Below, one piece after another: positions 1 to 64,000 of a stretch of 64,000 bases of DNA. A program made the translations under genes and the position numbers. Origin of the DNA: Acidaminococcaceae bacterium (GTDB taxonomy: Bacteria > Bacillota > Negativicutes > Acidaminococcales > Acidaminococcaceae); the NCBI GenBank assembly GCA_944390935.1, contig CALXRU010000003.1:1-64000 (forward strand). The letters run 5' to 3'. Numbering within the stretch: position 1 is the stretch's first letter; each line of letters opens with the position of its first letter. A model generated the notes under the pieces. The model ran no database searches. It saw only the letters and a list, made by a program, of their open reading frames with translations, and had not been told where the DNA came from.

Positions 1-81
1 TTGCGATTGGCAGACCGCAAATTTATTTTATCAAAGGAGGAATTTTTATTACCATTTCTTTATCGCTTAAGCTTTCCAGAA
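1..81. other. Unassigned left edge
   Basis: No gene can be assigned here. Plus-strand frames are open from the window edge, one of them until a TAA at 91-93, so this could be the last codons of an upstream gene. A good Shine-Dalgarno-like stretch lies at 33-40, but no ATG, GTG or TTG follows at a usable distance. The sequence to the left is needed to decide. Confidence 0.3.
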
Positions 82-104
82 CCCCGCGTCTAACGCGGGG
101 TTTT
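82..104 (+). terminator. Rho-independent terminator
   Basis: An 8-bp GC-rich perfect stem (82-89 with 93-100) closes a 3-base loop and is followed by TTTT. It ends whatever plus-strand transcript enters from the left edge. Confidence 0.75.
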
Positions 105-112
105 CTATATAC

Positions 113-141
113 AATAAAACGCAGAGCGTTCACTCTGCGTT
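113..141 (-). terminator. Terminator of the tRNA-Ala transcript
   Basis: A 9-bp perfect stem (118-126 with 133-141) is followed, read on the minus strand, by a T-rich run. It sits just past the CCA end of the tRNA gene and converges on the terminator at 82-104. Confidence 0.7.
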
Positions 142-152
142 AGCAAGCAATT

Positions 153-228
<76 letters not shown>

Positions 229-325
229 ATAACAATAAAAATTATACTTGAACGGCGCGTTCTTGTCAATACCTGCGCCGCTGCGTATAAAAATTTTGTT
301 GGGCGTTAATGCGCCGCCGCAAAAT

Positions 326-1135
326 TTACTTTTTCAGCGCGGCGTTCAGGCTGCCGCTGCGGAAGCCTTCCAAATCCAGTGCGACGTACATAAAGCCTGC
401 TGCTTTAACGGCGGCGGCAATTTCCTTGCGCTGCGCCATAGCCTTTTCAAAGTCGCTTTCCGCCACTTCAATGCGGGCAATGTTGCCGTGGCAGCGCACG
501 CGCATTTCCTTAAAGCCCATATCAAGCAATGCCTGTTCCGCCTTTTCCACCATCGCCAGTTTTTCAGCGGTAATTTTTTCGCCGTACGGGATGCGTGAAG
601 CAAGGCAGGCGTAAGAAGGCTTGTCCCACGTAAAAATGCCCAGCGCTTTACTTGCGTCGCGGATGTCCTGCTTGCTGAAACCTGCCTGGCGCAGCGGGCT
701 TAACACACCCAGCTCCGCCGTTGCGCGCATGCCGGGGCGGTAATCGTTTTCGTCGTCGGTGTTCGCGCCGTCGGCAACCAAAGTTATGCCGTGCTTTTGT
801 GCTTCTGCCTTAATCGCGCCAAAAAGCGCACGTTTGCAGTAATAGCAGCGCTCGGCGCCGTTTTCGCAAAAGCCGGGTACGGCAAGCTGGTCCACGTTAA
901 TCTGCGCGTGGCGCACGCCGTAGCTTTTTAAAATTTTGGCAGCGTCTGCCGCTTCGTGCTGTGGGTAGCTTTGCGTTACTGCGGTAACCGCAAGCAAATT
1001 ATCGCCCAGCGCTTCGTGCGCAGCGTAAACCAAAAACGCGCTGTCCACGCCGCCGCTGAAGGCAACCGCCAGCCTGCCGCAGTTTTTCAGTTCATCTATA
1101 AGTTTGTTGTATTTATTTTGCAGTTCTTCGTTCAT
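326..1135 (-). CDS. larE: LarE-type ATP-dependent sacrificial sulfur transferase
   Basis: A 269-residue member of the LarE family, PP-loop ATPases that adenylate a pyridine dicarboxylate and donate sulfur for the nickel-pincer nucleotide of lactate racemase and related enzymes. The P-loop motif AFSGGVDSAF lies near residues 26-35. A CYYCK pair follows, and a further conserved cysteine sits in the ACLASRIPYG segment, the position of the sacrificial cysteine in LarE. Three cysteines fit the variants thought to bind an iron-sulfur cluster, but this is not proven here. The start was chosen because GAGGGG precedes ATG at 1135; a longer frame to 1201 has no ribosome site and would overlap the promoter. 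No larA, larB or larC is visible, so its client enzyme is unknown. Confidence 0.85.
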   Translation of the reverse strand: MNEELQNKYNKLIDELKNCGRLAVAFSGGVDSAFLVYAAHEALGDNLLAVTAVTQSYPQHEAADAAKILKSYGVRHAQINVDQLAVPGFCENGAERCYYCKRALFGAIKAEAQKHGITLVADGANTDDENDYRPGMRATAELGVLSPLRQAGFSKQDIRDASKALGIFTWDKPSYACLASRIPYGEKITAEKLAMVEKAEQALLDMGFKEMRVRCHGNIARIEVAESDFEKAMAQRKEIAAAVKAAGFMYVALDLEGFRSGSLNAALKK

Positions 1136-1172
1136 GGCGTCCCCCTCAAAATATCCGCGTAAGCGTAAATTT

Positions 1173-1201
1173 ATTATAATATGCGCGCGGCACTTGCGCA
1201 A
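1173..1201 (-). promoter_or_regulatory. Promoter of larE
   Basis: On the minus strand, TTGCGC (1196-1201) and TATAAT (1173-1178) are separated by 17 bases, 38 bases upstream of the larE start. The -35 falls in the palindrome TTGCGCAA, which also serves the divergent promoter of the thioesterase gene. Confidence 0.65.
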
Positions 1202-1222
1202 CGGTTAAAAAGCGGTTAAGAT
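1194..1222 (+). promoter_or_regulatory. Promoter of the FlK-like thioesterase gene
   Basis: TTGCGC (1194-1199), 17 bases, then TAAGAT (1217-1222). The -35 element overlaps the opposing larE -35 in one self-complementary octamer, so the two promoters probably cannot be occupied at the same time. Confidence 0.5.
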
Positions 1223-1258
1223 GTTAGCAGAAAGATTTTACAGCAAAGGAGCATTTGT

Positions 1259-1639
1259 ATGACTGAACTTAAACCCGGACTGACCGGCACTGCCGCCACG
1301 ATTGTGCGCGAAACCAACACCGCCATTGCTATGGGCAGCGGCGATTTGCAGGTTTTTGCCACGCCCTGCATGGTTGCCCTGATGGAACAGGCTGCCTGCA
1401 ACGCCGTTGCGGATTGCTTTGATGACGCAACAAGCAGCGTCGGTATTTTAATAAATGTAACGCATGATGCGGCGACGGCGCTGGGCAAAAACGTAACTGC
1501 CACCGCCACGCTGGTTGAAGTTGCAGGGCGCAAGCTTGTTTTTGAAGTTACCGCCGCCGATGAGGACAAGCAAATCGGCAAGGGCCGCCACGAGCGCTTC
1601 ATCATCAACAAAGAAAAATTCATGGCAAAGCTCGGCTGA
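1259..1639 (+). CDS. Hotdog-fold thioesterase, FlK-like
   Basis: A 126-residue single hotdog-domain protein. It carries Thr35, Glu43 and His69 with the same spacing (8 and 26 residues) as the catalytic Thr42-Glu50-His76 of fluoroacetyl-CoA thioesterase FlK. The His lies in NVTHDAAT and the Glu in the ALMEQAA helix typical of this branch. Most FlK relatives outside fluoroacetate producers are generic small acyl-CoA thioesterases, so the substrate cannot be called. A strong AAAGGAG precedes the ATG. The gene is monocistronic, divergent from larE, and ends at a bidirectional terminator shared with the ABC importer operon. Confidence 0.8.
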   Translation: MTELKPGLTGTAATIVRETNTAIAMGSGDLQVFATPCMVALMEQAACNAVADCFDDATSSVGILINVTHDAATALGKNVTATATLVEVAGRKLVFEVTAADEDKQIGKGRHERFIINKEKFMAKLG

Positions 1640-1652
1640 CCGCCGCAAACGC

Positions 1653-1687
1653 AAAAGGCATTACGCAAACTGCGCAATGCCTTTTTG
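1653..1687. terminator. Bidirectional terminator
   Basis: A stem of AAAGGCATT paired with AATGCCTTT, extended by a CGCA/TGCG pair, has T-runs on both sides. It ends the thioesterase transcript on the plus strand and the ABC importer operon on the minus strand. Confidence 0.75.
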
Positions 1688-2449
1688 TTATTTCAGCACC
1701 TTGTGTAAAAATGCTTTTAATCTTTCGTTTTGGGGGTTTTCAAAAATTTCCTGCGGTGTGCCTTCAGCCTGCACGTAACCATCGGCCATAAACAACACCT
1801 TGGTGGCAACCTCGCGGGCAAAGCCCATTTCGTGCGTTACAACCACCATCGTCATTTTTTCTTCCGCCAGTTCGCGCATGGTGCGCAAAACTTCGCCCGT
1901 CAGTTCCGGGTCGAGCGACGACGTCGGTTCGTCAAAGAGCATAATGGCAGGTTTGGTAGCCAGCGCCCTTGCAATCGCCACGCGCTGCTGCTGCCCGCCG
2001 CTTAAACGGCGCGGGTATTCGTGCGCTTTTTCCAAAAGGCCAACCTTGCTCAAAAGCACTTTGGCTTCTTCAATAACTTCATCGCGGTTGCGCTTCTGCA
2101 CCTGCACCGGCGCTTCAATTAAATTCTCCAGTACCGTCATGTGCGGGAACAGATTAAACTGCTGGAACACCATGCCCATCTTGCAGGCGATACGGCGGCT
2201 TTCGTCGCCCGGCGCGTACACAACCTGCCCGTCCGCTTTTGTTTCCGCCAGCGTTTCACCGTCGATAATAATATTGCCCTTGTCGATAATCTCCAGCTTG
2301 TTCAGGCAGCGCAAAAACGTACTTTTACCGCCGCCGCTGGGGCCGATAACAGCCACAACCTCGCCCTCATCGACACTTAAGTTAATGCCCTTTAAAACCT
2401 CAAGCCCCTGAAAACTTTTATAGATATTTTCTGCCTTAATTTTGTTCAT
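1688..2449 (-). CDS. Polar amino acid ABC transporter, ATP-binding protein
   Basis: A 253-residue cytoplasmic ATPase of the GlnQ/HisP type. Walker A is GPSGGGKST near residue 37, the signature LSGGQQQ, Walker B IMLFDEP and the H-loop VVTHEM. It energises uptake by the permease encoded immediately upstream. GAGGAG followed by seven bases sets the ATG at 2449; an in-frame GTG at 2462-2464 overlaps that ribosome site and is rejected. It is the last gene of a binding protein - permease - ATPase operon and is translated close behind the permease stop at 2461. Confidence 0.93.
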
Positions 2450-2460
2450 CGTACTGCTCC

Positions 2461-3111
2461 TCACTCATAGCGCGAATATTTGCGCTCCAGCTTGTTAAAG
2501 CCGTAAGTTAAAACAAGCGTCATCAACAGGTAAAACACGCCCGCCACCAAAAACGGCGTAATGCTGAAATCGCGCTGCACCAGGTTGCGCGTCGTGCGCA
2601 GAAGGTCGTTCATCGCCAGCACATAAATTAAGGAAGTATCCTTAACCAGCGTAATCGTTTCGTTGCTTACCGGCGGCAAAATAATGCGGAACACCTGCGG
2701 CAGCACAATGCGGCGCATCGTCTGCACATAATTCATGCCCAAAGTGCGGGCAGCCTCGTACTGTCCCTTCGGCACCGCCTGAATGCCTGCGCGGAAAATC
2801 TCGCAGAAATACGCGGCATAGTTCAGCACAAACGCCAAAATCGCTGCCGGAAAGTCATCCAACCTGATGCCCACGCCCGGTATAAACGGCAGGCCGTAAT
2901 ACACAAACAATAATTGCAGCATCAGCGGCGTACCGCGCAAAAGCCACACATAAACGCCAATCGCGTCACGCAGCGGCTTAAGGCCGGATACGCGCCCCAG
3001 CGCGAGCAAAACGCCCAGCGGTATCGACAGCACAATCGTTATCGTAAACAATCTGATAGTTTCAAGGGTTCCCTCCCACATCTGCGGCAGGATACTGATA
3101 ATATAATCCAT
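2461..3111 (-). CDS. Polar amino acid ABC transporter, permease
   Basis: A 216-residue integral inner-membrane permease of the HisM/GlnP type with about five membrane segments. It has the family's central EAA loop, [22 protein letters not shown], which contacts the ATPase. As the only permease gene present it probably forms a homodimer. ATG at 3111 is preceded by GAGGAG with a short spacer; a slightly longer frame to 3129 would swallow this site. Substrate specificity cannot be read from the permease. Confidence 0.92.
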
Positions 3112-3182
3112 TTCAAACTCCTCGGGCATTAACGGTTTTACGGACCGGCAGCAACGCCACCGGCCCGCAGCTTAACTAAATC

Positions 3183-3950
3183 TTAATAATTGGTCAAATC
3201 GGCATTGAACCACTGTTCGGAAATCTTTTTGGCAGTGCCGTCTGCTTTCATTTCATCCAAAGCCTTGTCAATCAACGGAGCGTATTCTTTGTCGTCCTTA
3301 CGGAAGGCAACCGCTACAACTTCATCGCCAAGGTTTTCTTCAAGGATTTTATATTTGCCGGGGTTCTTGCTGTCATAGTAACGGGCAAGCACGGCGTCAA
3401 CAACTGCTGCTTCCACGCGGCCGCTGTCGATATCCATGTAAACGGCTGCAAAGTCAGGATATTTTCTGTATTCCTTCAGGCTGTTGCGCATTTCATCGTT
3501 GCCATCCAAAATATAAGAACCGGTGCTGTCATCCTGCACTGCTACAACCTTGCCTGCCAGATCAGCAATAACGTTGATGGTAGAATCAGCAGGTACAACA
3601 ATCAGCTGAGCGTTTTTCATGTAAGGTTTGGAAAGCTGATAAACTTCTGCGCGTTCCGGGTTAACGGTAAAGCAGTTCCAGATAGCGTCGATGCGTTTGC
3701 CTTTCATTTCAGCTTCTTTGGAAGCCCAGTCGATAGGTTTGAACTCAACGTCAAGCCCTGCGCGTTTGCAGGCCTCGCGTGCCATATCAATGTCATAGCC
3801 GACGATTTCGTTTTTCTCGTTGCGGAAGCCCATCGGTGCAAAGTTGTCGTCAAGGCCAACCACCATTTTTTTCGGACCGTCGCTGCCGCAGCCTGCTACC
3901 AGACACAGCGCGGTAATTAAAGTCATCGCCAGTACCAATAATTTTTTCAT
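3183..3950 (-). CDS. Amino acid ABC transporter substrate-binding lipoprotein
   Basis: A 255-residue SBP_bac_3 family protein. It has a lipoprotein signal (MKKLLVLAM... with lipobox LVAGC, modified Cys near residue 20), so it is probably anchored in the inner-membrane outer leaflet or the periplasm. The first lobe has the typical VGLDDNFAPMGF... and YDIDMAREAC... segments that surround the amino-acid ligand in GlnH/FliY/HisJ proteins. It is first in the operon, just downstream of a near-consensus promoter, as expected for the component needed in excess. GGGGGA precedes ATG at 3950. The ligand is a polar or charged amino acid by family, not further resolvable. Confidence 0.93.
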   Translation of the reverse strand: MKKLLVLAMTLITALCLVAGCGSDGPKKMVVGLDDNFAPMGFRNEKNEIVGYDIDMAREACKRAGLDVEFKPIDWASKEAEMKGKRIDAIWNCFTVNPERAEVYQLSKPYMKNAQLIVVPADSTINVIADLAGKVVAVQDDSTGSYILDGNDEMRNSLKEYRKYPDFAAVYMDIDSGRVEAAVVDAVLARYYDSKNPGKYKILEENLGDEVVAVAFRKDDKEYAPLIDKALDEMKADGTAKKISEQWFNADLTNY

Positions 3951-3996
3951 TTCAAAATCCCCCTTCAAAAAATTAAATATCGTTGTTATGTTTTAG

Positions 3997-4025
3997 ATTA
4001 TACTTTAGTTCGCTAAATTTGTAAA
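3997..4025 (-). promoter_or_regulatory. Promoter of the amino acid ABC operon
   Basis: On the minus strand, TTTACA (4020-4025), a 17-base spacer and perfect TATAAT (3997-4002), about 47 bases before the binding-protein start. Confidence 0.8.
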
Positions 4026-4125
4026 GAGGTAAAATGAAAATTTTTTAAATTTTTTTCGCAGGATTTTTGCCGCGCCGCTGCGAATAACCCATTGTGTTAA
4101 TTTTATTACAGAGGGAGCGAAAACC

Positions 4126-4476
4126 ATGCTTGTAACAGACAGAAATACCGACTACTTTGAAAAACGTGCCGGCGGCACCGGCACTACCATCATGGAACAT
4201 ATTATTGACGAAAGCGTTTACGGCGGCAAAATTGCAGCCTACGCCCGCGTAATTTTAAAACCGGGTTGCAGCTTAGGCTACCACAAACACGAAGGCACCA
4301 GCGAAACGCTGTATATTTTAAGCGGCACCGCCGAATACAACGACAACGGCACGGAAACCGAACTGTTCCCCGGCGACGTTGCCTACTGCCCCGAAGGCGA
4401 AAGCCACAGCATCGGCAACAACGCCTACAGCAAAACAGATTTGGTTGTCATGGCGCTGATAGTGAATGAAAAATAA
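4126..4476 (+). CDS. Small single-domain cupin protein
   Basis: A 116-residue beta-barrel protein of the Cupin_2 type. Motif 1 includes GYHKHEGTSETLYILSG, with the two His and the Glu that bind metal. Motif 2 includes GDVAYCPEGESHS, with the last metal His. Proteins of this size are isomerases, dioxygenases or ligand sensors; nothing here decides which. AGAGGGAG precedes the ATG. The gene is monocistronic and ends at a strong bidirectional terminator. Confidence 0.8.
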   Translation: MLVTDRNTDYFEKRAGGTGTTIMEHIIDESVYGGKIAAYARVILKPGCSLGYHKHEGTSETLYILSGTAEYNDNGTETELFPGDVAYCPEGESHSIGNNAYSKTDLVVMALIVNEK

Positions 4477-4517
4477 AAAAATAAAGCACAGCATAAAAAT
4501 GCTGTGCTTTATTTTTT
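4477..4517. terminator. Bidirectional terminator
   Basis: A long perfect stem (AAATAAAGCACAGCA with its complement) around an A-rich loop, with T-runs on both sides. It separates the cupin gene from the convergent LysE-family gene, whose stop codon lies at the edge of the stem. Confidence 0.8.
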
Positions 4518-5124
4518 ATACCATCTCAACAAAATGCCATAACAGTTTCAATCCGTAAATTATTATCACTGCGCCACAGATTTTGTTAACGGCGCTTAAA
4601 ACGCGCGGCGTGATTAAATTACCCGCCAGCGATACCACAAGTGCAAGCCCTGTAAACCACAGGCACGACGCCGACAACACGCCAAATAAAAAGTGCAGCG
4701 ACTGCGCATGGCTCATGGTAGCTTTAAATGCGCCCAAAAGCATAGTGCCGTCGATAACGGCCTGCGCGTTGAACCATGTTACCACGCACGCCTGCCAGAT
4801 TGTGCTTATCAGCCCCGGCGTTTGCGCAGTGTCATTTAATTCTGTTACTTTGCTTTTTATCAGGCCATAGCCGATATAGGTTACAACCAGCCCGCCGATG
4901 AAAAGCACTGCCATTTGCACGGCGGCGTATTTTTGTATGACAAGCCCGATGCCGAAAAAGCACGCCATGGCGAGAGTTACGTCAAAAAAGATGACGATAA
5001 GCGCCGTTATGAGTGCGCGCAAACGGCTCTGCGTAAGCGCGCTATTGATGACGAACAGGTTTTGCATGCCTATCGGCGCGACATAGGCAAGCCCTAATGT
5101 TAAGCCTTGGAAGTAAATGTCCAT
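4516..5124 (-). CDS. LysE/ArgO-family amino acid exporter
   Basis: A 202-residue inner-membrane protein with six predicted hydrophobic segments. The N-terminal signature GLAYVAPIGMQNLFVINSAL is typical of the LysE/ArgO branch of the LysE superfamily (export of basic amino acids); the later TWFNAQAVIDG segment also fits. The start lies two bases after the MATE gene stop with little of its own ribosome site, so translation is probably coupled to the gene upstream. Whether lysine, arginine or another amino acid is exported is not visible. Confidence 0.85.
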   Translation of the reverse strand: MDIYFQGLTLGLAYVAPIGMQNLFVINSALTQSRLRALITALIVIFFDVTLAMACFFGIGLVIQKYAAVQMAVLFIGGLVVTYIGYGLIKSKVTELNDTAQTPGLISTIWQACVVTWFNAQAVIDGTMLLGAFKATMSHAQSLHFLFGVLSASCLWFTGLALVVSLAGNLITPRVLSAVNKICGAVIIIYGLKLLWHFVEMV

Positions 5125-5126
5125 AG

Positions 5127-6488
5127 TTAACTATCCAACCCGCCATTCACCTTTATCTTACGCTGCAAATAAATAAACCTGCCCCCTAAAAATGCAACGG
5201 CGCATAAAAGCCCTATATCAAGGCTGAGCCAGTAGGAGTTCGGCCCCATATTCAGACCGTAGTCGAACCAGCAGCCGAGCGGCAGGCATATCAGCCAGTA
5301 GGCTGCAAGCCCCGCCCAGAAGGTTGATTTAACGTCCTTATACCCGCGCAGGATGCCCTGTATCGGCGCGGCGGTGGCGTCCATAACCTGAAAGAACATG
5401 GCGTAGAACAAAAAGGCAACGGTCTGGCTGATAATCACCGGTTCGGACGTGTACAGCCCGGCAATCAGCTCGCGGTCCAGCAGCACAAAAATTGTCAGCG
5501 CAACCGCCACCGTTAAATTGCAGGCAATGCCCAGCAGGCTGTAGCGCAGCGCTTCGCCAAAACGGCGCGCACCGGCTTCCACGCCGACGACGATGGTCAG
5601 CGACATGCTGAAACTTAACGGCACCATGTACAGCAGCGATGTAAAACTCATTGCCGCCTGATGCGCCGCGATAATGATTGTGCCGAATTTGGCGATAAAC
5701 ACGGCGATAACGCCAAAAATACTCGATTCCATAAAAATTGCCGCGCCCATGGGGATGCCGAGTGAAAGGTTTTCTTTCAGCTGCGCCCAGTCCAGTTTGA
5801 ACTTATCCGTAAAAATGCGCAGCGGTGCAAACGCAGGCAGCTTGTGCACAACGTAGATGAAAATAAAAAATTCCAGCCAGTAGGTTATGCCGGTCGCCAG
5901 CCCTGCGCCGATGCCGCCAAGTTTGGGCGCGCCGAACTCGCCGAAAATCAGGCAGTAGTTTAAAAAAGCGTTGACGGGCAGAGCCAGAAGATAAATCTTC
6001 ATCGTTATGCCGGTGTAGCCGCTGGTATCAACCAGCGCACGCAGCGCCGTCGATAAGAAAAACGGCAGCACGCCCACGCCGATAGCAGCGATATACATCT
6101 TGGCAATGTAGTGCACGTCCGGCTCCAGTCCGAAAGTGCCCAGCAAATCGTCCAAAAACAGTACGCCCAGAACCAGCAGCGCAACGGAAAATGCCGTTGC
6201 CAATAACATTGTATGGCGCACCACGTTACCGATATTCTGCCGCTCGCCGCGCCCCAGAAGGTGCGCAATTATCGGCATGCTGCCCAGCAAAATGCCGTTC
6301 AGCGAAGCCATTACCGGCATCCACAAATTGCCGCCGATAGCCGTACCCGCCAGATGCACAGCACCGGCGTGCCCGCTCATGGCGGAATCGCAGAAGTTCA
6401 TCGCCATAATGGCGGTTTGCGTTATTAAAATAGGTATCATTACGTCCAGCAGCCGCCTCAGGCGCACTGCGTTCTTTTTGCCTAACAT
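5127..6488 (-). CDS. MATE-family multidrug/cation efflux protein
   Basis: A 453-residue inner-membrane antiporter of usual family length with 12 hydrophobic segments and the two-fold MatE repeat. The first repeat begins MIPILITQTAIMAMNFCDSAMSG. MATE proteins export cationic drugs or metabolites in exchange for Na+ or H+. AAAGGA precedes the ATG at 6488. The gene follows the uup-like gene by 11 bases and precedes the LysE-family gene by 2 bases, giving a probable three-gene transcript of ribosome-associated ATPase and two exporters. Confidence 0.9.
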   Translation of the reverse strand: MLGKKNAVRLRRLLDVMIPILITQTAIMAMNFCDSAMSGHAGAVHLAGTAIGGNLWMPVMASLNGILLGSMPIIAHLLGRGERQNIGNVVRHTMLLATAFSVALLVLGVLFLDDLLGTFGLEPDVHYIAKMYIAAIGVGVLPFFLSTALRALVDTSGYTGITMKIYLLALPVNAFLNYCLIFGEFGAPKLGGIGAGLATGITYWLEFFIFIYVVHKLPAFAPLRIFTDKFKLDWAQLKENLSLGIPMGAAIFMESSIFGVIAVFIAKFGTIIIAAHQAAMSFTSLLYMVPLSFSMSLTIVVGVEAGARRFGEALRYSLLGIACNLTVAVALTIFVLLDRELIAGLYTSEPVIISQTVAFLFYAMFFQVMDATAAPIQGILRGYKDVKSTFWAGLAAYWLICLPLGCWFDYGLNMGPNSYWLSLDIGLLCAVAFLGGRFIYLQRKIKVNGGLDS

Positions 6489-6499
6489 AAAAATCCTTT

Positions 6500-8401
6500 C
6501 TATTTTGCTGCTTCCGCTTCGGCAAGCTCCTCAAGGTACGCCCAGCGGTCGGTCAAATCGCTGATGCGCTGCGTAAGCTCCTGCTGGCGTGCCGTCAGCT
6601 CCGTCAATTTTACAAAATCCGTACCGCAGGCGTTAATCTCAAGCTCCGTCATTTTCAGCTCCGCCTCAGCCTGCGCGATAACCTGTTCAATCTGTTCGTA
6701 TTCCAGTTTTTCCTTGTAAGTCATTTTGGGCGCACGCTGTTTTTCCTCGCGCGGCTGCGCTTTGGCTGCTGTCTGTGCGCGTTCCTCCTGCCTTGCAAGG
6801 TTTTGCGCTTCGGCGCGTGCCTGCTCGTACTGCGTGTAATCGCCGATGAACTGACGCACTTCGCCGCCGCCCATAAAGGCGAAAATTTTACCAGCAAAGC
6901 GGTCCAAAAAGTAACGGTCGTGCGATACGGCAATAACCGCACCATTAAAGGTATCAAGGTAATCTTCAAGCACTGAAAGCGTCGGTATGTCAAGGTCGTT
7001 GGTCGGTTCGTCCAAAATCAAAACATTCGGCGCACTCATCAAAACGCTCAGCAGGTACAGACGGCGTTTTTCGCCGCCGCTTAATTTGCTGACGGGCACC
7101 CATTGCAGCTCCGGCGGGAACAAAAAGCGTTCCAGCATCTGCGCCGCCGTTATGCGCGTACCGTCCGCCGTTTCAATGTAGTCGCTCACATTTTTAATGT
7201 ATTCCAAAACGCGGCAGTCTGCGTCCTTAAACTCGCTGTGCTGCGCAAAATAGCCAATTTTAACCGTCTGCCCGACTTTCAGCGTGCCGCGCGTCGGCGT
7301 AAGCCTACCGGCGATAATATCCATCAAACTGCTTTTGCCGCTGCCGTTAGGCCCGACAATGCCGATACGGTCGTTGCGCAAAATGATGTAGCTGAAATCG
7401 TTGATATAAGTTTTGCCGCCGTAATCCAGCCCGATGCCTTCCAGCTCGATAATCGTCTTGCCAAGGCGCGAGCCGACGGAGGAAATCTCCAGCTGCGCTT
7501 CTTTTTTGATGTTGTTTACTTCTTCCTTCAAGGCGTTAAAACGCTCAATGCGCTCCTTGCTTTTGGTACGGCGTGCCTCCGCCCCGCGGCTTATCCACGC
7601 CAGTTCGCGCCGGTACACATTGCGCAGGCGCTGGGCAGCACCCGCAGCGGCAATGCGGCGTTCCTCGCGTTTTTGTAAAAACAAACTGTAATTGCCGGTG
7701 TATAAATAACCTTCGCCGCCGTCAATTTCCAGCGTACGGTTTACCACGCGGTCAAAAAAGTAACGGTCGTGCGTAACCATCAACAGCGCGCCCTTGCGCT
7801 TCTGCAAAACTTCCTCCAGCCACGCCACCGTGTCGTTATCCATGTGGTTGGTCGGCTCGTCCAAAATCAGTAAGTCGCTGGGGCGCACCAAAACGCCCGC
7901 CAGTGCCACACGCTTACGCTGGCCGCCGCTTAATTCCTTCATCGGCTGCTCTAAATCCGTAATGCCCAGTTTATCAAGCACGGCTTTGGCTTCGCTTTCA
8001 AGCTGCCACGCAAATTTTTCGTCCATCTCCTGCTGCAAGGTTAAAAGTGCTTTCTGCGCCGCCACGTCCTCCGGCATTGAAGCCGCACGCTGCACTGCCG
8101 CCTCATAACGGCGCACTACGTCAAGCTGTGCCGATTCGCCGCGGAACACCTGCTCCAACACAGTCGCCTCCGGGTCAAATGCCGGGTCCTGCGGCAAATA
8201 TTCAATCACGCACGCGCCGTTTTTGGTAATTTTGCCCTCGCTTGGTTCGCCGGTCGCAATATCGCGCAGCAGCGTGCTTTTGCCCGTGCCGTTAACGCCG
8301 ATAACGCCGATTTTGTCGCCGTCTTCTATATTAAAGCTGATATTTTTAAACAAAGTGCGCACGCCGTAGCTGTGCCCCAAATTTTCAACGCTTAAAATCA
8401 T
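6500..8401 (-). CDS. uup: ABC-F ATPase, Uup type
   Basis: A 633-residue cytoplasmic protein with two ABC domains in tandem and no membrane segments. Walker A motifs are GVNGTGKST and GPNGSGKSS; signatures are LSGGQRKR and LSGGEKRR; both Walker B sites end in LILDEPTNDLD-type sequences. A linker lies between the domains and a charged coiled-coil C-terminal domain of about 80 residues follows, the arrangement of Uup. ABC-F proteins act on the ribosomal E site, and Uup also affects DNA repair and transposon excision; the specific role here is inferred from architecture only. GAGGCGG precedes the ATG. Confidence 0.88.
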   Translation of the reverse strand: MILSVENLGHSYGVRTLFKNISFNIEDGDKIGVIGVNGTGKSTLLRDIATGEPSEGKITKNGACVIEYLPQDPAFDPEATVLEQVFRGESAQLDVVRRYEAAVQRAASMPEDVAAQKALLTLQQEMDEKFAWQLESEAKAVLDKLGITDLEQPMKELSGGQRKRVALAGVLVRPSDLLILDEPTNHMDNDTVAWLEEVLQKRKGALLMVTHDRYFFDRVVNRTLEIDGGEGYLYTGNYSLFLQKREERRIAAAGAAQRLRNVYRRELAWISRGAEARRTKSKERIERFNALKEEVNNIKKEAQLEISSVGSRLGKTIIELEGIGLDYGGKTYINDFSYIILRNDRIGIVGPNGSGKSSLMDIIAGRLTPTRGTLKVGQTVKIGYFAQHSEFKDADCRVLEYIKNVSDYIETADGTRITAAQMLERFLFPPELQWVPVSKLSGGEKRRLYLLSVLMSAPNVLILDEPTNDLDIPTLSVLEDYLDTFNGAVIAVSHDRYFLDRFAGKIFAFMGGGEVRQFIGDYTQYEQARAEAQNLARQEERAQTAAKAQPREEKQRAPKMTYKEKLEYEQIEQVIAQAEAELKMTELEINACGTDFVKLTELTARQQELTQRISDLTDRWAYLEELAEAEAAK

Positions 8402-8487
8402 AAAAACCGCCTCATTACTAAAGTCTGTTTATATCTTAACATAATTTGCCGCAAAAACAAAACGCCTTTGCGCCCGCGCAGATTTAC

Positions 8488-8515
8488 TTGACAAAAACCC
8501 TGCGGCTGATATAAT
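8488..8515 (+). promoter_or_regulatory. Promoter of the ZTP riboswitch transcript
   Basis: Perfect TTGACA (8488-8493) and perfect TATAAT (8510-8515) with a 16-base spacer, about 20 bases before the first conserved riboswitch bases. Confidence 0.85.
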
Positions 8516-8535
8516 AAACCTATACAAATTGCATA

Positions 8536-8614
8536 GGCGCCGCGGGACTGACGGATATAAGTGGAACTAACCACGTGGACCGCGCTGCTGTAAGATTAGC
8601 CGGCCGTCTGGGCA
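8536..8614 (+). ncRNA. ZTP (pfl) riboswitch aptamer
   Basis: The order of elements matches the ZTP/ZMP aptamer: stem CGCGG (8541-8545) with CCGCG (8580-8584); GGACTGACGG following the 5' arm; a small hairpin GTGGA...CCAC (8561-8574) followed by GTGGA; a short linker; then the second module CCGTCTGGGCA (8604-8614). That module is the family's invariant CCGCCUGGGC-like pseudoknot segment with one change (T for C at 8607). ZTP riboswitches sense the folate-stress alarmone ZTP and switch on purine and one-carbon genes. Here the switched gene is an OFA-family transporter. Confidence 0.82.
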
Positions 8615-8638
8615 GAGAGAAGTGCCCGGACGGCTTTT
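8603..8638 (+). terminator. Expression-platform terminator of the ZTP riboswitch
   Basis: A 12-bp stem (8603-8614 with 8623-8634, one G-U pair) is followed by TTTT. The 5' arm is the second aptamer module itself, so ligand binding and terminator formation exclude each other: ZTP binding should allow read-through into the transporter gene. Confidence 0.85.
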
Positions 8639-8685
8639 GTTATCCGGTCGGTTCTCTCCTTTGTAATTGAAAGGAGAGATTTTTT

Positions 8686-9909
8686 ATGAAAAACAGATGG
8701 CTTATCGCGCTGGCGGCAGTCGGCATCCACATTTCCATCGGCAGCGTTTATGCGTGGAGCGTGCTGACGCGTCCCATTATGCAGCAGCTTGGCTTTACCT
8801 TGCAGCAAACAACGTGGACTTTTTCCATCGCCATTTTGTTTTTGGGTTTATCCGCAGGCTTTTTGGGCGGCTACGTTGAAAAGCACGGCCCGCGCAAAAG
8901 CGGCTTTACCAGCGCGCTGTTCTTTGGCACCGGCATGCTGGGCACGGCGCTGGCGGTACATTTGCAGAGCCTTGCTCTGCTGTACCTGTTCTACGGTTTT
9001 ATCGGCGGCATTGGTTTAGGGGTCGGCTACATCACGCCGGTATCGACGCTGGTAAAATGGTTCCCCAACAACCGCGGCTTCGCCACCGGGCTTGCCATCA
9101 TGGGCTTCGGCTTTGCAAGTTTAATCGCCGGGCCTTTAATGCAGTATTTAGTTGCTAACTACGGTTTAGCGCAGAACTTCATCATTTTGGGCGTGGCATA
9201 CATGGTCATCATGGCGCTGTCGGCATCGTATCTGGAACCGCCCAAAGCACAGCCGCAGCAGCAATCCGCGCAAAGCGGCAATTACACAACGCTGCTTGCA
9301 CCCAAAAGCTACACAGCGGCGCAGGCGCTTAAAACCTGGCAGTTTTACGCACTGTGGTGGATATTTTTTACCAACATCACCTGCGGCATCGGTCTGCTCG
9401 CCGTTGCCTCGCCCATGGCGCAGGAGGTTGTCGGCATGACGCCGGAAGCAGCGGCTTCCATGGTTGGCATCATCGGGCTGATTAACGGCGGCGGACGCAT
9501 TGCGTGGTCAACAGTTTCGGATTACATCGGCAGGCGCGCCGTTTACGTTTTGTTTTTTGTAATTGAAATTGCCGCGTTTTACCTGCTGGCGCAGACGGCG
9601 GACGCGCTTTTGTTTCAGCTTTTGGTGTTCATCATCATCTCCTGCTACGGCGGCGGCTTTTCGTGCATGCCGGCTTATTTAAGCGACCTGTTCGGCACGA
9701 AAGAACTGAGCGCCATCCACGGCAAAATTTTAACCGCGTGGGGCATGGCAGGCATCGCAGGACCGCTGCTATTATCGTGGATGCGCGAAACCACCAGCGG
9801 CTACACAGCGACGCTGTACGTATTTTCCGCAGCGTTTGTGTTAAGCCTCATCGTCGCGCTTGTGCTGAAATGGAAAACGTCGGTAGATGTGGAAATACGG
9901 AAGCATTGA
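8686..9909 (+). CDS. OFA-family MFS transporter (oxalate/formate antiporter-like)
   Basis: A 407-residue inner-membrane protein with about 12 membrane segments. It shows the OFA-family features: N-terminal HISIGSVYAWSVL, GFLGGYVEKHGPRKSG, and the second-half GRIAWSTVSDYIGRR loop. Family members exchange oxalate and formate or carry related small carboxylates. A ZTP riboswitch upstream argues for a one-carbon substrate such as formate, which would feed formyl-tetrahydrofolate synthesis when folate carriers run short; this is inference from regulation. AAAGGAGAG precedes the ATG, and a strong terminator follows eight bases after the stop. Confidence 0.87.
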   Translation: MKNRWLIALAAVGIHISIGSVYAWSVLTRPIMQQLGFTLQQTTWTFSIAILFLGLSAGFLGGYVEKHGPRKSGFTSALFFGTGMLGTALAVHLQSLALLYLFYGFIGGIGLGVGYITPVSTLVKWFPNNRGFATGLAIMGFGFASLIAGPLMQYLVANYGLAQNFIILGVAYMVIMALSASYLEPPKAQPQQQSAQSGNYTTLLAPKSYTAAQALKTWQFYALWWIFFTNITCGIGLLAVASPMAQEVVGMTPEAAASMVGIIGLINGGGRIAWSTVSDYIGRRAVYVLFFVIEIAAFYLLAQTADALLFQLLVFIIISCYGGGFSCMPAYLSDLFGTKELSAIHGKILTAWGMAGIAGPLLLSWMRETTSGYTATLYVFSAAFVLSLIVALVLKWKTSVDVEIRKH

Positions 9910-9916
9910 AATATAC

Positions 9917-9954
9917 AAAACCCCTGAAAAAATTTTTTCAGGGGTTTATTTTTT
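9917..9954 (+). terminator. Terminator after the OFA transporter gene
   Basis: A 15-bp perfect stem (9917-9932 region with 9933-9947) and a following T-run. The stem could also stop minus-strand transcription. Confidence 0.8.
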
Positions 9955-9973
9955 GATATTCATCTGTTATACT
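9945..9973 (+). promoter_or_regulatory. Weak promoter of type I toxin copy 1
   Basis: TATACT (9968-9973) with a poor -35 (TTTATT at 9945-9950, 17-base spacer), about 57 bases before the toxin start. It is clearly weaker than the opposing antisense promoter, as usual for type I loci. Confidence 0.4.
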
Positions 9974-10004
9974 ATTTTGCATGGGATAATCCGATAGGTT
10001 GGTT

Positions 10005-10021
10005 CCTCCGCAAGCAGGAGG
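10005..10021 (+). promoter_or_regulatory. Hairpin masking the toxin 1 ribosome site
   Basis: CCTCC (10005-10009) pairs exactly with the GGAGG Shine-Dalgarno (10017-10021) across a seven-base loop. Folding would hide the ribosome site in the toxin mRNA, a common brake on type I toxin translation. Confidence 0.6.
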
Positions 10022-10029
10022 TGATAGCC

Positions 10030-10107
10030 GTGACTGTTTATGAAGCAATATCCTTAATGATTGCTTTTGCAACGCTCGTTGCTATCATTATTTCAATCCG
10101 TAAGTAG
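10030..10107 (+). CDS. Type I toxin, holin-like small membrane peptide (copy 1)
   Basis: A 25-residue peptide starting at GTG, eight bases after AGGAGG. It begins MTVYEAISLM, continues with the hydrophobic stretch LMIAFATLVAIIISI and ends RK. One membrane helix with a basic tail matches the 'putative holin-like toxin' family found in Firmicutes type I systems (relatives of TxpA-type toxins). A second copy at 61321-61398 shares MTV-E-LSLMIAFATLV and the -RK end. Both have an inverted strong promoter downstream. Expected action is membrane depolarisation when the antisense RNA fails. Confidence 0.8.
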   Translation: MTVYEAISLMIAFATLVAIIISIRK

Positions 10108-10119
10108 TAACTTATAGAT

Positions 10120-10215
10120 GAAATAAGACCGACTTGGTCGAAGCCGGTCTTTCTTTCAACAGTTGTTAACTACAGAGGAGAGAACCGACACGCGACTATC
10201 GGGTTATCCCTCTTT
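10120..10215 (-). ncRNA. Antisense antitoxin RNA of toxin copy 1
   Basis: A predicted RNA of roughly 95 bases running toward the toxin gene from a near-perfect minus-strand promoter (10222-10249). It ends at the imperfect hairpin 125-133/143-151 of the 10.1 kb block, followed on the minus strand by TTATTT. It would overlap the 3' untranslated part of the toxin mRNA, the RatA/txpA-type arrangement. The ends are estimated. Confidence 0.65.
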
Positions 10216-10221
10216 ATTTAT

Positions 10222-10249
10222 ATTATAGCGATTTTATGGGTAATGTCAA
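10222..10249 (-). promoter_or_regulatory. Promoter of antisense RNA 1
   Basis: Minus-strand TTGACA (10244-10249), 16 bases, TATAAT (10222-10227). The same two hexamers with the same 16-base spacer occur at the second locus (61505-61532). Confidence 0.85.
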
Positions 10250-10274
10250 ACGGAATTGGATTGTTTTATTTTAC

Positions 10275-10303
10275 TTGCCAACCCCTTACTTTTAAGCGAT
10301 AAT
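10275..10303 (+). promoter_or_regulatory. Promoter of the chromate transporter genes
   Basis: TTGCCA (10275-10280), 17 bases, GATAAT (10298-10303), 37 bases before the first gene. Confidence 0.6.
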
Positions 10304-10340
10304 ATAAATATCTTAACCGTTTTATGAAAGAAGTGTAACC

Positions 10341-10904
10341 ATGCAGCAAAAACAAGTAAGTTTTTTACACATGTTCAACGTGTTTTTTAAAATAGGCCTG
10401 TTCACCATCGGCGGCGGGCTCGCCATGATTCCCCTAATCCGCGACGAATTTGTAGAGCGCCAGGGCTGGATTGACGATAAGGATATCACCGACGTGCTGG
10501 CAATCGCCCAATCGCTGCCGGGCGTTATCGCCGTCAACTCCGCCACGTTCTTGGGCTACCGCCTCGCAGGCATCGCAGGCGCACTGGTCTGCACGCTGGG
10601 CGTAATTTTGCCGTCCTTCATCATAATTTTTGCCATTGCCATGCTGTTTGCCTCCAGCGGACTGGACAGCAACGCTTATATTTTAAAATTCTTCGCCGGT
10701 GTCAACGCCGCCATTACTGTGCTGCTGGTTGTCGCCACTAAAAAAATGTTTGCATCCTCCGTCAGCAACAAGCTGGGCTGGGTTATCCTCGCCGCTTCCG
10801 TGGCGGAAATTTACGTTTTGGGCTTCGGCATCGCGTCCACCGTTATCGCGGCGGCGCTGTACGCCATTGCCGCATACCGTTTGCTGGGGAGGGCAGAAAA
10901 ATGA
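10341..10904 (+). CDS. chrA: Chromate transporter subunit (short ChrA), first half
   Basis: A 187-residue single CHR domain with about five to six membrane segments. The FKIGLFTIGGGLAMIPLI motif near residues 16-33 and the AIAQSLPGVIAVNSATFLGYRLAG segment are characteristic of the CHR family (chromate/sulfate-type anion transport). Short CHR proteins work as pairs encoded side by side; the partner starts inside the last codons of this gene (ATGA overlap). Chromate resistance is the family label; the natural substrate may differ. Confidence 0.88.
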   Translation: MQQKQVSFLHMFNVFFKIGLFTIGGGLAMIPLIRDEFVERQGWIDDKDITDVLAIAQSLPGVIAVNSATFLGYRLAGIAGALVCTLGVILPSFIIIFAIAMLFASSGLDSNAYILKFFAGVNAAITVLLVVATKKMFASSVSNKLGWVILAASVAEIYVLGFGIASTVIAAALYAIAAYRLLGRAEK

Positions 10905-11470
10905 TTTACTGGGATTTGTTCTTCGTATTCTTTAAAATAGGCCTGTTCTCCTTCGGCGGCGGGCTCGCCATGGTCAGCGTCATACAGCAGGAAGTCCTTG
11001 CACATGGGTGGATACCGGCGGCCGAATACGCCCGCATCATCACCATCTCGCAGATGACGCCGGGTCCGATTGCCGTCAACACTGCCACCTACGTCGGTGC
11101 ACGCGTCTGCGGGCCGGAATGGTTCCCTGCATTTATGGGCTCTTTCATCGCCACGCTCGGCGTATCGCTGCCTTCGTTCATCATCGTTTATTTTGTCGCG
11201 CGCTCGCTGGAAAAATTCAGCAAATCCACGCTGGTGCAGCAGGCACTGTGCGGCATCCGCCCCGCGGTTATCGCCTTTATGATTACCGCCGTTATCTTCT
11301 TTTTAAACATCACCCTGTTCCCGATTGAAAACACCGCTGCCGAAAGCAGTACCTTCAACCCCATCGGCATACCGGTGCTGCTGCTGCTGTTTTACCTGCA
11401 TTACTACCGCAAAGTCGGTGCCATCAGCTTAATGCTCATCAGCGGCATTATCGGGATGTTGGTGTATTAA
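10901..11470 (+). CDS. chrA: Chromate transporter subunit (short ChrA), second half
   Basis: A 189-residue CHR-domain membrane protein homologous to the gene before it: it repeats FKIGLFSFGGGLAMVSVI and TISQMTPGPIAVNTATYVGARVCG. The two halves probably lie in opposite membrane orientation and form a heterodimer equal to the long ChrA. The 4-base overlap with the first gene implies coupled translation. A strong terminator follows the stop by about 20 bases. Confidence 0.88.
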   Translation: MIYWDLFFVFFKIGLFSFGGGLAMVSVIQQEVLAHGWIPAAEYARIITISQMTPGPIAVNTATYVGARVCGPEWFPAFMGSFIATLGVSLPSFIIVYFVARSLEKFSKSTLVQQALCGIRPAVIAFMITAVIFFLNITLFPIENTAAESSTFNPIGIPVLLLLFYLHYYRKVGAISLMLISGIIGMLVY

Positions 11471-11491
11471 AACGTAAAATATAAAAAAGCA

Positions 11492-11526
11492 TAAAAAAAG
11501 AGCAACTTTCGTTGCTCTTTTTTTTG
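11492..11526. terminator. Bidirectional terminator
   Basis: AAAAGAGCAAC and its complement close a four-base loop, with A- and T-runs on both sides. It separates the chromate genes (plus) from rlmH (minus). Confidence 0.85.
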
Positions 11527-11528
11527 TT

Positions 11529-12008
11529 TCACCAATGGTATTTTTGATTTCTGCTGATTTTAAACGCCCTATAAATCTGCTCTACCAAAAACAGCCGTAT
11601 CATCTGGTGCGTAAAGGTCAGTTTGGAAAAGCTCCAGCGCATATCGGCACACTTGCGTAAGGCGTCGGTGTAACCAAACGCGCCGCCGATAACAAAAGCG
11701 ATATGGCTTTTGCCAGCCAGCGCCCACTCGTCAAATAAATCCGCCAGCTGCGGCGAAGTTATTTCCTTGCCCTGCAAATCCAGCAGCACCACATGCGCGT
11801 TTTGCGGTATCGCGTTCAGCAAACGCTCCGTTTCCTTCGCCAGCACCTGCTCTTTTTCAGCAGGCGATGGGCTGTCCGGCATTTTTTCTTCGCCGATGGC
11901 AATGGTTTCCAGCTTGCAATACGGCGTCAGGCGCTTGGTAAATTCGGCAATGCCTTCGGTCAGGTATTTTTCCTTAATCTTGCCGACACAGACGATGCTG
12001 ATTTTCAT
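11529..12008 (-). CDS. rlmH: RlmH, 23S rRNA pseudouridine-1915 N3-methyltransferase
   Basis: A 159-residue SPOUT methyltransferase, full family length. The C-terminal knot holds the SAM-binding FVIGGAFGY, the LTFTHQMIRLFLVEQIYRAF helix and a final RNQKYHW (most relatives end YHH or YHK). It methylates Psi1915 in helix 69 of 23S rRNA on the assembled ribosome. GGAG lies inside the end of htrA, whose TGA ends two bases before this ATG, so translation is coupled. It is the last gene of deoC-walJ-htrA-rlmH; the walJ-htrA-rlmH order also occurs in the Bacillus wal region. Confidence 0.95.
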   Translation of the reverse strand: MKISIVCVGKIKEKYLTEGIAEFTKRLTPYCKLETIAIGEEKMPDSPSPAEKEQVLAKETERLLNAIPQNAHVVLLDLQGKEITSPQLADLFDEWALAGKSHIAFVIGGAFGYTDALRKCADMRWSFSKLTFTHQMIRLFLVEQIYRAFKISRNQKYHW

Positions 12009-12009
12009 C

Positions 12010-13107
12010 TCAGTTCTCCTGCGGCATTTCCTGCAAAGTTACCTGCAGGCTGCGTTCAATGCCTGCACGCAGCACCACAATCGTCACCACGTCGCCGACT
12101 TTCTTCTCAGCCAGTTTTGCACGCAGTTCGGGCACAGTTTCAACCTTCGCGCCGTCAAACGTCAGAATAATATCGCCGGGGCGCATGCCTGCGTTATAAA
12201 CCGGGCCGTTGGTAACAATTTTCATTACAAAAATGCCGCCGTGCAAATCAAGGTCAAAGCCATAGCGCGCGCTGATGTCCTTATCAATCAGGCTGGCGCC
12301 GATATACGGGCGGGCAATGCGTCCGTGGTTTGCAAGCTCGTCCAGAATAGGTTTGGCAGAGTTGACCGGAATGGCAAAACCGATGCCTTCAACGCCGCTG
12401 ACGGCAACTTTGGCGGAGTTAATGCCTACAACCTCGCCGTCCGCATTGACGAGCGCGCCGCCGGAGTTACCGGGGTTAATCGCCGCGTCGGTCTGAATCA
12501 GCGTAAATTTGCGGTCGCCCAGCTCGATAGAACGGTTCAGCGCACTGATAACGCCCACCGTCACGCTGCCGCGGAACTCCAGCCCCAGCGGATTACCAAT
12601 AGCAATGGCAGGCTCGCCGACCTGCAAAGTGGAAGAATCGCCAAACTCAGCAACCGGCAAATCGCCGTCCACATCAATTTTTACAACAGCCAGGTCGGTC
12701 GCCGCATCGGCGCCAAGTACCTTGCCTTTAACGCTGCGCCCGTCCGTCAGGCTTACAATAATTTCCTGCGCGCCTTCAACAACGTGGTTGTTGGTGGCAA
12801 TCAGGCCGCTCTTGTCGTAAATAACGCCGCTGCCCGTGCCGCGCTCCGTCAGCTGCACGCGGTTAAAAAAGTCGCGCACATAAGCTTTGTTGGTAATACC
12901 AACAACGGCCGGGCCAACCTTTTGCGCCGCCACAACTACCGGCGTGTTGCGCGCGTCGGAAAGCCTTACTTCCTGCTTTGCGGCAGGCGCTGCTTCTTTT
13001 TGTTTTTCAGCGGTATTGCCAACGCCGCAGCCGCCCAAAAGCACTGCGGTGCTTAAAATACCGCACATAACCAAGTTAAGTGATTTTTTTAATATCGTCT
13101 TTTGCAT
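12010..13107 (-). CDS. htrA: HtrA/DegP-type serine protease, predicted lipoprotein
   Basis: A 365-residue trypsin-like protease with one PDZ domain. The N-terminus carries a signal with lipobox LLGGC (Cys27), which suggests anchoring to the inner or outer membrane facing the periplasm. The triad is visible as His in TNNHVVEG, Asp in TDLAVVKID and Ser in NPGNSGGAL. The PDZ domain covers roughly the last 100 residues (MRPGDIILTFDG). It should degrade or refold misfolded envelope proteins. GAGGGG precedes ATG at 13107; the longer frame to 13299 runs back into walJ and is not credible. Confidence 0.92.
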   Translation of the reverse strand: MQKTILKKSLNLVMCGILSTAVLLGGCGVGNTAEKQKEAAPAAKQEVRLSDARNTPVVVAAQKVGPAVVGITNKAYVRDFFNRVQLTERGTGSGVIYDKSGLIATNNHVVEGAQEIIVSLTDGRSVKGKVLGADAATDLAVVKIDVDGDLPVAEFGDSSTLQVGEPAIAIGNPLGLEFRGSVTVGVISALNRSIELGDRKFTLIQTDAAINPGNSGGALVNADGEVVGINSAKVAVSGVEGIGFAIPVNSAKPILDELANHGRIARPYIGASLIDKDISARYGFDLDLHGGIFVMKIVTNGPVYNAGMRPGDIILTFDGAKVETVPELRAKLAEKKVGDVVTIVVLRAGIERSLQVTLQEMPQEN

Positions 13108-13118
13108 TTTTACACCCC

Positions 13119-13895
13119 TCAAAAATTTTTTACTATATTGTCCTGCGAAGTCACATAAATCTGCGTATCTTCGCCCAATTCCTTCGCGTCCAGAATGCCG
13201 CGCACGGTTTTCAGCGCCAGCTGCGGCGTGTTGTTCTCCTGGCTTAAATGCGCCAAAAAAACCTCGCCCGGCAAGCGCTCCATCTGCGAAAGCAGCCACC
13301 CCGCAGCATTGTTGGATAAATGCCCGCGCGTGCCCAGAATGCGCTGCTTTAACGCGTAAGGGTACGTGCCTTTTTTCAGCATTTCTTCGTCGTGGTTGGC
13401 TTCCAGCACCAAAGTGTCCGCGCCCGCCACGTTTTCCTTAATTTCTTCCGTAATAAAGCCCACGTCCGTCAGGTACACGCAGCGCGCACCGGCCCAGGTA
13501 AACACATAACCAACGGTGCTTGCGGCGTCGTGCGGCACGGCAAAACTTGTAATTTTCAGCCCGTCCGTTTCCAGCAGCTTCGGCATTAAACGGCAGTTAA
13601 CGCGCTCCAGCTCTCCCCTTTGGGGGATATAATGCCACGTCGCCTCGTTGGCAAACACCGGCAGATGATAGTTGCGGCTGAACACCGGCAGCCCGTTAAC
13701 GTGGTCGCGGTGCTCGTGCGTCAACAGCACGGCGTCCAAATCCTCCGGCTGCAAACCGGCTTCGCGCAGGCGCTGCACAAGCTGGCGGCAGCTGATACCG
13801 GCGTCAATCAAAATATTTTTTCCGCCCGCGCTGATAACGGTGGCGTTGCCCTTACTGCCGCTGGCCAGAACGGAGATTTTAAACTCGCCCGTCAT
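13119..13895 (-). CDS. walJ: WalJ/YycJ-type metallo-beta-lactamase-fold hydrolase
   Basis: A 258-residue MBL-fold protein with the metal motif LLTHEHRDH near residue 62, LVLEANHD and the late GHLSN that define the YycJ/WalJ branch. Relatives are 5' exonucleases linked to DNA metabolism and cell-wall division control. The start overlaps the deoC stop (ATGA). The usual neighbours walR, walK, yycH and yycI are absent here, so only the tail of the wal cluster is conserved. Confidence 0.9.
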   Translation of the reverse strand: MTGEFKISVLASGSKGNATVISAGGKNILIDAGISCRQLVQRLREAGLQPEDLDAVLLTHEHRDHVNGLPVFSRNYHLPVFANEATWHYIPQRGELERVNCRLMPKLLETDGLKITSFAVPHDAASTVGYVFTWAGARCVYLTDVGFITEEIKENVAGADTLVLEANHDEEMLKKGTYPYALKQRILGTRGHLSNNAAGWLLSQMERLPGEVFLAHLSQENNTPQLALKTVRGILDAKELGEDTQIYVTSQDNIVKNF

Positions 13896-14542
13896 GCTTC
13901 ACCTGCGGCAATGGCTGCACCGGTGCTGGTACCGATGCGGTCGGCGCCTGCCTCAACCATAGCACGTGCGGTTGCAGCGTCGCGGATACCGCCGGCAGCC
14001 TTAACCTTCAGACCGTACTTATCGGCTTCCTCACGCAGCAGCTTAACATCTTCAACAGTCGCGCCGCCCTTGCCAAAACCGGTGGCGGTTTTTACAAACT
14101 TCGCGCCGCCGTCGGAGATAATGCGGCAGGCCGTGCGTTTTTCACGCGGTGTTAAATAAGCGGCTTCAATAATAACCTTTACCGGGCAGGGCGCAGCGGC
14201 CTCAACCACGCGGCGGATGTCCTCCGTCACAGCGGCGTAATCGCCCGTTTTAAAGGCGGATACATTCATCACCATATCAATTTCGTCGGCGTGTTCCTCC
14301 ATCGCCGTTTTGGCTTCCAGCGCCTTAACGCAGCTGAACGTCGCGCCCAGCGGAAAGCCGACAACCGTAACAACCTTTACATCGCTGCCCTGCAGCAAAT
14401 GTTTTGCCAGCGGCACATAGCACGGGTTAACGCACACGGCGTACAACTTGTGCTCCATCGCTTCGTTGCAAAGCTGCATAATGTCTTTCACGGTTGCTTC
14501 CGGTTTCAATAATGTATGTTCAATAATACGGGCAAGTTCCAT
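13892..14542 (-). CDS. deoC: Deoxyribose-phosphate aldolase
   Basis: A 216-residue class I aldolase that splits 2-deoxyribose-5-phosphate into glyceraldehyde-3-phosphate and acetaldehyde in deoxynucleoside breakdown. The Schiff-base lysine lies in FVKTATGFG and the second active-site lysine in LKVKAAGGIRD, both family signatures; DMVMNVSAFK is the other conserved block. GGGGAGG precedes the ATG. It is the first gene of the operon and overlaps walJ by four bases. No deoxynucleoside kinase or phosphorylase gene is adjacent. Confidence 0.96.
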   Translation of the reverse strand: MELARIIEHTLLKPEATVKDIMQLCNEAMEHKLYAVCVNPCYVPLAKHLLQGSDVKVVTVVGFPLGATFSCVKALEAKTAMEEHADEIDMVMNVSAFKTGDYAAVTEDIRRVVEAAAPCPVKVIIEAAYLTPREKRTACRIISDGGAKFVKTATGFGKGGATVEDVKLLREEADKYGLKVKAAGGIRDAATARAMVEAGADRIGTSTGAAIAAGEA

Positions 14543-14578
14543 GGTACTTCCTCCCCAATTTTAAATCTGTACTCTATC

Positions 14579-14584
14579 ATTATA
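14579..14584 (-). promoter_or_regulatory. Extended -10 promoter of deoC operon
   Basis: Minus-strand TATAAT preceded by TGC (extended -10), 37 bases before the deoC start. No good -35 is seen at 16-18 bases. Confidence 0.5.
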
Positions 14585-14652
14585 GCAAATGTTAAGCGTT
14601 CAGGGTTGATAAAAAAGTAAATTTTTATAAAACTTTATAAGGCAGCGCCGCC

Positions 14653-14683
14653 GTAAAAAACAAACGGGACCCCAAAGGGTCCC
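14653..14683 (-). terminator. Terminator of the Fur-family regulator gene
   Basis: GGGACCC and its complement around a four-base loop (14666-14683), followed on the minus strand by GTTTGTTTTTT. Confidence 0.8.
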
Positions 14684-14697
14684 CTGCGTTCAGGCAA

Positions 14698-15123
14698 TCA
14701 GTGTTTTTTGCGGCAGTCTTCGCAGATACCGTAAAAATAAAACTGGTGCCCGCTCAATTTGTAGCCGCTTTGTTTTTCGGCCTGCGCCATAATGCCGCTG
14801 TCGTCAACATTGAACAAATCTTCAACCTTGCCGCAGCAGGTACACTGCACATGATGGTGCTCGCTGATATCCGCATCATAACGGAAGCTGTCTTCACCGG
14901 TATTAAGAATCTGGATAACATGCAGCCTGTTCAAAATCTCTACGGTTTTATATACGGTAGCAAAACTCATAGAAGGATATTTGGGGCGCAGCGTTTTGTA
15001 CAGCATCTCGGCGCTGGGATGTTCATGCGTAGCGGCAAGGGTTTCGTACACAGCAAGGCGCTGCGGCGTAACCTTAAAGCCGTTCTCGCGCAGGATGGCG
15101 GTCAGTTCGCTGTTGGTTAACAT
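14698..15123 (-). CDS. Fur-family transcriptional regulator, PerR-like
   Basis: A 141-residue winged-helix repressor with a C-terminal metal-binding dimer domain. Structural zinc is held by CTCC and CEDC pairs. A regulatory metal site is suggested by RYDADISEHHH and the following KVEDLFNVD; an Asp where Fur proteins often have Glu favours the peroxide sensor PerR, but this is not proof. GGAGGAG precedes the ATG. Its own promoter contains AT-rich sequence resembling a Fur/Per box and a perfect inverted repeat at the -35, so autoregulation is likely. No peroxide-defence gene is adjacent. Confidence 0.85.
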   Translation of the reverse strand: MLTNSELTAILRENGFKVTPQRLAVYETLAATHEHPSAEMLYKTLRPKYPSMSFATVYKTVEILNRLHVIQILNTGEDSFRYDADISEHHHVQCTCCGKVEDLFNVDDSGIMAQAEKQSGYKLSGHQFYFYGICEDCRKKH

Positions 15124-15184
15124 AAGCTCCTCCTTCCGATATTACCTCACGGCAATACGCTTTACAAGCTATTTTTTCAAAATA

Positions 15185-15213
15185 ATTATATAAAATCGCC
15201 TATTCTTTGTCAA
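15185..15213 (-). promoter_or_regulatory. Promoter of the PerR-like gene
   Basis: Perfect minus-strand TTGACA (15208-15213) and TATAAT (15185-15190) with a 17-base spacer. The -10 is embedded in an AT-rich stretch resembling a Per box. Confidence 0.85.
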
Positions 15214-15235
15214 TATTTATTATCCGTTGACAAAG
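15205..15235. promoter_or_regulatory. Inverted repeat at the PerR-like promoter
   Basis: CTTTGTCAA (15205-15213) and its exact complement TTGACAAAG (15227-15235) are separated by 13 bases. The left arm covers the -35 hexamer, so a protein bound here would block the promoter. Confidence 0.55.
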
Positions 15236-15298
15236 ATATTTCACATTATGTTGTTTCCGCTTACGCGGATGTGTTTTTATTGTTGGCAACTTTGTATG

Positions 15299-15876
15299 AA
15301 GGATAGTGCTTTTAAATTTTACTTTTCTCGCTCATGTTCATTCTTTGTAACCAAAGAACGAACCAAGAAAGTTCCGCGGCTAGGCGGATTTCTTAACGCA
15401 AGCATGTTTGTCTAAAAACGGCAAAAATTGGCGGAACTCGCTGCGCTCAAACACCTGATTTTTGCCGTTTTTCTTAGAAAATCTTGCTAAAATCCGATGC
15501 CGCGTGTTGCCGAGCGTCGTACTCTTTAACTTCTTTTTGATTGATTAGCGCACATCGTAAGATCACAGGCTACTGAAAAGTATGGAAACATTGCTATCAA
15601 AATAAAAACGCAGCCAAAGTACGAATTTGGGCGGAGCGCGGCATTAAAAATTTAGCGGCATTGATAAAGAGCAATAAAAATTTCCCGGTGTCTGAGCGAA
15701 GCGAGTTCCGTGGAAATTTTTATTGGTTGCGGCGGGACGCGTGCGGATTTTTTGCTTTAGCAATAAAATCCGTAAATTTTTGCTAGCCGCGGGAGTTTTC
15801 TTGTTTCGTTCTTTTGCTCCGTCAAAAGAATGAAAATGAATGAAAAACTTCAAATAAAAAAGCACTATCTCCATTC
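15299..15876. repeat. Non-coding nested-palindrome element (MITE-like)
   Basis: No gene is credible in this 578-base stretch. Its two ends are long imperfect inverted repeats of roughly 90-100 bases: GATAGTGCTTTT, then TTCATTCTTT, AAAGAACGAA, CAAGAAA and CCGCGGCTAG recur in the same order on opposite strands. Inside lie two large hairpins, about 15413-15478 (arms CTAAAAACGGCAAAAAT and complement) and 15671-15731 (arms GCAATAAAAATTTCC and complement). Their loops carry the same 23-base motif, CGGAACTCGCT-CGCTCA-ACAC, in opposite orientation. The whole reads as one palindrome. It lacks a transposase and looks like a non-autonomous mobile or structured repeat. The flanks (15236-15298 and 15877-15961) show nothing further. 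Confidence 0.7.
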
Positions 15877-15961
15877 AAAGGTAAAAACAAAAATGAGCAA
15901 TGTAGTAAATTAAAAGCAATATAGTAACTGCAAAGCCGAAAACAAAAAATAAAGAAAAAAT

Positions 15962-15994
15962 AAAAAATGCTCCACTAAAAAGCGGAGCATTTTT
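15962..15994 (-). terminator. Terminator of the lysO genes
   Basis: AAAAATGCTCC pairs with GGAGCATTTTT around a 10-base loop; the stem reaches the TAA of the second lysO gene. A T-run follows on the minus strand. Confidence 0.75.
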
Positions 15995-16596
15995 TATTTT
16001 AAACTTAACAGCCACGATAACAACACCGGCACTATTAAGGTAAGCACCAATCCGTTGATGAAGGAATACATCCCCACATGCAAATTGGTATATTTTATTA
16101 CCACCGGCAGGCCGCTGTCCATTGTCGCCGCGCCGCTGGGCGCAAGTGCCAGCAGTTTATGCACGCGCACTAAAAGCGGTATTAAAAAGAACGCCGACAG
16201 CTCGCGCAGCATGTTTGCCAAAAAGGATACCGTACCGATTTCCGTACTGTACATGGCGCTTATAACAACTGATGAAAAACTGTACCAGCCAAAACCGCTG
16301 CCCACCAGTACCGCATCATAAAGGCTTAACCCAACCGCCATGCCGATAAGCGCCGCGCCGATAACACTGCCCACTGCCACCGCCGCCGGTATGCTTAATG
16401 CCAGCACCGCGCTGTGCAGATTGCAGACACGCTTTAAAATATCCCTGTTGCTGCCGATTTCAATGCCCGCGACAAACACCATAATGTCCAGCGCCGTCAT
16501 CAAAATAAAATCCAGCGTGCCCTTGTCGCCAACGTCCAAAAACACATAGCCTGCCGCCATGCCGCAAAACAGCGCCACGGTAATTGTCAGAATCAT
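15994..16596 (-). CDS. lysO: LysO-type lysine exporter, C-terminal part
   Basis: A 200-residue membrane protein equal to the C-terminal two thirds of LysO/YbjE (DUF340). It has about six hydrophobic segments and the family's conserved GSGFGWYSFSSV and MLRELSAFFLIPLL blocks. LysO exports lysine and toxic analogues. The ATG overlaps the stop of the N-terminal gene by four bases in a different frame. The two genes together (100 + 200 residues) equal the single-chain protein of enterobacteria. Confidence 0.85.
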   Translation of the reverse strand: MILTITVALFCGMAAGYVFLDVGDKGTLDFILMTALDIMVFVAGIEIGSNRDILKRVCNLHSAVLALSIPAAVAVGSVIGAALIGMAVGLSLYDAVLVGSGFGWYSFSSVVISAMYSTEIGTVSFLANMLRELSAFFLIPLLVRVHKLLALAPSGAATMDSGLPVVIKYTNLHVGMYSFINGLVLTLIVPVLLSWLLSLK

Positions 16597-16895
16597 CCGG
16601 CGTCACCGTCCTCTGCTTCAACATCCGCCGGGCGGGCGATAAATTTAGTTACCAAAAAAACCAGCACCACGCTGCCGCACACAGCGCCGAAGGCAACTGC
16701 CCCCGCCTGCAAACCCAGCGTGCCCAGCTTTGCTAAAAGCGCGTCGTCGCAGCCGATTTTTGCTCCGAGGCAGAACAGCATGGTGCACAAACACACGGTA
16801 GAAAATTTATTTAAACCGGCTTTTATTTTATAGCTTAACAAATTAAGCAGCCCAATGGCGATGCCCAACACAATCGCCAGCAGAATCTCCTGCAT
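16593..16895 (-). CDS. lysO: LysO-type lysine exporter, N-terminal part
   Basis: A 100-residue membrane protein with three hydrophobic segments, matching the N-terminal DUF340 region of LysO. GGAGGGG precedes ATG at 16895; a frame reaching 16931 has no ribosome site and crosses a terminator. It ends ATGA inside the start of the C-terminal gene. I read this as a natural two-gene version rather than a broken gene, because each part has a proper start and the overlap is of the coupling type. Confidence 0.82.
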   Translation of the reverse strand: MQEILLAIVLGIAIGLLNLLSYKIKAGLNKFSTVCLCTMLFCLGAKIGCDDALLAKLGTLGLQAGAVAFGAVCGSVVLVFLVTKFIARPADVEAEDGDAG

Positions 16896-16904
16896 AAGTC
16901 CCCT

Positions 16905-16936
16905 CCAAAACAAAAGGCATGCGGCGTGCATGCCTT
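16905..16936 (-). terminator. Terminator between fakA and lysO
   Basis: AAGGCATGC and its exact complement (16914-16922 with 16928-16936) followed on the minus strand by TTTTGTTTTGG. It should end the fakB-fakA transcript before the lysO pair, or reduce read-through. Confidence 0.65.
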
Positions 16937-16944
16937 AATTTTTG

Positions 16945-18570
16945 CTATTCCAATGTAATAATCAGCGGGTACAGCGGCTGTGCGCCGTTAAGCACCTGCA
17001 CTTCCGCCCCGGGGCAGATTTTTTCAAGTTCCGCCGCCGCACTGTTGGCTTCGTCTTCGGTGATTTCGCTGCCGTAGTACAGGGTTAAAAGCTCCCAATC
17101 CGTACCGGCCTGATGCACCGCGTCCACCGCCGCCGCATTTAAGCTGCCGCCGGTGCAGACGATTTTGTTTTCCAACAGCCCGATGTATTCGCCCTTAATG
17201 ATGGGCATGCCGTTTACAACGCTGTCGCGCACCGCCGTGCTTACCGCCGCACAATGCGCCTGCTGCATGGCTTCCGTCATCGCTTCCACGTTGGTTTCCA
17301 TATCGGCCTGCGTATCAAACGCTAAAATCGCGGCAATGCCCTGCGCTAAATTTACAGTCGGCACATAAGCCACTTTATCCGCACCAAGCAGTTTTTGCGC
17401 CTGCTGCGCCGCCAGCACAATATTTTTGTTGTTCGGCAAAATAATGTATTTGCTGTACGCGCCGTTTTCAATGGCAGTTACAAAATCTTCCACAGGCGGG
17501 TTCATGCTCTGCCCGCCGCTGATAATATCCGTTACGCCCTGCGCTAGCATAATTTCGGCAATGCCGCTGCCTGCCGCCACGCTTACAAGGCCGACGCCCT
17601 CTTTTTTAGGCTGCTGCGCAACTGCCGCCGCGCTGAACACACGGTGTTCGTGCTGCTCCGCCATGTTGTCGATTTTAATATCGTGCAGCGTGCCCCAACT
17701 TAAACCGTGCTGCAAAACCGTGCCCGGGTTGGCGGTATGCACATGCACCTTAACAATGTCGTCCATCGCTGCCACAATCAGCGAATTACCCAAAGGCAGC
17801 AGCGCCGCGCGCACTGTTTTTTCGTCAACATTAGCGTTTTTAACAATAAATTCCGTGCAGTACGGGTTGGTTAAATCAACCTCTTCCGCAGGCAGTTCCG
17901 CCGCTTTCGCGGATGCCGCGCTTACTTCGCCGATTGGTTCCGCCTTGCCGAGCATCCCGTTTAAGCAGCCCTGCAAAAAGACAATCAAACCCTGTCCGCC
18001 CGCGTCAACCACGCCCGCAGCCTTCAGCGCAGGCAAAAGCTCCGGCGTGCGTGCCAGTTCCTTTTTGCCGCCGTCGATAGCTTCCGTTAAAATTTCCACA
18101 AAATCTTCGCCGCGGCGCACTGCATGGTAAGCCGCCTTGGCAATGCCGCGCGCCACCGTTAAAATAGTTCCTTCAACGGGTTTTGCCACGCTGCGGTAAG
18201 CATACAAAATGCCAAACTGAAACGCCTTGCCCAGCTCGTTGCCGGTAACGCGCTCCTTGCCTGCCAGCCCGCGCCCAATGCCGCGCAAAAGCTGCGAAAG
18301 GATTACGCCGCTGTTGCCGCGCGCGCCCATAATAGCGCTTTTGGCAGCCGCCGCGCCAACCTCCGCCGCCGATTCCGTATCCAGCGGCGTCACCGCGCGG
18401 TGTACTGCTTCCATTGTGCGCATCATATTCGTGCCCGTATCGCCGTCCGGCACCGGGAACACGTTTAAATCATCAATCTGCTTATAGCTTTGCGCAAACG
18501 CGCCGTAAGCGCCAAGCAGCATATTTTTTATATCGCGGCCGTTAATAACAGCCGTCTGTTTCGCGTCCAT
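16945..18570 (-). CDS. fakA: Fatty acid kinase catalytic subunit FakA (DAK2-domain, YloV-like)
   Basis: A 541-residue cytoplasmic kinase. The N-terminal DAK2/DhaL-type ATP site carries NVFPVPDGDTGTNM near residue 41 and a GARGNSGVILSQ loop. A middle FakA domain and a C-terminal domain that binds FakB follow, ending ...LYPLIITLE as in family members. FakA phosphorylates fatty acids held by FakB so that PlsX/PlsY can use exogenous acyl chains. GGGGG precedes ATG at 18570; the in-frame TTG at 18582 lies inside the ribosome site. A FakB-type gene lies directly upstream. Confidence 0.92.
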   Translation of the reverse strand: MDAKQTAVINGRDIKNMLLGAYGAFAQSYKQIDDLNVFPVPDGDTGTNMMRTMEAVHRAVTPLDTESAAEVGAAAAKSAIMGARGNSGVILSQLLRGIGRGLAGKERVTGNELGKAFQFGILYAYRSVAKPVEGTILTVARGIAKAAYHAVRRGEDFVEILTEAIDGGKKELARTPELLPALKAAGVVDAGGQGLIVFLQGCLNGMLGKAEPIGEVSAASAKAAELPAEEVDLTNPYCTEFIVKNANVDEKTVRAALLPLGNSLIVAAMDDIVKVHVHTANPGTVLQHGLSWGTLHDIKIDNMAEQHEHRVFSAAAVAQQPKKEGVGLVSVAAGSGIAEIMLAQGVTDIISGGQSMNPPVEDFVTAIENGAYSKYIILPNNKNIVLAAQQAQKLLGADKVAYVPTVNLAQGIAAILAFDTQADMETNVEAMTEAMQQAHCAAVSTAVRDSVVNGMPIIKGEYIGLLENKIVCTGGSLNAAAVDAVHQAGTDWELLTLYYGSEITEDEANSAAAELEKICPGAEVQVLNGAQPLYPLIITLE

Positions 18571-18650
18571 CACTACCCCCAATCAGGCATGCGCAAAACT
18601 CCATGCCGCTTTGTTTTTTATCAATCCGGCCATGCCGGTAAAACTTAAAT

Positions 18651-19508
18651 TTATGCTTTGGTGCGTATAAAAAGGCCAATACAGCCCGGCCCCAAATGCG
18701 AAGCCAGCACCGTGCCGATGCCCGTCATTAAAACCGGCACACCGGGATAACGCTTCGTCATTTCTTCGTACAGATATTTAGCGTCATTCTCCGCTTCTTC
18801 GTTGGCAATGCAGATGCGTTCCGGCTCGCCCTTGGCTTCCGCCAGTTCAAGCATCGTGTTCAGCACCTTGCTGCGCGTGCGGCATTTGGCCGCCACCAGC
18901 AGCTTGCCTTCCTTATCAAGCGTAATTACCGGGCGGATGCCCAGCAGATTACCCACCAGCGCGCCCACCGCGCCGATACGCCCGCCTTTTTGCAAATATT
19001 CCAGCGTGCTGACGGAAAAGAAAGTTTCCGTCCTGTAAATAGCGTCGTTAATAAAGGCTTCCAGCTCGTCCATGCTGTCGCCCGCGTCGATGTGTTCCAA
19101 AACGTCAAGCGCCAATGCGCTGATAGGCGTTGCCGCCGTCCTGCTGTCGAACACGCGGATATCCGCGCCCGGCAGCTCCTGCATTACCTGACGCGCCGCC
19201 ATCTGCGCCGTCTGGCAGGTGCCGCTTAAAACGCCGTCCACAAAAATACCGATAACCTTCTTACCTTCTTTAGCAAGCTCATAAAACAAATCCAAAAAAT
19301 CGCCCACGGGCGGCTGGGAAGTTTTCGGCAGTTCGCCGCTGTCCTTCACCATTTTAAACATATCTGCCGTCTGCTTTTCACCGTCGCGCCATTCAATCGC
19401 GCCGTGGCGCACAATAAGCGGCAGGATATGGCAGCGTGCGTCATGCGCCAGCGGGGTTTCACCGGCGGAAGCAATGCTGTCAAGAACTATATGGATGTCA
19501 TTATTCAA
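18651..19508 (-). CDS. fakB: DegV-family fatty-acid-binding protein (FakB)
   Basis: A 285-residue two-domain DegV protein. Typical blocks are KTSQPPVGDFLDLFYELAKEG, the ligand-binding GVLSGTCQTAQMAA and VFDSRTAAT in the N-domain, and YLQKGGRIG in the C-domain. FakB presents a bound fatty acid to FakA; the adjacent gene is FakA, which fits. The best ribosome site, GGAGG, points to TTG at 19508; another TTG at 19523 lacks a site of its own. The chain-length or saturation preference cannot be read. Confidence 0.9.
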   Translation of the reverse strand: MNNDIHIVLDSIASAGETPLAHDARCHILPLIVRHGAIEWRDGEKQTADMFKMVKDSGELPKTSQPPVGDFLDLFYELAKEGKKVIGIFVDGVLSGTCQTAQMAARQVMQELPGADIRVFDSRTAATPISALALDVLEHIDAGDSMDELEAFINDAIYRTETFFSVSTLEYLQKGGRIGAVGALVGNLLGIRPVITLDKEGKLLVAAKCRTRSKVLNTMLELAEAKGEPERICIANEEAENDAKYLYEEMTKRYPGVPVLMTGIGTVLASHLGPGCIGLFIRTKA

Positions 19509-19606
19509 AGTGCCATCCTCCAATCTATATTAGTAAACTTTTTCGATAAAGACCGCTCTATTTTATTATTTTACCATATAGCGATAATTTTTTCCAGCTG
19601 GCAAAA

Positions 19607-19640
19607 CAAAAAGACCCCTGCCGGTATGGCAAGGGCCTTT
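19607..19640 (-). terminator. Terminator of the 19.7 kb secreted-protein gene
   Basis: AAGGCCCTTGCC and AAGACCCCTGCC-type arms pair (one G-U) around five bases; CTTTTTGTTTTG follows on the minus strand. Confidence 0.7.
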
Positions 19641-19653
19641 GGTTAAGCCTTAA

Positions 19654-20211
19654 TTAAAATTTGTTTTCCATAAAAGCTTTGTCAACGCGTTTCATTTCAC
19701 GGGTTACGCAGCGGCCAAATTCTTCGCTTACCCAATCCCAACGGCTGGTCAGGGTTTCGTCGATTTCTTTGTCCTCATAAATGCGGTGTTCATAGAACTT
19801 GCCGTTAATTGCGCTGTAAGCGTAGGTTTTGCCGGTGATGTCCAGTTTCAAAATGCGTTCTGCGCTTGGGAATACCGGGTTGTCTTCGCAGGTATCCAGA
19901 ACCATGCCAACTACAAGGTCAGCGCCGGAAGCTTTGGCAATTTTTACCATAGCGTCTTTGGAAGCACCGTCTTTGCCGATGTTGGCAGCAGCGATAGCGT
20001 CGTTGGTTACGTCGTTTTCAAGCAGTTCGTATTCAGGATAATCAAACAGCTGAATAGCGCCGCTGATATAAATCTGGCCTGCGGTTTCGCTGCCGGAGTT
20101 GTTAACCAGAGGAAGCACTACTACTTTAGCAGCTTCGGCTTTGCCCATAGCGGGGATTGCAAAGCAAACAGCCATCAGGGCTACCATTAATAAATTAAAA
20201 AGTTTTTTCAT
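19654..20211 (-). CDS. Secreted protein of unknown function
   Basis: A 185-residue protein with a clear cleavable signal peptide (MKKLFN, hydrophobic core, cut near KAEAA-K). The mature part begins VVVLPLVNNSGSE and contains IAKASGADLVVGMVLD. Such a beta strand plus 'VLPF-N-S' start is reminiscent of the alpha/beta domain of CsgG/FlgT/TolB-N-like envelope proteins, but the match is too weak to assign a function. GGGAGG precedes ATG at 20211. Monocistronic, between fakB and cstA. I do not recognise a family. Confidence 0.7.
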   Translation of the reverse strand: MKKLFNLLMVALMAVCFAIPAMGKAEAAKVVVLPLVNNSGSETAGQIYISGAIQLFDYPEYELLENDVTNDAIAAANIGKDGASKDAMVKIAKASGADLVVGMVLDTCEDNPVFPSAERILKLDITGKTYAYSAINGKFYEHRIYEDKEIDETLTSRWDWVSEEFGRCVTREMKRVDKAFMENKF

Positions 20212-20299
20212 TCTCTTACCTCCCAAGATAAAATGGCTTATAGGTTAATTTTAGCACAATTCAGGTTCAAAAAAAACCCACCAGTCAAAAAAATATTGC

Positions 20300-20337
20300 A
20301 AAAAAAGTGCGGCCCCGAAGGTATTTTCAGGGCCGCT
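20300..20337 (-). terminator. Terminator of cstA
   Basis: GCGGCCC and GGGCCGC (20309-20315 with 20330-20336) with an ACTTTTTTT tail on the minus strand. Confidence 0.8.
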
Positions 20338-20358
20338 TTAATTTTTAAAACTTATTTA

Positions 20359-22047
20359 TCAAGCATTTGCCGTTTTGCCATGCGAACCTGCTTCGCTGCT
20401 GGTCAAGGTTCTTACGCCGTTGGAGGCAATCAAAAATGCCAGCGTAATCAGCGCAATGGCAACTACCAGCTGCAAGCCGTCGGTAAGCATGCCGAACGGT
20501 GCGCCCGTCATCAGCTTGTTGATAATGCCGTAAATCGACATCGCCAGCGCGCTCATGGTAGCGAGGAACATAAAGGTCATCGGCACATAAAGCATCCAGC
20601 CCTGGCGGCCGGTAACTTTAAGGAATACCGACAGCGAGATGAATACCAGTGCTGCGCAAAGCTGGTTGGCTGCGCCGAACAGCGGCCATACGTTCATATA
20701 TCCGCCGAGGCAGAGCAAGTAACCGAAGAACAGCGTAATAACGGTCGCAAAATATTTGTTGGTCATCAGCTTCTGGAAGCCGCTCATTTCTTCCGGTTTG
20801 CCGGAGGTAAACAGTTCCTGGAAGCACATACGGCCGATACGCCCTACGGAGTCCAGAGTCGTCAGCGCCAGCGCGGATACGCACATGGTGATGACGCAGG
20901 TTGCCACGTGGGTGGAAAGGCCGAACATACCCATAAAGCCGCCGACAGCGCCCGCAAAAATCTGGAACGGCGTGCCTTTAGGCATTACGCCGCCGGTAGC
21001 GGCAGCGCCGACAACGATTAAGGATACAACGGCGAGGATGGATTCAATCAGCATGGAGCCGTAACCGATAAAGAGCATGTCTTTTTCGTTGGAAACGGTT
21101 TTGGAAGAAGTGCCGGAGGATACCAGGCTGTGGAAGCCGGATACCGCGCCGCACGCGATGGTGATGAACAGAATCGGGAACAGCGGCTGTCCGTTTACAA
21201 CAAAGCCGTTAAAAGCAGGCAGCTCGATGGACGGATTGGTGAAGATTACGCCCAAAACGCCGCTGGCAATCATGCCTAAAAGCAGGAACACGCTTAAATA
21301 ATCGCGCGGCTCCATTAAAAGCCACATCGGCATAACCGCCGCCATAAACATATAAGCAAAAACTACATAAAGCCAGGTAGTTTTATCAAAATACAGCGGA
21401 TATTCAATGCCGCCCCACAGCATCGCCAGCATCAAAACAATGGCAACAACCAGTTTCGGCCCTTCAGCCAGCGGGCATTTCTTTAAAAAGTAACCAAAAG
21501 CAATGGCTACAACAATGTACAGCATGGAAATCGAAGCCGCGGCAGCATTCGGGGTAGCCAAAGCGCCGTCAGACTTAAAGCCGTTAAACGTGCTGGCAAC
21601 GATATCCGCGAAAGCGGCGGTTACAAGCAAAGTAAACAGCCACGAGAACAAAAGGAACATTTTTTTGCCGGTTTTGCCGATGTACTGCTCAATCAGCATG
21701 CCCATGGATTTGCCCTCGTTTTTAACGGAAGCATACAGCGCGGTAAAATCCTGCACAGCGCCGAAGAAAATGCCGCCAATCATCAGCCACAGCATAACCG
21801 GCGCCCAGCCGAACATAGCCGCGATAATCGGGCCGGTTACAGGGCCTGCGCCCGTAATTGAAGAAAACTGATGCGCAAAAACCGTAAACTTACTGGACGG
21901 AACATAATCGTTGCCGTCTTCGTGCACATAGGCCGGCGTGCGCGCATTGGGGTCAACGCCCCACAGCCTTACCAGCCAGCGGCCGTAAATAAAATAGCCG
22001 CAGGCACACACAACCAGCGCGATGCCTAACAACATTAATCCTGTCAT
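20359..22047 (-). CDS. cstA: CstA-family transporter (carbon starvation protein A)
   Basis: A 562-residue inner-membrane protein with about 15 hydrophobic segments. The N-terminal CstA signature is strong: FAHQFSSITGAGPVTGPI, FGWAPVMLWLMIGGIFFGAVQDF and the GFHSLVSSGTSSK block. CstA proteins import pyruvate or peptides; at about 560 residues this is the short form common in Firmicutes rather than the roughly 700-residue E. coli form. GAGGT precedes the ATG. It is monocistronic with a strong promoter and terminator. The substrate is not resolvable. Confidence 0.93.
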   Translation of the reverse strand: MTGLMLLGIALVVCACGYFIYGRWLVRLWGVDPNARTPAYVHEDGNDYVPSSKFTVFAHQFSSITGAGPVTGPIIAAMFGWAPVMLWLMIGGIFFGAVQDFTALYASVKNEGKSMGMLIEQYIGKTGKKMFLLFSWLFTLLVTAAFADIVASTFNGFKSDGALATPNAAAASISMLYIVVAIAFGYFLKKCPLAEGPKLVVAIVLMLAMLWGGIEYPLYFDKTTWLYVVFAYMFMAAVMPMWLLMEPRDYLSVFLLLGMIASGVLGVIFTNPSIELPAFNGFVVNGQPLFPILFITIACGAVSGFHSLVSSGTSSKTVSNEKDMLFIGYGSMLIESILAVVSLIVVGAAATGGVMPKGTPFQIFAGAVGGFMGMFGLSTHVATCVITMCVSALALTTLDSVGRIGRMCFQELFTSGKPEEMSGFQKLMTNKYFATVITLFFGYLLCLGGYMNVWPLFGAANQLCAALVFISLSVFLKVTGRQGWMLYVPMTFMFLATMSALAMSIYGIINKLMTGAPFGMLTDGLQLVVAIALITLAFLIASNGVRTLTSSEAGSHGKTANA

Positions 22048-22093
22048 TTTTCTTTACCTCTTTCCCTTAAAATAAAATAATAATATAGTATGA

Positions 22094-22122
22094 AATTTAT
22101 CACCAAACGGCAATAATGTCAA
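22094..22122 (-). promoter_or_regulatory. Promoter of cstA
   Basis: Minus-strand TTGACA (22117-22122), 17 bases, TAAATT (22094-22099). Two direct copies of AAAGTGTAA lie just upstream (about 22127 and 22165), possible activator sites. Nothing else is seen in the 22048-22237 gap. Confidence 0.65.
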
Positions 22123-22237
22123 CAAAAAGTGTAATTTTTTGTGAACTTTTGCAAACCACACCGCAAAGTGTAAAGAATATAATAAAACAAAAAGGACTTT
22201 ACCATAACGGTGTTTACTTTTTTCGCGCCCGCGCGGA

Positions 22238-22263
22238 TAAAAAACAAGCCGCCCGAAGGCGGC
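22238..22263 (-). terminator. Terminator of the adhesin operon
   Basis: GCCGCC and GGCGGC around TTCG (22248-22263) followed on the minus strand by TTGTTTTTT. It ends the transcript after the YbjN-like gene. Confidence 0.8.
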
Positions 22264-22277
22264 CGTAAAAACCAGGG

Positions 22278-22706
22278 TTATTTCCAGATTAACTGCATCA
22301 GTTTTTTGTATTCGCCGTTTAAATGGCGGATGATAACGTCGAACATCGTGTAAATCAAATCGCCGTCGCTGTCATCCTTGAACAAAATGCAGCAGTCCAG
22401 AATAAGCGAACCGTTATCGTCAAAATAATATTTAAAGGATTTATAGCCTTTGTTCAGGCGGTTCAGCTCTTTTAAAAGCTCCGTTTCGTTGGCGTCGTTC
22501 AGCACACGCTGCGCCACAAGGACGCGCACCATGCCATAAATGCTGCTGTCCAGCACAACAATCGTCGGCAGCTGCTGCCCGTTAATTTCAATATTACTGC
22601 GGAACACAACGCTGTTTAACTGGTCATCCGCAATTTCGTCAACGGTAAAGCTTTTAATCTTGTTGTCATCCAAATACTTTTTAAAGGATTCCGCTTTTTT
22701 ATTCAT
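22278..22706 (-). CDS. YbjN-like protein downstream of the giant adhesin
   Basis: A 142-residue soluble acidic protein. Its pattern (N-terminal helix KKAESFKKYLDDNK, then strands with FRSNIEING-QLPTIVVLD, a helix RLNKGYKSFKYYFDD-GSLILDCC and a C-terminal helix) fits the YbjN / type III chaperone-like fold; this is judged by eye. GGAGG lies 11 bases before ATG at 22706. It follows the adhesin stop by 68 bases with a hairpin between, and a terminator follows, so it is probably the third gene of tpsB-tpsA-ybjN. A role in adhesin handling is inference. Confidence 0.6.
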   Translation of the reverse strand: MNKKAESFKKYLDDNKIKSFTVDEIADDQLNSVVFRSNIEINGQQLPTIVVLDSSIYGMVRVLVAQRVLNDANETELLKELNRLNKGYKSFKYYFDDNGSLILDCCILFKDDSDGDLIYTMFDVIIRHLNGEYKKLMQLIWK

Positions 22707-22734
22707 CCAAACATCAACCTCCAAAATTATTTGT

Positions 22735-22766
22735 AATACCCGAAGGCATTTGCGCCCCCGGGTATT
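22735..22766 (-). promoter_or_regulatory. Hairpin between adhesin and YbjN-like genes
   Basis: AATACCCG (22735-22742) pairs exactly with CGGGTATT (22759-22766), with a smaller GGC/GCC stem inside. The minus-strand tail (ACAAATAATTTT) is too broken for a confident terminator. It may cut down read-through or protect the adhesin mRNA 3' end. Confidence 0.5.
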
Positions 22767-22774
22767 AAATTTTG

Positions 22775-25700
22775 TTAAGCCTCTACGGCAATTTCGTCTT
22801 CACCGGCGTTTTCTTCGGTAAAGTTCTGGTAATCAATCAGGCCGTAACGGTCGTGCAGCGATAAGCCGTAGCCATAAGCCTGTTTCCAATCCTCATCAAG
22901 GTAACGCCCGTGCTGCCAGCGCAGATGGTCTTCCGCCGTGAAGCGCTGGTCGTAAACGTAATCGTATTCATCCAGAGTCAGCAGGATGCCATTGCTTTCC
23001 TGAATATGGTCATCGGTAAAGCGCAGGTACATCCAGTCACCCGTGCCGTTCAGCCACATATCAAGGCTGCTTTCCGGACGGTTCTCTTCGGTGTTAATCC
23101 AGTAAACGCTGTCGCTGCCATCACGCAGAGGCGGTTTGCCGTAAATTGCTGCAGTCATTTCATCATTGCTGAAGTGCGCGTTATCTTCAACATACAGTTT
23201 GTCAAACCACAGCTGGCCTTCACTGATATGGATATCGGAGTTATTTACCCACAGGCGGTCAAAGCGGATTCCGCTGTCGCTGTTAGTTTTAATATCGCCG
23301 ATAGTAAAGTTATCAATCGGTTTATCTGCTTCTGCGTTGTCAGGCGTAATAACCAGCATACCGTCTGCATCCGGACGCTGCGAAATCTGGTCAAGAGTCA
23401 TATCGCTGCCTGTAAGCACAATCTGCGTACCTGCTACGATATTCTCAACGTTCATGTCCTTGCCTTCCGTGCGCAGCTGCATGGCTACAAGTTCACCGTT
23501 AATTTCATGCAATGTCAGGCTGCCGTCAGCGATGTCAATCCTTGCTGCGTTGGTAGCATACAGGTCGTACAAATCAACGTCGCCCGCACCGCCGGTAGTG
23601 ATGATAATGTTGCCCGCAGTTTCGCTGCCTTCAGGCCCATAAGCTGCAAGCGTATTATCCATGCCTTCGGCATCCTTCAAATAGCCATCATGCTCAATAT
23701 CAATCGTAATATTGCCGTCGTTTGCAGTTACATCGCCGCCGAAGGTAATGTTGCCGGTGTTAACATTAAGGTCAACATTCTTATCTGCTGTCAAATCACT
23801 GCCGGTAGTAATATTGCCTTCGTATGTGGTAAAGCTAATATCCGTGCCGCTAACTTCCGCACCGGTGCCGGTAGTAATATTGCCTTCGCCGGTTACTTCA
23901 GCTTCAACATCGCCGTTGGCGGATACTGTGCCTGCAAAGGAAATGTTGCCGTCGCCTTTAACGGTTGCCGTTACATTCTGAGTTTCAGATTCAGTATAAC
24001 CGCCAACCGTAATATCGCCGCCATCGCTGTTAAGCATTACATCTTTATGGCCGCTTACATAACCGCCGGTAGTAATGCTGCCGTTAGCAGTGCTTACATT
24101 TACAAAGCCGGTTTCAGCATCAACAAGCCCGCCAAGGTTAATTAAACCATTTAAGGTATCTACATTAACATCGTTATTTGCCGTAACAGCGCCGGTAGTT
24201 TTAATATAACCGTCATCAGTAGTTACATCCACATCGCCGCCTTCAGCGGTTACATCGCCGCCAAGGTCAATAGTGCCGGTGGTGCCTGCATCTACTTTTA
24301 CATTAGTGCCGCCGCTGATTGCGCCGGTAGTGCTGATTGCGCCGCTGCCGGTAGTAATGTTTACATCATTATCTGTTGCAGTTACGCTGCCGCCAATTTC
24401 AATAGCGCCTTCCGTGGTGTTAACGTTTACGTTATTCTGCGCGGTTAAAGCGCCATTGTTAGTAATTGCGCCGTCGGCATCCATAACAATGTCTGCCGCA
24501 CTGTTAACGGTTGTATCGGCAGTAATACTGCCCTCACTGCTAAAGGTTACACTGCCTTTTTCTGCGTCAGTTGTTTTTACGCTGCCGCCGCTGATATTAA
24601 GAGTTCCGTTTTCAGCATAATTTGTAACAGTAACACCACCGTTATTTACCGTAATGCCGTTAAGGTCAGCAGCAAATCCGCTATCTTTGCTGCCAGCAAG
24701 TTCAACACTGCCGTTAAGGCTGTTATCAGCGCCAAGCCCGTTTACAACAAAGCTGTCTACTTTATTAGCTTCACTGCCAAGCAGGATATTTCCAGTTGCC
24801 AAAGCGTTAACATTATTTGCAGTAATAACACTATTATCTGCCTCTGTAACGCTGCCAGCGTCAGCGCTTAAGGAGACATCGCCGTCTACCTTAATATTGC
24901 CTTCAACAGCTTCTTCATCTTCAGCTGCGTCCTTGCCGATGCTTACGCTGCTTACGCTGTCAACCGCAAGACTTGCGCCTTCAATCGTGCCAAGTACAAG
25001 TTCACCATTGGAACCTTCGCCGGAAAGGTAAATGCCCTTTTCTGCGTCAGCGTTAACAACTGCGCCATCATTAATAATACGTACAGCATTATCTGCTTTG
25101 CCAATACTACCACCTGCCGTCAGGTTAACTATATCTGCATTAATGCGGCCCTGCGCCTCGGTATTGGGGTCAGTGTACATTAAAATGCTGTTCTTTGCTT
25201 TAAGGTTAGCAACTTTATTGGTAGAAATTGCCAGCAATTTCAAATCGACAATATCGCCAGCATCGTCAGTACCGCCAATATGGTGAATATTAATATCGCC
25301 GTCTGCGTTAGCATATACATTGCCGGTAACGTCAGTCTTAATATAACCAACATCATTAATAACATCATTACCCATAATATCGCCGCTGCCGCCGGTCAAA
25401 GTTAAATCTTCACCGCTCAGCATACCGCTAACATTAATACCTTCATCACCCTGCAGGCGGATGTTGCCATCAGTATCAACGCCGGTAATATTCAGCTGGG
25501 TATCTTTAACGCCTGCCAGATATACGTTATCTCTGCCAGTTACATTTACTTTGCCATAAGAGTTATCATCCTGTTTTTTTACGCTTACGGTAATAGCCTG
25601 CTGCTGACGGATTTCTACTTGCTTGGTATCTTCATGCCAGGTAAGGTCGCCTGCTTTAGCCTGTGCCAGCAGTTTAAGGTTTGCTTCGTCATTAAGGTTA

Positions 25701-28700
25701 GCATAATCAATAACCTTTGCTTCGCCATCAATACCTACACCGCCGTTAGCAGCGTTAAGAGTAATATTGTTAGCAGTTACGTTAGGCGTTTCAACCGTCA
25801 GTACATCTTTACCAGGTTCAGCATTCAATACGCTGTCCTGAATTGCATACAACAGTTGGTTCTTGCTCCAACCGTAGTTGCTTTCATCAACGTCAACCTC
25901 AGCATAAGAGCTGATAAGCTGCTGTTCTTCAGCAGTAAAGCTATCGCCATAAACTTCAGCTTGCGCAGCAAGATACTCATTAGTGATAACTTCATATTGC
26001 GCCTGATACTTTTCGCCAATAGCAGCAATTTCCGCATCACTCGCACCGGCTGCTTCAGCCGCTGCAACTTCAGCACTATAAGCTGCCGAAGCTTCTTTGT
26101 AGGAATTAAGATAGGTATCTTTAGCTGCCTGCAAATCAGCGTTATTAGCAAAGGCATCAGCTAATTTTCCGGCAGCGTCTTTGTAGTTGCCAACAGTGTC
26201 AGCCTTGCTATTATCAAATACATATTGAGTAGCTGCCGCTGTATCATTGTCAGCTATAAAGTTCTGCTCTGTTTCATTAAAGCCAGTTCCGGCAAAGTAA
26301 TTATCAACAACTTGCTGATATTCCGCATTGGCTGCTGCGATTGCCTCCTGGTTATCACCGGCTTCAAGCAAAGCATCCTGCAATTTCTGCTGAGCTGCAA
26401 CTATGGTTTCATCTTTAGCAAAAGCATCGGCTGCTTCCTGATATTTTTCTACTGCCGGCTTAATAACATCGTCATAAATTGCATCATATGCAAGTGCATC
26501 AGCTTTGCTATCCAAAGCTTCCATGCGTTCTTCTTTGGCTTCTTTAGCTGCGTTTGCACTGCTATTAGCATCATCTTGAGCACTGATCAACCCTGCTTCA
26601 ATCCAGCGGTCAATCTTATCCTGCGCGCTGCTGTTGTCATTATTTTCGCTCGGGTGTGCGTCCACAAAGCTGCCGTTATTAACCGTCAGCACTGCGTCGC
26701 CGTCCTCGCTTACAATCGTGCCAAGGCGCATATTGCCGTCAACCTGCGTCAGCACAATGTCGCCCTTCGCCTGTGCGTTAACGCTGCTTGCCATGGTGTC
26801 GCTGCTGTAAAGCTCGCTGCCGCCAAGAACCCTAAACGCATTAACAACGGTTCCGTCATCATTCAGCGCACCGATATTGCCGGTGTTGCTGATAAGGTCA
26901 ATGCGCTGGCCTTTAACTGCATAGTCGCCATTTACTACATATGCTGCGTCAATAAGGTTGCCCTGTGCTTCAAGGTATACGCTGCCGGTTGTAGCATCAA
27001 TAGCATTTATTCCGCCGGTAACAGCCTGCTCAACGTTCAAATCGCCGCCGGCAGATACAAACTTAATATCGCCGCTATCCGTTGCAATGTTGATATTTGC
27101 GCTGTTGCCAATTGCAGAATGGTTTACATTTACGCCAGTTGCAGCTCTAATATTAACATCGTCGGAATTGATGTTGGCACTGCCGATTGCACTTACAGAA
27201 CCATTGTTGCTGGTAAGATTTACGCTGCCCTTGCCTTCAAAATCGTTATTATCATTTACAACTGTTGCGTTACTGATATTGCCGTTAAGCAGCATATCCT
27301 TACCAGAGTTTACTGTAATATCTCCGTTGCCTTCGCCGTTGCCAAGGAAACCAATCTGAATGGTGTTATCGGCCTTAATGCCAGTAGTAGAAGCCATCTG
27401 ATCGCCAGTAGTTTCAGTCCAGGTGTAAGTATACTCGCCGTAACCAAAAATCTTGCCTGCCACACCATCGTATTTCTTCTTAACAGTCGGGTCCGTTGCT
27501 TTTACTTCTTCTTGATTTTGAGGATTAGTATATGTCCAGTCAATCCTGAACATATTGCCGCCGCCTTTATAACCGTCGGTAATCAGCGAACCGTCCTTCA
27601 TCGGTGTAGGATCTTCGGAACTACCACTTGAAATTACGGTACCTTCAACATCTACGCCAATTTGTTCGAGATGGTCGAGCAATGCTTCGCTTGTATTGTA
27701 AGACAATGCACCCCAGAACAGGAAATCTTCAGTGTAATGTTTTTCTCTAATAACTTCGCCGCTTGCGCCGCCTGTCCAGGCAAACTGGGTACCTTCAACC
27801 GGTTTGTAAGCATCTTTAACACCGGTTTGCCATGCAATGCTGCTGGCATCAGTACCATATGCGTATTCGCGCCACTGTCCGTTTTTATATTCGGTTACCC
27901 AGCCGTCAACCTTTTTACCAGCACTATCCTCGGTTACATTTTTATCAGTAATACTGATAAGACCGGTTATATCGTTAACGGTAATGCTGTTAACTTTTAC
28001 GTCTTTATCAACAGCTGCGGTGTTAATATTTACATTACTGGTACCGTCCATCGCCATAATGCGCCCGCCACCGGTGCTTGATACCTTGCCGCTGATTTGG
28101 ATATTGCCGCCTTCAGGCCTTACGCTTTCGGTAATAAGCTGGCCGGTAGAAGGATTATAATAAACCTTAACTTCGTAATCCCAAACATGGGTATCGGTAT
28201 TATATACTTCACCGCCTCCGTTAATCAGATATTTGCTATTGCCAAGCACATCATTATCGGTAAGCACAACCTTGTTTGCCTGCCATTCCTTATCAAGATC
28301 TTCAACTTTGGCATTATCATCAGCAGTTAACTTGGTAGAATAAGCACCATAACCGCTCTGAATCAACCCGCCGATATTTACGTTTACGGCATCAATATAT
28401 ATGTTGCCACCTGCCAAAATCCCGGCAGATTCTTCACTTATTGTTGCATTAAGCGTAGCAGCATTATATTTATAGCCTATGCCAAGCTCATTTAAATATG
28501 ATACATAAGCGTTAAAGCCCTCTGTCTTTTTCTCTTCCATGAAGGTATTTGCTGCTGTATTAGATAAACCCTCTTTCTGTGCAACAGCACTAAGCACTTC
28601 ATTCCATGTTTTAGTATACCCAGTAATATTATTAACATCACCGGCATAACCAAGTTCGCTAAGCGTAATTCCAACTGTATTAATAAGCCAGTCTAAATAA

Positions 28701-31700
28701 GCGGTATAATCTTTAAATTCTTTAGAGCCATCCTGTTTCAGGCTATGCAGGTATTTCTGTATTTTTTCGGCTACCGCTTCGCTAAACTGCAATTTAGTAA
28801 TCGGATCGTTGCCTACGTTCAATACACCGCTGCTGCTTTGCTGCGTTACGTTGCCTCTGGTTGCAGTAATTTGAATATTTCGCCCGCTTACATTACCATC
28901 AACTAAAATGCTATAGTTATCGTTAATAATTTTAACATCGCCAGCGGTATTGGTAATATCGCCAAAAATGCCAATATCTGCCTGCGGGTGCTGGTTGCCA
29001 TATTGTGTAAACTGGCTTTCATCACCGCTTCCACCATGAATTGTAATCGTCGGCGTGTTTGCACTGGTACCATCTTCTTGCCACTTACCAGTAAATGTTT
29101 TATTACCGGTTAAGTAAACATTGCCGCCGTTATCACTAATAGTTACATCCTGTACCTTTAAATACAGGTCGCTGTTATTAGTAATGGAAATCTGCGGTGC
29201 GCCCTGCGCGGTAATTTCGCCACTGCCTTTTAGCGTATCGGTTTCTAGGTTAATATTGCCGCCAGATACTACAATGTCAGGCAGGCTGATAGCAGGAACA
29301 TCAATATAATCCAGCGGTACAATGTTATTATTTCCATCACGTTCTGCAAGGCCTGCTTTCAACATTTCAGTAAGCAGCAGGTTCTTTTCTTTCTCATAAG
29401 CTTCATACGCTTCAGAACCTTCTGCATAAGCAGCTAAGTATTCCATTACCTGATTGTAGCGTTCCATTAAGCCGTTAACCACTACCAGATTATCAGGTGT
29501 AATCTGATTCTTATTAAACCAATCTGTTTCTTCACCATCATCAACGGTAATGATTACATCTTTATAGCTTACGTCGCCCTTGTCAACAAGTACTTCCTCC
29601 ATTACGGGATTGCCCTCATCATCAAGAACCGGCTTGCCATCAGAACCAATCAAAGGTCTTTCTTCATATGTAGGTTGAGCAGCAGTACTTGAATGCCCGT
29701 CAATAGTAATATCCAGCTTGTTGTGAACGCCTGCTTTAGCCGTACCGGTTACATTAATGTAGTTATCAGCAGTTTCGTTTTTAATCTGGTCACCAAGCGC
29801 AGTAGAAGCTACATTGCCTTCGCCGCCTGTACCAGTCCAAACTTTGTATTCTTTAGCCGATTCGGTAACGGTAGTAAAACCTTTAGCCGCACTGGCATTA
29901 ATATGGCGTACGCTTTCTGCGTTGCCAGCCAGTTCAATCTGGTTGCTTTGCGTCATGCTGTTGTTAACGGTCGGGTCGGTATAAACCGGTATAGCCGTTT
30001 TGTTGTAAGCATCTGCAAGCACCTGCAGGTTAAGGCTCGATTTAGTTCCGTTAGCATCCGCACCGGCGTACAGGTTAATATCTTTTGTGCTTAACAAATC
30101 GCTGTCAGCGTCAATGTTAATTTTGTTGCCGCGGTTAAATGCGTTGCTTGCTTCGGCGGAAGCCGCACCGGCCACGCCGCCCTGGGTATCGGCAATGGTT
30201 TCCAGCTCAACATCAGTGTCGTCCGTTGCTGCAAGGGTAATATCAGCGTCAGCTTTATCTGTTGTCAAATCGGAATTTACAACATTTACTCTGTTGTCAT
30301 AATCAATAGCATGGTCGCTGAACGCCAGCGCAACAGGAATTACGCCTGCAGATTTAAGGCTGTTTTTGGTTGTGATGTTGCCCTGGGTGTTGGCAAAAGC
30401 AGTAATGCTGCCGCCGTCGCCCGCGCCGTGCAGGGTGCTTTCTTTAATATCAACACCAGCACTAAAATCAAGGTCGTCGCTGTAATCGGTTGCATTTACG
30501 TTAATGCCGCCGTAGCCGCTGCCGTTAATTGTGCCGTTGTAATCAACAGTATTCTGTGCCGTGTAGTTTTGCGCGCCGCCGGTTGTAATAGTTGCGCCAT
30601 CAACAGTTACGTTTGCTGCATTGTTAATGGTGTTAGCAAGCCATGTTCCACTGCCGCCGATAACTGCCGCGCGTACAGCGTCGGAAACAAGGTCAATATC
30701 CATGCCGTTAACGGCCTGCGCCGTGAAACTGCCTGCAGTGTTCCAATCTCCGCCGATTTTAACATCCGTATCGGCAGTATAGTTGTTATTAACCTTAGCC
30801 GCATACGGGCTTACATCGGCAATGGCGCCGCCATAGCCGTTAGCGTCGGTATCTACTTTAGCATAGCTGCTTGCATTAAGGTCTACATTATTAATTTCGC
30901 TGTCTTCGCTCGGGCCGTCAACCTGTACCTGTGTACTGAGCTGGGCAGAACTGTCAGCAATATTGGTGCCACTTGCAAAAACAGTAGAAACGCTGATTCC
31001 GCTTGCATTAACCTTCTGGTCAACACTATTAACGCCGCTGATATCCAAATCAATGCCATTTGCAGCTGCTTCCGTATCGCTGCCCTTAAATACGTTGTTG
31101 GCAACATTTACTTCAACATCACTGTAAACTTCCGCACCGCCGGTATTAGCCTGCAAGGCTCCGTTCGGCAGCAAGGAAGCGCTAAGGCTTAAGCCCTCCA
31201 TCTTAACATTCTGTGCTGCATCGGCTCTTGCTTCCGCCGTCAAACTTTTAGCGGTAAAGCTGTTGCCTTCAGTAATATTTACAAAAGTTTTAAGATGGCC
31301 ATTATCTTCTTTATTTTCATTTTCTTTATCTTCAGGTTCGATATGTTTACCGATATTGGCTTCGGCAACAGTAATCGCGCCGGAGGCAACCATGCTGGCA
31401 CTAAGCGAACCGGTCGTTGCACTTACAGAAGGAGCATTAAGCGCGGTAATATTAATTACCTTACCTGCCGTAAAGTTGCTGCCACCCATAACCGTTACAC
31501 CAACTTTGCCAAGTTCATCGGCAGTTGCAGCAACACCTGCACTGGCAAACATTAAGCCGCCGCTGGCTGCTTTAGCGCTTACGCTAAGGCTGTCAACCTT
31601 GTTGCCTTTTTCGTCTTTCGCCTGACGTTCAGCGTGAATATCAATATCTTCACCGGCGTTAATGTCTGTATCATTTACATTAATATTGGTTGAGCTGTCG

Positions 31701-34700
31701 TTGCTGCCCTGCGCGACAATTACGCTTGCCGCACCGCCGCCTGCTAAAGTAACGCCAATTGCATTAACAGCAGTTTTGCTTTCGTCATTAGCGTTAATAT
31801 CAACTTTGCCACCAATGTCAAACTCACTATCTTTTACGCTAATGTTGTTTACACCGCTTGAAGAAGCAGAACCGTAAGCCGCACCGATAGAAGCCTTTCC
31901 GCCAACATTGCCCTGATAAATATCAAGTTCGGAAGCGCCTTTTTGTGTTGTGCTTACAGCCAAATCTTGGGCAGTAATCTTTGTATTATTGCTAATATTT
32001 ACAACACTATTGCGGTTTACATCCAAAATGCCAACCGTACCGCTTGCACTTATATACGCCCCGCCGGAAGCCTGAACGGCATCCATGGTTACATTGGTAT
32101 CGGCAACAGCTTCTGCCGTTACTTTATTACCGGCATTAAGATTTGAATTATTAATTTTAACTTCAACTACCGAAGCATTATCAGCACCTTTTTCTGCCGT
32201 TACTTCAGGCACATCATTAACTTTAACGCCATAAGTGTAATCATCTTTAAGTTTATTGCCTGCAACTGCTTTATTGGCTTCGTCAAAAATGGTATTGGTA
32301 TTAATGCCGCTGCCATCCTCAACTTTACCGTTGTCATCAGTTTGCAAGCCGGAGCCATAGCTGTCGGCAACCGCGCTGCCAACATTGGTAATCATTACGT
32401 TAGCGCCGCCTGCAACCGCACCGGCACCGGCATTAACTGCCTCTTGTTTTACCTTGCGGGTTTCATTAGCGGTTACATTAATATCGTTAGCAGCGTTAAG
32501 TTCGGCATCATCAACAGTAGTAGTTACCCGACTGTCAATAGTATTAACAGCCACGCCTACACCTACGCCAACTGCACCACCAGCGCCGCTGCCGGACGTA
32601 TTAGTAAAGTCAATGGTATTTTCCGCACCAATGTTGATATCATCGGCTTCACTGCCATTCATAGCAACATTGGCAACATTAGTATTAACTTTGCTGTTTA
32701 CGTTGGAAACGCCGATTGCACCGGCAACGCCTGCCAGCGCGCCACCAACGCTGTAAAGCTGGTAATTAACTTTAGTGGTATTGGCCGCCGTAATATTAAT
32801 ATTATTATCGCTGCTTTCAGCATTATTAATCGTAATATCACTGCTGCTTACATCAGCGGTAGTTATACTGTCTTCGTTAAGCACACTTACGCCAACACCA
32901 ACGCCAGCGCCCAACCCGCCAGCACCTAAAACAGTACCCATGGTGTTAAGCTTACCGGTATGGTTTGCCGTAACATTCATGCTGCTTGCAGTAATATTGG
33001 CATTATTAACTTTGGCAGTAGTTTTGCCGTTAAGCAAAGCCACGCTGGTAGCGTTGGAAACACCAGCACCAATGCCTGCACCGGCCGCGCTTACCGTCAG
33101 CGAGGAAATGCCCTGTTTGGCTTCGGCTTCAACATTAAAACCTGCCGCGTTAATTGTATTTTTATTATTTCCGTCTTTGCCGGATACTTCTGCCGTTACC
33201 TCACGGCTTACAGTATTGGTATCGCTGCCAAGGCCTACGCCTGCGCCCGTGCCTGCAATGCTGGCCGTACCAACCATGCCTGCACTGTTAGTATAATCAT
33301 GCGCAATAACATTTACATCACTTGCAGTACCGGCAGTATTAATATCCGCACCGGTAATAGCAGCTTTGGTGCTGCCGCCAATCTGGTTTACGTTAACAGT
33401 ACCGTTAACAGCTGCACCGGTACCGGCCACGCCGCCGTTAATAATAAAGGATTTTATAGCGTGCGTGGAAGAAGCCGAAACTGCAACGCCTTTATATTCA
33501 CTTTCAATACGGACATCGCCGAGCGTATTTTGCGAATCGAAAGTATTTTTATCAACAACATTATCTAAAATCGAATTGTCATCAACGGAATCTTTAACTT
33601 TAAGAGCATAGCCTTTGCCGGAGGCGCTTACGGAAGTAGTATCTCCGTCAATGATTGCCGTGGTGTTGCCGGTAAGCTCGTTATAGCTTACGGAAAGACC
33701 AACAGCTGCACCTGTACCTGCAACAGAAGCCTGACCGGCATAGTTGGCAATCTGTTCATCGCTGGTTCCTACAACGCCTATGCTGCCATCAGCAACAATG
33801 TTTGCACCGCTGCCGATATGCGCGATTACATCGTTTTGTATCATGTTAACGGCTACGCTGCCGGTTACGCCTGCACCGCTGCCTGCTACGCCAATACCAA
33901 CACCGATATTGGTAATTTGCGGCGTTGCGTTGGCGTTAACGGTAAGGTTGTTAACATTCATTGTGCCGCCGTTTACCGCAGCATTGGTCTGCTGGATAAT
34001 ACGGTTAACGGCAATGCCTGCACCGACGCCTGCACCGCTGCCTGCTGCCGCCGCAACATCGGCGGAGCTGGTAATTTCGCTGTCGTTCTGTGCTTCAACG
34101 GTTACGTTGGCAGAAGTGCCACCGTTTTCATCAATATTTGTATCTGTAATTTCTGCACTTGTAGTTTTGTTAATCAGCGTTGTTGCCGATGCGCCCTGTA
34201 CAGCCACATTACCGGCACCGCCAACGCCGATTGCCACGTTGATTACTTGCGCTTCGTCTTTGGCTTTAACTTCAACCGTGCTGCCTGCACCGTCAGCATT
34301 AATAGTGCTGTTATTAATTTCAGCCGTTACATACTGGCCGTTATCAGGATTTGTAGATACATCGCCGATTTCCGTATAGGCAACGCCTGCGCCTGCTGCC
34401 ACTTTACCGCCGATATTTATGCCACCAATTACGGAAAGAATATCGGTATCGTCAACAGCGCTTGCCGTTACTTTTTTAGCATTATTGATTTCAACAGCAT
34501 CCATAACAGCACCGGCAGTGCCTTTGGTTTGGGTTACAACAACAGTACCGCTTACAGATGCCGTGCCGCCTGCCGAAACGCCTGCGCCAATGTTATAGCT
34601 GTCGCTGGTGTTGTTTGCTTCAGCAGTTACGCTTGTTCCTGCATCCTTAGTACGTTCATCAAATTCTGTACCCGTAATATTAACATTTGTACTGTTATCA

Positions 34701-37700
34701 AGCCCGACATAACTAAGCGTTGCACCAACAGCCGCTTTGCCAGCGCCGCTGATTTGCCCGCCTACGGAAACTATCTGTGCTGTATTATTTGCTTTGGCAG
34801 TGGTTGACTGCGCATTAACAGTTGAATTAAAAATATCTACATTTGCTGTATTTACAACATCGTTCCAGCTTACGCTGCCTACACCGCTGCCTTTACTTGC
34901 AGCTGCAATACCGCCTGCAACAGTAACAATGTTGCTGTTGCTGCCTGCATCGGCCGAAATAGTTTCTGCAGTAATATCAGCATAGTCAATTTTAGCTGTA
35001 TAGGTATTTTCAATATCTGTAATAGCAACAGCCGCGCCGCCTGCGCCTTTATTGGTAGAACCAGCCAGGCCTGCAGCTACTGTAATAATGCTGCTGCCGC
35101 CATCTTTATTAAGGTTTACTGTTTCTTTTTCTTCATTATCCTGTTTGTTTTTATTAAGTTCGTTTACAGCATCGCTCATATCAATGCTGTTTAATTCGTT
35201 GCTGCCGGTAATGTCAAAATCTTCACCCATACGGTTTTTAATTTCTGCTTCGCCATCAGCAAGTTCATTAAGTGCTTGTTCGTAATCAGCGATTTTGGTT
35301 TCACTGCCTTCGTTATCATTGACTTCATTAAGAAGACTTGCGTCAATAGCGACATCCTGAGCTACTACATTTACACTGCCGCCGTCAACGGTCCTGATAA
35401 CAACTTTATTGTCTTTGCTGCCTTCAATAAAAGCATTAGTAGTATTATGTACTTCGTTATAAACGCCGGCGCCTTCCACAGTTGCCCCAGTGCCGCTGCC
35501 AGACGCAACACTTAACCCTGCCGCAACACCAACTGTAATATTTTTAAGTGCGTTCAGTGCGTCAACTTCTATACTTCCAACATTAGTGTAGCTGCCGCCT
35601 TTAATACCAGCACTGATATTATTATTAAGCATTGCTACGCCTACACTCGCGCCAATGCCTACCTTTTGCTGGCCTGCGCTTAAGCTGCCGCCGCCGGTAT
35701 TTTCAATATCGCGCGCATAAGCAGCTACGTTAATATCACCTGTATCTTGCACAGTATTATTTTCATGCAAAGCTTCAACATCGTGGTCAATTAAATTTAC
35801 CGAAACAGCCGCATTACCGCTGTAACCACTGGTATTGCCGCTTTTGGCAACATTTAACCCAAGCCCCAGTGCAAGTTGTTCGCCGCCGCTTAAAGCCATG
35901 GTATTAAGCTCACCAGCATTTGTAATGGCAGTGTTTTTAATTACTGCATTTACTTTATTGGTAATATCGTTAACACCTGCTGCGCCGGAAAAACCAACTG
36001 ATTTATCACTGGCAGAACCGCCGCTTTTCCACTGCAATGCCGCTGCACCGCTATAAGCTCCTGCATAAGCAGTGTCGCGTGCCGTAACGTTAACATCGCC
36101 TTTACCATTCATAGTTATTTTAGCATTATCAACAATAGCCTGGGTTGCATTATCAAGCATATTCATTGATACACTGCCGCTGCCAGCTATGCTGAAGGAA
36201 GGCATAAAACCGCCTTTGCCGCTTGATTCGTTGTTAATTTTTATGCCGCCGTTACCGCCATGAGTATTTTTACCCATGTTGAAAAAGTTGTTGGCTTTGC
36301 CGGATTCTGTACCAAAAATATTTCCGGTTACAGTATCAAGTTTACCACCGTCGCCAAGCAGACTGTTTTCAAGTTTACGGATACCGCCTTTAATTCTACC
36401 GAAGAAGCTTGTTTCACCGGTATCGTCATTTTTACTTGCAGAAGCAGCGACACTTACGCTCTGAATACTGCCTTCTGTCGCAGCATCTACATTAAACCCA
36501 TAAGCACTGATGCTTCCATCATCAGCTTTAGGATTAGTATAATCATTACTTACTTTATCTATAACATATCTAACGGCATCTTCTCCGTTTTCGTCAGTAT
36601 AATGTTCTTCAATTGTATACAAAGCCTTTATCTGCTCAGATATATCGGTCACACCGGCAATATTTTTAACCGCAAAATCGTTATAAGCAAGGCCCATACC
36701 TATAGCGCCGCTGCCGCTGCCCAGATTGAGGCCTGCTGCAACGTTGACGATATTGGTATTATTATGCCCGCTGATACTGATATTGCTTGTTTTAGTCTCT
36801 TCTGTACTGCCGTCTTCAACTGTTTCAGTATACTGTTTTGGTTCTGCCGTTAAGCTTGCGCCGTCATCAACAACAGTTAAAATATCGCTGCTGCCGTTAA
36901 CCAAACTAATCATGCCATTTAAAATAACGTTATTGGAGGCAGTTTCATCGCTCGGACCCATGCCTGCACCGCCAGCTACGGATACATGGTCAATTTCATT
37001 GCTGCCGGCAATATTAATATCACCGCCGTTGATACTTGCGCCGTCATTAACCGCAACAATGGTGTCGGTATTAAAATCAGAATAGTTAACAGTTGCGCCA
37101 ATGCTGGCAACTGTACCGCCGCCGGAATTTGTCAAAGGCACAGTATTAAGCCCGCCAAGGTTTACGTCCTTCATGTAATTTTCAGCATTAAGGTTAACTT
37201 TACCGTTACTGTTAATTTCACTATTACTGCCAATTTCTACCTTGCTTACGGAATCAATAGTATTTACCATAACGGTACCTGCGCCGTTAATCGCAGAAGG
37301 ATGATGCCCTGCAATATCACTTGTATCGCCGCTGCTGCCCTTGGAAGCACTGGCTGCTGCAAAATTGCCGTAACTGTTGGGGTCAGCAAAAGCAAGCGCA
37401 CCGGTAAGTATGTCACTGGCGCCTTGTATTTTTGCTTTAACGTCTGCTGCAACTTGCCCGCCTTCGTTTCCATCCAGCATAGTATTTAATTTATTTAACG
37501 CAGTCAGAACTTTAAGCCCTGCTGTTACCGCTTCGCTAATTTTAAGTACACCGCTGTCACTGGTGGCAAGTGTTTCATCAGCAGTTTTAAAGGCACTTTC
37601 CCAAGCACCAATTTGTTTATCAAGATTGTCTAAAAATTTGTCAAAATCGCTTTTTATTGCACCGTCAAGCCCGATGACTGCATTTCTAATCTGCGCAGCC

Positions 37701-40189
37701 GCGTCTTCAACGTCCTGAATCATGTTTTTTATGCGGTTATATTCAAAACGTGTAGAAGCATTTATATCAACGCCATCAGTCGCACTAATAGTTGCTTTAT
37801 GTTCTGTTCCGGCTTCATCAGTTACAGCATCTTCAACCACTACGGAAGAAGAATTATCCATATTATTTACAAGCACAGCCGCATTAAGTGTTGCTTCAGC
37901 AGGGTAATCGTCGTTGTAGGAAGCAGTTGTTCCCGTAGCTGTAATGTGCGCGTCGTCAATTTTGGTCAGCGCATCAATAGCCATTTTACCGCCAGCATTA
38001 AGGCTGGCGTTTTCGCCGATAGTTACATTACTGCCGTGCTTCTGTCCACTATAGGTTACTGTCGCACCGGCTTTAAAGATTTCACTTAATTGTAATCCCT
38101 TTATAGTTTCATCTGTACTTGATAATTTCTCCCCAAGCTTGCTGCTAATTTGCCCTGCAAGTGTGCCAATCCATTCTTTAACTTCGCCCTTTTTCTGTTC
38201 AACATGCCCTGTAACAATCTGACTGGCGGCAGACATATATTTGCCACTGCCTATTGTGCTTTCTGCATTAACATTATCGTCAGTAATGATATTTTCAGCA
38301 TTCACGTTCAAATTGTTGACAGCGCTTAAATTAGTATCAATATTTACATTTGCATTGCTGTTAAAGTCGGTAACATTAACAGCAACTGCCATAGCCGAAG
38401 CTTCAGGCGCTTTAAGAGAGGTACGGGATGTAAAATCGCTGGTAGCATCAGCGTTTACGTTTAAATCTTTGCCTGCTGCGATTTCATTATCTGTGCCGTT
38501 AATTGTTACATTCGCACTATTATCTGCATTGGCAACTGTTACGCCAACAACAAACTGGTTAGCCTCTTTGCCCATCAGGCTCATTTTGTTTTCGGCTTCA
38601 ACCTTCATATCAGCATCAGCATCAATACTGATATCTTTAGCGGCATTTACATTGCCTGCGACAGTAACATTTGCTTTATTGTCAACATCTGTATAAACAA
38701 CTGCCACGGCAGGAACATTAGCACCAGTCGTCCCACCGGCTGTTTTAAATTTTAAGCCTAATGTTGAAGCAGCAGAAGCAGCAAGTGTTTCAGCCTTGGC
38801 ATCAATATCAACATCACCACTTGTACTTTCTACACTGCCAGCAGAAGTAACATTAACATTAGCTTCCGTACCCAGGACGGAATAAGCAGCATCGCCTGCC
38901 AGCGGAGTTCCTGAACTTACAGCAAGCTTTAAGCCATTAATAAAACCACCGCTGTTATCAATATAACGGTTAACGGCTTCTGCCTTAACTGTTACGTCAT
39001 CAACAGCTTTTACAGTCCCACCAATATTAACATCTGCTTTAACTTTAGCCAACTGGGCAACATCATTATTATTAAGTTTATAATCTTTTATAGTTTCATC
39101 ATAATCCGCATTACTATTAATTGCGGTTGCGCTAATATTAATATCACCTTTTTTATCAACAGTTTCAGCACCGGTTTCAACAGTACCGTAAACATCTACT
39201 GAAGCATCAAATTCCTGTTCGATAAAATTGTTTTCTACAGCCTCCGCAATAGACCCAAGTGTCGCACCAACAACCGGTAATTCTTCCAATTTATTTGTTT
39301 TATTTGCACTGTCAACATATGCAGAAAGCACAATATCGCCGCTGCCGGTTTGTTCTACCTTCATTGCAACACCAGTTAAGCCTGCGTCTACACCGCCTTT
39401 GCCATCAGTTCCGTCAATATTTACAATGTTACTAAAATCAGTAATACCGGTTTTAATATAAGCATCTTTTACAATAGCGTCAGCTACTACATCACCAATC
39501 GCACTTTCAGTATTATTTTTGCCAACAGCAATTTTAGCCGCACGCATTTGCACTTCGTTGGTAGCGTTTACCTGGCCGAGCACGGTGATGGTGCCGCTGG
39601 TATTGACAGGAATTGTCTGCCATGCGTTTGCATCTGTTGTAATATTTGTAATATGAGCAAGGTTTTCTTCTGCGGTACCAGCATCAGCAGTTCCGCCCAC
39701 AGTCGTTATGCTATCCATAAACCCAGCCGTCGGCGTCATAACATACAGCGAACCGGTATTGATAACACCGGATTTACCGACAGCCATGCCGTCTTGGCTT
39801 AAGAAGAACAGATTGCCGCCGATTTGGTTGTTTTGAATTGCATTAACAGTACCGTTAATATCAATACGGTCATTTACAAAGTTAACCAAGTTTGCTCTAT
39901 CGGCGCCATCAGGAACTTTAGTATTAAAATACATATTGGCAATATCATTCGCGCTAAGATTAAAATCTTTAAACACGTTAATAGCCGCATTATCTACTAC
40001 TCTATCAGCCCAAATGTTAGTAACATTGCCAATAGTTTCTATTGTTCCATTATTGCCGTTAACTTTATTGATAGAAGTTGCAAAGCCAACAACAGGTTGC
40101 ATAATAAAGCCGGCCGCCGTTACGGCAGAGATGATTTTCTGGCTTAAGGTATATTTACTTTTGCGGTTAAATTTTCTCTTGCTGCTCAT
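22775..40189 (-). CDS. Giant filamentous adhesin (TpsA, LktA/FHA-like), 5,804 residues
   Basis: An unbroken 17.4-kb frame encoding a two-partner secretion exoprotein. Residues 1 to about 37 form an extended signal (basic MSSKRKFNRKSKYTLSQK, hydrophobic core, end GFA). Residues about 40-190 look like the TPS haemagglutination domain needed for recognition by TpsB (GGNLFFLSQDGMAVGKSGVINTGSLYVM). The bulk is parallel beta-helix sequence. It includes a long array of units of about 70 residues with a Gly/Ala-rich core of the form AGSGAGVGAGIAVN, densest near residues 1700-2750, and later short 'DGNI-VSTANGSITTGG' rungs. Four charged, probably helical inserts lie near 806-935, 3574-3618, 3800-3905 and 4520-4790. 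There is no autotransporter barrel or sortase motif; the C-terminus is aromatic and acidic. The closest known type is the LktA-family adhesins of fusobacteria and Negativicutes. GGGAGG precedes the ATG. Confidence 0.92.
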   Translation of the reverse strand: MSSKRKFNRKSKYTLSQKIISAVTAAGFIMQPVVGFATSINKVNGNNGTIETIGNVTNIWADRVVDNAAINVFKDFNLSANDIANMYFNTKVPDGADRANLVNFVNDRIDINGTVNAIQNNQIGGNLFFLSQDGMAVGKSGVINTGSLYVMTPTAGFMDSITTVGGTADAGTAEENLAHITNITTDANAWQTIPVNTSGTITVLGQVNATNEVQMRAAKIAVGKNNTESAIGDVVADAIVKDAYIKTGITDFSNIVNIDGTDGKGGVDAGLTGVAMKVEQTGSGDIVLSAYVDSANKTNKLEELPVVGATLGSIAEAVENNFIEQEFDASVDVYGTVETGAETVDKKGDINISATAINSNADYDETIKDYKLNNNDVAQLAKVKADVNIGGTVKAVDDVTVKAEAVNRYIDNSGGFINGLKLAVSSGTPLAGDAAYSVLGTEANVNVTSAGSVESTSGDVDIDAKAETLAASAASTLGLKFKTAGGTTGANVPAVAVVYTDVDNKANVTVAGNVNAAKDISIDADADMKVEAENKMSLMGKEANQFVVGVTVANADNSANVTINGTDNEIAAGKDLNVNADATSDFTSRTSLKAPEASAMAVAVNVTDFNSNANVNIDTNLSAVNNLNVNAENIITDDNVNAESTIGSGKYMSAASQIVTGHVEQKKGEVKEWIGTLAGQISSKLGEKLSSTDETIKGLQLSEIFKAGATVTYSGQKHGSNVTIGENASLNAGGKMAIDALTKIDDAHITATGTTASYNDDYPAEATLNAAVLVNNMDNSSSVVVEDAVTDEAGTEHKATISATDGVDINASTRFEYNRIKNMIQDVEDAAAQIRNAVIGLDGAIKSDFDKFLDNLDKQIGAWESAFKTADETLATSDSGVLKISEAVTAGLKVLTALNKLNTMLDGNEGGQVAADVKAKIQGASDILTGALAFADPNSYGNFAAASASKGSSGDTSDIAGHHPSAINGAGTVMVNTIDSVSKVEIGSNSEINSNGKVNLNAENYMKDVNLGGLNTVPLTNSGGGTVASIGATVNYSDFNTDTIVAVNDGASINGGDINIAGSNEIDHVSVAGGAGMGPSDETASNNVILNGMISLVNGSSDILTVVDDGASLTAEPKQYTETVEDGSTEETKTSNISISGHNNTNIVNVAAGLNLGSGSGAIGMGLAYNDFAVKNIAGVTDISEQIKALYTIEEHYTDENGEDAVRYVIDKVSNDYTNPKADDGSISAYGFNVDAATEGSIQSVSVAASASKNDDTGETSFFGRIKGGIRKLENSLLGDGGKLDTVTGNIFGTESGKANNFFNMGKNTHGGNGGIKINNESSGKGGFMPSFSIAGSGSVSMNMLDNATQAIVDNAKITMNGKGDVNVTARDTAYAGAYSGAAALQWKSGGSASDKSVGFSGAAGVNDITNKVNAVIKNTAITNAGELNTMALSGGEQLALGLGLNVAKSGNTSGYSGNAAVSVNLIDHDVEALHENNTVQDTGDINVAAYARDIENTGGGSLSAGQQKVGIGASVGVAMLNNNISAGIKGGSYTNVGSIEVDALNALKNITVGVAAGLSVASGSGTGATVEGAGVYNEVHNTTNAFIEGSKDNKVVIRTVDGGSVNVVAQDVAIDASLLNEVNDNEGSETKIADYEQALNELADGEAEIKNRMGEDFDITGSNELNSIDMSDAVNELNKNKQDNEEKETVNLNKDGGSSIITVAAGLAGSTNKGAGGAAVAITDIENTYTAKIDYADITAETISADAGSNSNIVTVAGGIAAASKGSGVGSVSWNDVVNTANVDIFNSTVNAQSTTAKANNTAQIVSVGGQISGAGKAAVGATLSYVGLDNSTNVNITGTEFDERTKDAGTSVTAEANNTSDSYNIGAGVSAGGTASVSGTVVVTQTKGTAGAVMDAVEINNAKKVTASAVDDTDILSVIGGINIGGKVAAGAGVAYTEIGDVSTNPDNGQYVTAEINNSTINADGAGSTVEVKAKDEAQVINVAIGVGGAGNVAVQGASATTLINKTTSAEITDTNIDENGGTSANVTVEAQNDSEITSSADVAAAAGSGAGVGAGIAVNRIIQQTNAAVNGGTMNVNNLTVNANATPQITNIGVGIGVAGSGAGVTGSVAVNMIQNDVIAHIGSGANIVADGSIGVVGTSDEQIANYAGQASVAGTGAAVGLSVSYNELTGNTTAIIDGDTTSVSASGKGYALKVKDSVDDNSILDNVVDKNTFDSQNTLGDVRIESEYKGVAVSASSTHAIKSFIINGGVAGTGAAVNGTVNVNQIGGSTKAAITGADINTAGTASDVNVIAHDYTNSAGMVGTASIAGTGAGVGLGSDTNTVSREVTAEVSGKDGNNKNTINAAGFNVEAEAKQGISSLTVSAAGAGIGAGVSNATSVALLNGKTTAKVNNANITASSMNVTANHTGKLNTMGTVLGAGGLGAGVGVGVSVLNEDSITTADVSSSDITINNAESSDNNINITAANTTKVNYQLYSVGGALAGVAGAIGVSNVNSKVNTNVANVAMNGSEADDINIGAENTIDFTNTSGSGAGGAVGVGVGVAVNTIDSRVTTTVDDAELNAANDINVTANETRKVKQEAVNAGAGAVAGGANVMITNVGSAVADSYGSGLQTDDNGKVEDGSGINTNTIFDEANKAVAGNKLKDDYTYGVKVNDVPEVTAEKGADNASVVEVKINNSNLNAGNKVTAEAVADTNVTMDAVQASGGAYISASGTVGILDVNRNSVVNISNNTKITAQDLAVSTTQKGASELDIYQGNVGGKASIGAAYGSASSSGVNNISVKDSEFDIGGKVDINANDESKTAVNAIGVTLAGGGAASVIVAQGSNDSSTNINVNDTDINAGEDIDIHAERQAKDEKGNKVDSLSVSAKAASGGLMFASAGVAATADELGKVGVTVMGGSNFTAGKVINITALNAPSVSATTGSLSASMVASGAITVAEANIGKHIEPEDKENENKEDNGHLKTFVNITEGNSFTAKSLTAEARADAAQNVKMEGLSLSASLLPNGALQANTGGAEVYSDVEVNVANNVFKGSDTEAAANGIDLDISGVNSVDQKVNASGISVSTVFASGTNIADSSAQLSTQVQVDGPSEDSEINNVDLNASSYAKVDTDANGYGGAIADVSPYAAKVNNNYTADTDVKIGGDWNTAGSFTAQAVNGMDIDLVSDAVRAAVIGGSGTWLANTINNAANVTVDGATITTGGAQNYTAQNTVDYNGTINGSGYGGINVNATDYSDDLDFSAGVDIKESTLHGAGDGGSITAFANTQGNITTKNSLKSAGVIPVALAFSDHAIDYDNRVNVVNSDLTTDKADADITLAATDDTDVELETIADTQGGVAGAASAEASNAFNRGNKINIDADSDLLSTKDINLYAGADANGTKSSLNLQVLADAYNKTAIPVYTDPTVNNSMTQSNQIELAGNAESVRHINASAAKGFTTVTESAKEYKVWTGTGGEGNVASTALGDQIKNETADNYINVTGTAKAGVHNKLDITIDGHSSTAAQPTYEERPLIGSDGKPVLDDEGNPVMEEVLVDKGDVSYKDVIITVDDGEETDWFNKNQITPDNLVVVNGLMERYNQVMEYLAAYAEGSEAYEAYEKEKNLLLTEMLKAGLAERDGNNNIVPLDYIDVPAISLPDIVVSGGNINLETDTLKGSGEITAQGAPQISITNNSDLYLKVQDVTISDNGGNVYLTGNKTFTGKWQEDGTSANTPTITIHGGSGDESQFTQYGNQHPQADIGIFGDITNTAGDVKIINDNYSILVDGNVSGRNIQITATRGNVTQQSSSGVLNVGNDPITKLQFSEAVAEKIQKYLHSLKQDGSKEFKDYTAYLDWLINTVGITLSELGYAGDVNNITGYTKTWNEVLSAVAQKEGLSNTAANTFMEEKKTEGFNAYVSYLNELGIGYKYNAATLNATISEESAGILAGGNIYIDAVNVNIGGLIQSGYGAYSTKLTADDNAKVEDLDKEWQANKVVLTDNDVLGNSKYLINGGGEVYNTDTHVWDYEVKVYYNPSTGQLITESVRPEGGNIQISGKVSSTGGGRIMAMDGTSNVNINTAAVDKDVKVNSITVNDITGLISITDKNVTEDSAGKKVDGWVTEYKNGQWREYAYGTDASSIAWQTGVKDAYKPVEGTQFAWTGGASGEVIREKHYTEDFLFWGALSYNTSEALLDHLEQIGVDVEGTVISSGSSEDPTPMKDGSLITDGYKGGGNMFRIDWTYTNPQNQEEVKATDPTVKKKYDGVAGKIFGYGEYTYTWTETTGDQMASTTGIKADNTIQIGFLGNGEGNGDITVNSGKDMLLNGNISNATVVNDNNDFEGKGSVNLTSNNGSVSAIGSANINSDDVNIRAATGVNVNHSAIGNSANINIATDSGDIKFVSAGGDLNVEQAVTGGINAIDATTGSVYLEAQGNLIDAAYVVNGDYAVKGQRIDLISNTGNIGALNDDGTVVNAFRVLGGSELYSSDTMASSVNAQAKGDIVLTQVDGNMRLGTIVSEDGDAVLTVNNGSFVDAHPSENNDNSSAQDKIDRWIEAGLISAQDDANSSANAAKEAKEERMEALDSKADALAYDAIYDDVIKPAVEKYQEAADAFAKDETIVAAQQKLQDALLEAGDNQEAIAAANAEYQQVVDNYFAGTGFNETEQNFIADNDTAAATQYVFDNSKADTVGNYKDAAGKLADAFANNADLQAAKDTYLNSYKEASAAYSAEVAAAEAAGASDAEIAAIGEKYQAQYEVITNEYLAAQAEVYGDSFTAEEQQLISSYAEVDVDESNYGWSKNQLLYAIQDSVLNAEPGKDVLTVETPNVTANNITLNAANGGVGIDGEAKVIDYANLNDEANLKLLAQAKAGDLTWHEDTKQVEIRQQQAITVSVKKQDDNSYGKVNVTGRDNVYLAGVKDTQLNITGVDTDGNIRLQGDEGINVSGMLSGEDLTLTGGSGDIMGNDVINDVGYIKTDVTGNVYANADGDINIHHIGGTDDAGDIVDLKLLAISTNKVANLKAKNSILMYTDPNTEAQGRINADIVNLTAGGSIGKADNAVRIINDGAVVNADAEKGIYLSGEGSNGELVLGTIEGASLAVDSVSSVSIGKDAAEDEEAVEGNIKVDGDVSLSADAGSVTEADNSVITANNVNALATGNILLGSEANKVDSFVVNGLGADNSLNGSVELAGSKDSGFAADLNGITVNNGGVTVTNYAENGTLNISGGSVKTTDAEKGSVTFSSEGSITADTTVNSAADIVMDADGAITNNGALTAQNNVNVNTTEGAIEIGGSVTATDNDVNITTGSGAISTTGAISGGTNVKVDAGTTGTIDLGGDVTAEGGDVDVTTDDGYIKTTGAVTANNDVNVDTLNGLINLGGLVDAETGFVNVSTANGSITTGGYVSGHKDVMLNSDGGDITVGGYTESETQNVTATVKGDGNISFAGTVSANGDVEAEVTGEGNITTGTGAEVSGTDISFTTYEGNITTGSDLTADKNVDLNVNTGNITFGGDVTANDGNITIDIEHDGYLKDAEGMDNTLAAYGPEGSETAGNIIITTGGAGDVDLYDLYATNAARIDIADGSLTLHEINGELVAMQLRTEGKDMNVENIVAGTQIVLTGSDMTLDQISQRPDADGMLVITPDNAEADKPIDNFTIGDIKTNSDSGIRFDRLWVNNSDIHISEGQLWFDKLYVEDNAHFSNDEMTAAIYGKPPLRDGSDSVYWINTEENRPESSLDMWLNGTGDWMYLRFTDDHIQESNGILLTLDEYDYVYDQRFTAEDHLRWQHGRYLDEDWKQAYGYGLSLHDRYGLIDYQNFTEENAGEDEIAVEA

Positions 40190-40204
40190 AAGCCCGTCCT
40201 CCCG

Positions 40205-41875
40205 TTAAAACTGACCGTTAAGCATAAAGTGTATGCGGGTCTTATCTACTTCTTCGCCGTTAATGTCACGCATCAGCGGTACGCCGAGCGTTAAGCTTGT
40301 ATATATCTTGCGGTCGATAGTGCTTTTAATGCCCACGCCGGTGCCTGCCAGCACATGGTCGTCAAAAGCGCTGTCGCCGTAAACTGCACCGTAGTCAAAA
40401 AAGCAAAATGCCGATGTAGTTCTGGCTTTATCCAGCGGCACGCTGTATTCCAAACTTGCACTGTAGCCGCTGTCGCCGCCAAGGAAGCTTTCCTCGTAGC
40501 CGCGCACGCTGTACATGCCGCCAATGTAAAACTGTTCGGCGCTCAGCAGGTAGTCGTCCGCGCTCCACTGCGCGTCAAGCCTTGCGCTTAACATCTGCCC
40601 GGCATTGTACATTTTTTGCCAGAAGCCGTTAAAAAAGTATTTGGTAAAATTGTCCGTTTCGCCGTCAATGGTTTCGCCGTCGCCGAAGCGGATATTATGT
40701 TTTTGGTAAATTAAGCTGCTTGTGCCGTAGTTTGTCATGCTGAAGCCTGCGGTGTAGCTTTTTACCGTGTCATCCACCCAGTGGATGCCCAAAAAATCGG
40801 TCTGCGAATTCTGGTAGCCGTAATCCAAAGTTGCTTCCGTACGCAGGGTATCCGTAACCACCAGCGGCTGAATAAGCGAAACTCCATATGCATTGGAATG
40901 GCCTTTAATGTCCAAATCTTCCAGTTCGCCATCCGTAATTTTTACGCTGTTGGTGCTGTAAGTAATGCCCAGTTTGGTTCCGCTGCGCCCGACGGGCACG
41001 GTGTACATGGCGCTGAACGATTTTGTTCCGTCGCTGCGCATGCCGCTCATCGTCAGCATATCGCGCCTGCCGGTTAAGCTGCGGTCGGTCCAGAACAGGC
41101 CTTCGCGCCATTCGCCGCTTGATTCGCTGCCGGCGTTATCTACATATACGTTTACATAATTTTTTTGCGGCTCATAAGCCGAGATAACATAATCCGTCGT
41201 GCCGGGTTCTTCGCCCGCGTGCATGGTTATGCGCAGCTGCACGTCGTTGGTGGCGTTAAAACGCAGCAGGTCGTCGTTCAAATCGTTGACGTTGTTAATT
41301 TCGCCGCGGTTTAAGCCGATGCGCCCGGCTATGTAATCCTCGCGCGTGCTGTCGTTGCCCGCGATATGGACGTTGCCGGTTTTGCCTTCGATAATTTTAA
41401 GTTCTACCACGCCGCCTTTAATGGTTTGCGGCGGCAGGTAAGCGCGGCAGGTTAAGTAGCCTTTCTGCTGGTACAAATCGTTAATTTTGTTTACGATGTC
41501 GTACAGGTTTTGCAGCGTAATTTCCTGCCCGATATATTGAGAGGTTATGGCGCTTATTTCTTCCGCCGTCAGCACCTTGCTTTGTTCGATTTTAATATCG
41601 TTAAGCACAAATTTAACGGTGCTTTCGGCTGCCTGCTGGTCCTGTGCCGCTTCGCCTTCAACCTCGGCGCGCTGTTTGGCGCGGTCTTCGGCAATCTGGC
41701 GGGCAACGCGCTGGCGTTCCATGTATTCGCGCGTGCGGTTAAGCTGCACGCCCGGGTCATTGGTGCCGTACTGCGGCGGCGGGTTGTTAACGTCATAAGC
41801 ATAAGCCGCCGGTGCGGTGATAATGCCTGCCAGCAACAGGCCGGTAATTATTTTTGCAACTTTTCTGGTAGCCAT
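40205..41875 (-). CDS. TpsB outer-membrane transporter (FhaC/ShlB-like)
   Basis: A 556-residue two-partner secretion translocator. A Sec signal peptide (cut near AAYAYD, residue 26) is followed by a charged linker and helix, a POTRA region (about 88-240, including LNDIKIEQSKVL and GYLTCRAYLPPQ) and a 16-strand-type barrel. The barrel's lid-loop motif is VRGYEE (Val457-Tyr460), invariant in this family, and the last residue is Phe, as in BamA-inserted barrels. It should secrete the 5,804-residue protein encoded 15 bases downstream. The gene proves that the organism has an outer membrane. Confidence 0.94.
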   Translation of the reverse strand: MATRKVAKIITGLLLAGIITAPAAYAYDVNNPPPQYGTNDPGVQLNRTREYMERQRVARQIAEDRAKQRAEVEGEAAQDQQAAESTVKFVLNDIKIEQSKVLTAEEISAITSQYIGQEITLQNLYDIVNKINDLYQQKGYLTCRAYLPPQTIKGGVVELKIIEGKTGNVHIAGNDSTREDYIAGRIGLNRGEINNVNDLNDDLLRFNATNDVQLRITMHAGEEPGTTDYVISAYEPQKNYVNVYVDNAGSESSGEWREGLFWTDRSLTGRRDMLTMSGMRSDGTKSFSAMYTVPVGRSGTKLGITYSTNSVKITDGELEDLDIKGHSNAYGVSLIQPLVVTDTLRTEATLDYGYQNSQTDFLGIHWVDDTVKSYTAGFSMTNYGTSSLIYQKHNIRFGDGETIDGETDNFTKYFFNGFWQKMYNAGQMLSARLDAQWSADDYLLSAEQFYIGGMYSVRGYEESFLGGDSGYSASLEYSVPLDKARTTSAFCFFDYGAVYGDSAFDDHVLAGTGVGIKSTIDRKIYTSLTLGVPLMRDINGEEVDKTRIHFMLNGQF

Positions 41876-41977
41876 AGCCGTACCTCTTTTCTATCAGTTT
41901 TACTGATTTAGCAATTTAATTTTTTGCGTAGCAATCCATTATTATTCATATTAATTTTAGCATATTTGCTTTTGACA

Positions 41978-42002
41978 AAGTGCAAATGTTTTATTTGCAC
42001 TT
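41978..42002. promoter_or_regulatory. Perfect inverted repeat between divergent tpsB and regulator genes
   Basis: AAGTGCAAAT (41978-41987) and ATTTGCACTT (41993-42002) form a 10-bp perfect palindrome with a five-base centre. It lies in the 235-base divergent gap, overlapping a plus-strand TTGACA (41972-41977) and TTGCAC/TTGTCA-like -35 candidates on the minus strand. There is no T-run, so an operator is more likely than a terminator. The natural candidate binder is the OmpR-type regulator encoded at 42110. Confidence 0.6.
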
Positions 42003-42109
42003 TTATGGCGTAACAATTGTTTACAAAATTAAACAAAATGTATTAAACTATATATGAAATGATTTATTTGCATTGTTTTGGATTTTGATTATAAACAGGG
42101 AGTTAAAAC

Positions 42110-42823
42110 ATGAACAACGTCATTGCCCTTACCAATGACAGCAAAATATTTAGCGATTTATTTTATTACAGCACTTTGTACGGCTACCGTTTTAAAATTA
42201 CCGGCAGCACGGAGGAAGCACTGGCATATTTTGTGCAGCAGCGCACGTCTTTATTTGTGGTGGATTGCTCCGACACGGAGCAGCGCTTTTTAAAATTTGC
42301 GCGCCAGCTCGCGCCCGGTCTTGCCGTGATGGCAATATGTGGCGGGGGGGTGGACGAAGAACCTGCCATACAGGCTTTTAAAAACGGAGCGGACAGCGTT
42401 TTGCGTTTGCCCTGCGGCAGCCGCGAATTTTATTACCGCCTGCGCAATTTTTTGAGGCTGCTTAATTTAAACACCGGTCAGGAAAGCGTGCAGTTTATCA
42501 CGCTGGGGCCGCTTAAAATTTACCCGCAGAACAACCAGGTAATACTTGGCGACGATTTTGTGCCGCTGACATCGACGGAGTTTAAACTGCTGATGCTGTT
42601 TATTAACAAGCTTAACCAGCAGGTAAGCCTTGAAGAATTATACCGGCTGATGTACGAAACGGACGAACTGCAATACACCAGCCGTGTGCTGGGCGTACAC
42701 ATCAGCAAACTGCGGCGCAAACTTAAACTGGCAGACATAGAGGAACTTGATTTGAAAAATATCCACGGCAAGGGCTATTGCCTAACCTATACGGGCGGCA
42801 ACCGGAACGGAGATGACTTATGA
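42110..42823 (+). CDS. OmpR-type winged-helix regulator with degenerate receiver
   Basis: A 237-residue protein with a receiver-like N-domain (about 1-118) and a Trans_reg_C winged helix (about 130-228; LTSTEFKLLMLFI, VSLEELYRLMY, VLGVHISKLRRKL, IHGKGYCL). A possible phospho-acceptor Asp52 lies in FVVDCSD. The second acidic residue of the N-terminal pair is missing and the usual Lys-Pro is replaced by LRLPCG, so normal phosphotransfer is doubtful. GGGAG precedes the ATG. It is divergent from tpsB and overlaps the next gene by ATGA. It carries a run of seven G at 42344-42350 within codons 77-81. A role in adhesin control is inferred from position. Confidence 0.82.
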   Translation: MNNVIALTNDSKIFSDLFYYSTLYGYRFKITGSTEEALAYFVQQRTSLFVVDCSDTEQRFLKFARQLAPGLAVMAICGGGVDEEPAIQAFKNGADSVLRLPCGSREFYYRLRNFLRLLNLNTGQESVQFITLGPLKIYPQNNQVILGDDFVPLTSTEFKLLMLFINKLNQQVSLEELYRLMYETDELQYTSRVLGVHISKLRRKLKLADIEELDLKNIHGKGYCLTYTGGNRNGDDL

Positions 42824-44187
42824 AACAGAGCGAATTTTGTAAAAAAGCACAACAAAACGCCATAGCTGTTTTAAAAGCCTATTTTGTTGAAAGCAATATG
42901 GAAAAAGCGCTGAGCTATTTTTCCAAGGATTGCAGCAGCTGGATTGGCTGTGGTGAAAACGAGCTTTACCTTAATTACCCGGACGTTTTTAATACCTTTA
43001 CCCGCCGCACCGGCGAGATACTGCGCCACACGATGGACGATACCAACAGCTGCGTTTTGTTTGACGGCGGCAGTTTCTGCATGGTGCTTGTAACCGCAAC
43101 CATTACGCCTGCACCGCAGACCGGCACTTATTTTAAGGAAACCGGCCGCTTTACCTTTGCCTTCCGCAGTGAAGACGGCGAGCCCAAAGTTGTGCAGCTT
43201 CATTCATCTGCCCCGTGGCATAAATTGCAGGTTGGCGAGCTTTACCCGCAGGAGGAAGGCAGCAAGGCGTTTTTTAAAATGGAACAGCAGCTTGACGGCA
43301 GCAACCTGCCTGCCTTTACCGCGGCCAACACGCCCAACGGCTTAAAATGCTGCCTGGTGGATAAGGACTACCCCGCCGTGTATATTAACAAGGCGCTTTA
43401 TAAACTAGCGGGTTACAACAGCATGACGGAAATGCTGACGGCTACCCACGGCGAAATGAAAAACATGGTTTACGCCGCCGATTTGCCGAAGCTGAAAAAA
43501 GTTATGGCAACGCACTGCGGCAGCGAGCCTTACACCATTAACTACCGCCTGCTGCGCAAGGACGGCACCGCAGTATGGGTGCTGGAACGCGGGCAGTTTA
43601 CGCCGACGGACGGCGACGATGATTACTTTATCTGCACCATTGCCCCGCTGATGCAGGAGCAGGACAGCTTTAACTACGGCACGCTCGTCAATTACGACGA
43701 TATCGCCAGCGCGCAGATACCGATGGATTTGTATTTTAAGGCCGCGCTGGATATTATCGAGCAGAACGACAAGCAGACGGCGATGGAAAAACTGATGAAG
43801 CTGTGCTGCAGCATGGCGCAGATAAGCGGCGCGTTTATTAAGGATATCCGCCGCAGCGGCGAATTTATGCCCGTTGTTGCCAAATATTTTAACGGCAGCG
43901 ACGAGTTTACCAGCCTTTTGAAATGCACGCCGGAGGACATTGTAAACCGCTTTAACAGCCAGGGGCTGAACCAGTGCAGTAACACCGTGCTTTTGCCGAA
44001 GGTTTACAAGGACAAGCTGGACGCGCTTGACGTTAAGGCGTATTTAAGCAAAACCATCCGCACCGGCGGCAGCGACAGTTACGTTTTAACCTTTGTAAGC
44101 CTTGGCACGCCGCACAACTGGACGGACAGCGATAAGGATTTTATTACGCAGACGGCAAGGCTTCTGGCGCTGCTGCTTGATAAATAA
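42820..44187 (+). CDS. PAS-domain sensory protein without kinase domain
   Basis: A 455-residue soluble protein, no membrane segments. The N-terminal ~150 residues resemble an NTF2/SnoaL-like fold (AVLKAYFVESNMEKALSYFSKDCSSWIGCGENE). Next comes a PAS domain, about 165-280 (AVYINKALYKLAGYNSMTEML, YRLLRKDGTAVWVLERGQF). The C-terminal ~150 residues look GAF-like (MEKLMKLCCSMAQISGAFI, ending FITQTARLLALLLDK). No histidine kinase, GGDEF, EAL, cyclase or DNA-binding output is present. Its start overlaps the regulator gene, so the two are made together and may act as a sensor-regulator pair by protein contact. A bidirectional terminator follows. Confidence 0.75.
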   Translation: MKQSEFCKKAQQNAIAVLKAYFVESNMEKALSYFSKDCSSWIGCGENELYLNYPDVFNTFTRRTGEILRHTMDDTNSCVLFDGGSFCMVLVTATITPAPQTGTYFKETGRFTFAFRSEDGEPKVVQLHSSAPWHKLQVGELYPQEEGSKAFFKMEQQLDGSNLPAFTAANTPNGLKCCLVDKDYPAVYINKALYKLAGYNSMTEMLTATHGEMKNMVYAADLPKLKKVMATHCGSEPYTINYRLLRKDGTAVWVLERGQFTPTDGDDDYFICTIAPLMQEQDSFNYGTLVNYDDIASAQIPMDLYFKAALDIIEQNDKQTAMEKLMKLCCSMAQISGAFIKDIRRSGEFMPVVAKYFNGSDEFTSLLKCTPEDIVNRFNSQGLNQCSNTVLLPKVYKDKLDALDVKAYLSKTIRTGGSDSYVLTFVSLGTPHNWTDSDKDFITQTARLLALLLDK

Positions 44188-44201
44188 CCGTACACAAAAA
44201 C

Positions 44202-44235
44202 AAAAATCCCACGGAACAAATCCGTGGGATTTTTT
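44202..44235. terminator. Bidirectional terminator
   Basis: An 11-bp perfect stem (44205-44215 with 44221-44231) with A- and T-runs on the two sides. It separates the regulator pair from the convergent metQ. Confidence 0.85.
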
Positions 44236-44260
44236 ACGTTATGCGTTTTTAAGGCCGTTA

Positions 44261-45073
44261 TTAAAATGCCGGTACAACAGCGCCTTTGTAGGTTTCTTCG
44301 ATGAATTTTTTAACTTCGGGGCTGGTGAGGGCTTTAGCCAGTTTTTGCAGTTCGGGGCGGTTTTCATCGCCTTTGCGGATGGCAATTACGTTAGCATACG
44401 GAGATTCCTTCGGTTCGGTAAAGAGGGAATCTTTAACCGGGTTGAGGTTAGCTTCCATTGCAAAGTTGGAGTTGATTACGGAATAATCAACGTCGTTCAT
44501 GGAACGCGGCAAAAGTGCTGCTTCGATTTCCACGATTTCGATGTTTTTCGGATTGTCTACAATATCGCCGGGGGTGGCGGTAATGGTTACGCCGTCTTTA
44601 AGTTTTAACAGGCCTGCGCTTTGCAGCAGCATCAGGGCACGGCCGCCGTTGGTCGGGTCGTTAGGGATGGCGATTTTAGCGCCTGCGGGCATTTCGTCAA
44701 GAGATTTGAATTTAGCAGAGTAAACGCCCATCGGCTCGATGTGTACTTTGGTTAAAGTAACCAGCGGCATGTTGCGTTCTTTGGCAAATTCTTCAAGATA
44801 AGGAATGTGCTGGAAGAAGTTAGCGTCAATTTCCTTGTCGTTGAGGGACAGGTTCGGTTTTACATAGTCGCTGAATTCGATAATTTGCAGGTCAACGCCT
44901 TCTTTGGCAAGCTGCGGTTTAACAAAGTTCAGCAGTTCGGCATGGGGCACCGGCGTTGCGCCGACTTTCAATACGGCTTTGCCGTCTTCGGATTTGGTTT
45001 CGCTGCCGCCGCAGCCGGCAATTAAAAGAGCCAGGGTCAGCACTGCGCACAGCACAAGCAGGATTTTTTTCAT
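44261..45073 (-). CDS. metQ: Methionine-binding lipoprotein MetQ
   Basis: A 270-residue NlpA/MetQ-family lipoprotein. Signal and lipobox LLIAGC (Cys21) are followed by VGATPVPHAELLNF, KPNLSLNDKEIDANFFQHIPYL and KIAIPNDPTNGGRALMLLQSAGLL, all diagnostic. It binds methionine in the periplasm for the MetNI importer. AAAGGAGAG precedes the ATG. A SAM-I riboswitch controls it. No metN or metI gene is next to it: a terminator follows and the other neighbours are unrelated, so the permease and ATPase must be encoded elsewhere. Confidence 0.95.
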   Translation of the reverse strand: MKKILLVLCAVLTLALLIAGCGGSETKSEDGKAVLKVGATPVPHAELLNFVKPQLAKEGVDLQIIEFSDYVKPNLSLNDKEIDANFFQHIPYLEEFAKERNMPLVTLTKVHIEPMGVYSAKFKSLDEMPAGAKIAIPNDPTNGGRALMLLQSAGLLKLKDGVTITATPGDIVDNPKNIEIVEIEAALLPRSMNDVDYSVINSNFAMEANLNPVKDSLFTEPKESPYANVIAIRKGDENRPELQKLAKALTSPEVKKFIEETYKGAVVPAF

Positions 45074-45124
45074 TGGTACATCTCTCCTTTAAATTTTTTA
45101 CACACTGCACAATAACGAAAGTAT

Positions 45125-45152
45125 TAAAAAAGCTCTTTCGCGAGGAAAGAGC
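45125..45152 (-). terminator. Expression-platform terminator of the SAM riboswitch
   Basis: GCTCTTTC and GAAAGAGC (45132-45139 with 45145-45152) followed on the minus strand by TTTTTT. The upstream arm's CTTTCCTC can instead pair with GAGGAAAG at the aptamer 3' end, the antiterminator. Confidence 0.88.
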
Positions 45153-45167
45153 GTAAGTTTTACTTTC

Positions 45168-45268
45168 CTCTCATCTATCAAGAATTTTCTTGCAGGATTT
45201 AGCACCATGGCACAGCCTGGTTGCCGGGTTTCATTGGGCCTGTCCCTCAACCGCTCTCGATAAGAGTG
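45168..45268 (-). ncRNA. SAM-I riboswitch (S-box) upstream of metQ
   Basis: On the minus strand the S-box core is present in order: CTTATCGAGAG, GGTTGAGGGA, the kink-turn region ending GAAACCCGGCAACC, the GTGCTAAATCCTGCA segment, and GATGAGAG closing P1. The P1 3' arm runs into the antiterminator. SAM binding should favour the terminator at 45125-45152 and shut off metQ. Confidence 0.96.
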
Positions 45269-45287
45269 TGTTTATTAAGATGAAATT

Positions 45288-45316
45288 ATAATACAGCAAT
45301 AACAAGCGCTTGTCAA
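45288..45316 (-). promoter_or_regulatory. Promoter of metQ
   Basis: Minus-strand TTGACA (45311-45316), 17 bases, TATTAT (45288-45293); a second TATAAT-like hexamer overlaps it. Transcription would start just before the riboswitch. Confidence 0.8.
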
Positions 45317-45384
45317 TAAAAATTTACAAAACAGGCGCTTTTTATTTGCGGGTTGGCGTTATTTCACATAAAAAGCAATAAAAG

Positions 45385-45400
45385 TGTGATAAAAATCACA
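45385..45400. promoter_or_regulatory. CRP-like palindrome TGTGA-N6-TCACA
   Basis: A perfect match to the CRP/FNR-superfamily consensus, nested inside an outer CACATAA / TTATGTG repeat (45365 and 45414). It lies 28 bases past the fumarase beta stop and about 70 bases upstream of the metQ -35. It could equally be a weak AT-rich terminator of the fumarase operon. Confidence 0.4.
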
Positions 45401-45427
45401 TTTTTATTAAGAATTATGTGTTTGGTT

Positions 45428-45991
45428 TTATTCCTTGCAGTATTTGGCAATGCCGGCTTTGTAAAAGTCGTTGCCTTCGGCGTCGATGCAGACGATGGCG
45501 GGGAAGTCCTCCACTTCGTAGCGGCGGATGGCTTCCGGTCCTAAATCTTCGTAGGCAATCATTTCTTCGCCCTTAATGGACTGCGAAATTACTGCCGCCG
45601 CGCCGCCGACAGCCACAAAGTACACTGCGCCGTATTTAACGCAGGCTTCAATAACTTCCTTGCTGCGCGAGCCTTTGCCAATCATGCCGCGCATGCCTTT
45701 TTCAATCAGCGTCGGCGTGTATTTATCCATGCGCCCGCTGGTGGTAGGCCCGGCGCTGCCGACTACTTCGCCCGGTTTGGTCGGCGAAGGGCCAACGTAA
45801 TACACAACCTGCCCGGTAATGTCGAACGGCAGGGGTTTGCCTTCGGCCAGCGCTTCCGTCATGCGTTTGTGCGCAGCATCGCGCGCGGTGTAAACAGGGC
45901 CGGTAATGCGCACCACATCGCCTGCGCGCAGGTTTTTAACTGTATCCGCCGTAAGCGGGGTGGTAATGTGTTTAATTTGTGCTTCGCTCAT
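45428..45991 (-). CDS. Class I fumarate hydratase, beta subunit
   Basis: A 187-residue protein equal to the C-terminal domain of iron-sulfur fumarases and tartrate dehydratases. GPTTSGRMDKYTPTLIEKGMRGMIGKG is the family's substrate-binding block. It pairs with the alpha subunit encoded 11 bases upstream to interconvert malate and fumarate. AAGGAGGGG precedes the ATG. Third gene after malic enzyme and the alpha subunit. Tartrate dehydratase has the same two-subunit form, but the malic-enzyme neighbour favours fumarase. Confidence 0.9.
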   Translation of the reverse strand: MSEAQIKHITTPLTADTVKNLRAGDVVRITGPVYTARDAAHKRMTEALAEGKPLPFDITGQVVYYVGPSPTKPGEVVGSAGPTTSGRMDKYTPTLIEKGMRGMIGKGSRSKEVIEACVKYGAVYFVAVGGAAAVISQSIKGEEMIAYEDLGPEAIRRYEVEDFPAIVCIDAEGNDFYKAGIAKYCKE

Positions 45992-46002
45992 CGTACCCCT
46001 CC

Positions 46003-46848
46003 TTACAAAACGGTGCTGGCACGGCGCGCCGCATGGCAGTTAAGGTTTACCGCCACCGGCAGTGCGCCGATATGCGTCGGTGCGTATTCGATATTTACAG
46101 CAGCGGCGGTGGTTGTGCCGCCCAGCCCCGCAGGGCCGATGCCGGTTTTATTGATGCGTTCCAGAAGTTCGGCTTCCAGTTTGGCGTAACGCTCGTCCTT
46201 GTTATGCTCGCCAACCGGGCGGGTCAGCGAATATTTTGCCAGCTCCGCGCAGCGTTCCATATTGCCGCCGATGCCCACGCCGACCGTTACCGGCGGGCAG
46301 GGGTTCGGGCCTGCGTTACGGACGGTTTCCAGCACAAAATTAATTACGCCTTCCACGCCGTCGGCAGGTTTCAGCATTTTCATCGCGCCCATGTTTTCGC
46401 TGCCGCAGCCCTTCGGGGCGATGGTGATTTTTACTTTATCGCCCGGCACAAGGCGCGTGTGGATAATGGCAGGCGTGTTGTCCTGCGTGTTTTTACGGTC
46501 AAACAGCGGGTCATCCACGCTGGATTTGCGCAGATAGCCTTTGGTGTAGCCTTCCGCCACACCGGCGTGCACGGCTTCTTCCAAAGCGCCGCCGGTAAAA
46601 TGTACCTCCTGCCCAATTTCCAAAAAGACAACGGCAAGGCCGGTATCCTGGCACAGCGGCACGTCCTTGGCTTTGGCAAGCTCCGCGTTTTCTATAATCG
46701 TGCCCAAAATTTCCTGCCCTAACGGGGATTCTTCTACCTTTTGGCACTCTTTAAAGCGTGCCAGCAAATCCTCCGGCAGGTAATAGCAGGCGTCGCAGCA
46801 CAGTTTTGCAACGGCTGCGGTAATTTCCTTAACGTCTAATTCACGCAT
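46003..46848 (-). CDS. Class I fumarate hydratase, alpha subunit
   Basis: A 281-residue protein equal to the N-terminal, [4Fe-4S]-binding part of class I fumarases. Three cluster cysteines are expected and are visible as Cys in PLCQDTGLAV, in APKGCGSENMGA and in NAGPNPCPPVTVGVG. Such oxygen-sensitive fumarases are typical of anaerobes. AAGGAG overlaps the end of the malic enzyme gene. The pair lets the cell run malate to fumarate toward succinate, or back. Confidence 0.92.
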   Translation of the reverse strand: MRELDVKEITAAVAKLCCDACYYLPEDLLARFKECQKVEESPLGQEILGTIIENAELAKAKDVPLCQDTGLAVVFLEIGQEVHFTGGALEEAVHAGVAEGYTKGYLRKSSVDDPLFDRKNTQDNTPAIIHTRLVPGDKVKITIAPKGCGSENMGAMKMLKPADGVEGVINFVLETVRNAGPNPCPPVTVGVGIGGNMERCAELAKYSLTRPVGEHNKDERYAKLEAELLERINKTGIGPAGLGGTTTAAAVNIEYAPTHIGALPVAVNLNCHAARRASTVL

Positions 46849-46857
46849 GGCTGCTCC

Positions 46858-48084
46858 TTATCTGCCAACACGTTTTAAGGTGTTGTTGTAAACTTCCTGC
46901 GGGTCAACCTGTACGCGTGCCACGCCGGTTTCCATTGCTGCTTTGGCAACTGCGGCTGCAACTGCCGGTGCAACGCGCGGGTCAAAAGCGTCCGGCACAA
47001 CGTAATCGGCACGCAGGTCTTTTTCGTCAATCAGGTTGGCAATAGCGTAAACGGCTGCCACTTTCATTTCTTCGTTAATCGCACGCGCGCGCACGTCGAT
47101 AGCACCACGGAACACGCCCGGGAATACGGTTACGTTGTTAACCTGGTTCGGGCTGTCGCTGCGGCCGGTACCGGCAACGGCTGCGCCTGCTTCAATGGCA
47201 GCGTCGTAAGTGGTTTCCGGCACGGGGTTGGCCATGCCAAAAACAATGGCTTTATCCGCCATGCCGGCGATAATTTCTTTGGTAAACAGGTTCGGACCGG
47301 ATACGCCGAGCAGCACGTCCGCGCCTTTGGCAACGTCTACCAGCGTGCCTTTTTCCATGTTCGGGTTGGTAACTTCGGACAGATAAGTCTGGATTTTATC
47401 GAGTTTGGCGTCGATGCCTTTGTACAAAGCGCCGACTTTTTCTACCATAATTACGTTTTTAGCGCCCATGCTTACCAGCAGACGGCCGATGGCAGAACCC
47501 GCAGCGCCGCAGCCGTTGACAACGACTTTAACATCCTTGATATCCTTTTTAACATAGCGCAGCCCGCCGATAACGGCAGACAGGCAGGCAATGGCCGTGC
47601 CGTGCTGGTCGTCATGGAACACCGGGATATCGCAGATTTCGCGCAGGCGGTCTTCAATCTCATAGCATTTCGGCGAGGAAAAATCCTCAAGGTTAATGCC
47701 GGCAAAGGTCGGCTGCAAACGGCGCACGGTTTCAATAATTTCTTCCGTGTCCTTGGTATCTATGCAGATGGGGATAGCGTCCACATCGCCGAAGGTTTTA
47801 AACAGTACGGCCTTGCCTTCCATTACGGGCATGGCGGCCTCAGGGCCGATATCGCCAAGGCCCAGCACACGCGTACCGTCGCTGACGATGGCTACCGTAT
47901 TGCCGCGGCAGGTATATTCAAACGACAGTTCTTTGTTCTCTTTAATCGCCTTACAGGGTTCGGCAACGCCCGGCGTATAAGCCAGCGACAAATCCTCGCG
48001 GTTGCGCAGAGGCACCTTGCTGGCAACGGCCAGCATACCGTTCTTTTCGGCATGGAATTTAATAGCGTCTTCAACAAATGACAT
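46858..48084 (-). CDS. NAD(P)-dependent malic enzyme
   Basis: A 408-residue short-form bacterial malic enzyme that converts malate to pyruvate and CO2. Signatures: LAYTPGVAEPCKAI near residue 34, VFHDDQHGTAIA in the metal/substrate site, and the Rossmann motif VVNGCGAAGSAIGRLL. Length fits the single-domain form without the phosphotransacetylase-like tail. GAGGGGG precedes the ATG. First gene of an operon with both fumarase subunits, so fumarate - malate - pyruvate flux is under one promoter. NAD or NADP preference is not decided here. Confidence 0.95.
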   Translation of the reverse strand: MSFVEDAIKFHAEKNGMLAVASKVPLRNREDLSLAYTPGVAEPCKAIKENKELSFEYTCRGNTVAIVSDGTRVLGLGDIGPEAAMPVMEGKAVLFKTFGDVDAIPICIDTKDTEEIIETVRRLQPTFAGINLEDFSSPKCYEIEDRLREICDIPVFHDDQHGTAIACLSAVIGGLRYVKKDIKDVKVVVNGCGAAGSAIGRLLVSMGAKNVIMVEKVGALYKGIDAKLDKIQTYLSEVTNPNMEKGTLVDVAKGADVLLGVSGPNLFTKEIIAGMADKAIVFGMANPVPETTYDAAIEAGAAVAGTGRSDSPNQVNNVTVFPGVFRGAIDVRARAINEEMKVAAVYAIANLIDEKDLRADYVVPDAFDPRVAPAVAAAVAKAAMETGVARVQVDPQEVYNNTLKRVGR

Positions 48085-48125
48085 AACAAATACCCCCTCG
48101 TTGTTTTTATTGGTGTATACTACTT

Positions 48126-48154
48126 ATTTTATATCGTACACTGTAATTTGGCAA
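48126..48154 (-). promoter_or_regulatory. Promoter of the malic enzyme - fumarase operon
   Basis: Minus-strand TTGCCA (48149-48154), 17 bases, TAAAAT (48126-48131), about 40 bases before the start codon. Confidence 0.6.
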
Positions 48155-48160
48155 GGCTTT

Positions 48161-48649
48161 TTACAGCGCCGCCAGTTTTATAATCTCCGCCGCGGGTTTC
48201 TGCCCCGCCTTCACGTTCAGTACGCCAAAGGTTGCGCCCTCCGCGCTGCGCGGTTTGGCCGGGCTGCCGGGGTTAATCAAAAGCACGTCGCCGTACCATT
48301 TTACCAGCGGCACATGCGTATGCCCGAACACTACAATGTCGGCTTCCAGCTTGTGCGCCCACCACACAAGCTCCTGCGGGTCGCCGCCATGCAAATAGCG
48401 GTGCCCGTGCAGCAGCCAGATGTTAAAGCCTTCTATTGTTACAAATTCGTCGGGATTCACGCTGTTGTCGCCCACATCGCAGTTACCGGCAACCGCCGTT
48501 ACGGGCAGCCCCGTCTGCGCCTTTAAATATAAAGCGTCGCGTCCGTAATCGCCCGTGTGCAGCCACTGCTCCACCGGCGGGGCGGCGGCTATCACGCGGC
48601 GCATGGCCTGCATACTGCCGTGGGTATCACCCGTTAAACCTATTTTCAT
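48161..48649 (-). CDS. YfcE/MJ0936-type metallophosphoesterase
   Basis: A 162-residue calcineurin-like phosphodiesterase. The metal ligands lie in LTGDTHG (residues 4-10), LHTGDYGRDA, VAGNCD, LLHGHRY and VFGHTHVP. The substrate is unknown; family members hydrolyse artificial phosphodiesters. The ATG overlaps the rdgB stop (ATGA), as in many genomes where yfcE-like and rdgB genes adjoin. It ends the four-gene run from the hydantoinase-like gene. Confidence 0.88.
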   Translation of the reverse strand: MKIGLTGDTHGSMQAMRRVIAAAPPVEQWLHTGDYGRDALYLKAQTGLPVTAVAGNCDVGDNSVNPDEFVTIEGFNIWLLHGHRYLHGGDPQELVWWAHKLEADIVVFGHTHVPLVKWYGDVLLINPGSPAKPRSAEGATFGVLNVKAGQKPAAEIIKLAAL

Positions 48650-49236
48650 TTTACTTTCTTCCAGTTGGCAATCAGTTTTTTAACGGCCTTGCCGCGATGG
48701 CTGATTTTATTTTTTTCTTCCGGCGTTGCTTCGCCAAGGCCCATGTGCAACTCCGTGGACCAGAAAAGCGGGTCGTAGCCGAAGCCGTTATCGCCCAAAG
48801 GCTCGTGCAGCAGCATGCCCTCGCAGATGCCGTCGGTTTCCACCTGCACCTTGCCGTCTGCGCCTGCCACGCACAATGCGCAGCGGAAGCGGCAGGTACG
48901 TTTAACCTGCAACTTCATGTTGGCGAGTAACAAATCGTTGTTTTCCTTATCGGTGGCTTTTTCACCGGCGTAGCGCGCGCTGTAAACTCCCGGCGCTCCG
49001 TCCAGTGCCTGTACCTCCAGCCCGCTGTCGTCGGCAATGCAGGTCATGCCAGTTGCCTTTGCATAATATGTTGCCTTTAAGCGTGCGTTGGCGGCAAAGG
49101 TGCGCCCGTTTTCCACCGGCGCTTCAATGTCCGGCCACTCGGCTAAATAGTGCAGTTCCACCTCCATGTCCTTTAACATTTCCTTAAATTCTTCCAGTTT
49201 GCCCGGGTTGCTTGTTGCAATTACAATTTCCTTCAA
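48646..49236 (-). CDS. rdgB: RdgB/HAM1-type non-canonical purine NTP pyrophosphatase
   Basis: A 196-residue ITPase-family enzyme that removes dITP and XTP from the nucleotide pool. Signatures: VIATSNPGKLEEFKEML at the N-terminus, TCIADDSGLEVQALDGAPGVYSARYAG, GFGYDPLFW and KNKISHRGKAV. The start is TTG at 49236 with GGAG nine bases before; there is no ATG in this frame upstream. It lies 18 bases after the deacetylase-like gene stop. Confidence 0.93.
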   Translation of the reverse strand: MKEIVIATSNPGKLEEFKEMLKDMEVELHYLAEWPDIEAPVENGRTFAANARLKATYYAKATGMTCIADDSGLEVQALDGAPGVYSARYAGEKATDKENNDLLLANMKLQVKRTCRFRCALCVAGADGKVQVETDGICEGMLLHEPLGDNGFGYDPLFWSTELHMGLGEATPEEKNKISHRGKAVKKLIANWKKVK

Positions 49237-49254
49237 TTTTAGTTACTCCAATCT

Positions 49255-50574
49255 TCAAATAGTTTCCACAACGCCCGTATCGGGGTGCTGCAAAAGAATG
49301 TATTTATAAGCGCAACTCTGTTTGGCGCGCAGTGCGTCATCGTAAGCCGCCTTTTGGCAATCCGCGCAGGTGTCGCGGTGCAGGCACACAACGTAAGCGC
49401 TCTGGTCGCCGTAACGGGTGCCGCGTGCGTTGGTGTCAATGCTCATCCAGCCGCTGCATTTGGTACAATAATGCGCCGTTTCCAGCTGCTCCTCGCGGAT
49501 TCCTTCTTCATCATAGTAAATGCCTTTTTTGCGCTGCCACTTATTGCCGCATTTATCCAGCAGCATTTTGCCGACTTCATGGCGGCTGCGCCAGATAGTG
49601 CCCACCTGGTCGATAAGCTGTTCAACCCTCGTCATGCAGCGCGGGTCCGGCGTGCGCAAAGCTCGGATGTCCGGCTCGATAACCTTGCTGTAATCCATCT
49701 CCGCCATGGCGAGAATGATGCCGGTGTTGACGTAAGGCAGTGCTGCTTCAATGGAATAGCCGCCTTCAAGCACAGCAATATCCGCCTTTAATTTATCGGC
49801 TAGTGCCGCATAGCCGTGCGCTGTTACGCTCATGCTGGCAAGCGGGTCGCTGAAGTGGTTGTCCTGACCGGCGGAGTTGATAATCAGCTCCGGCTCAAAA
49901 TCGTCCAGTACCGGTTTAATCAAACCGTCAAACAGGCGGTGAATTTCCTTATCCCCGCTGCCGGGTAAAAGCGGCAGGTTTAAGTTATAGCCCCACGCCG
50001 CAGGGCTGCCCGCCTCGTTGGGGAAGCCCGTGCCCGGGTACAGCGTGCGCCCGTCCTGATGGAACGAAATGTACAGCACGTTCGGGTCGTGGTAAAAAAC
50101 ATCCTGGCTGCCGTCGCCGTGGTGTACGTCCGTATCCACCACCGCAATTTTTTTAATGCCGTAGCGGCTGCGCAGGTATTCCACCATCACCGCTTCAATG
50201 TTAATGGTGCAAAAGCCGCGTATGCCGTGCACAATGCGCATGGCATGGTGTCCCGGCGGGCGGACAAGTGCAAAGGCGCGTTTAACCTCGCCGCTCATTA
50301 CAGCGTCGGCCGCCGTCAAGCAGCCACCGGCAGAAGCAAGGTGCGCAGGCGTGATGAGTTTGGCTATCGAAGGAACGCCGACATGGGGGCGCTGCAAATC
50401 GTTAACCTCCGCCATGCGCAGGCGGTACTCGCGGATTTCCGGACGGTCAAACAGCCCTTCCTCCGTCAGCTGGTCGCGCGTATATAACAGCCTTTCCTGA
50501 CGCTCGGGGTGCCCCGGGCTAATCATCCAATCAAAGGCCGGAAAGAAAATCAGTCCCAAATTTGCCTGTTTCAA
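49255..50574 (-). CDS. Histone deacetylase-superfamily amidohydrolase with C-terminal zinc-finger-like tail
   Basis: A 439-residue protein. Residues 1 to about 310 form an arginase/deacetylase-fold domain with the catalytic RPPGHHA (His109-His110), DTDVHHGDG (Asp147, Asp149, His151) and SAGQDNHFSDPL. Bacterial relatives deacetylate acetylpolyamines, AcuC targets or other amides. The last ~70 residues add a cysteine-rich tail (Cys370, Cys373, Cys397, Cys403, Cys406) that could bind zinc and is not part of the core fold. The start is TTG with GGGAGG before it, overlapping the stop of the gene upstream (TTGA). The substrate is unknown. Confidence 0.8.
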   Translation of the reverse strand: MKQANLGLIFFPAFDWMISPGHPERQERLLYTRDQLTEEGLFDRPEIREYRLRMAEVNDLQRPHVGVPSIAKLITPAHLASAGGCLTAADAVMSGEVKRAFALVRPPGHHAMRIVHGIRGFCTINIEAVMVEYLRSRYGIKKIAVVDTDVHHGDGSQDVFYHDPNVLYISFHQDGRTLYPGTGFPNEAGSPAAWGYNLNLPLLPGSGDKEIHRLFDGLIKPVLDDFEPELIINSAGQDNHFSDPLASMSVTAHGYAALADKLKADIAVLEGGYSIEAALPYVNTGIILAMAEMDYSKVIEPDIRALRTPDPRCMTRVEQLIDQVGTIWRSRHEVGKMLLDKCGNKWQRKKGIYYDEEGIREEQLETAHYCTKCSGWMSIDTNARGTRYGDQSAYVVCLHRDTCADCQKAAYDDALRAKQSCAYKYILLQHPDTGVVETI

Positions 50575-52232
50575 AACGCCACCTCCCTGCCGGTAATTTT
50601 ATACAAAATGCCCGGTTTAAGCTGCATGCGCAGGTAAATAATTTCGCCGGTATCGTAATAGCCGTGCACCGTGCGGAAATATTCGCGGCTGATGACTTCG
50701 GTTTCGTTGCCCTCCATCTGCCAGCCGCCAGCTTTATCGTGCAGCCACGCGCTTAAAATTTCTTCCGCCGCCTGCATATTAAAGCGTTTTGGCAGGCGTT
50801 CGCGTTTGCCGCTTTCCGGGATTAAATAATAGCCTTCAGTGGTATCGGCGCGCAGGCTTGCCGCCACGGTCGGGCGTGCCAGTGCCGCGCCAATGGCGTT
50901 GGCCACCATGCCGCCGGGCGGGATGATAACGGGCAGCCCCATACGCTTGCCCAGCGCGTGGATAAGCCCCGGCGCACCGCCGCCGACGCCGACAAGTTGC
51001 TGCGGTCCAAAATCGCTGCCGCTGATAACGTCGCTTACAGTATATACAGGCTGAATGCTCCACTCGTGCAGCATTTCTTTAATTGCGTTTTCGATAACGT
51101 CCAGCGCCGCGTCCAAAATCGCCTGCGCCGCTGCTTCCGTCGTTTCACCGTCGTGGCACAAAGTACCGATGGCGTTTACAGAAGCCTCACGGTCGCCGAA
51201 ATCCGCCAGACGCAGAACAATCAGCGCGTCCGCAAGTGTCGGCGCAGTACCGCCAAGCGCAGCAGCCCTGCCTGCACGTTCCGGCCCGACTTTAAAGCCC
51301 TGCGGCAGTTTTGTTATCGCGCTGTCGCCGCCAATGCCCACGCTGCGCATGTGGAACGAGCGCACAGCCGTCGGGTATCTGCCAATCATGGCGCCCTTTT
51401 TCGCCAGCAGCGGCTCGCCGTTATCCCAAAAGGCAATGTCCGTCGTCGTGCCGCCAACATCAAGCGAAATGCTTTTGCCCTGCGGCGCGCCCAAAGCCTC
51501 AATGCCAAGCACGCTGGCAGCAGGGCCGGTAAACACGGCTTCAACAGGCTGCTTTAACGCCGCCTCCAGCGGAAGCGTGCCGCCGTCCGCCTTTAAAATC
51601 TGCACCGGCGCGGTAATGCTGCGCTCCTTCAGCGCCCATTCCACCTGCTTGCCAAAGGCTTCAAAGGTTTTATCTACCGCCGCCGCAAAATAAGCGCTGT
51701 TCGTCCGGCGGATAAAATTTAATTCGCCAGAAAGCTCCGAGCCGAGGAAAACTTTTTTATAGCCGCTCTTTTTCAGCTCGTGCGCCAAAACGTATTCGTT
51801 TTCGGGGTTGCGCACCGCAAATTTGCCGCTGACCGCCGCCACGGTTACGCCGCTCTGCCTGTCCAATAAACCGTAATGTTTGTTGAACTCCGTACGCGCC
51901 GCAATTTTGCCGCGGTGGTCAACGTAGCCGCTTACAAGGTACGGCTCAACCGGGAAGCACCCTTTTACGTTCATGCCGGGGCCGGTCATAACAGCTAAAA
52001 ACACTGGCTGCGTTTTGCCCTCCGTCAGCGCGTTGGTAACAATCGTGCTGCTGATAACCACGCGCTCAATCTGCGTTACGTCAGCGCCGTCAAGCACAGC
52101 GTCCAGCGCGTCCAGTATTCCGCGCAGCACTTCACCGTGCGTCGTCGGGCGTTTGGCCTGCGCGTAAACAGCGCCGCTGTCCACTAAAACGGCGTCGGTA
52201 AAAGTTCCGCCAACATCTATACCTAAAAGCAT
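50571..52232 (-). CDS. Hydantoinase/oxoprolinase family protein (HyuA-like)
   Basis: A 553-residue protein with the actin-like ATPase start MLLGIDVGGTFTDAVLVDSG and the Hydantoinase_A core (SLDVGGTTTDIAFWDNGEP, GIGGDSAI, LVGVGGGAPGLIHAL). HyuA-type subunits use ATP to open hydantoin, oxoproline or similar rings, usually with a HyuB partner, which is absent here. GGAAGGGG precedes ATG at 52232; the longer frame to 52355 lacks a ribosome site and enters a plus-strand promoter. First gene of an operon with the deacetylase-like protein, rdgB and the phosphoesterase. Confidence 0.85.
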   Translation of the reverse strand: MLLGIDVGGTFTDAVLVDSGAVYAQAKRPTTHGEVLRGILDALDAVLDGADVTQIERVVISSTIVTNALTEGKTQPVFLAVMTGPGMNVKGCFPVEPYLVSGYVDHRGKIAARTEFNKHYGLLDRQSGVTVAAVSGKFAVRNPENEYVLAHELKKSGYKKVFLGSELSGELNFIRRTNSAYFAAAVDKTFEAFGKQVEWALKERSITAPVQILKADGGTLPLEAALKQPVEAVFTGPAASVLGIEALGAPQGKSISLDVGGTTTDIAFWDNGEPLLAKKGAMIGRYPTAVRSFHMRSVGIGGDSAITKLPQGFKVGPERAGRAAALGGTAPTLADALIVLRLADFGDREASVNAIGTLCHDGETTEAAAQAILDAALDVIENAIKEMLHEWSIQPVYTVSDVISGSDFGPQQLVGVGGGAPGLIHALGKRMGLPVIIPPGGMVANAIGAALARPTVAASLRADTTEGYYLIPESGKRERLPKRFNMQAAEEILSAWLHDKAGGWQMEGNETEVISREYFRTVHGYYDTGEIIYLRMQLKPGILYKITGREVAF

Positions 52233-52348
52233 AACTTCACCCCTTCCGTTAAACTGCAATAGTGTAATATTCAATGCGCGCGCAAAAAATACCTGCCTGC
52301 GCAGATAATAAATCATACTACATCTTCCCCCTTTAACCTTTCGCTGTC

Positions 52349-52377
52349 TTGACAAATGGGTAAAGCTATGCTAACAT
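52349..52377 (+). promoter_or_regulatory. Promoter of the P-type ATPase leader
   Basis: TTGACA (52349-52354), 17 bases, TAACAT (52372-52377). Transcription should begin near 52384, leaving a leader of about 230 bases before the pump gene. Confidence 0.7.
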
Positions 52378-52383
52378 TCAAAG

Positions 52384-52556
52384 TAATAACACATCTTATT
52401 TAGTTTCTTCCCGCTTTTGGAAAGGAAAATTACCATGACTGCCTCTGACGACAGTGACCCTCACCGAAATAACGGTGCTTACAATTTAAAAACGCAAATT
52501 TTTAAAGGCATAACCTGCGTTCCCTTTGGGACTGCGGGCTATGCCTTTTTGTTTTA
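52384..52556 (+). promoter_or_regulatory. Structured leader upstream of the P-type ATPase gene
   Basis: A predicted untranslated leader with small hairpins (ACTG/CAGT around 52438-52455 and CACCG/CGGTG around 52467-52482) followed by a long terminator. The layout is that of an attenuator or riboswitch responding to an ion or stress. It does not match the manganese (yybP-ykoY), magnesium (M-box) or NiCo consensus that I know. It could be a new RNA element or a peptide-based attenuator. Confidence 0.5.
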
Positions 52557-52557
52557 A
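52435..52557 (+). CDS. Possible 40-residue leader peptide
   Basis: An ATG follows AAAGGA with a nine-base gap and opens a 40-residue frame beginning MTASDDSDPHRNN and ending GYAFLF, with TAA at 52555-52557. Its last codons are formed by the terminator stem itself, so ribosomes translating it would melt the terminator. It may equally be a chance frame in a structured RNA. No family is recognised. Confidence 0.35.
   Translation: MTASDDSDPHRNNGAYNLKTQIFKGITCVPFGTAGYAFLF
52504..52554 (+). terminator. Leader terminator before the P-type ATPase gene
   Basis: A long, slightly imperfect stem (AAAGGCATA...GCG-TCCC with GGGA-TGC...TATGCCTTT, 52504-52524 with 52528-52548) is followed by TTGTTTT. It lies between promoter and gene, so it must be bypassed for expression. 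Confidence 0.75.
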
Positions 52558-52617
52558 GCACTTGCGCTATGCGCTTTGGCTATAAAAATTTTTTACGAAG
52601 GGAGTGATTAATCCTTT

Positions 52618-55272
52618 ATGGATTATCACAGTAACAACGCACACGCACAAAATTTACAACAGGTTTACCAACAGCTCGGCAGCAGCGCCGAAGGTTTGAG
52701 TGACGCACAGGCGGCGGAACGGCTGCGGCAATACGGCTATAACGAACTTCGCGCCAAGCCGCCCAAAAGCATTGCCGCCATGCTTAAAGAGCAGATTTTT
52801 GACCCGATGGTTTTAATCCTCGTCGGTGCGGCGGCAGTGTCCTTCGCGCTGGGCGAACTGGCGGAAGCAGGCGTAATTTTTACCATCGTCATTGTCAACG
52901 CCCTTATCGGCATTGTGCAGGAGAAAAAAGCACAGTCCGCACTGGAGGCTTTGCGCAGCATGTCCGCGCCTAACGCGCGCGTATTAAGGCAGGGCGAGGA
53001 AAGCATTATCCCCGCAAGGGAAGTTGTACCCGGTGACATTGTGTTTTTAAGCGACGGCGATATGGTGCCCGCCGACCTGCGTTTGGCAGACAGCGCCAAT
53101 TTGCAGATTCAGGAGGCTTCGCTAACGGGTGAATCGGTCGCTGCCGAAAAGGAAGCAGAGGTTGTGCTGCCGGAGGATTGCCCGCTGGGCGAGCGCGCGA
53201 ACATGGCTTATGCGGGCTCGATAGTTACTTACGGGCGCGCCGTTGGCATTGCCACCGCTACCGGCATGAGGACGGAGGTTGGCAGCATTGCCGCGCTGCT
53301 GGACGGGCAGGACGAGTTTGACACGCCGCTGAAACGCAAGCTGAACGCTGCGGGCAAGACGCTGACGGTTATCGGTTTAATCGTTTGCGTGCTGATTTTC
53401 GCGCTTGGCGCTTTTTACGGACGCCCGCTGGTGCCGCAGTTTTTAATCGCGGTGTCGCTGGCTATTTCCATCATCCCGGAAGGGCTGCCAGCCACCGCCA
53501 TCATTGTCATGGCGCTGGGCGTACAGCGTATGGCAAAACAGAACGCGCTGATACGCAAGCTGCCTTCCGTTGAAACTTTGGGCAGCGCGACGGTAATTTG
53601 CAGCGACAAAACCGGCACGCTTACGCTGAACAAAATGACGGTGACGCAGCTGGCACTGAACGGCGATTTTGAAAAGCAGAGCGCCACCCCTACCGACGCC
53701 GCTGCCATGCAGCACCCGGCGCTGTACAGGGAACTTATTTACGCCGCCGCGCTGTGCAATGACGCGAGCCTTGACCCGGACCGCAAGGGCGAGATTATCG
53801 GCGACCCGACGGAGGGCGCGCTGATTTACCTGGCGCAGAAGTTTGGCGTTAACCACGACGCTTTGGAAGATGAATACCCGCGCCTGTTTGAGCAGCCGTT
53901 TGATTCGGCGCGCAAGCGCATGACGACCGTGCACGGAATTGACGGCCGCTTTACCGCTTACACCAAGGGCGCGGTTGACGAGATGCTGCCGCTGTGCAGC
54001 CACATTTTAACGGCGCAGGGCGTGCGCCCGATTACCGAAAGTGATAAGGAAAATATTTTAGCGCTGTGCCATAGCATGTCGCAGCAGGCTTTGCGCGTGC
54101 TGGGTTTTGCCACCAAAACGCTTGCCTCCGTGCCGCAGGACGACGATGAAAATATTGAGTACGGCTTAACTTTTATCGGCACCGCCGGCATGATTGACCC
54201 GCCGCGCAAGGAGGTTGCCGCTGCCGTGCGTACCTGCCGCGAAGCAGGCATCCGTACCGTGATGATTACCGGCGACCACAAAATTACCGCTGCTGCCATT
54301 GCGCGCGAGCTGGATATTTACCGCGACGGCGATATGGTTATATCCGGCAGCGAGCTGAACAACATGACGGACGCGGAGCTGGACAGCGCCGTTAAAAACA
54401 CCACCGTGTTTGCGCGCGTATCCCCCGCCGACAAGCTGCGCATTATCCAGTCGCTGAAACGCACCGGCGAAGTTGCCGCCATGACCGGCGACGGCGTGAA
54501 CGATTCGCCCGCGCTGAAAGCTGCGGATATCGGCATTGCCATGGGCATTACCGGCACCGACGTTGCCAAAAACGCTGCGGATATGATACTTCTGGACGAC
54601 AGCTTTAACACCATTGCCTTTGCCATTAAGGAAGGCCGCCGCGTCTACCGCAATTTGCAAAAGGTTATTCAGTTTTTGCTGGCGGGCAACATTGCCGAAA
54701 TTACCACTTTGTTTGCCGCCACGCTGTTTAACCTGCCTGCGCCGCTTTTGGCCGTACACATTTTGTGGGTAAACCTGGCTACCGCAACATTGCCCGCACT
54801 GGCGCTTGGCGTTGACCCTGCCAGCAAAAATATTATGAAGCACAAACCCGTAAAAAGCGGCACGCTGTTTGAACTCGGCCTTATCCACCGCGTTGTAACG
54901 CAGGGCGTGTTTGTGGCAATGCTGACCCTTGCCGCCTACTACATCGGCGCAAGCCACAGCCACAGCACCGGCCAGACGATGGCGTTCTGCGTACTGGCGT
55001 TTTCGCAGATGCTGCGCGCCTTTAACCAGCGTTCCAATACGGAATACATCTGGGTACGCGCCGAAGGGCATAACCCGTGGCTGTGGGTAAGCTTTGCCGT
55101 CAGCGCCGCGCTGCTGGCCTGCATTTTGCTGCTGCCCGCCTTGCAAAGCGTCTTTAAGCTCACCACGCTCAGCGGCGGTTTGTGGCTGACGGTGTTCGGA
55201 CTGTCCGCACTTTCCATCGTGCAGATTGAAGTATGCAAGTTTTTTAAAAAAATCAGCGCAAGCAGGTTTTAA
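52618..55272 (+). CDS. P-type cation ATPase, type IIA-like (calcium-pump family)
   Basis: An 884-residue inner-membrane pump with the full P-type core: actuator LTGES, phosphorylated Asp330 in CSDKTGTLT, nucleotide domain, MITGDH and GDGVNDSPAL hinge, and about ten membrane segments. TM4 has PEGLP (Pro287-Glu288), as in SERCA/PacL. TM5 retains AGNIAE (the Asn and Glu of SERCA Asn768/Glu771). In TM6, however, WVNLATATLPALALG keeps Asn719 but has Ala723 where SERCA-type pumps have the calcium-binding Asp800. The ion specificity may therefore differ. Expression is behind a terminator-bearing leader. GGGAG precedes the ATG with a longish gap. Confidence 0.92.
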   Translation: MDYHSNNAHAQNLQQVYQQLGSSAEGLSDAQAAERLRQYGYNELRAKPPKSIAAMLKEQIFDPMVLILVGAAAVSFALGELAEAGVIFTIVIVNALIGIVQEKKAQSALEALRSMSAPNARVLRQGEESIIPAREVVPGDIVFLSDGDMVPADLRLADSANLQIQEASLTGESVAAEKEAEVVLPEDCPLGERANMAYAGSIVTYGRAVGIATATGMRTEVGSIAALLDGQDEFDTPLKRKLNAAGKTLTVIGLIVCVLIFALGAFYGRPLVPQFLIAVSLAISIIPEGLPATAIIVMALGVQRMAKQNALIRKLPSVETLGSATVICSDKTGTLTLNKMTVTQLALNGDFEKQSATPTDAAAMQHPALYRELIYAAALCNDASLDPDRKGEIIGDPTEGALIYLAQKFGVNHDALEDEYPRLFEQPFDSARKRMTTVHGIDGRFTAYTKGAVDEMLPLCSHILTAQGVRPITESDKENILALCHSMSQQALRVLGFATKTLASVPQDDDENIEYGLTFIGTAGMIDPPRKEVAAAVRTCREAGIRTVMITGDHKITAAAIARELDIYRDGDMVISGSELNNMTDAELDSAVKNTTVFARVSPADKLRIIQSLKRTGEVAAMTGDGVNDSPALKAADIGIAMGITGTDVAKNAADMILLDDSFNTIAFAIKEGRRVYRNLQKVIQFLLAGNIAEITTLFAATLFNLPAPLLAVHILWVNLATATLPALALGVDPASKNIMKHKPVKSGTLFELGLIHRVVTQGVFVAMLTLAAYYIGASHSHSTGQTMAFCVLAFSQMLRAFNQRSNTEYIWVRAEGHNPWLWVSFAVSAALLACILLLPALQSVFKLTTLSGGLWLTVFGLSALSIVQIEVCKFFKKISASRF

Positions 55273-55341
55273 TATGCGTTTAATTTATTTATGTTACAAT
55301 AAAAATAACAAAAACGCCCGCAGGCGGAAAGGAGTGGCAGC

Positions 55342-55872
55342 ATGGCATATTTAACGCAGCTTGACGCACAGCTTTTGCTTTTTATACATGACGCGCTGCA
55401 CCACGAACCGCTGCACAACTTTTGGGCGGGCATAAGCTTTTTGGGCGATTTGGGCTGGTTTTGGATTTTTACCGCCGCCATTTTGATTATAAACCCCAAA
55501 ACGCGCAGCGTCGGCATTGCGGCAGCGGCGGCACTATTGTTAAGCACATTTGTCAGCAATGTTATTTTAAAAAACGCCGTTATGCGCCCGCGCCCGTTTG
55601 AAGTACTGACCCAGCTTGCACCTCTAGCCGAAGCAAGCGGCTATTCCTTCCCCAGCGGGCATACCACAGCGGCGTTTGCCAGCGCTTTTGTGTACTGGCG
55701 GCTGCTGCCCAAATATTTCAGCGGCTTTATTATGGCTCTCGCCGTGTTGGTTGCGTTTTCGCGCCTGTATCTTGGCGTACATTACCCGCTGGATATTATC
55801 GGCGGCATTGTTACCGCCTACTTTGGCAGCACCGTTGTGTTAAACATCCTGCCGCGCTTTAAGCAGAGCTAA
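55342..55872 (+). CDS. PAP2-family membrane phosphatase
   Basis: A 176-residue inner-membrane protein with about five hydrophobic segments and all three acid-phosphatase motifs in place: KNAVMRPRP (K-x6-RP), PSGHT and SRLYLGVHYPLD (SR-x5-H-x3-D). Candidates are undecaprenyl-pyrophosphate phosphatase (BcrC type) or a lipid phosphatase. AAAGGAG precedes the ATG. It sits 69 bases after the pump gene and ends at an unusual hairpin shared with the next gene. Confidence 0.88.
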   Translation: MAYLTQLDAQLLLFIHDALHHEPLHNFWAGISFLGDLGWFWIFTAAILIINPKTRSVGIAAAAALLLSTFVSNVILKNAVMRPRPFEVLTQLAPLAEASGYSFPSGHTTAAFASAFVYWRLLPKYFSGFIMALAVLVAFSRLYLGVHYPLDIIGGIVTAYFGSTVVLNILPRFKQS

Positions 55873-55889
55873 AATTTTACCTGAGCTTT

Positions 55890-55931
55890 ACCTCCGTATG
55901 TTACAATATACAAAAACATACGGAGGTTTTT
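55890..55931 (+). terminator. Hairpin acting as terminator and overlapping a ribosome site
   Basis: A 13-bp perfect inverted repeat (55890-55902 with 55915-55927) is followed by TTTT. It fits an intrinsic terminator for the PAP2 gene. The 3' arm contains GGAGG, the ribosome site of the GNAT gene whose ATG lies at 55932, so the fold would also mask that start. Confidence 0.65.
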
Positions 55932-56390
55932 ATGTTGCGTCAAAGCACAGCGGCAAACTGCCGTGAAGTATATAATTTAATCTGTGATATGGAAGCGTCG
56001 ACGTTGGACTATGAAAAATTTAAGTCAATTTATTTACAGCAGCTTGCTGACGCCAATTACTACTGCCTGATTTACGAAGACGGCGGCAAAACCTGTGGCA
56101 TGCTTAACCTGCGTTTTGAACAGCAGCTGCACCACACCGCGCGCATCGCCGAAATTATGGAATTTGCCGTTGCGCCGGAATGCCGCTGTAAAGGCGTTGG
56201 CAAAATTATGTTTGCCGAAGCGGTTAAAATGGCCAAAGCGCAGGGCTGCGTGCAGCTTGAGGTTGCCTGCAATCAGCTGCGCCATAACACCCACCGCTTT
56301 TACCTGCGTGAAGGCATGCACAACTTCCACTTCAAATTCTCCCTGCCGCTCAACGGCGATTGCGGTGAGGAGAACAGGTTGGGGAGGTAA
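55932..56390 (+). CDS. GNAT-family N-acetyltransferase
   Basis: A 152-residue acetyltransferase. The acetyl-CoA-binding motif A is visible as IMEFAVAPECRCKGVGKIMFAEAVKMAKAQGC (R/Q-x-x-G-x-G/A type), then LEVACNQLRHNTHRFYLREGM typical of motif B. The substrate is unknown; an earlier NLICDME start is common to small bacterial GNATs. Its ribosome site is buried in the hairpin described at 55890-55931. No confident terminator follows; a weak hairpin near 56425-56460 is possible. Confidence 0.87.
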   Translation: MLRQSTAANCREVYNLICDMEASTLDYEKFKSIYLQQLADANYYCLIYEDGGKTCGMLNLRFEQQLHHTARIAEIMEFAVAPECRCKGVGKIMFAEAVKMAKAQGCVQLEVACNQLRHNTHRFYLREGMHNFHFKFSLPLNGDCGEENRLGR

Positions 56391-56519
56391 ATGGATTATT
56401 CTTCATGCAAAGCCGCAACCAAAACCTGCTTTTTAATCCGCGTAAGCGGCAGGCTTTTTGCTTTGCGCGGCGAAATATAATTGTAATTGCAAAAACTTTA
56501 ACAAAGCGAGGTGTTATGT

Positions 56520-57347
56520 ATGAAACAGGGTTATTTTAACACGGCGGACAGCGCGCATTTGTATTACGAAGTGCGCGGCAGCGGCAGGCCGCTAGTGCTG
56601 GTGCACGGCTGGCAGTGCTCGCATTTGTTCTGGCAGCGCAACGTGGATGAGCTTGCAAAGGATTTTACCGTTGTTACGCTGGATTTGCGCGGGCACGGCA
56701 ATTCGTCCAAAGGGCTGCACGGCATTACCATCAAGCAGTTTGCCTGCGACGTGTACGATTTAATCAACTACCTTGATTTGAAGGACGTTGTGCTGATGGG
56801 CTGGTCCATGGGCGGGCCAATTCTGCTGTCGTACTTCAATCAGTTCGGTCAGGAACAAATCAAAGGCCTCGGTCTGATTGACATGACTCCGTTCCCCTTC
56901 AGCCCCGAGCCGTGGAACACGCAGGGACTGCACGGCTACAACATGGACGGCTTTAACGTAATTGTGCAGCGCCTGCTGTATGACCGCGAAGCGTACCTGG
57001 CAACCTTTGCCGCCAACATTTTTAAGGACGGCAAACGCCCCGAAGGCACGGACTGGGTAATTGAGGAGTTCAGAAAACTGCCGCCATGGATTTCTTCCGC
57101 CATTTATTCGGATTACCTTAGCAGCGACTTTACCGGCGTGCTTGGCACCATTGACGTGCCGGTGCTGGTCTGCAACGCCGACGGACCCGTTTTCAGCGCC
57201 GGTATCAAACAGGGCGAATACATTGCCTCGCAGATTCCTTACGGCGAATTTGTACCGTTTACTGAAAGCGGGCACATGCTGTTTTACGAAGAAGCAGACA
57301 AATTCAACGCCATGGTGCGCGATTTTGTCAATAAATGCAACGCATAA
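56520..57347 (+). CDS. Alpha/beta-hydrolase
   Basis: A 275-residue single-domain hydrolase. The oxyanion-hole HGWQ, nucleophile Ser96 in GWSMGG, an acid in VLVCNADGPVFSAG and the final His in ESGHMLFYEE form a full catalytic set. The sequence resembles haloperoxidase- and esterase-type hydrolases; the substrate cannot be called. GCGAGG sets the start at ATG 56520, and an in-frame GTG at 56511 overlaps the ribosome site. The dtd gene follows by 19 bases. Confidence 0.88.
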   Translation: MKQGYFNTADSAHLYYEVRGSGRPLVLVHGWQCSHLFWQRNVDELAKDFTVVTLDLRGHGNSSKGLHGITIKQFACDVYDLINYLDLKDVVLMGWSMGGPILLSYFNQFGQEQIKGLGLIDMTPFPFSPEPWNTQGLHGYNMDGFNVIVQRLLYDREAYLATFAANIFKDGKRPEGTDWVIEEFRKLPPWISSAIYSDYLSSDFTGVLGTIDVPVLVCNADGPVFSAGIKQGEYIASQIPYGEFVPFTESGHMLFYEEADKFNAMVRDFVNKCNA

Positions 57348-57366
57348 GGAGGTTACTGCCTGAACG

Positions 57367-57828
57367 ATGAAATTGATTTTACAACGTGTTACCGAAGGCA
57401 GCGTTACTATCGAAGGCAAGGTTAAAGGCGCAATTGGGCGCGGGTTTGTGGCACTTGTCGGCTTTGGACCGGATGACGATGAAACCGTGCTTACGCCGAT
57501 GGCGGATAAAATGCTGAACCTGCGCGTTTTTGAAGACGATAACGGCAAGATGAATTTAAGCCTGCTTGATGTGGACGGCAGCGTGCTTTCCATATCGCAG
57601 TTTACGCTTTACGCCGATTGCCGTCACGGACGGCGGCCCAGCTTCAGCGGCGCGGCCAAGCCCGATACGGCGGCGCAGCTTTACGATGAGTTTAACAAAA
57701 TTATCGCCGCTAAAGGCGTGGACGTGCAAACCGGTGAGTTTGGCGCAGAAATGCACGTTAAAATTTTTAACGACGGCCCGGTAACGATTATTTTAGACAG
57801 CGATGTTGATTTAACAAAGAAAAAATAA
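57367..57828 (+). CDS. dtd: D-aminoacyl-tRNA deacylase
   Basis: A 153-residue DTD of full length. The two signatures are present: SISQFTLYAD (with the active-site Ser-Gln-Phe-Thr) and FNDGPVTIILD (the cross-subunit Gly-Pro motif). It removes D-amino acids, and glycine mischarged on tRNA-Ala, from tRNA. AAGGAGG lies rather far (14 bases) upstream of the ATG; an in-frame stop directly before it excludes a longer form. Last gene before a bidirectional terminator. Confidence 0.96.
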   Translation: MKLILQRVTEGSVTIEGKVKGAIGRGFVALVGFGPDDDETVLTPMADKMLNLRVFEDDNGKMNLSLLDVDGSVLSISQFTLYADCRHGRRPSFSGAAKPDTAAQLYDEFNKIIAAKGVDVQTGEFGAEMHVKIFNDGPVTIILDSDVDLTKKK

Positions 57829-57832
57829 AATT

Positions 57833-57866
57833 AAGGGAGCATATCAAAAGATACGCTCCCTTTTTT
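57833..57866. terminator. Bidirectional terminator
   Basis: AAGGGAGC-TATC and GATA-GCTCCCTT close a four-A loop, with T-runs on both strands; between dtd and the convergent ATP-grasp gene. Confidence 0.85.
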
Positions 57867-57873
57867 CATGCGG

Positions 57874-59409
57874 TTATATTTTCACCTTTTTCCACACGCC
57901 GCCGCTGTTTTCAAAGTACAGCGCCTGCATTAAAAGTTCCAAACCAAGTGCCAGTTCCGGCACAACGCCGGTAAATTTTACCTGCACATCGGTGCTGCCC
58001 GCAAGGCTGCCAAGGTCGTCAATTAAATCCGTCCAGCGGATTGTACCGTCGCCGCGTTTAGAAAGCGCCAGTTCCAGCCATTCGCCGCCGTCGGCAAGGC
58101 TTACCGTTACCTGCGGCGCGCTAAAACAATGCACTTCTTTGGCAAAGATTAAGTCAAACGCCTGCTGCTCAAACGCGCGCAGCACTTTGTAATCGTGCAT
58201 TACCTGCTCCTCGCTACCGCATAATTGCAGTTCGCCCGGCGTAGTGGCAAGGTCAACCGTTACTTCTACGCGCATGGTGCTTTTAACATAATCAAAATCG
58301 CCCTTGCGCACCGTCGGCAGATATTTAAGCAGCGTGAACAGCGGAATCTCTTTCAGCTCCGCACATTCCTGCGAGACAAACACCTTCGTCATAATGGTTT
58401 TGGCGGGGCTGTAAGGTTTAGCCGCAAAGGCTGCCGCTGCTGCCGGGTCGATGTAGGTATCAAGCGAAACATCAATAATAAAATGCCTCAGCGCCTCCTG
58501 TAAAGCTTCCGTATCATGCACCGCACCCATCGGGCGCGCGCCGGTTTCAATCAAAAGCGGGCCGCGTTCCGTCAGCATTACCTCTGTATGTGAAGGGCCG
58601 TATTCAAAGCCCAGCGCGTCCAGCACCTGCAAAGCGTAATCCATTACCACCCGCTCGTCCGCATCCGGCTGCGTTACCAGTTTGGCATAATCGTAAGCGT
58701 TGCCCTTGTCGCCCACAGCGATTTTGCGGTAACGCCACACGTCGGTAATAGCGTGCCTGCCGCCGCAGGATACCGTGTTGACGATAAATTCCGTGCCTTT
58801 GGCGAACTCCTGCATTAAAATCTGCGCGTTTCCGTAACCGAACAGGTCGCTGTCTTTAAACACTTCTTCCGCTTTGGCGCGCAGTTCGTCCATACTGCTG
58901 CAAAAATGCACGCCTTTAGTGCCCGCGCCGCTGAGCGGCTTGATAACGACAGGCCATGTGTTCCACTCTGCCGCCAGCTGCAAGCACTCATCAACGCTGT
59001 TTAATTTTGCGCTGCGGATGGCAGGCACACCTGCTTTTTGCAGGGCTTCCACCATCGCAAATTTGTTGCGTCGGCATTCCGCCGTTGCGGGGTCGTTGCC
59101 CGGCAGACCGGCCTTGCGAGCCAGATAATCCGCCGCGATTACGCCCAGCTCACTGCCTGCCACCACCGCCACCGGCTGAAACTTATCCAGCAATGCCTGA
59201 TACGCTTCGCTGCTGTCGCTGTCCATAAAAATAATATCGTCCGTAAATTTGCGCGCATAATCGCTGCCGCCGACGCGGTATTGCTTGTAAACGTCGGTGA
59301 TATTTTCCAGATACGGATAGATAACCACCGGATGATAGCCGCGCCAGGCGATTTCCTTGGCGTAAAAACGCCCGGTCGAAACGGCTTCTATAATAAAAAT
59401 GTTCTGCAT
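57874..59409 (-). CDS. Orphan ATP-grasp ligase (L-amino acid ligase-like)
   Basis: A 511-residue ATP-grasp enzyme. An N-terminal Rossmann-like domain holds the VVAGSELGVIAADYLARKAGLPGN segment. Next is the ATP-grasp fold (WPVVIKPLSGAGTKGVHF phosphate loop, ILMQEFAKGTEFIVNTVS, metal-binding TEVMLTERGPLLIETGARPMG), and a C-terminal ~150-residue extension. This build matches stand-alone carboxylate-amine ligases such as BacD-like dipeptide ligases and enzymes of small biosynthetic clusters. No partner biosynthetic gene is adjacent, so the product is unknown. GGGGG precedes the ATG. Confidence 0.82.
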   Translation of the reverse strand: MQNIFIIEAVSTGRFYAKEIAWRGYHPVVIYPYLENITDVYKQYRVGGSDYARKFTDDIIFMDSDSSEAYQALLDKFQPVAVVAGSELGVIAADYLARKAGLPGNDPATAECRRNKFAMVEALQKAGVPAIRSAKLNSVDECLQLAAEWNTWPVVIKPLSGAGTKGVHFCSSMDELRAKAEEVFKDSDLFGYGNAQILMQEFAKGTEFIVNTVSCGGRHAITDVWRYRKIAVGDKGNAYDYAKLVTQPDADERVVMDYALQVLDALGFEYGPSHTEVMLTERGPLLIETGARPMGAVHDTEALQEALRHFIIDVSLDTYIDPAAAAAFAAKPYSPAKTIMTKVFVSQECAELKEIPLFTLLKYLPTVRKGDFDYVKSTMRVEVTVDLATTPGELQLCGSEEQVMHDYKVLRAFEQQAFDLIFAKEVHCFSAPQVTVSLADGGEWLELALSKRGDGTIRWTDLIDDLGSLAGSTDVQVKFTGVVPELALGLELLMQALYFENSGGVWKKVKI

Positions 59410-59459
59410 GTGTCCGCCCCCTTAATTTGTTAGTTTAATTATAACATAATGCCCGCACA

Positions 59460-59490
59460 AACACTAAAGCCCCGCCAAAAGGCAGGGCTT
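59460..59490 (-). terminator. Terminator of the thioesterase/CofE-like operon
   Basis: AAGCCCTGCC and GGCGGGGCTT around TTTT (59467-59490, one G-U) followed on the minus strand by TAGTGTTTG. The T-run is stronger on the plus strand. Confidence 0.6.
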
Positions 59491-59494
59491 GTTT

Positions 59495-60019
59495 TTATTT
59501 CAGCAGGGCTTTTACTTCGTCCGCACTGATAGTTATAAACTTTTTAACGGTGTACAGATTTTCGCGCCCGCGGCATTCCCAAAAGAGTGCCACGTCAAAA
59601 TCAGGCAGGCCTTCAACTGCTTCTTTCAGCGTTGCGCCGTGCATCGGGGTAACTTCAAATTTAGCGGTCATGGTTTTATGTTCGCCTTTGGGCATTACCA
59701 GCGCTTCAAAATAATCATCGTCGCGCGGTACGTCCTTTAAGTTAATTTTTCCGCGGATAAGAGCTTTGTCGTACTGCTCCTGCGGCAGGTAAATGCGCAT
59801 AAAAGCATCCAGCACCAGGCCTTCGTCGCCGCCTTCGTTGGTAAAAGGTACGTCCACGTTAAAGCACAGTTTATCGTCGGTTTTGCCCGCCAGCTCCGCT
59901 TTGGTGCGTTTGGCAACGTCAAAAACAAATTTATGTTTGGGCTGCATGGCAATAAACACTGCCACCGCCGCTACGCCCAGCAGGAAAAGCCCTGCGATAA
60001 TTTCCAATACCAGTAACAT
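59495..60019 (-). CDS. Single-pass membrane protein of unknown function
   Basis: A 174-residue protein with one N-terminal membrane helix (MLLVLEIIAGLFLLGVAAVAVFIA) and a soluble, strand-rich acidic domain of about 145 residues with no recognised motif. Starting at ATG 60019 gives a six-base gap from AAGGAGGG; the GTG just before it is too close. Third gene of an operon with an acyl-CoA thioesterase and a CofE-like protein, nine bases downstream of the latter. I do not recognise a family. Confidence 0.7.
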   Translation of the reverse strand: MLLVLEIIAGLFLLGVAAVAVFIAMQPKHKFVFDVAKRTKAELAGKTDDKLCFNVDVPFTNEGGDEGLVLDAFMRIYLPQEQYDKALIRGKINLKDVPRDDDYFEALVMPKGEHKTMTAKFEVTPMHGATLKEAVEGLPDFDVALFWECRGRENLYTVKKFITISADEVKALLK

Positions 60020-60031
60020 CACAAGCCCTCC

Positions 60032-60676
60032 TTATTCAGCGTAATTTTTAATAACAACAATCGGCGTTTTCTGGCTGCCGTTGCCAAAGGGGTTGTCAAT
60101 CAAAATCTGCGCAACCTTGTCGGGGTCAACGCCTTCGCTCCAGCCCAGAACGGCTGCGCGTTTCAAATCGTTAACGTCGGCAATGGCCGCACCGTAGCAG
60201 CCTGTCGCCTTGCGGATTTCTTCCGATACCTTGTGCGGTTCAAACGGGCCGTAAACAATGTGCTTGTCGTACGGCGGCATGGTGCCGGTAACGTCGTCAA
60301 TTAGGCGTGCCTGATAACCTGCCATTTCGTAAAACACGCCTCGTTTGCCAACGCATTTGGCGGCAAAACCGCAGATAACGGCGATGATAACCTTCATCGC
60401 GCCTTCGGCGTCAAGCAGCGCCTGCATGCTGTACCAGCCGCTGATGCTGCCCTTGGCGGGGAACAAATGGCATAAAGTTTTAGCCAGAAACGACGGTTTA
60501 AAATCCTCGCAGCGTTTTGCGCCGTCCTGCGTAATGGCAACAACGCTTTCGGCTGCACAAACAACGTCGCGCGGGCCGATTTTATCCTTGCCGTATTCCA
60601 AAATGGCGTTGACAATATTGTCATGGTGCGTTAAAATGCGCGTCGGCACCGGTATAATTTCGTATTTTTCTTCCAT
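60032..60676 (-). CDS. CofE-like protein (F420-0:gamma-glutamyl ligase family)
   Basis: A 214-residue protein resembling the CofE domain. PVPTRILTHHDNIVNAILEY opens it. GPRDVVCAAESVVAITQDG matches the conserved 'D-vv-siaeSvvAiaqGr' block, and a late glycine-rich part (NPFGNGSQKTPIVVI) follows. True CofE adds glutamates to coenzyme F420; Firmicutes of this kind are not known to make F420, and no other cof gene is here. It more likely acts on another carboxylate or peptide. Its ATG shares one base with the thioesterase stop (TGATG). Confidence 0.7.
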   Translation of the reverse strand: MEEKYEIIPVPTRILTHHDNIVNAILEYGKDKIGPRDVVCAAESVVAITQDGAKRCEDFKPSFLAKTLCHLFPAKGSISGWYSMQALLDAEGAMKVIIAVICGFAAKCVGKRGVFYEMAGYQARLIDDVTGTMPPYDKHIVYGPFEPHKVSEEIRKATGCYGAAIADVNDLKRAAVLGWSEGVDPDKVAQILIDNPFGNGSQKTPIVVIKNYAE

Positions 60677-61101
60677 CAGTGCTTCTCCTCTGCCTGCTCT
60701 TTCTGGTAAAAAGCGTTAATCCTGTCGTAAAAAGATCCGTTTAAGCGGGTGATATGCCCGTTGCTGTCCGTAAACACGTTGCGCGATTCGCCATCTGCCA
60801 GCACAGCGCCGTCCTTTTTGCGGACAATTTGGTATTTAAAATCCATCTTCGCACGGGTGAACGCCGTCATCGTGGCGCAGATTTCAATTTCATCGTCGTA
60901 CAGCGCCGATTCCTTGTAATTACATTCCACATGCGTGATGGGGAAAATAATATTGGCGTTCATCAGCTCCCACAGTTCCACACCGGCAGCGCGCAGCCAC
61001 GCCACGCGGCCCATCTCAAACCAGCGGAAATAGTTGCTGTGGTGCACAACGCCCATCATGTCGGTTTCTACATAACGGACACGGTCACAAATGCTTACCA
61101 T
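60676..61101 (-). CDS. YbgC/FadM-type acyl-CoA thioesterase
   Basis: A 141-residue hotdog protein with the 4-hydroxybenzoyl-CoA thioesterase-type motif VRYVETDMMGVVHHSNYFRWFEMGR, including the catalytic Asp followed by the GVVHHSNY loop. Likely role: hydrolysis of a short or aromatic acyl-CoA. AAGGAG precedes ATG at 61101; the frame to 61125 has no ribosome site. First gene of the three-gene operon. Confidence 0.9.
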   Translation of the reverse strand: MVSICDRVRYVETDMMGVVHHSNYFRWFEMGRVAWLRAAGVELWELMNANIIFPITHVECNYKESALYDDEIEICATMTAFTRAKMDFKYQIVRKKDGAVLADGESRNVFTDSNGHITRLNGSFYDRINAFYQKEQAEEKH

Positions 61102-61152
61102 ATAATAACTCCTTGTATTTTGCAAATTTCAAATTCACCTTACAGATATTTT

Positions 61153-61181
61153 ATTATACCACTGTTAAAGTAACGCTGCAA
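61153..61181 (-). promoter_or_regulatory. Promoter of the thioesterase operon
   Basis: Minus-strand TTGCAG (61176-61181), 17 bases, TATAAT (61153-61158), about 50 bases before the start. Confidence 0.7.
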
Positions 61182-61206
61182 ATTTATTTATGTTTATTTA
61201 GAACCG

Positions 61207-61235
61207 AAAAAAATTAAAGCAGGTTTCCCTGCTTT
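61207..61235 (-). terminator. Minus-strand terminator between the DUF3842/antisense RNA side and the thioesterase operon
   Basis: AAAGCAGG and CCTGCTTT with a GAAA tetraloop on the minus strand (61216-61235), followed by AATTTTTTT. It would stop read-through from antisense RNA 2 or the DUF3842-like gene. Its arm overlaps the toxin -35. Confidence 0.75.
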
Positions 61236-61261
61236 GCAAAAGTATCTTTTTGTGTTATAAT
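61233..61261 (+). promoter_or_regulatory. Promoter of type I toxin copy 2
   Basis: TTTGCA (61233-61238), 17 bases, perfect TATAAT (61256-61261), about 60 bases before the toxin start. Confidence 0.7.
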
Positions 61262-61320
61262 CTTCTTCATGAGATAGCTGATGAATCGGTTTTTCACTCC
61301 ACAAGAGTGGGGGTGGTGCT

Positions 61321-61398
61321 ATGACAGTATTTGAATGTCTATCATTAATGATTGCATTCGCTACTTTAGTAGTGCTCATTCTTTCATCCCGCAAATAA
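61321..61398 (+). CDS. Type I toxin, holin-like small membrane peptide (copy 2)
   Basis: A 25-residue peptide starting at ATG: MTVFECLSLM, then IAFATLVVLIL and the end SSRK. It matches copy 1 at 10030-10107 in 18 of 25 positions, identical over LSLMIAFATLV apart from one residue at the left edge. One membrane helix and a basic tail fit the holin-like type I toxin family. A GGGGGTGG ribosome site lies just upstream, next to a CCAC/GTGG hairpin that may mask it. An antisense promoter with the same hexamers as at locus 1 lies downstream. Confidence 0.82.
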   Translation: MTVFECLSLMIAFATLVVLILSSRK

Positions 61399-61404
61399 CG
61401 GCAT

Positions 61405-61498
61405 GAAAAAAACCGTATAACAACGGTTACACGGTTTCCTTCCGAACTCAAAATTTAACGAGGGAAGACCGATGCAGCCAAACATCGGCTATCTCTTT
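61405..61498 (-). ncRNA. Antisense antitoxin RNA of toxin copy 2
   Basis: A predicted RNA of about 94 bases read from the minus-strand promoter at 61505-61532 and ended by the hairpin AACCGTGTAAC/GTTATACGGTT (61411-61421 with 61426-61436) with TTTTTTTC after it. It overlaps the 3' untranslated part of the toxin mRNA. Ends are estimated. Confidence 0.72.
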
Positions 61499-61504
61499 CT
61501 TTAT

Positions 61505-61532
61505 ATTATAGCAAACCAAAATGCTTTGTCAA
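61505..61532 (-). promoter_or_regulatory. Promoter of antisense RNA 2
   Basis: Minus-strand TTGACA (61527-61532), 16 bases, TATAAT (61505-61510). The -35 overlaps the stop codon of the DUF3842-like gene. Confidence 0.85.
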
Positions 61533-61948
61533 ATTTTGCCGCCGCAGATTTCCACAATCTTATCAGCGGCTTCTTTTACAAGCTGGCTCATGGGCTTGTT
61601 ATCAATGCCTATAATTTCAAAATGGTTCTGCGCTACGGGCAAAAGCAATTTGCGCGCGCGCGATGAAGCTACCGCAGCCGCCATTTGCGGCGTAATTTCG
61701 CCCAGCATGGAATTTGGCAGCACAATGCCGATGGGCCCGACGATAACATCCGCCGTCTGCGATGTTACGCACACTGCGTTTTCACCGGTCGCGCCGCGTT
61801 TCAGCCCTGCTTTCAGCATCGCCGCCGTTGCCAAAGCGTTAGTGCCAAGCCCGATAAGCTCCGTATCCTGCGGCAGGCGCCCTATAACCTGGCTGATAAC
61901 CTGCGCCACCAGCCCGCCGCCCATGCCGTCTATAAAAACAATCCTCAT
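61529..61948 (-). CDS. DUF3842-family protein
   Basis: A 139-residue small soluble protein. MRIVFIDGMGGGLVAQVISQV looks like a nucleotide-binding beta-alpha start with a GMGGG loop; LIGLGTNALATAAMLKAGLKRGATGENA and ADVIVGPIGIVLPNSMLGEITP follow. This conserved arrangement is known from Firmicutes as DUF3842; no function is established. GGAGG precedes ATG at 61948. Monocistronic; its 3' end holds the antisense RNA promoter of toxin locus 2. Confidence 0.78.
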   Translation of the reverse strand: MRIVFIDGMGGGLVAQVISQVIGRLPQDTELIGLGTNALATAAMLKAGLKRGATGENAVCVTSQTADVIVGPIGIVLPNSMLGEITPQMAAAVASSRARKLLLPVAQNHFEIIGIDNKPMSQLVKEAADKIVEICGGKI

Positions 61949-62060
61949 ATTAACCTCCACGTAAGTGCCGCGCACTTTTTACATTATTATATCATCTGCG
62001 CAGGCAGTTTTAAACAGGCGTAAATTTTTTGTTAACTTTGCAATTTTTACGCCGCCGCTG

Positions 62061-62089
62061 TTGAATTTATGTTGTTTTTCCTGCATAAT
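62061..62089 (+). promoter_or_regulatory. Promoter of the NagD-like phosphatase gene
   Basis: TTGAAT (62061-62066), 17 bases, CATAAT (62084-62089). The start point would fall near 62096, downstream of the only in-frame ATG at 62069. Confidence 0.6.
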
Positions 62090-62125
62090 AAAAACAGGGT
62101 TTATCACCTGAAAGGAGTGTTTACC

Positions 62126-62914
62126 ATAGAAACATTAGACGAAATCAGAAACAAAAAAGGCTTTATCTGCGATATGGACGGCGTTATCTACCACGGCAAC
62201 AAGCTGCTGCCCGGCGTTAAGGAATTTGTGGACTGGCTGTACCGCGAAGATAAAAAGTTCCTGTTCCTTACCAATTCCAGCGACCGCTCGCCACGCGATT
62301 TAATGCAAAAATTGCAGCGCATGGGACTGGATATCGACGAAACGCATTTTTACACCAGCGCCCAGGCAACAGCGCGCTTTTTAAAAAGCCAGCAGCCCGG
62401 CTGCAGCGCTTACGTAATGGGCGAAGCGGGCCTGATGAACGCGCTGTATGAAGAAGGCATTACCATGAACGACACCACGCCGGATTACGTCGTTATCGGC
62501 GAGCCGAAATCCTACAACTACGAAATGATTATCAAAGCTGTTAAGCTGATTCAGAACGGCGCAAAACTCGTCGCTACCAATTCTGATCTGACAGGCCCGA
62601 CGGAAAACGGTATTATCCCGGCGTGCCGCGCTTTTGTTGCACCGATTGAGCTTGCCACCGGCAAGAACGCTTACTTTGTGGGCAAGCCTAACCCCTTAAT
62701 GATGCGTACCGGCCTGCGTATGCTGGGCGTGCACAGCGACGAAGCTGCAATGATTGGCGACCGCATGGACACCGACATTGTTGCCGGTATGGAAAGCGGG
62801 CTTGAAACGGTACTGGTTTTAAGCGGCGTCACCACGCGAGAAAACATGCAGGTGTTTGCTTACCGCCCGCGCCACATTTTAAACGGCGTCGGCGATATTG
62901 TGCCGAAAGAGTAA
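62126..62914 (+). CDS. NagD-like HAD phosphatase, apparent AUA start
   Basis: A HAD-IIA phosphatase of about 262 residues. Motif I CDMDGVIYHG, motif II FLTNSS, the cap-side VVIGEPKSYNYEMI, motif III Lys in VGKPNPLMM, and motif IV IGDRMDTDIVAGMESG are all present. It dephosphorylates a sugar or nucleoside phosphate, possibly as metabolite repair. AAAGGAG (62111-62117) is followed eight bases later by ATA at 62126, and starting there gives the usual short N-terminus before motif I. An in-frame ATG at 62069 has no ribosome site and lies upstream of the predicted start of transcription; a GTG at 62117 overlaps the ribosome site. Confidence 0.85.
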   Translation: METLDEIRNKKGFICDMDGVIYHGNKLLPGVKEFVDWLYREDKKFLFLTNSSDRSPRDLMQKLQRMGLDIDETHFYTSAQATARFLKSQQPGCSAYVMGEAGLMNALYEEGITMNDTTPDYVVIGEPKSYNYEMIIKAVKLIQNGAKLVATNSDLTGPTENGIIPACRAFVAPIELATGKNAYFVGKPNPLMMRTGLRMLGVHSDEAAMIGDRMDTDIVAGMESGLETVLVLSGVTTRENMQVFAYRPRHILNGVGDIVPKE

Positions 62915-62944
62915 ACAATTTAAAACAACAACACCAACCTTTTT

Positions 62945-62975
62945 AAGCAGAAGTCTTAACGGCTTCTGCTTTTTT
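62945..62975 (+). terminator. Terminator after the NagD-like gene
   Basis: AAGCAGAAG and CTTCTGCTT (62945-62953 with 62963-62971) followed by TTTT. Confidence 0.85.
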
Positions 62976-63016
62976 GCTTGCGCGGAAAATAAATTTTTTT
63001 GCACTGCGGCTGGCGG

Positions 63017-63045
63017 TTGAATAGCGTATACGGTTATTATATAAT
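63017..63045 (+). promoter_or_regulatory. Promoter of gcvT
   Basis: TTGAAT (63017-63022), 17 bases, perfect TATAAT (63040-63045). The 60-base leader contains a direct repeat TACCGGAT-A and a small GTTG/CAAC hairpin, but no glycine riboswitch. Confidence 0.8.
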
Positions 63046-63112
63046 GAAGTTGAATACCGGATAACTACCGGATTATACGTTGCATGACAACGGACAAAGG
63101 AGCATCATTTTG

Positions 63113-64000
63113 ATGGAATTGAAAACACCTCTTTATGATTGCCATGTTGCGGCCGGAGGAAAAATTGTGCCGTTTGCGGGTTACCTGCTGCCGGTGCAGT
63201 ACACGGGCGTTATTAAGGAGCATATGGCAGTGCGTACTGCCTGCGGCCTTTTTGACGTATCGCACATGGGCGAATTTTTAATTAAAGGCGCGGACGCGCT
63301 GGCTAACGTGCAGAACCTGTTCTGCAACGATTTTACCAATATGTACGACGGGCAGGTGCGTTACAGCCCCATGCTGAACGGACAGGGCGGTATTGTGGAC
63401 GACGTTCTGATTTACAAAATCAGCGGCGAAGAATACATGCTGGTTGTTAACGCCGCCAACCGCCATAAGGACGCCGAATGGGTACAGCGCAACCTGACAG
63501 GCAACGCTGATTTTGAAGATATCAGCGACAGCATTGCGCAGCTTGCCCTGCAAGGGCCGAAAGCCAAGGAAATTGCCGCCAAAGTTGTACCGGCGGAAGG
63601 CATCCCCACCAAATATTACAGCTTTGTAAAAGACGTGGACGTGCAGGGCATTAAATGCACCGTATCGCGCACCGGCTACACCGGCGAATTCGGCTACGAA
63701 TTTTACTGCGCCGCCGAGGACGGTCCGAAACTGTGGGATTTGCTTTTAAAAGCCGGCGAAGAATACGGGCTTATCCCCTGCGGACTGGGCGCACGCGACA
63801 CCCTGCGTTTAGAGGCAGCAATGCCGCTTTACGGGCACGAACTTGCCGACGACATCACCCCGTTTGAAGCAGGCTTGGACTTTTTTGTCAAACTCGAAAA
63901 AGACCATTTCATCGGTATGGACGCGCTTTTGATAAAAGGCGAACCCAAACGCATCCGCGTGGGCTTAAAAATTACCGGGCGCGGCATTGCGCGCGAACAC
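63113..64000 (+). CDS. gcvT: Glycine cleavage system T protein (aminomethyltransferase), partial
   Basis: The first 296 residues of GcvT, cut by the window end; the usual length is about 360. N-terminal LYDCHVAAGGKIVPFAGYLLPVQY, FDVSHMGEF, LQGPKAK, SRTGYTGEFGYEFYC and GARDTLRLEAAMPLYGHEL are diagnostic folate- and lipoamide-binding blocks. GcvT transfers the methylene group from the H protein to tetrahydrofolate. AAAGGAG precedes; ATG at 63113 is taken, but TTG at 63110 has the better spacing. It probably leads a gcv operon continuing to the right. Confidence 0.95.
   Translation, partial: MELKTPLYDCHVAAGGKIVPFAGYLLPVQYTGVIKEHMAVRTACGLFDVSHMGEFLIKGADALANVQNLFCNDFTNMYDGQVRYSPMLNGQGGIVDDVLIYKISGEEYMLVVNAANRHKDAEWVQRNLTGNADFEDISDSIAQLALQGPKAKEIAAKVVPAEGIPTKYYSFVKDVDVQGIKCTVSRTGYTGEFGYEFYCAAEDGPKLWDLLLKAGEEYGLIPCGLGARDTLRLEAAMPLYGHELADDITPFEAGLDFFVKLEKDHFIGMDALLIKGEPKRIRVGLKITGRGIAREH

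Follow-up and report, generated by a model that had tools for sequence, protein, structure and literature searches.

At the locus studied here, a gene for an OmpR-type protein with a degenerate receiver (gene A) is coupled to a gene for a PAS protein that has no kinase (gene B), and the pair faces an adhesin operon. This raises the question of how such a regulator is controlled, and of which genes it acts on. A sequence-only reading of the window, i.e. the whole 64,000-nucleotide stretch of DNA that was analysed, had proposed a signal pathway that works by direct contact and without phosphotransfer.

Arrangement and conservation of the locus

The open reading frames of both genes, their translational coupling and their divergence from tpsB were exactly as that reading had claimed. 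The main features of the locus are as follows.

22775 to 40189, minus strand: tpsA-type giant adhesin open reading frame of 5804 aa downstream of tpsB, assigned from adjacency and an N-terminus common to relatives
40205 to 41875, minus strand: tpsB, two-partner secretion transporter (ShlB/POTRA_2; Pfam), divergent from gene A
42020 to 42049, plus strand: promoter-like TTTACA-N18-TAAACT of gene A; conserved, with a consensus match that is not above chance alone
42110 to 42823, plus strand: gene A, OmpR/PhoB-type transcription factor with a pseudo-receiver, 237 aa (open reading frame, Pfam, AlphaFold2, Foldseek)
42820 to 44187, plus strand: gene B, SnoaL_3-PAS_3-GAF protein without an output domain, 455 aa (open reading frame, Pfam, junction sequence)
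44202 to 44234, no strand assigned: terminator-like hairpin after B, between B and a convergent lipoprotein gene (sequence)

The stop codon of A and the start codon of B overlap in the ATGA at 42820-42823, and GGAG is present upstream of B. In two relatives the gene downstream of the lipoprotein gene has an ATPase-like start (MERLIIKKLLAWKNSKYRKPLILKGVRQVGKTW; L027:10654-12006 and L029:747-2099), which was not seen at that place in the window.

We place the host in Phascolarctobacterium, because a search of genome contigs returned close relatives of B from named records of this genus only. The order A-B-tpsB-tpsA was conserved in all six Phascolarctobacterium genomes (6/6), with B overlapping or abutting A in each of them. 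A search for co-occurrence of the pair, the neighbourhood check suggested earlier, thus recovered it in 6/6 genomes of the genus and also in three genomes of another genus, which runs against the refuting outcome named earlier, a pair that does not co-occur elsewhere. In the other genus, two genomes (G031 and G070) have the order B-A-B without an adjoining tpsB; in the third genome (G071) the order is A-B, at the edge of a contig and again without an adjacent tpsB. The opposite case was found in G026, a genome of yet another genus, in which an A protein only about 40% identical faces tpsB-tpsA and no match to B was detected anywhere in the genome. The associations of A with tpsB and of A with B are therefore each conserved, and neither is absolute. 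Purifying selection acts on A as well as on B (dN/dS 0.02-0.28) and the layout is genus-wide, so the arrangement is more than chance. When 380 genomes of the class were searched, full-length B was recovered from this genus and from the three B-carrying genomes of the other genus only, and a plasmid search gave no homologue beyond one PAS match.

Some local irregularities were recorded. The metagenome assembly G004 has frame breaks in both A and B (L029:3282-5382, G004:C128), and its B contains a short tandem duplication in which SKDCSSW occurs twice; decay and assembly error are indistinguishable in this case. In the genus of G031, G070 and G071, a small protein that begins like a prepilin (RRLGKRGTAIVEYAIILAF) and belongs to no Pfam family is encoded downstream of the A/B cluster (L026:10991-11626, L100:2037-2699). 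A Flp/Tad pilin reading of the downstream gene in G031 and G071 was dropped, as it had no Pfam support and the gene apparently has a separate promoter behind a hairpin.

A degenerate receiver and a putative sensor without output

Two domains were delimited in the gene A product.

42110 to 42460, plus strand: pseudo-receiver domain, residues 1-117 (alignment with canonical regulators; (beta-alpha)5 in the model)
42560 to 42784, plus strand: winged-helix DNA-binding domain, residues 151-225 (PF00486)

Trans_reg_C was the sole domain of this protein above the Pfam cut-off (E 2.8e-14). Response_reg gave no match in the window protein and matched 6 of 8 relatives, at best with E 0.02. The AlphaFold2 model (pLDDT 81) consisted of a five-strand, five-helix (beta-alpha)5 receiver and an OmpR-type winged helix, and Foldseek matched it to KdpE with E 4e-13, other matches being PrrA, RpaA, CosR, RitR, PmrA, HP1043 and GlnR. 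We read the catalytic pentad by alignment against canonical regulators from the same genus. The acidic pair is replaced by T8 and N9, the Thr by C77 and the Lys by L100, such that four of the five catalytic residues are lost, as the claim of an incomplete phosphorylation site had implied, and only the acceptor, Asp52, remains. Asp52 was retained in the proteins of the window, G002 and G005; the acceptor position is E in G001, G003 and G026 and Q in G031, G070 and G071, and the Lys position is L or I in all relatives.

The genome contains five OmpR-type genes. For each of the four others a HATPase gene lies no more than about 2 kb away, and A is the sole one without an adjoining HATPase gene. 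The HATPase matches examined were all paired or non-kinase, and none was an unpaired kinase; from their sequences, the match nearest A (C3:71821) has a receiver gene of its own beside it, and a further match is GyrB. A receiver fold, residue loss and no adjacent kinase (a trait that is typical of the group, not required) place A among the pseudo-receiver OmpR/PhoB regulators, and A also counts as a pseudo-receiver by the criteria given in PMC12632262. The marks of a canonical two-component system, i.e. a conserved acceptor Asp accompanied by the acidic pair, T/S and Lys, and an adjacent HisKA/HATPase gene, were not found.

Phosphotransfer through A is very unlikely, because the acceptor varies among D, E and Q, the Lys has become L or I in relatives and no unpaired kinase was present among the matches examined. 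The earlier claim that the pathway dispenses with phosphotransfer agrees with these results. A slow receiver that is still phosphorylated at Asp52, by a kinase encoded elsewhere or by a small phosphodonor, would explain why three of the proteins keep this residue, and such chemistry is regarded as possible in PMC12632262. However, we consider this highly improbable given the E or Q at the acceptor of six relatives, the lost or disrupted Lys and acidic pair, and the lack of an unpaired kinase among the matches examined.

The product of gene B has the following domains.

42880 to 43215, plus strand: SnoaL_3 (NTF2-like) domain, residues 21-132 (PF13474, E 2e-5; 9/9 relatives)
43378 to 43638, plus strand: PAS_3 domain, residues 187-273 (PF08447, E 5.9e-11; 9/9 relatives)
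43702 to 44184, plus strand: GAF-fold domain, residues 295-455 (VIA-align; weak Pfam match in one relative)

The scores were 42.9 bits for PF08447 and 25.4 bits for PF13474, against curated cut-offs of 25.6 and 22, respectively. Comparison of the C-terminus of B with a phytochrome-type GAF domain by VIA-align yielded a Z of 17.9 and an rmsd of 2.7 over 157 residues, which we take as a likeness of fold, not of function or bilin binding. Pfam GAF was absent from the window protein and reached E 0.0064 in 1/9 relatives. Because the B model was weak (pLDDT 57.7), its structural reading was confined to the GAF part, and the SnoaL and PAS assignments rest on sequence. The label PAS/GAF-like given to B earlier was thus appropriate for the PAS domain by Pfam and for the GAF domain by fold, but it had overlooked the N-terminal SnoaL_3 domain. 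B also matched designed beta-propellers (Pizza proteins), but these matches were rejected, as they span the linker and the PAS edge and no stretch passes alone. Residue 44 of B (42949-42951) is Cys in SSWIGCG and Trp in the aligned relatives of the genus (SSWIGWG).

No HisKA, HATPase, GGDEF, EAL or DNA-binding domain was detected by Pfam in the window B protein or in 9 relatives, which bears out the claim that B has neither kinase nor other output. The SnoaL_3-PAS_3 order is also present on a hybrid histidine kinase in G006, and a protein in G145 that, from its sequence, resembles the front of B directly precedes a GGDEF protein. Since this front occurs with kinase or GGDEF outputs, B resembles the sensory portion of signalling proteins of that type, minus the output. 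SnoaL-like plus PAS front ends of this kind, on hybrid histidine kinases or before GGDEF genes, were seen in Negativicutes at L230:2761-6684, L229:1027-4329 and L237:1300-2373. No paper combining SnoaL with PAS signalling was found in a literature coverage that was incomplete.

A palindrome at tpsB and at other type V secretion genes

The intergenic region between tpsB and A contains two elements, of which the palindrome is an addition to the sequence-only reading.

41954 to 41962, minus strand: extended -10 TGCTAAAAT of tpsB, invariant in 6 genomes and at fixed spacing
41977 to 42003, no strand assigned: perfect palindrome AAAGTGCAAAT-GTTTT-ATTTGCACTTT, a putative operator, conserved in 6 genomes and recurring before type V genes

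The two arms are separated by 5 bases, and the core motif is TGCAAAT-N5-ATTTGCA. An 11-base perfect arm pair had a P of 0.0036 in Markov sequences of the same composition. The palindrome is near-symmetric in six genomes while its flanks diverge, and in G002 both arms are altered together, GTGC having become TTGC and GCAC having become GCAA. On the tpsB side, the invariant extended -10 (TGNTAAAAT) begins 18 bases past the 19-bp core. The promoter-proximal half-site ATTTGC is followed 22 bases on by TAAAAT, and this spacing (ATTTGC-N22-TAAAAT/TATAAT) was found at tpsB in five genomes of the genus and in G026, where the single ATTTGC of the region is separated by exactly 22 bases from the perfect TATAAT that follows it. 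Because the half-site is 22 bases upstream of the -10, the geometry is consistent with a class II activator. The full palindrome was absent from G026 and G031, both of which carry A, and the ATTTGC-N22-(-10) element was not found upstream of the pilin-like gene or nadE in G031/G071.

In pattern searches, on which the palindrome statistics rest, matches with 0-2 mismatches were almost confined to this genus, while other genera were at about control level. The genus-specific TGCAAAN7TTTGCA upstream of two-partner secretion/autotransporter genes was observed at 41977-42003 of the window and at eight further sites (C8:58405, C3:49877, C5:20162 and C16:16098 of G005; G000:C22:19; G002:C25:29169; G003:C15:405; G004:C77:5808). 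Apart from copies at contig ends, all those in intergenic DNA are located in front of a type V or autotransporter-like gene. The site was found before tpsB1 in all genomes of the genus, before the second tpsB of G005, and before autotransporter(-like) genes on G000:C22, G002:C25, G003:C15, G004:C77 and the G005 contigs C16, C3 and C5. The upstream regions of these loci are mostly unrelated and have little beyond the ~25-bp site in common, with the exception of one pair that has 203 bp in common. The autotransporter-like gene on G005 C3 carries TGTTATAAT offset by 18 bases, as is the tpsB -10; the -10 spacing is absent at tpsB2, the rpsI-adjacent autotransporter, G005:C16 and G000:C22. Most autotransporter genes of the genus are without the site, as is the second tpsB of G001. 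Matches within coding regions (L146, L147, L151, L097) were treated as chance because their cores are unrelated.

The G005:C16 and G000:C22 copies resemble terminators with T-runs, and an extended GC stem plus T-run on several copies (L143, L145, L150) is what would be expected if the palindrome were an RNA hairpin or a dispersed terminator instead of an operator. This explanation is improbable, as the focal palindrome lies between divergent promoters, where there is no transcript to terminate, and no T-run follows the tpsB2, C3b and rpsI-adjacent copies.

OmpR/PhoB proteins usually bind direct repeats, and ChxR reportedly does so as well; a perfect dyad is hence atypical for A. The dyad would better fit a symmetric dimer than the tandem binding of this family, and only one of the many palindrome loci is beside A. 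These observations would be accounted for if the palindrome were the operator of an unlinked regulator, with A/B neighbouring one copy and perhaps regulating something else. We think this unlikely, since no regulator gene other than A was seen linked to a palindrome site and the half-site and spacing persist at the tpsB of G026, where A is also present.

The G026 genome, with A facing tpsB and the half-site and -10 spacing kept, has no B; B is therefore not obligatory for whatever A does. A may act alone on tpsBA, as a pseudo-receiver that is constitutive or controlled by dose or by redox/ligand, while B, co-transcribed with it, would be an accessory that serves a different function. RitR and JadR1 are atypical regulators controlled without a partner protein, according to PMC12632262. 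Sole action of A is a possibility that we nevertheless regard as doubtful, because B is kept overlapping or abutting A throughout the genus, is duplicated around A in another genus, and is itself subject to purifying selection.

Proposed mechanism and known systems

Our best explanation, to which as a whole we give an even chance, is that A is a non-phosphorylated regulator of a type V adhesin regulon and that B tunes A by contact. A would be a pseudo-receiver transcription factor of the OmpR family that works without Asp phosphorylation and controls the divergent tpsB-tpsA operon via the palindrome TGCAAAT-N5-ATTTGCA; a small type V secretion regulon is probably also under its control via the same palindrome. 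B, whose translation is coupled to that of A, would be a soluble SnoaL-PAS-GAF sensor that, when ligand-bound, most likely adjusts dimerisation or DNA binding of A through direct contact. Control of tpsB by A is moderately supported; the link to the adhesin operon, already drawn from the sequence alone, was strengthened by the synteny and by the promoter element common to type V genes. A may bind the palindrome as its operator and would activate rather than repress, and B is predicted to have one or more ligands and to contact A. More tentatively, a two-component pair may have lost its chemistry in both halves, with the kinase-less B binding and gating an A protein that commands a dispersed adhesin regulon. 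If so, the pair would form a dedicated signalling system that works by protein contact and derives from a phosphorelay.

The A/B locus provides a case in which the control of a "dead" receiver is directly testable, because it offers a conserved, co-translated candidate partner, natural variants with and without this partner, a D/E/Q acceptor, and a putative operator with candidate targets. It would also be the first candidate surface-adhesin regulon in the gut genus Phascolarctobacterium, for which our limited literature coverage returned no paper on surface-adhesin regulation.

In NifL-NifA and other pairs of a PAS sensor and a transcription factor, a PAS protein from the same operon gates the factor by contact, without phosphotransfer. 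The domain composition of these pairs is unrelated to that of B and A, NifA being an AAA+ activator and A an OmpR-type protein, and for B and A we infer the contact. The G006 and G145 proteins share the SnoaL_3-PAS_3 order with B, but have HisKA-HATPase-receiver or GGDEF outputs, either in the protein itself or next to it, whereas B ends in a GAF fold and has none.

The atypical OmpR/PhoB regulators HP1043/HsrA, CosR, ChxR, RitR and GlnR resemble A in having a receiver fold without phosphorylation residues, a winged helix and no partner kinase. Unlike them, A has a coupled kinase-less sensor gene and a site at an adhesin operon. The available part of PMC12632262 describes no kinase-less sensor partner for such regulators. 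Within limited literature coverage, we found no described case of a pseudo-receiver with a PAS or kinase-less SnoaL-PAS-GAF partner, nor of a pseudo-receiver/PAS pair in an adhesin context. CmrRST of Clostridioides difficile likewise combines an OmpR-family regulator of the atypical kind with signalling partners in one operon, but a sensor kinase is among these, as is a response regulator of the normal type, whereas the A/B locus is without a kinase (PMC12548384 and PMC12632262). Phosphorylation-independent OmpR-type regulators are established (PMC12632262 and studies reviewed there). Since pseudo-receivers as such are well known, the novelty that the sequence-only reading had seen in the whole build is narrower than it proposed, and what is new is limited to the pairing and the regulon.
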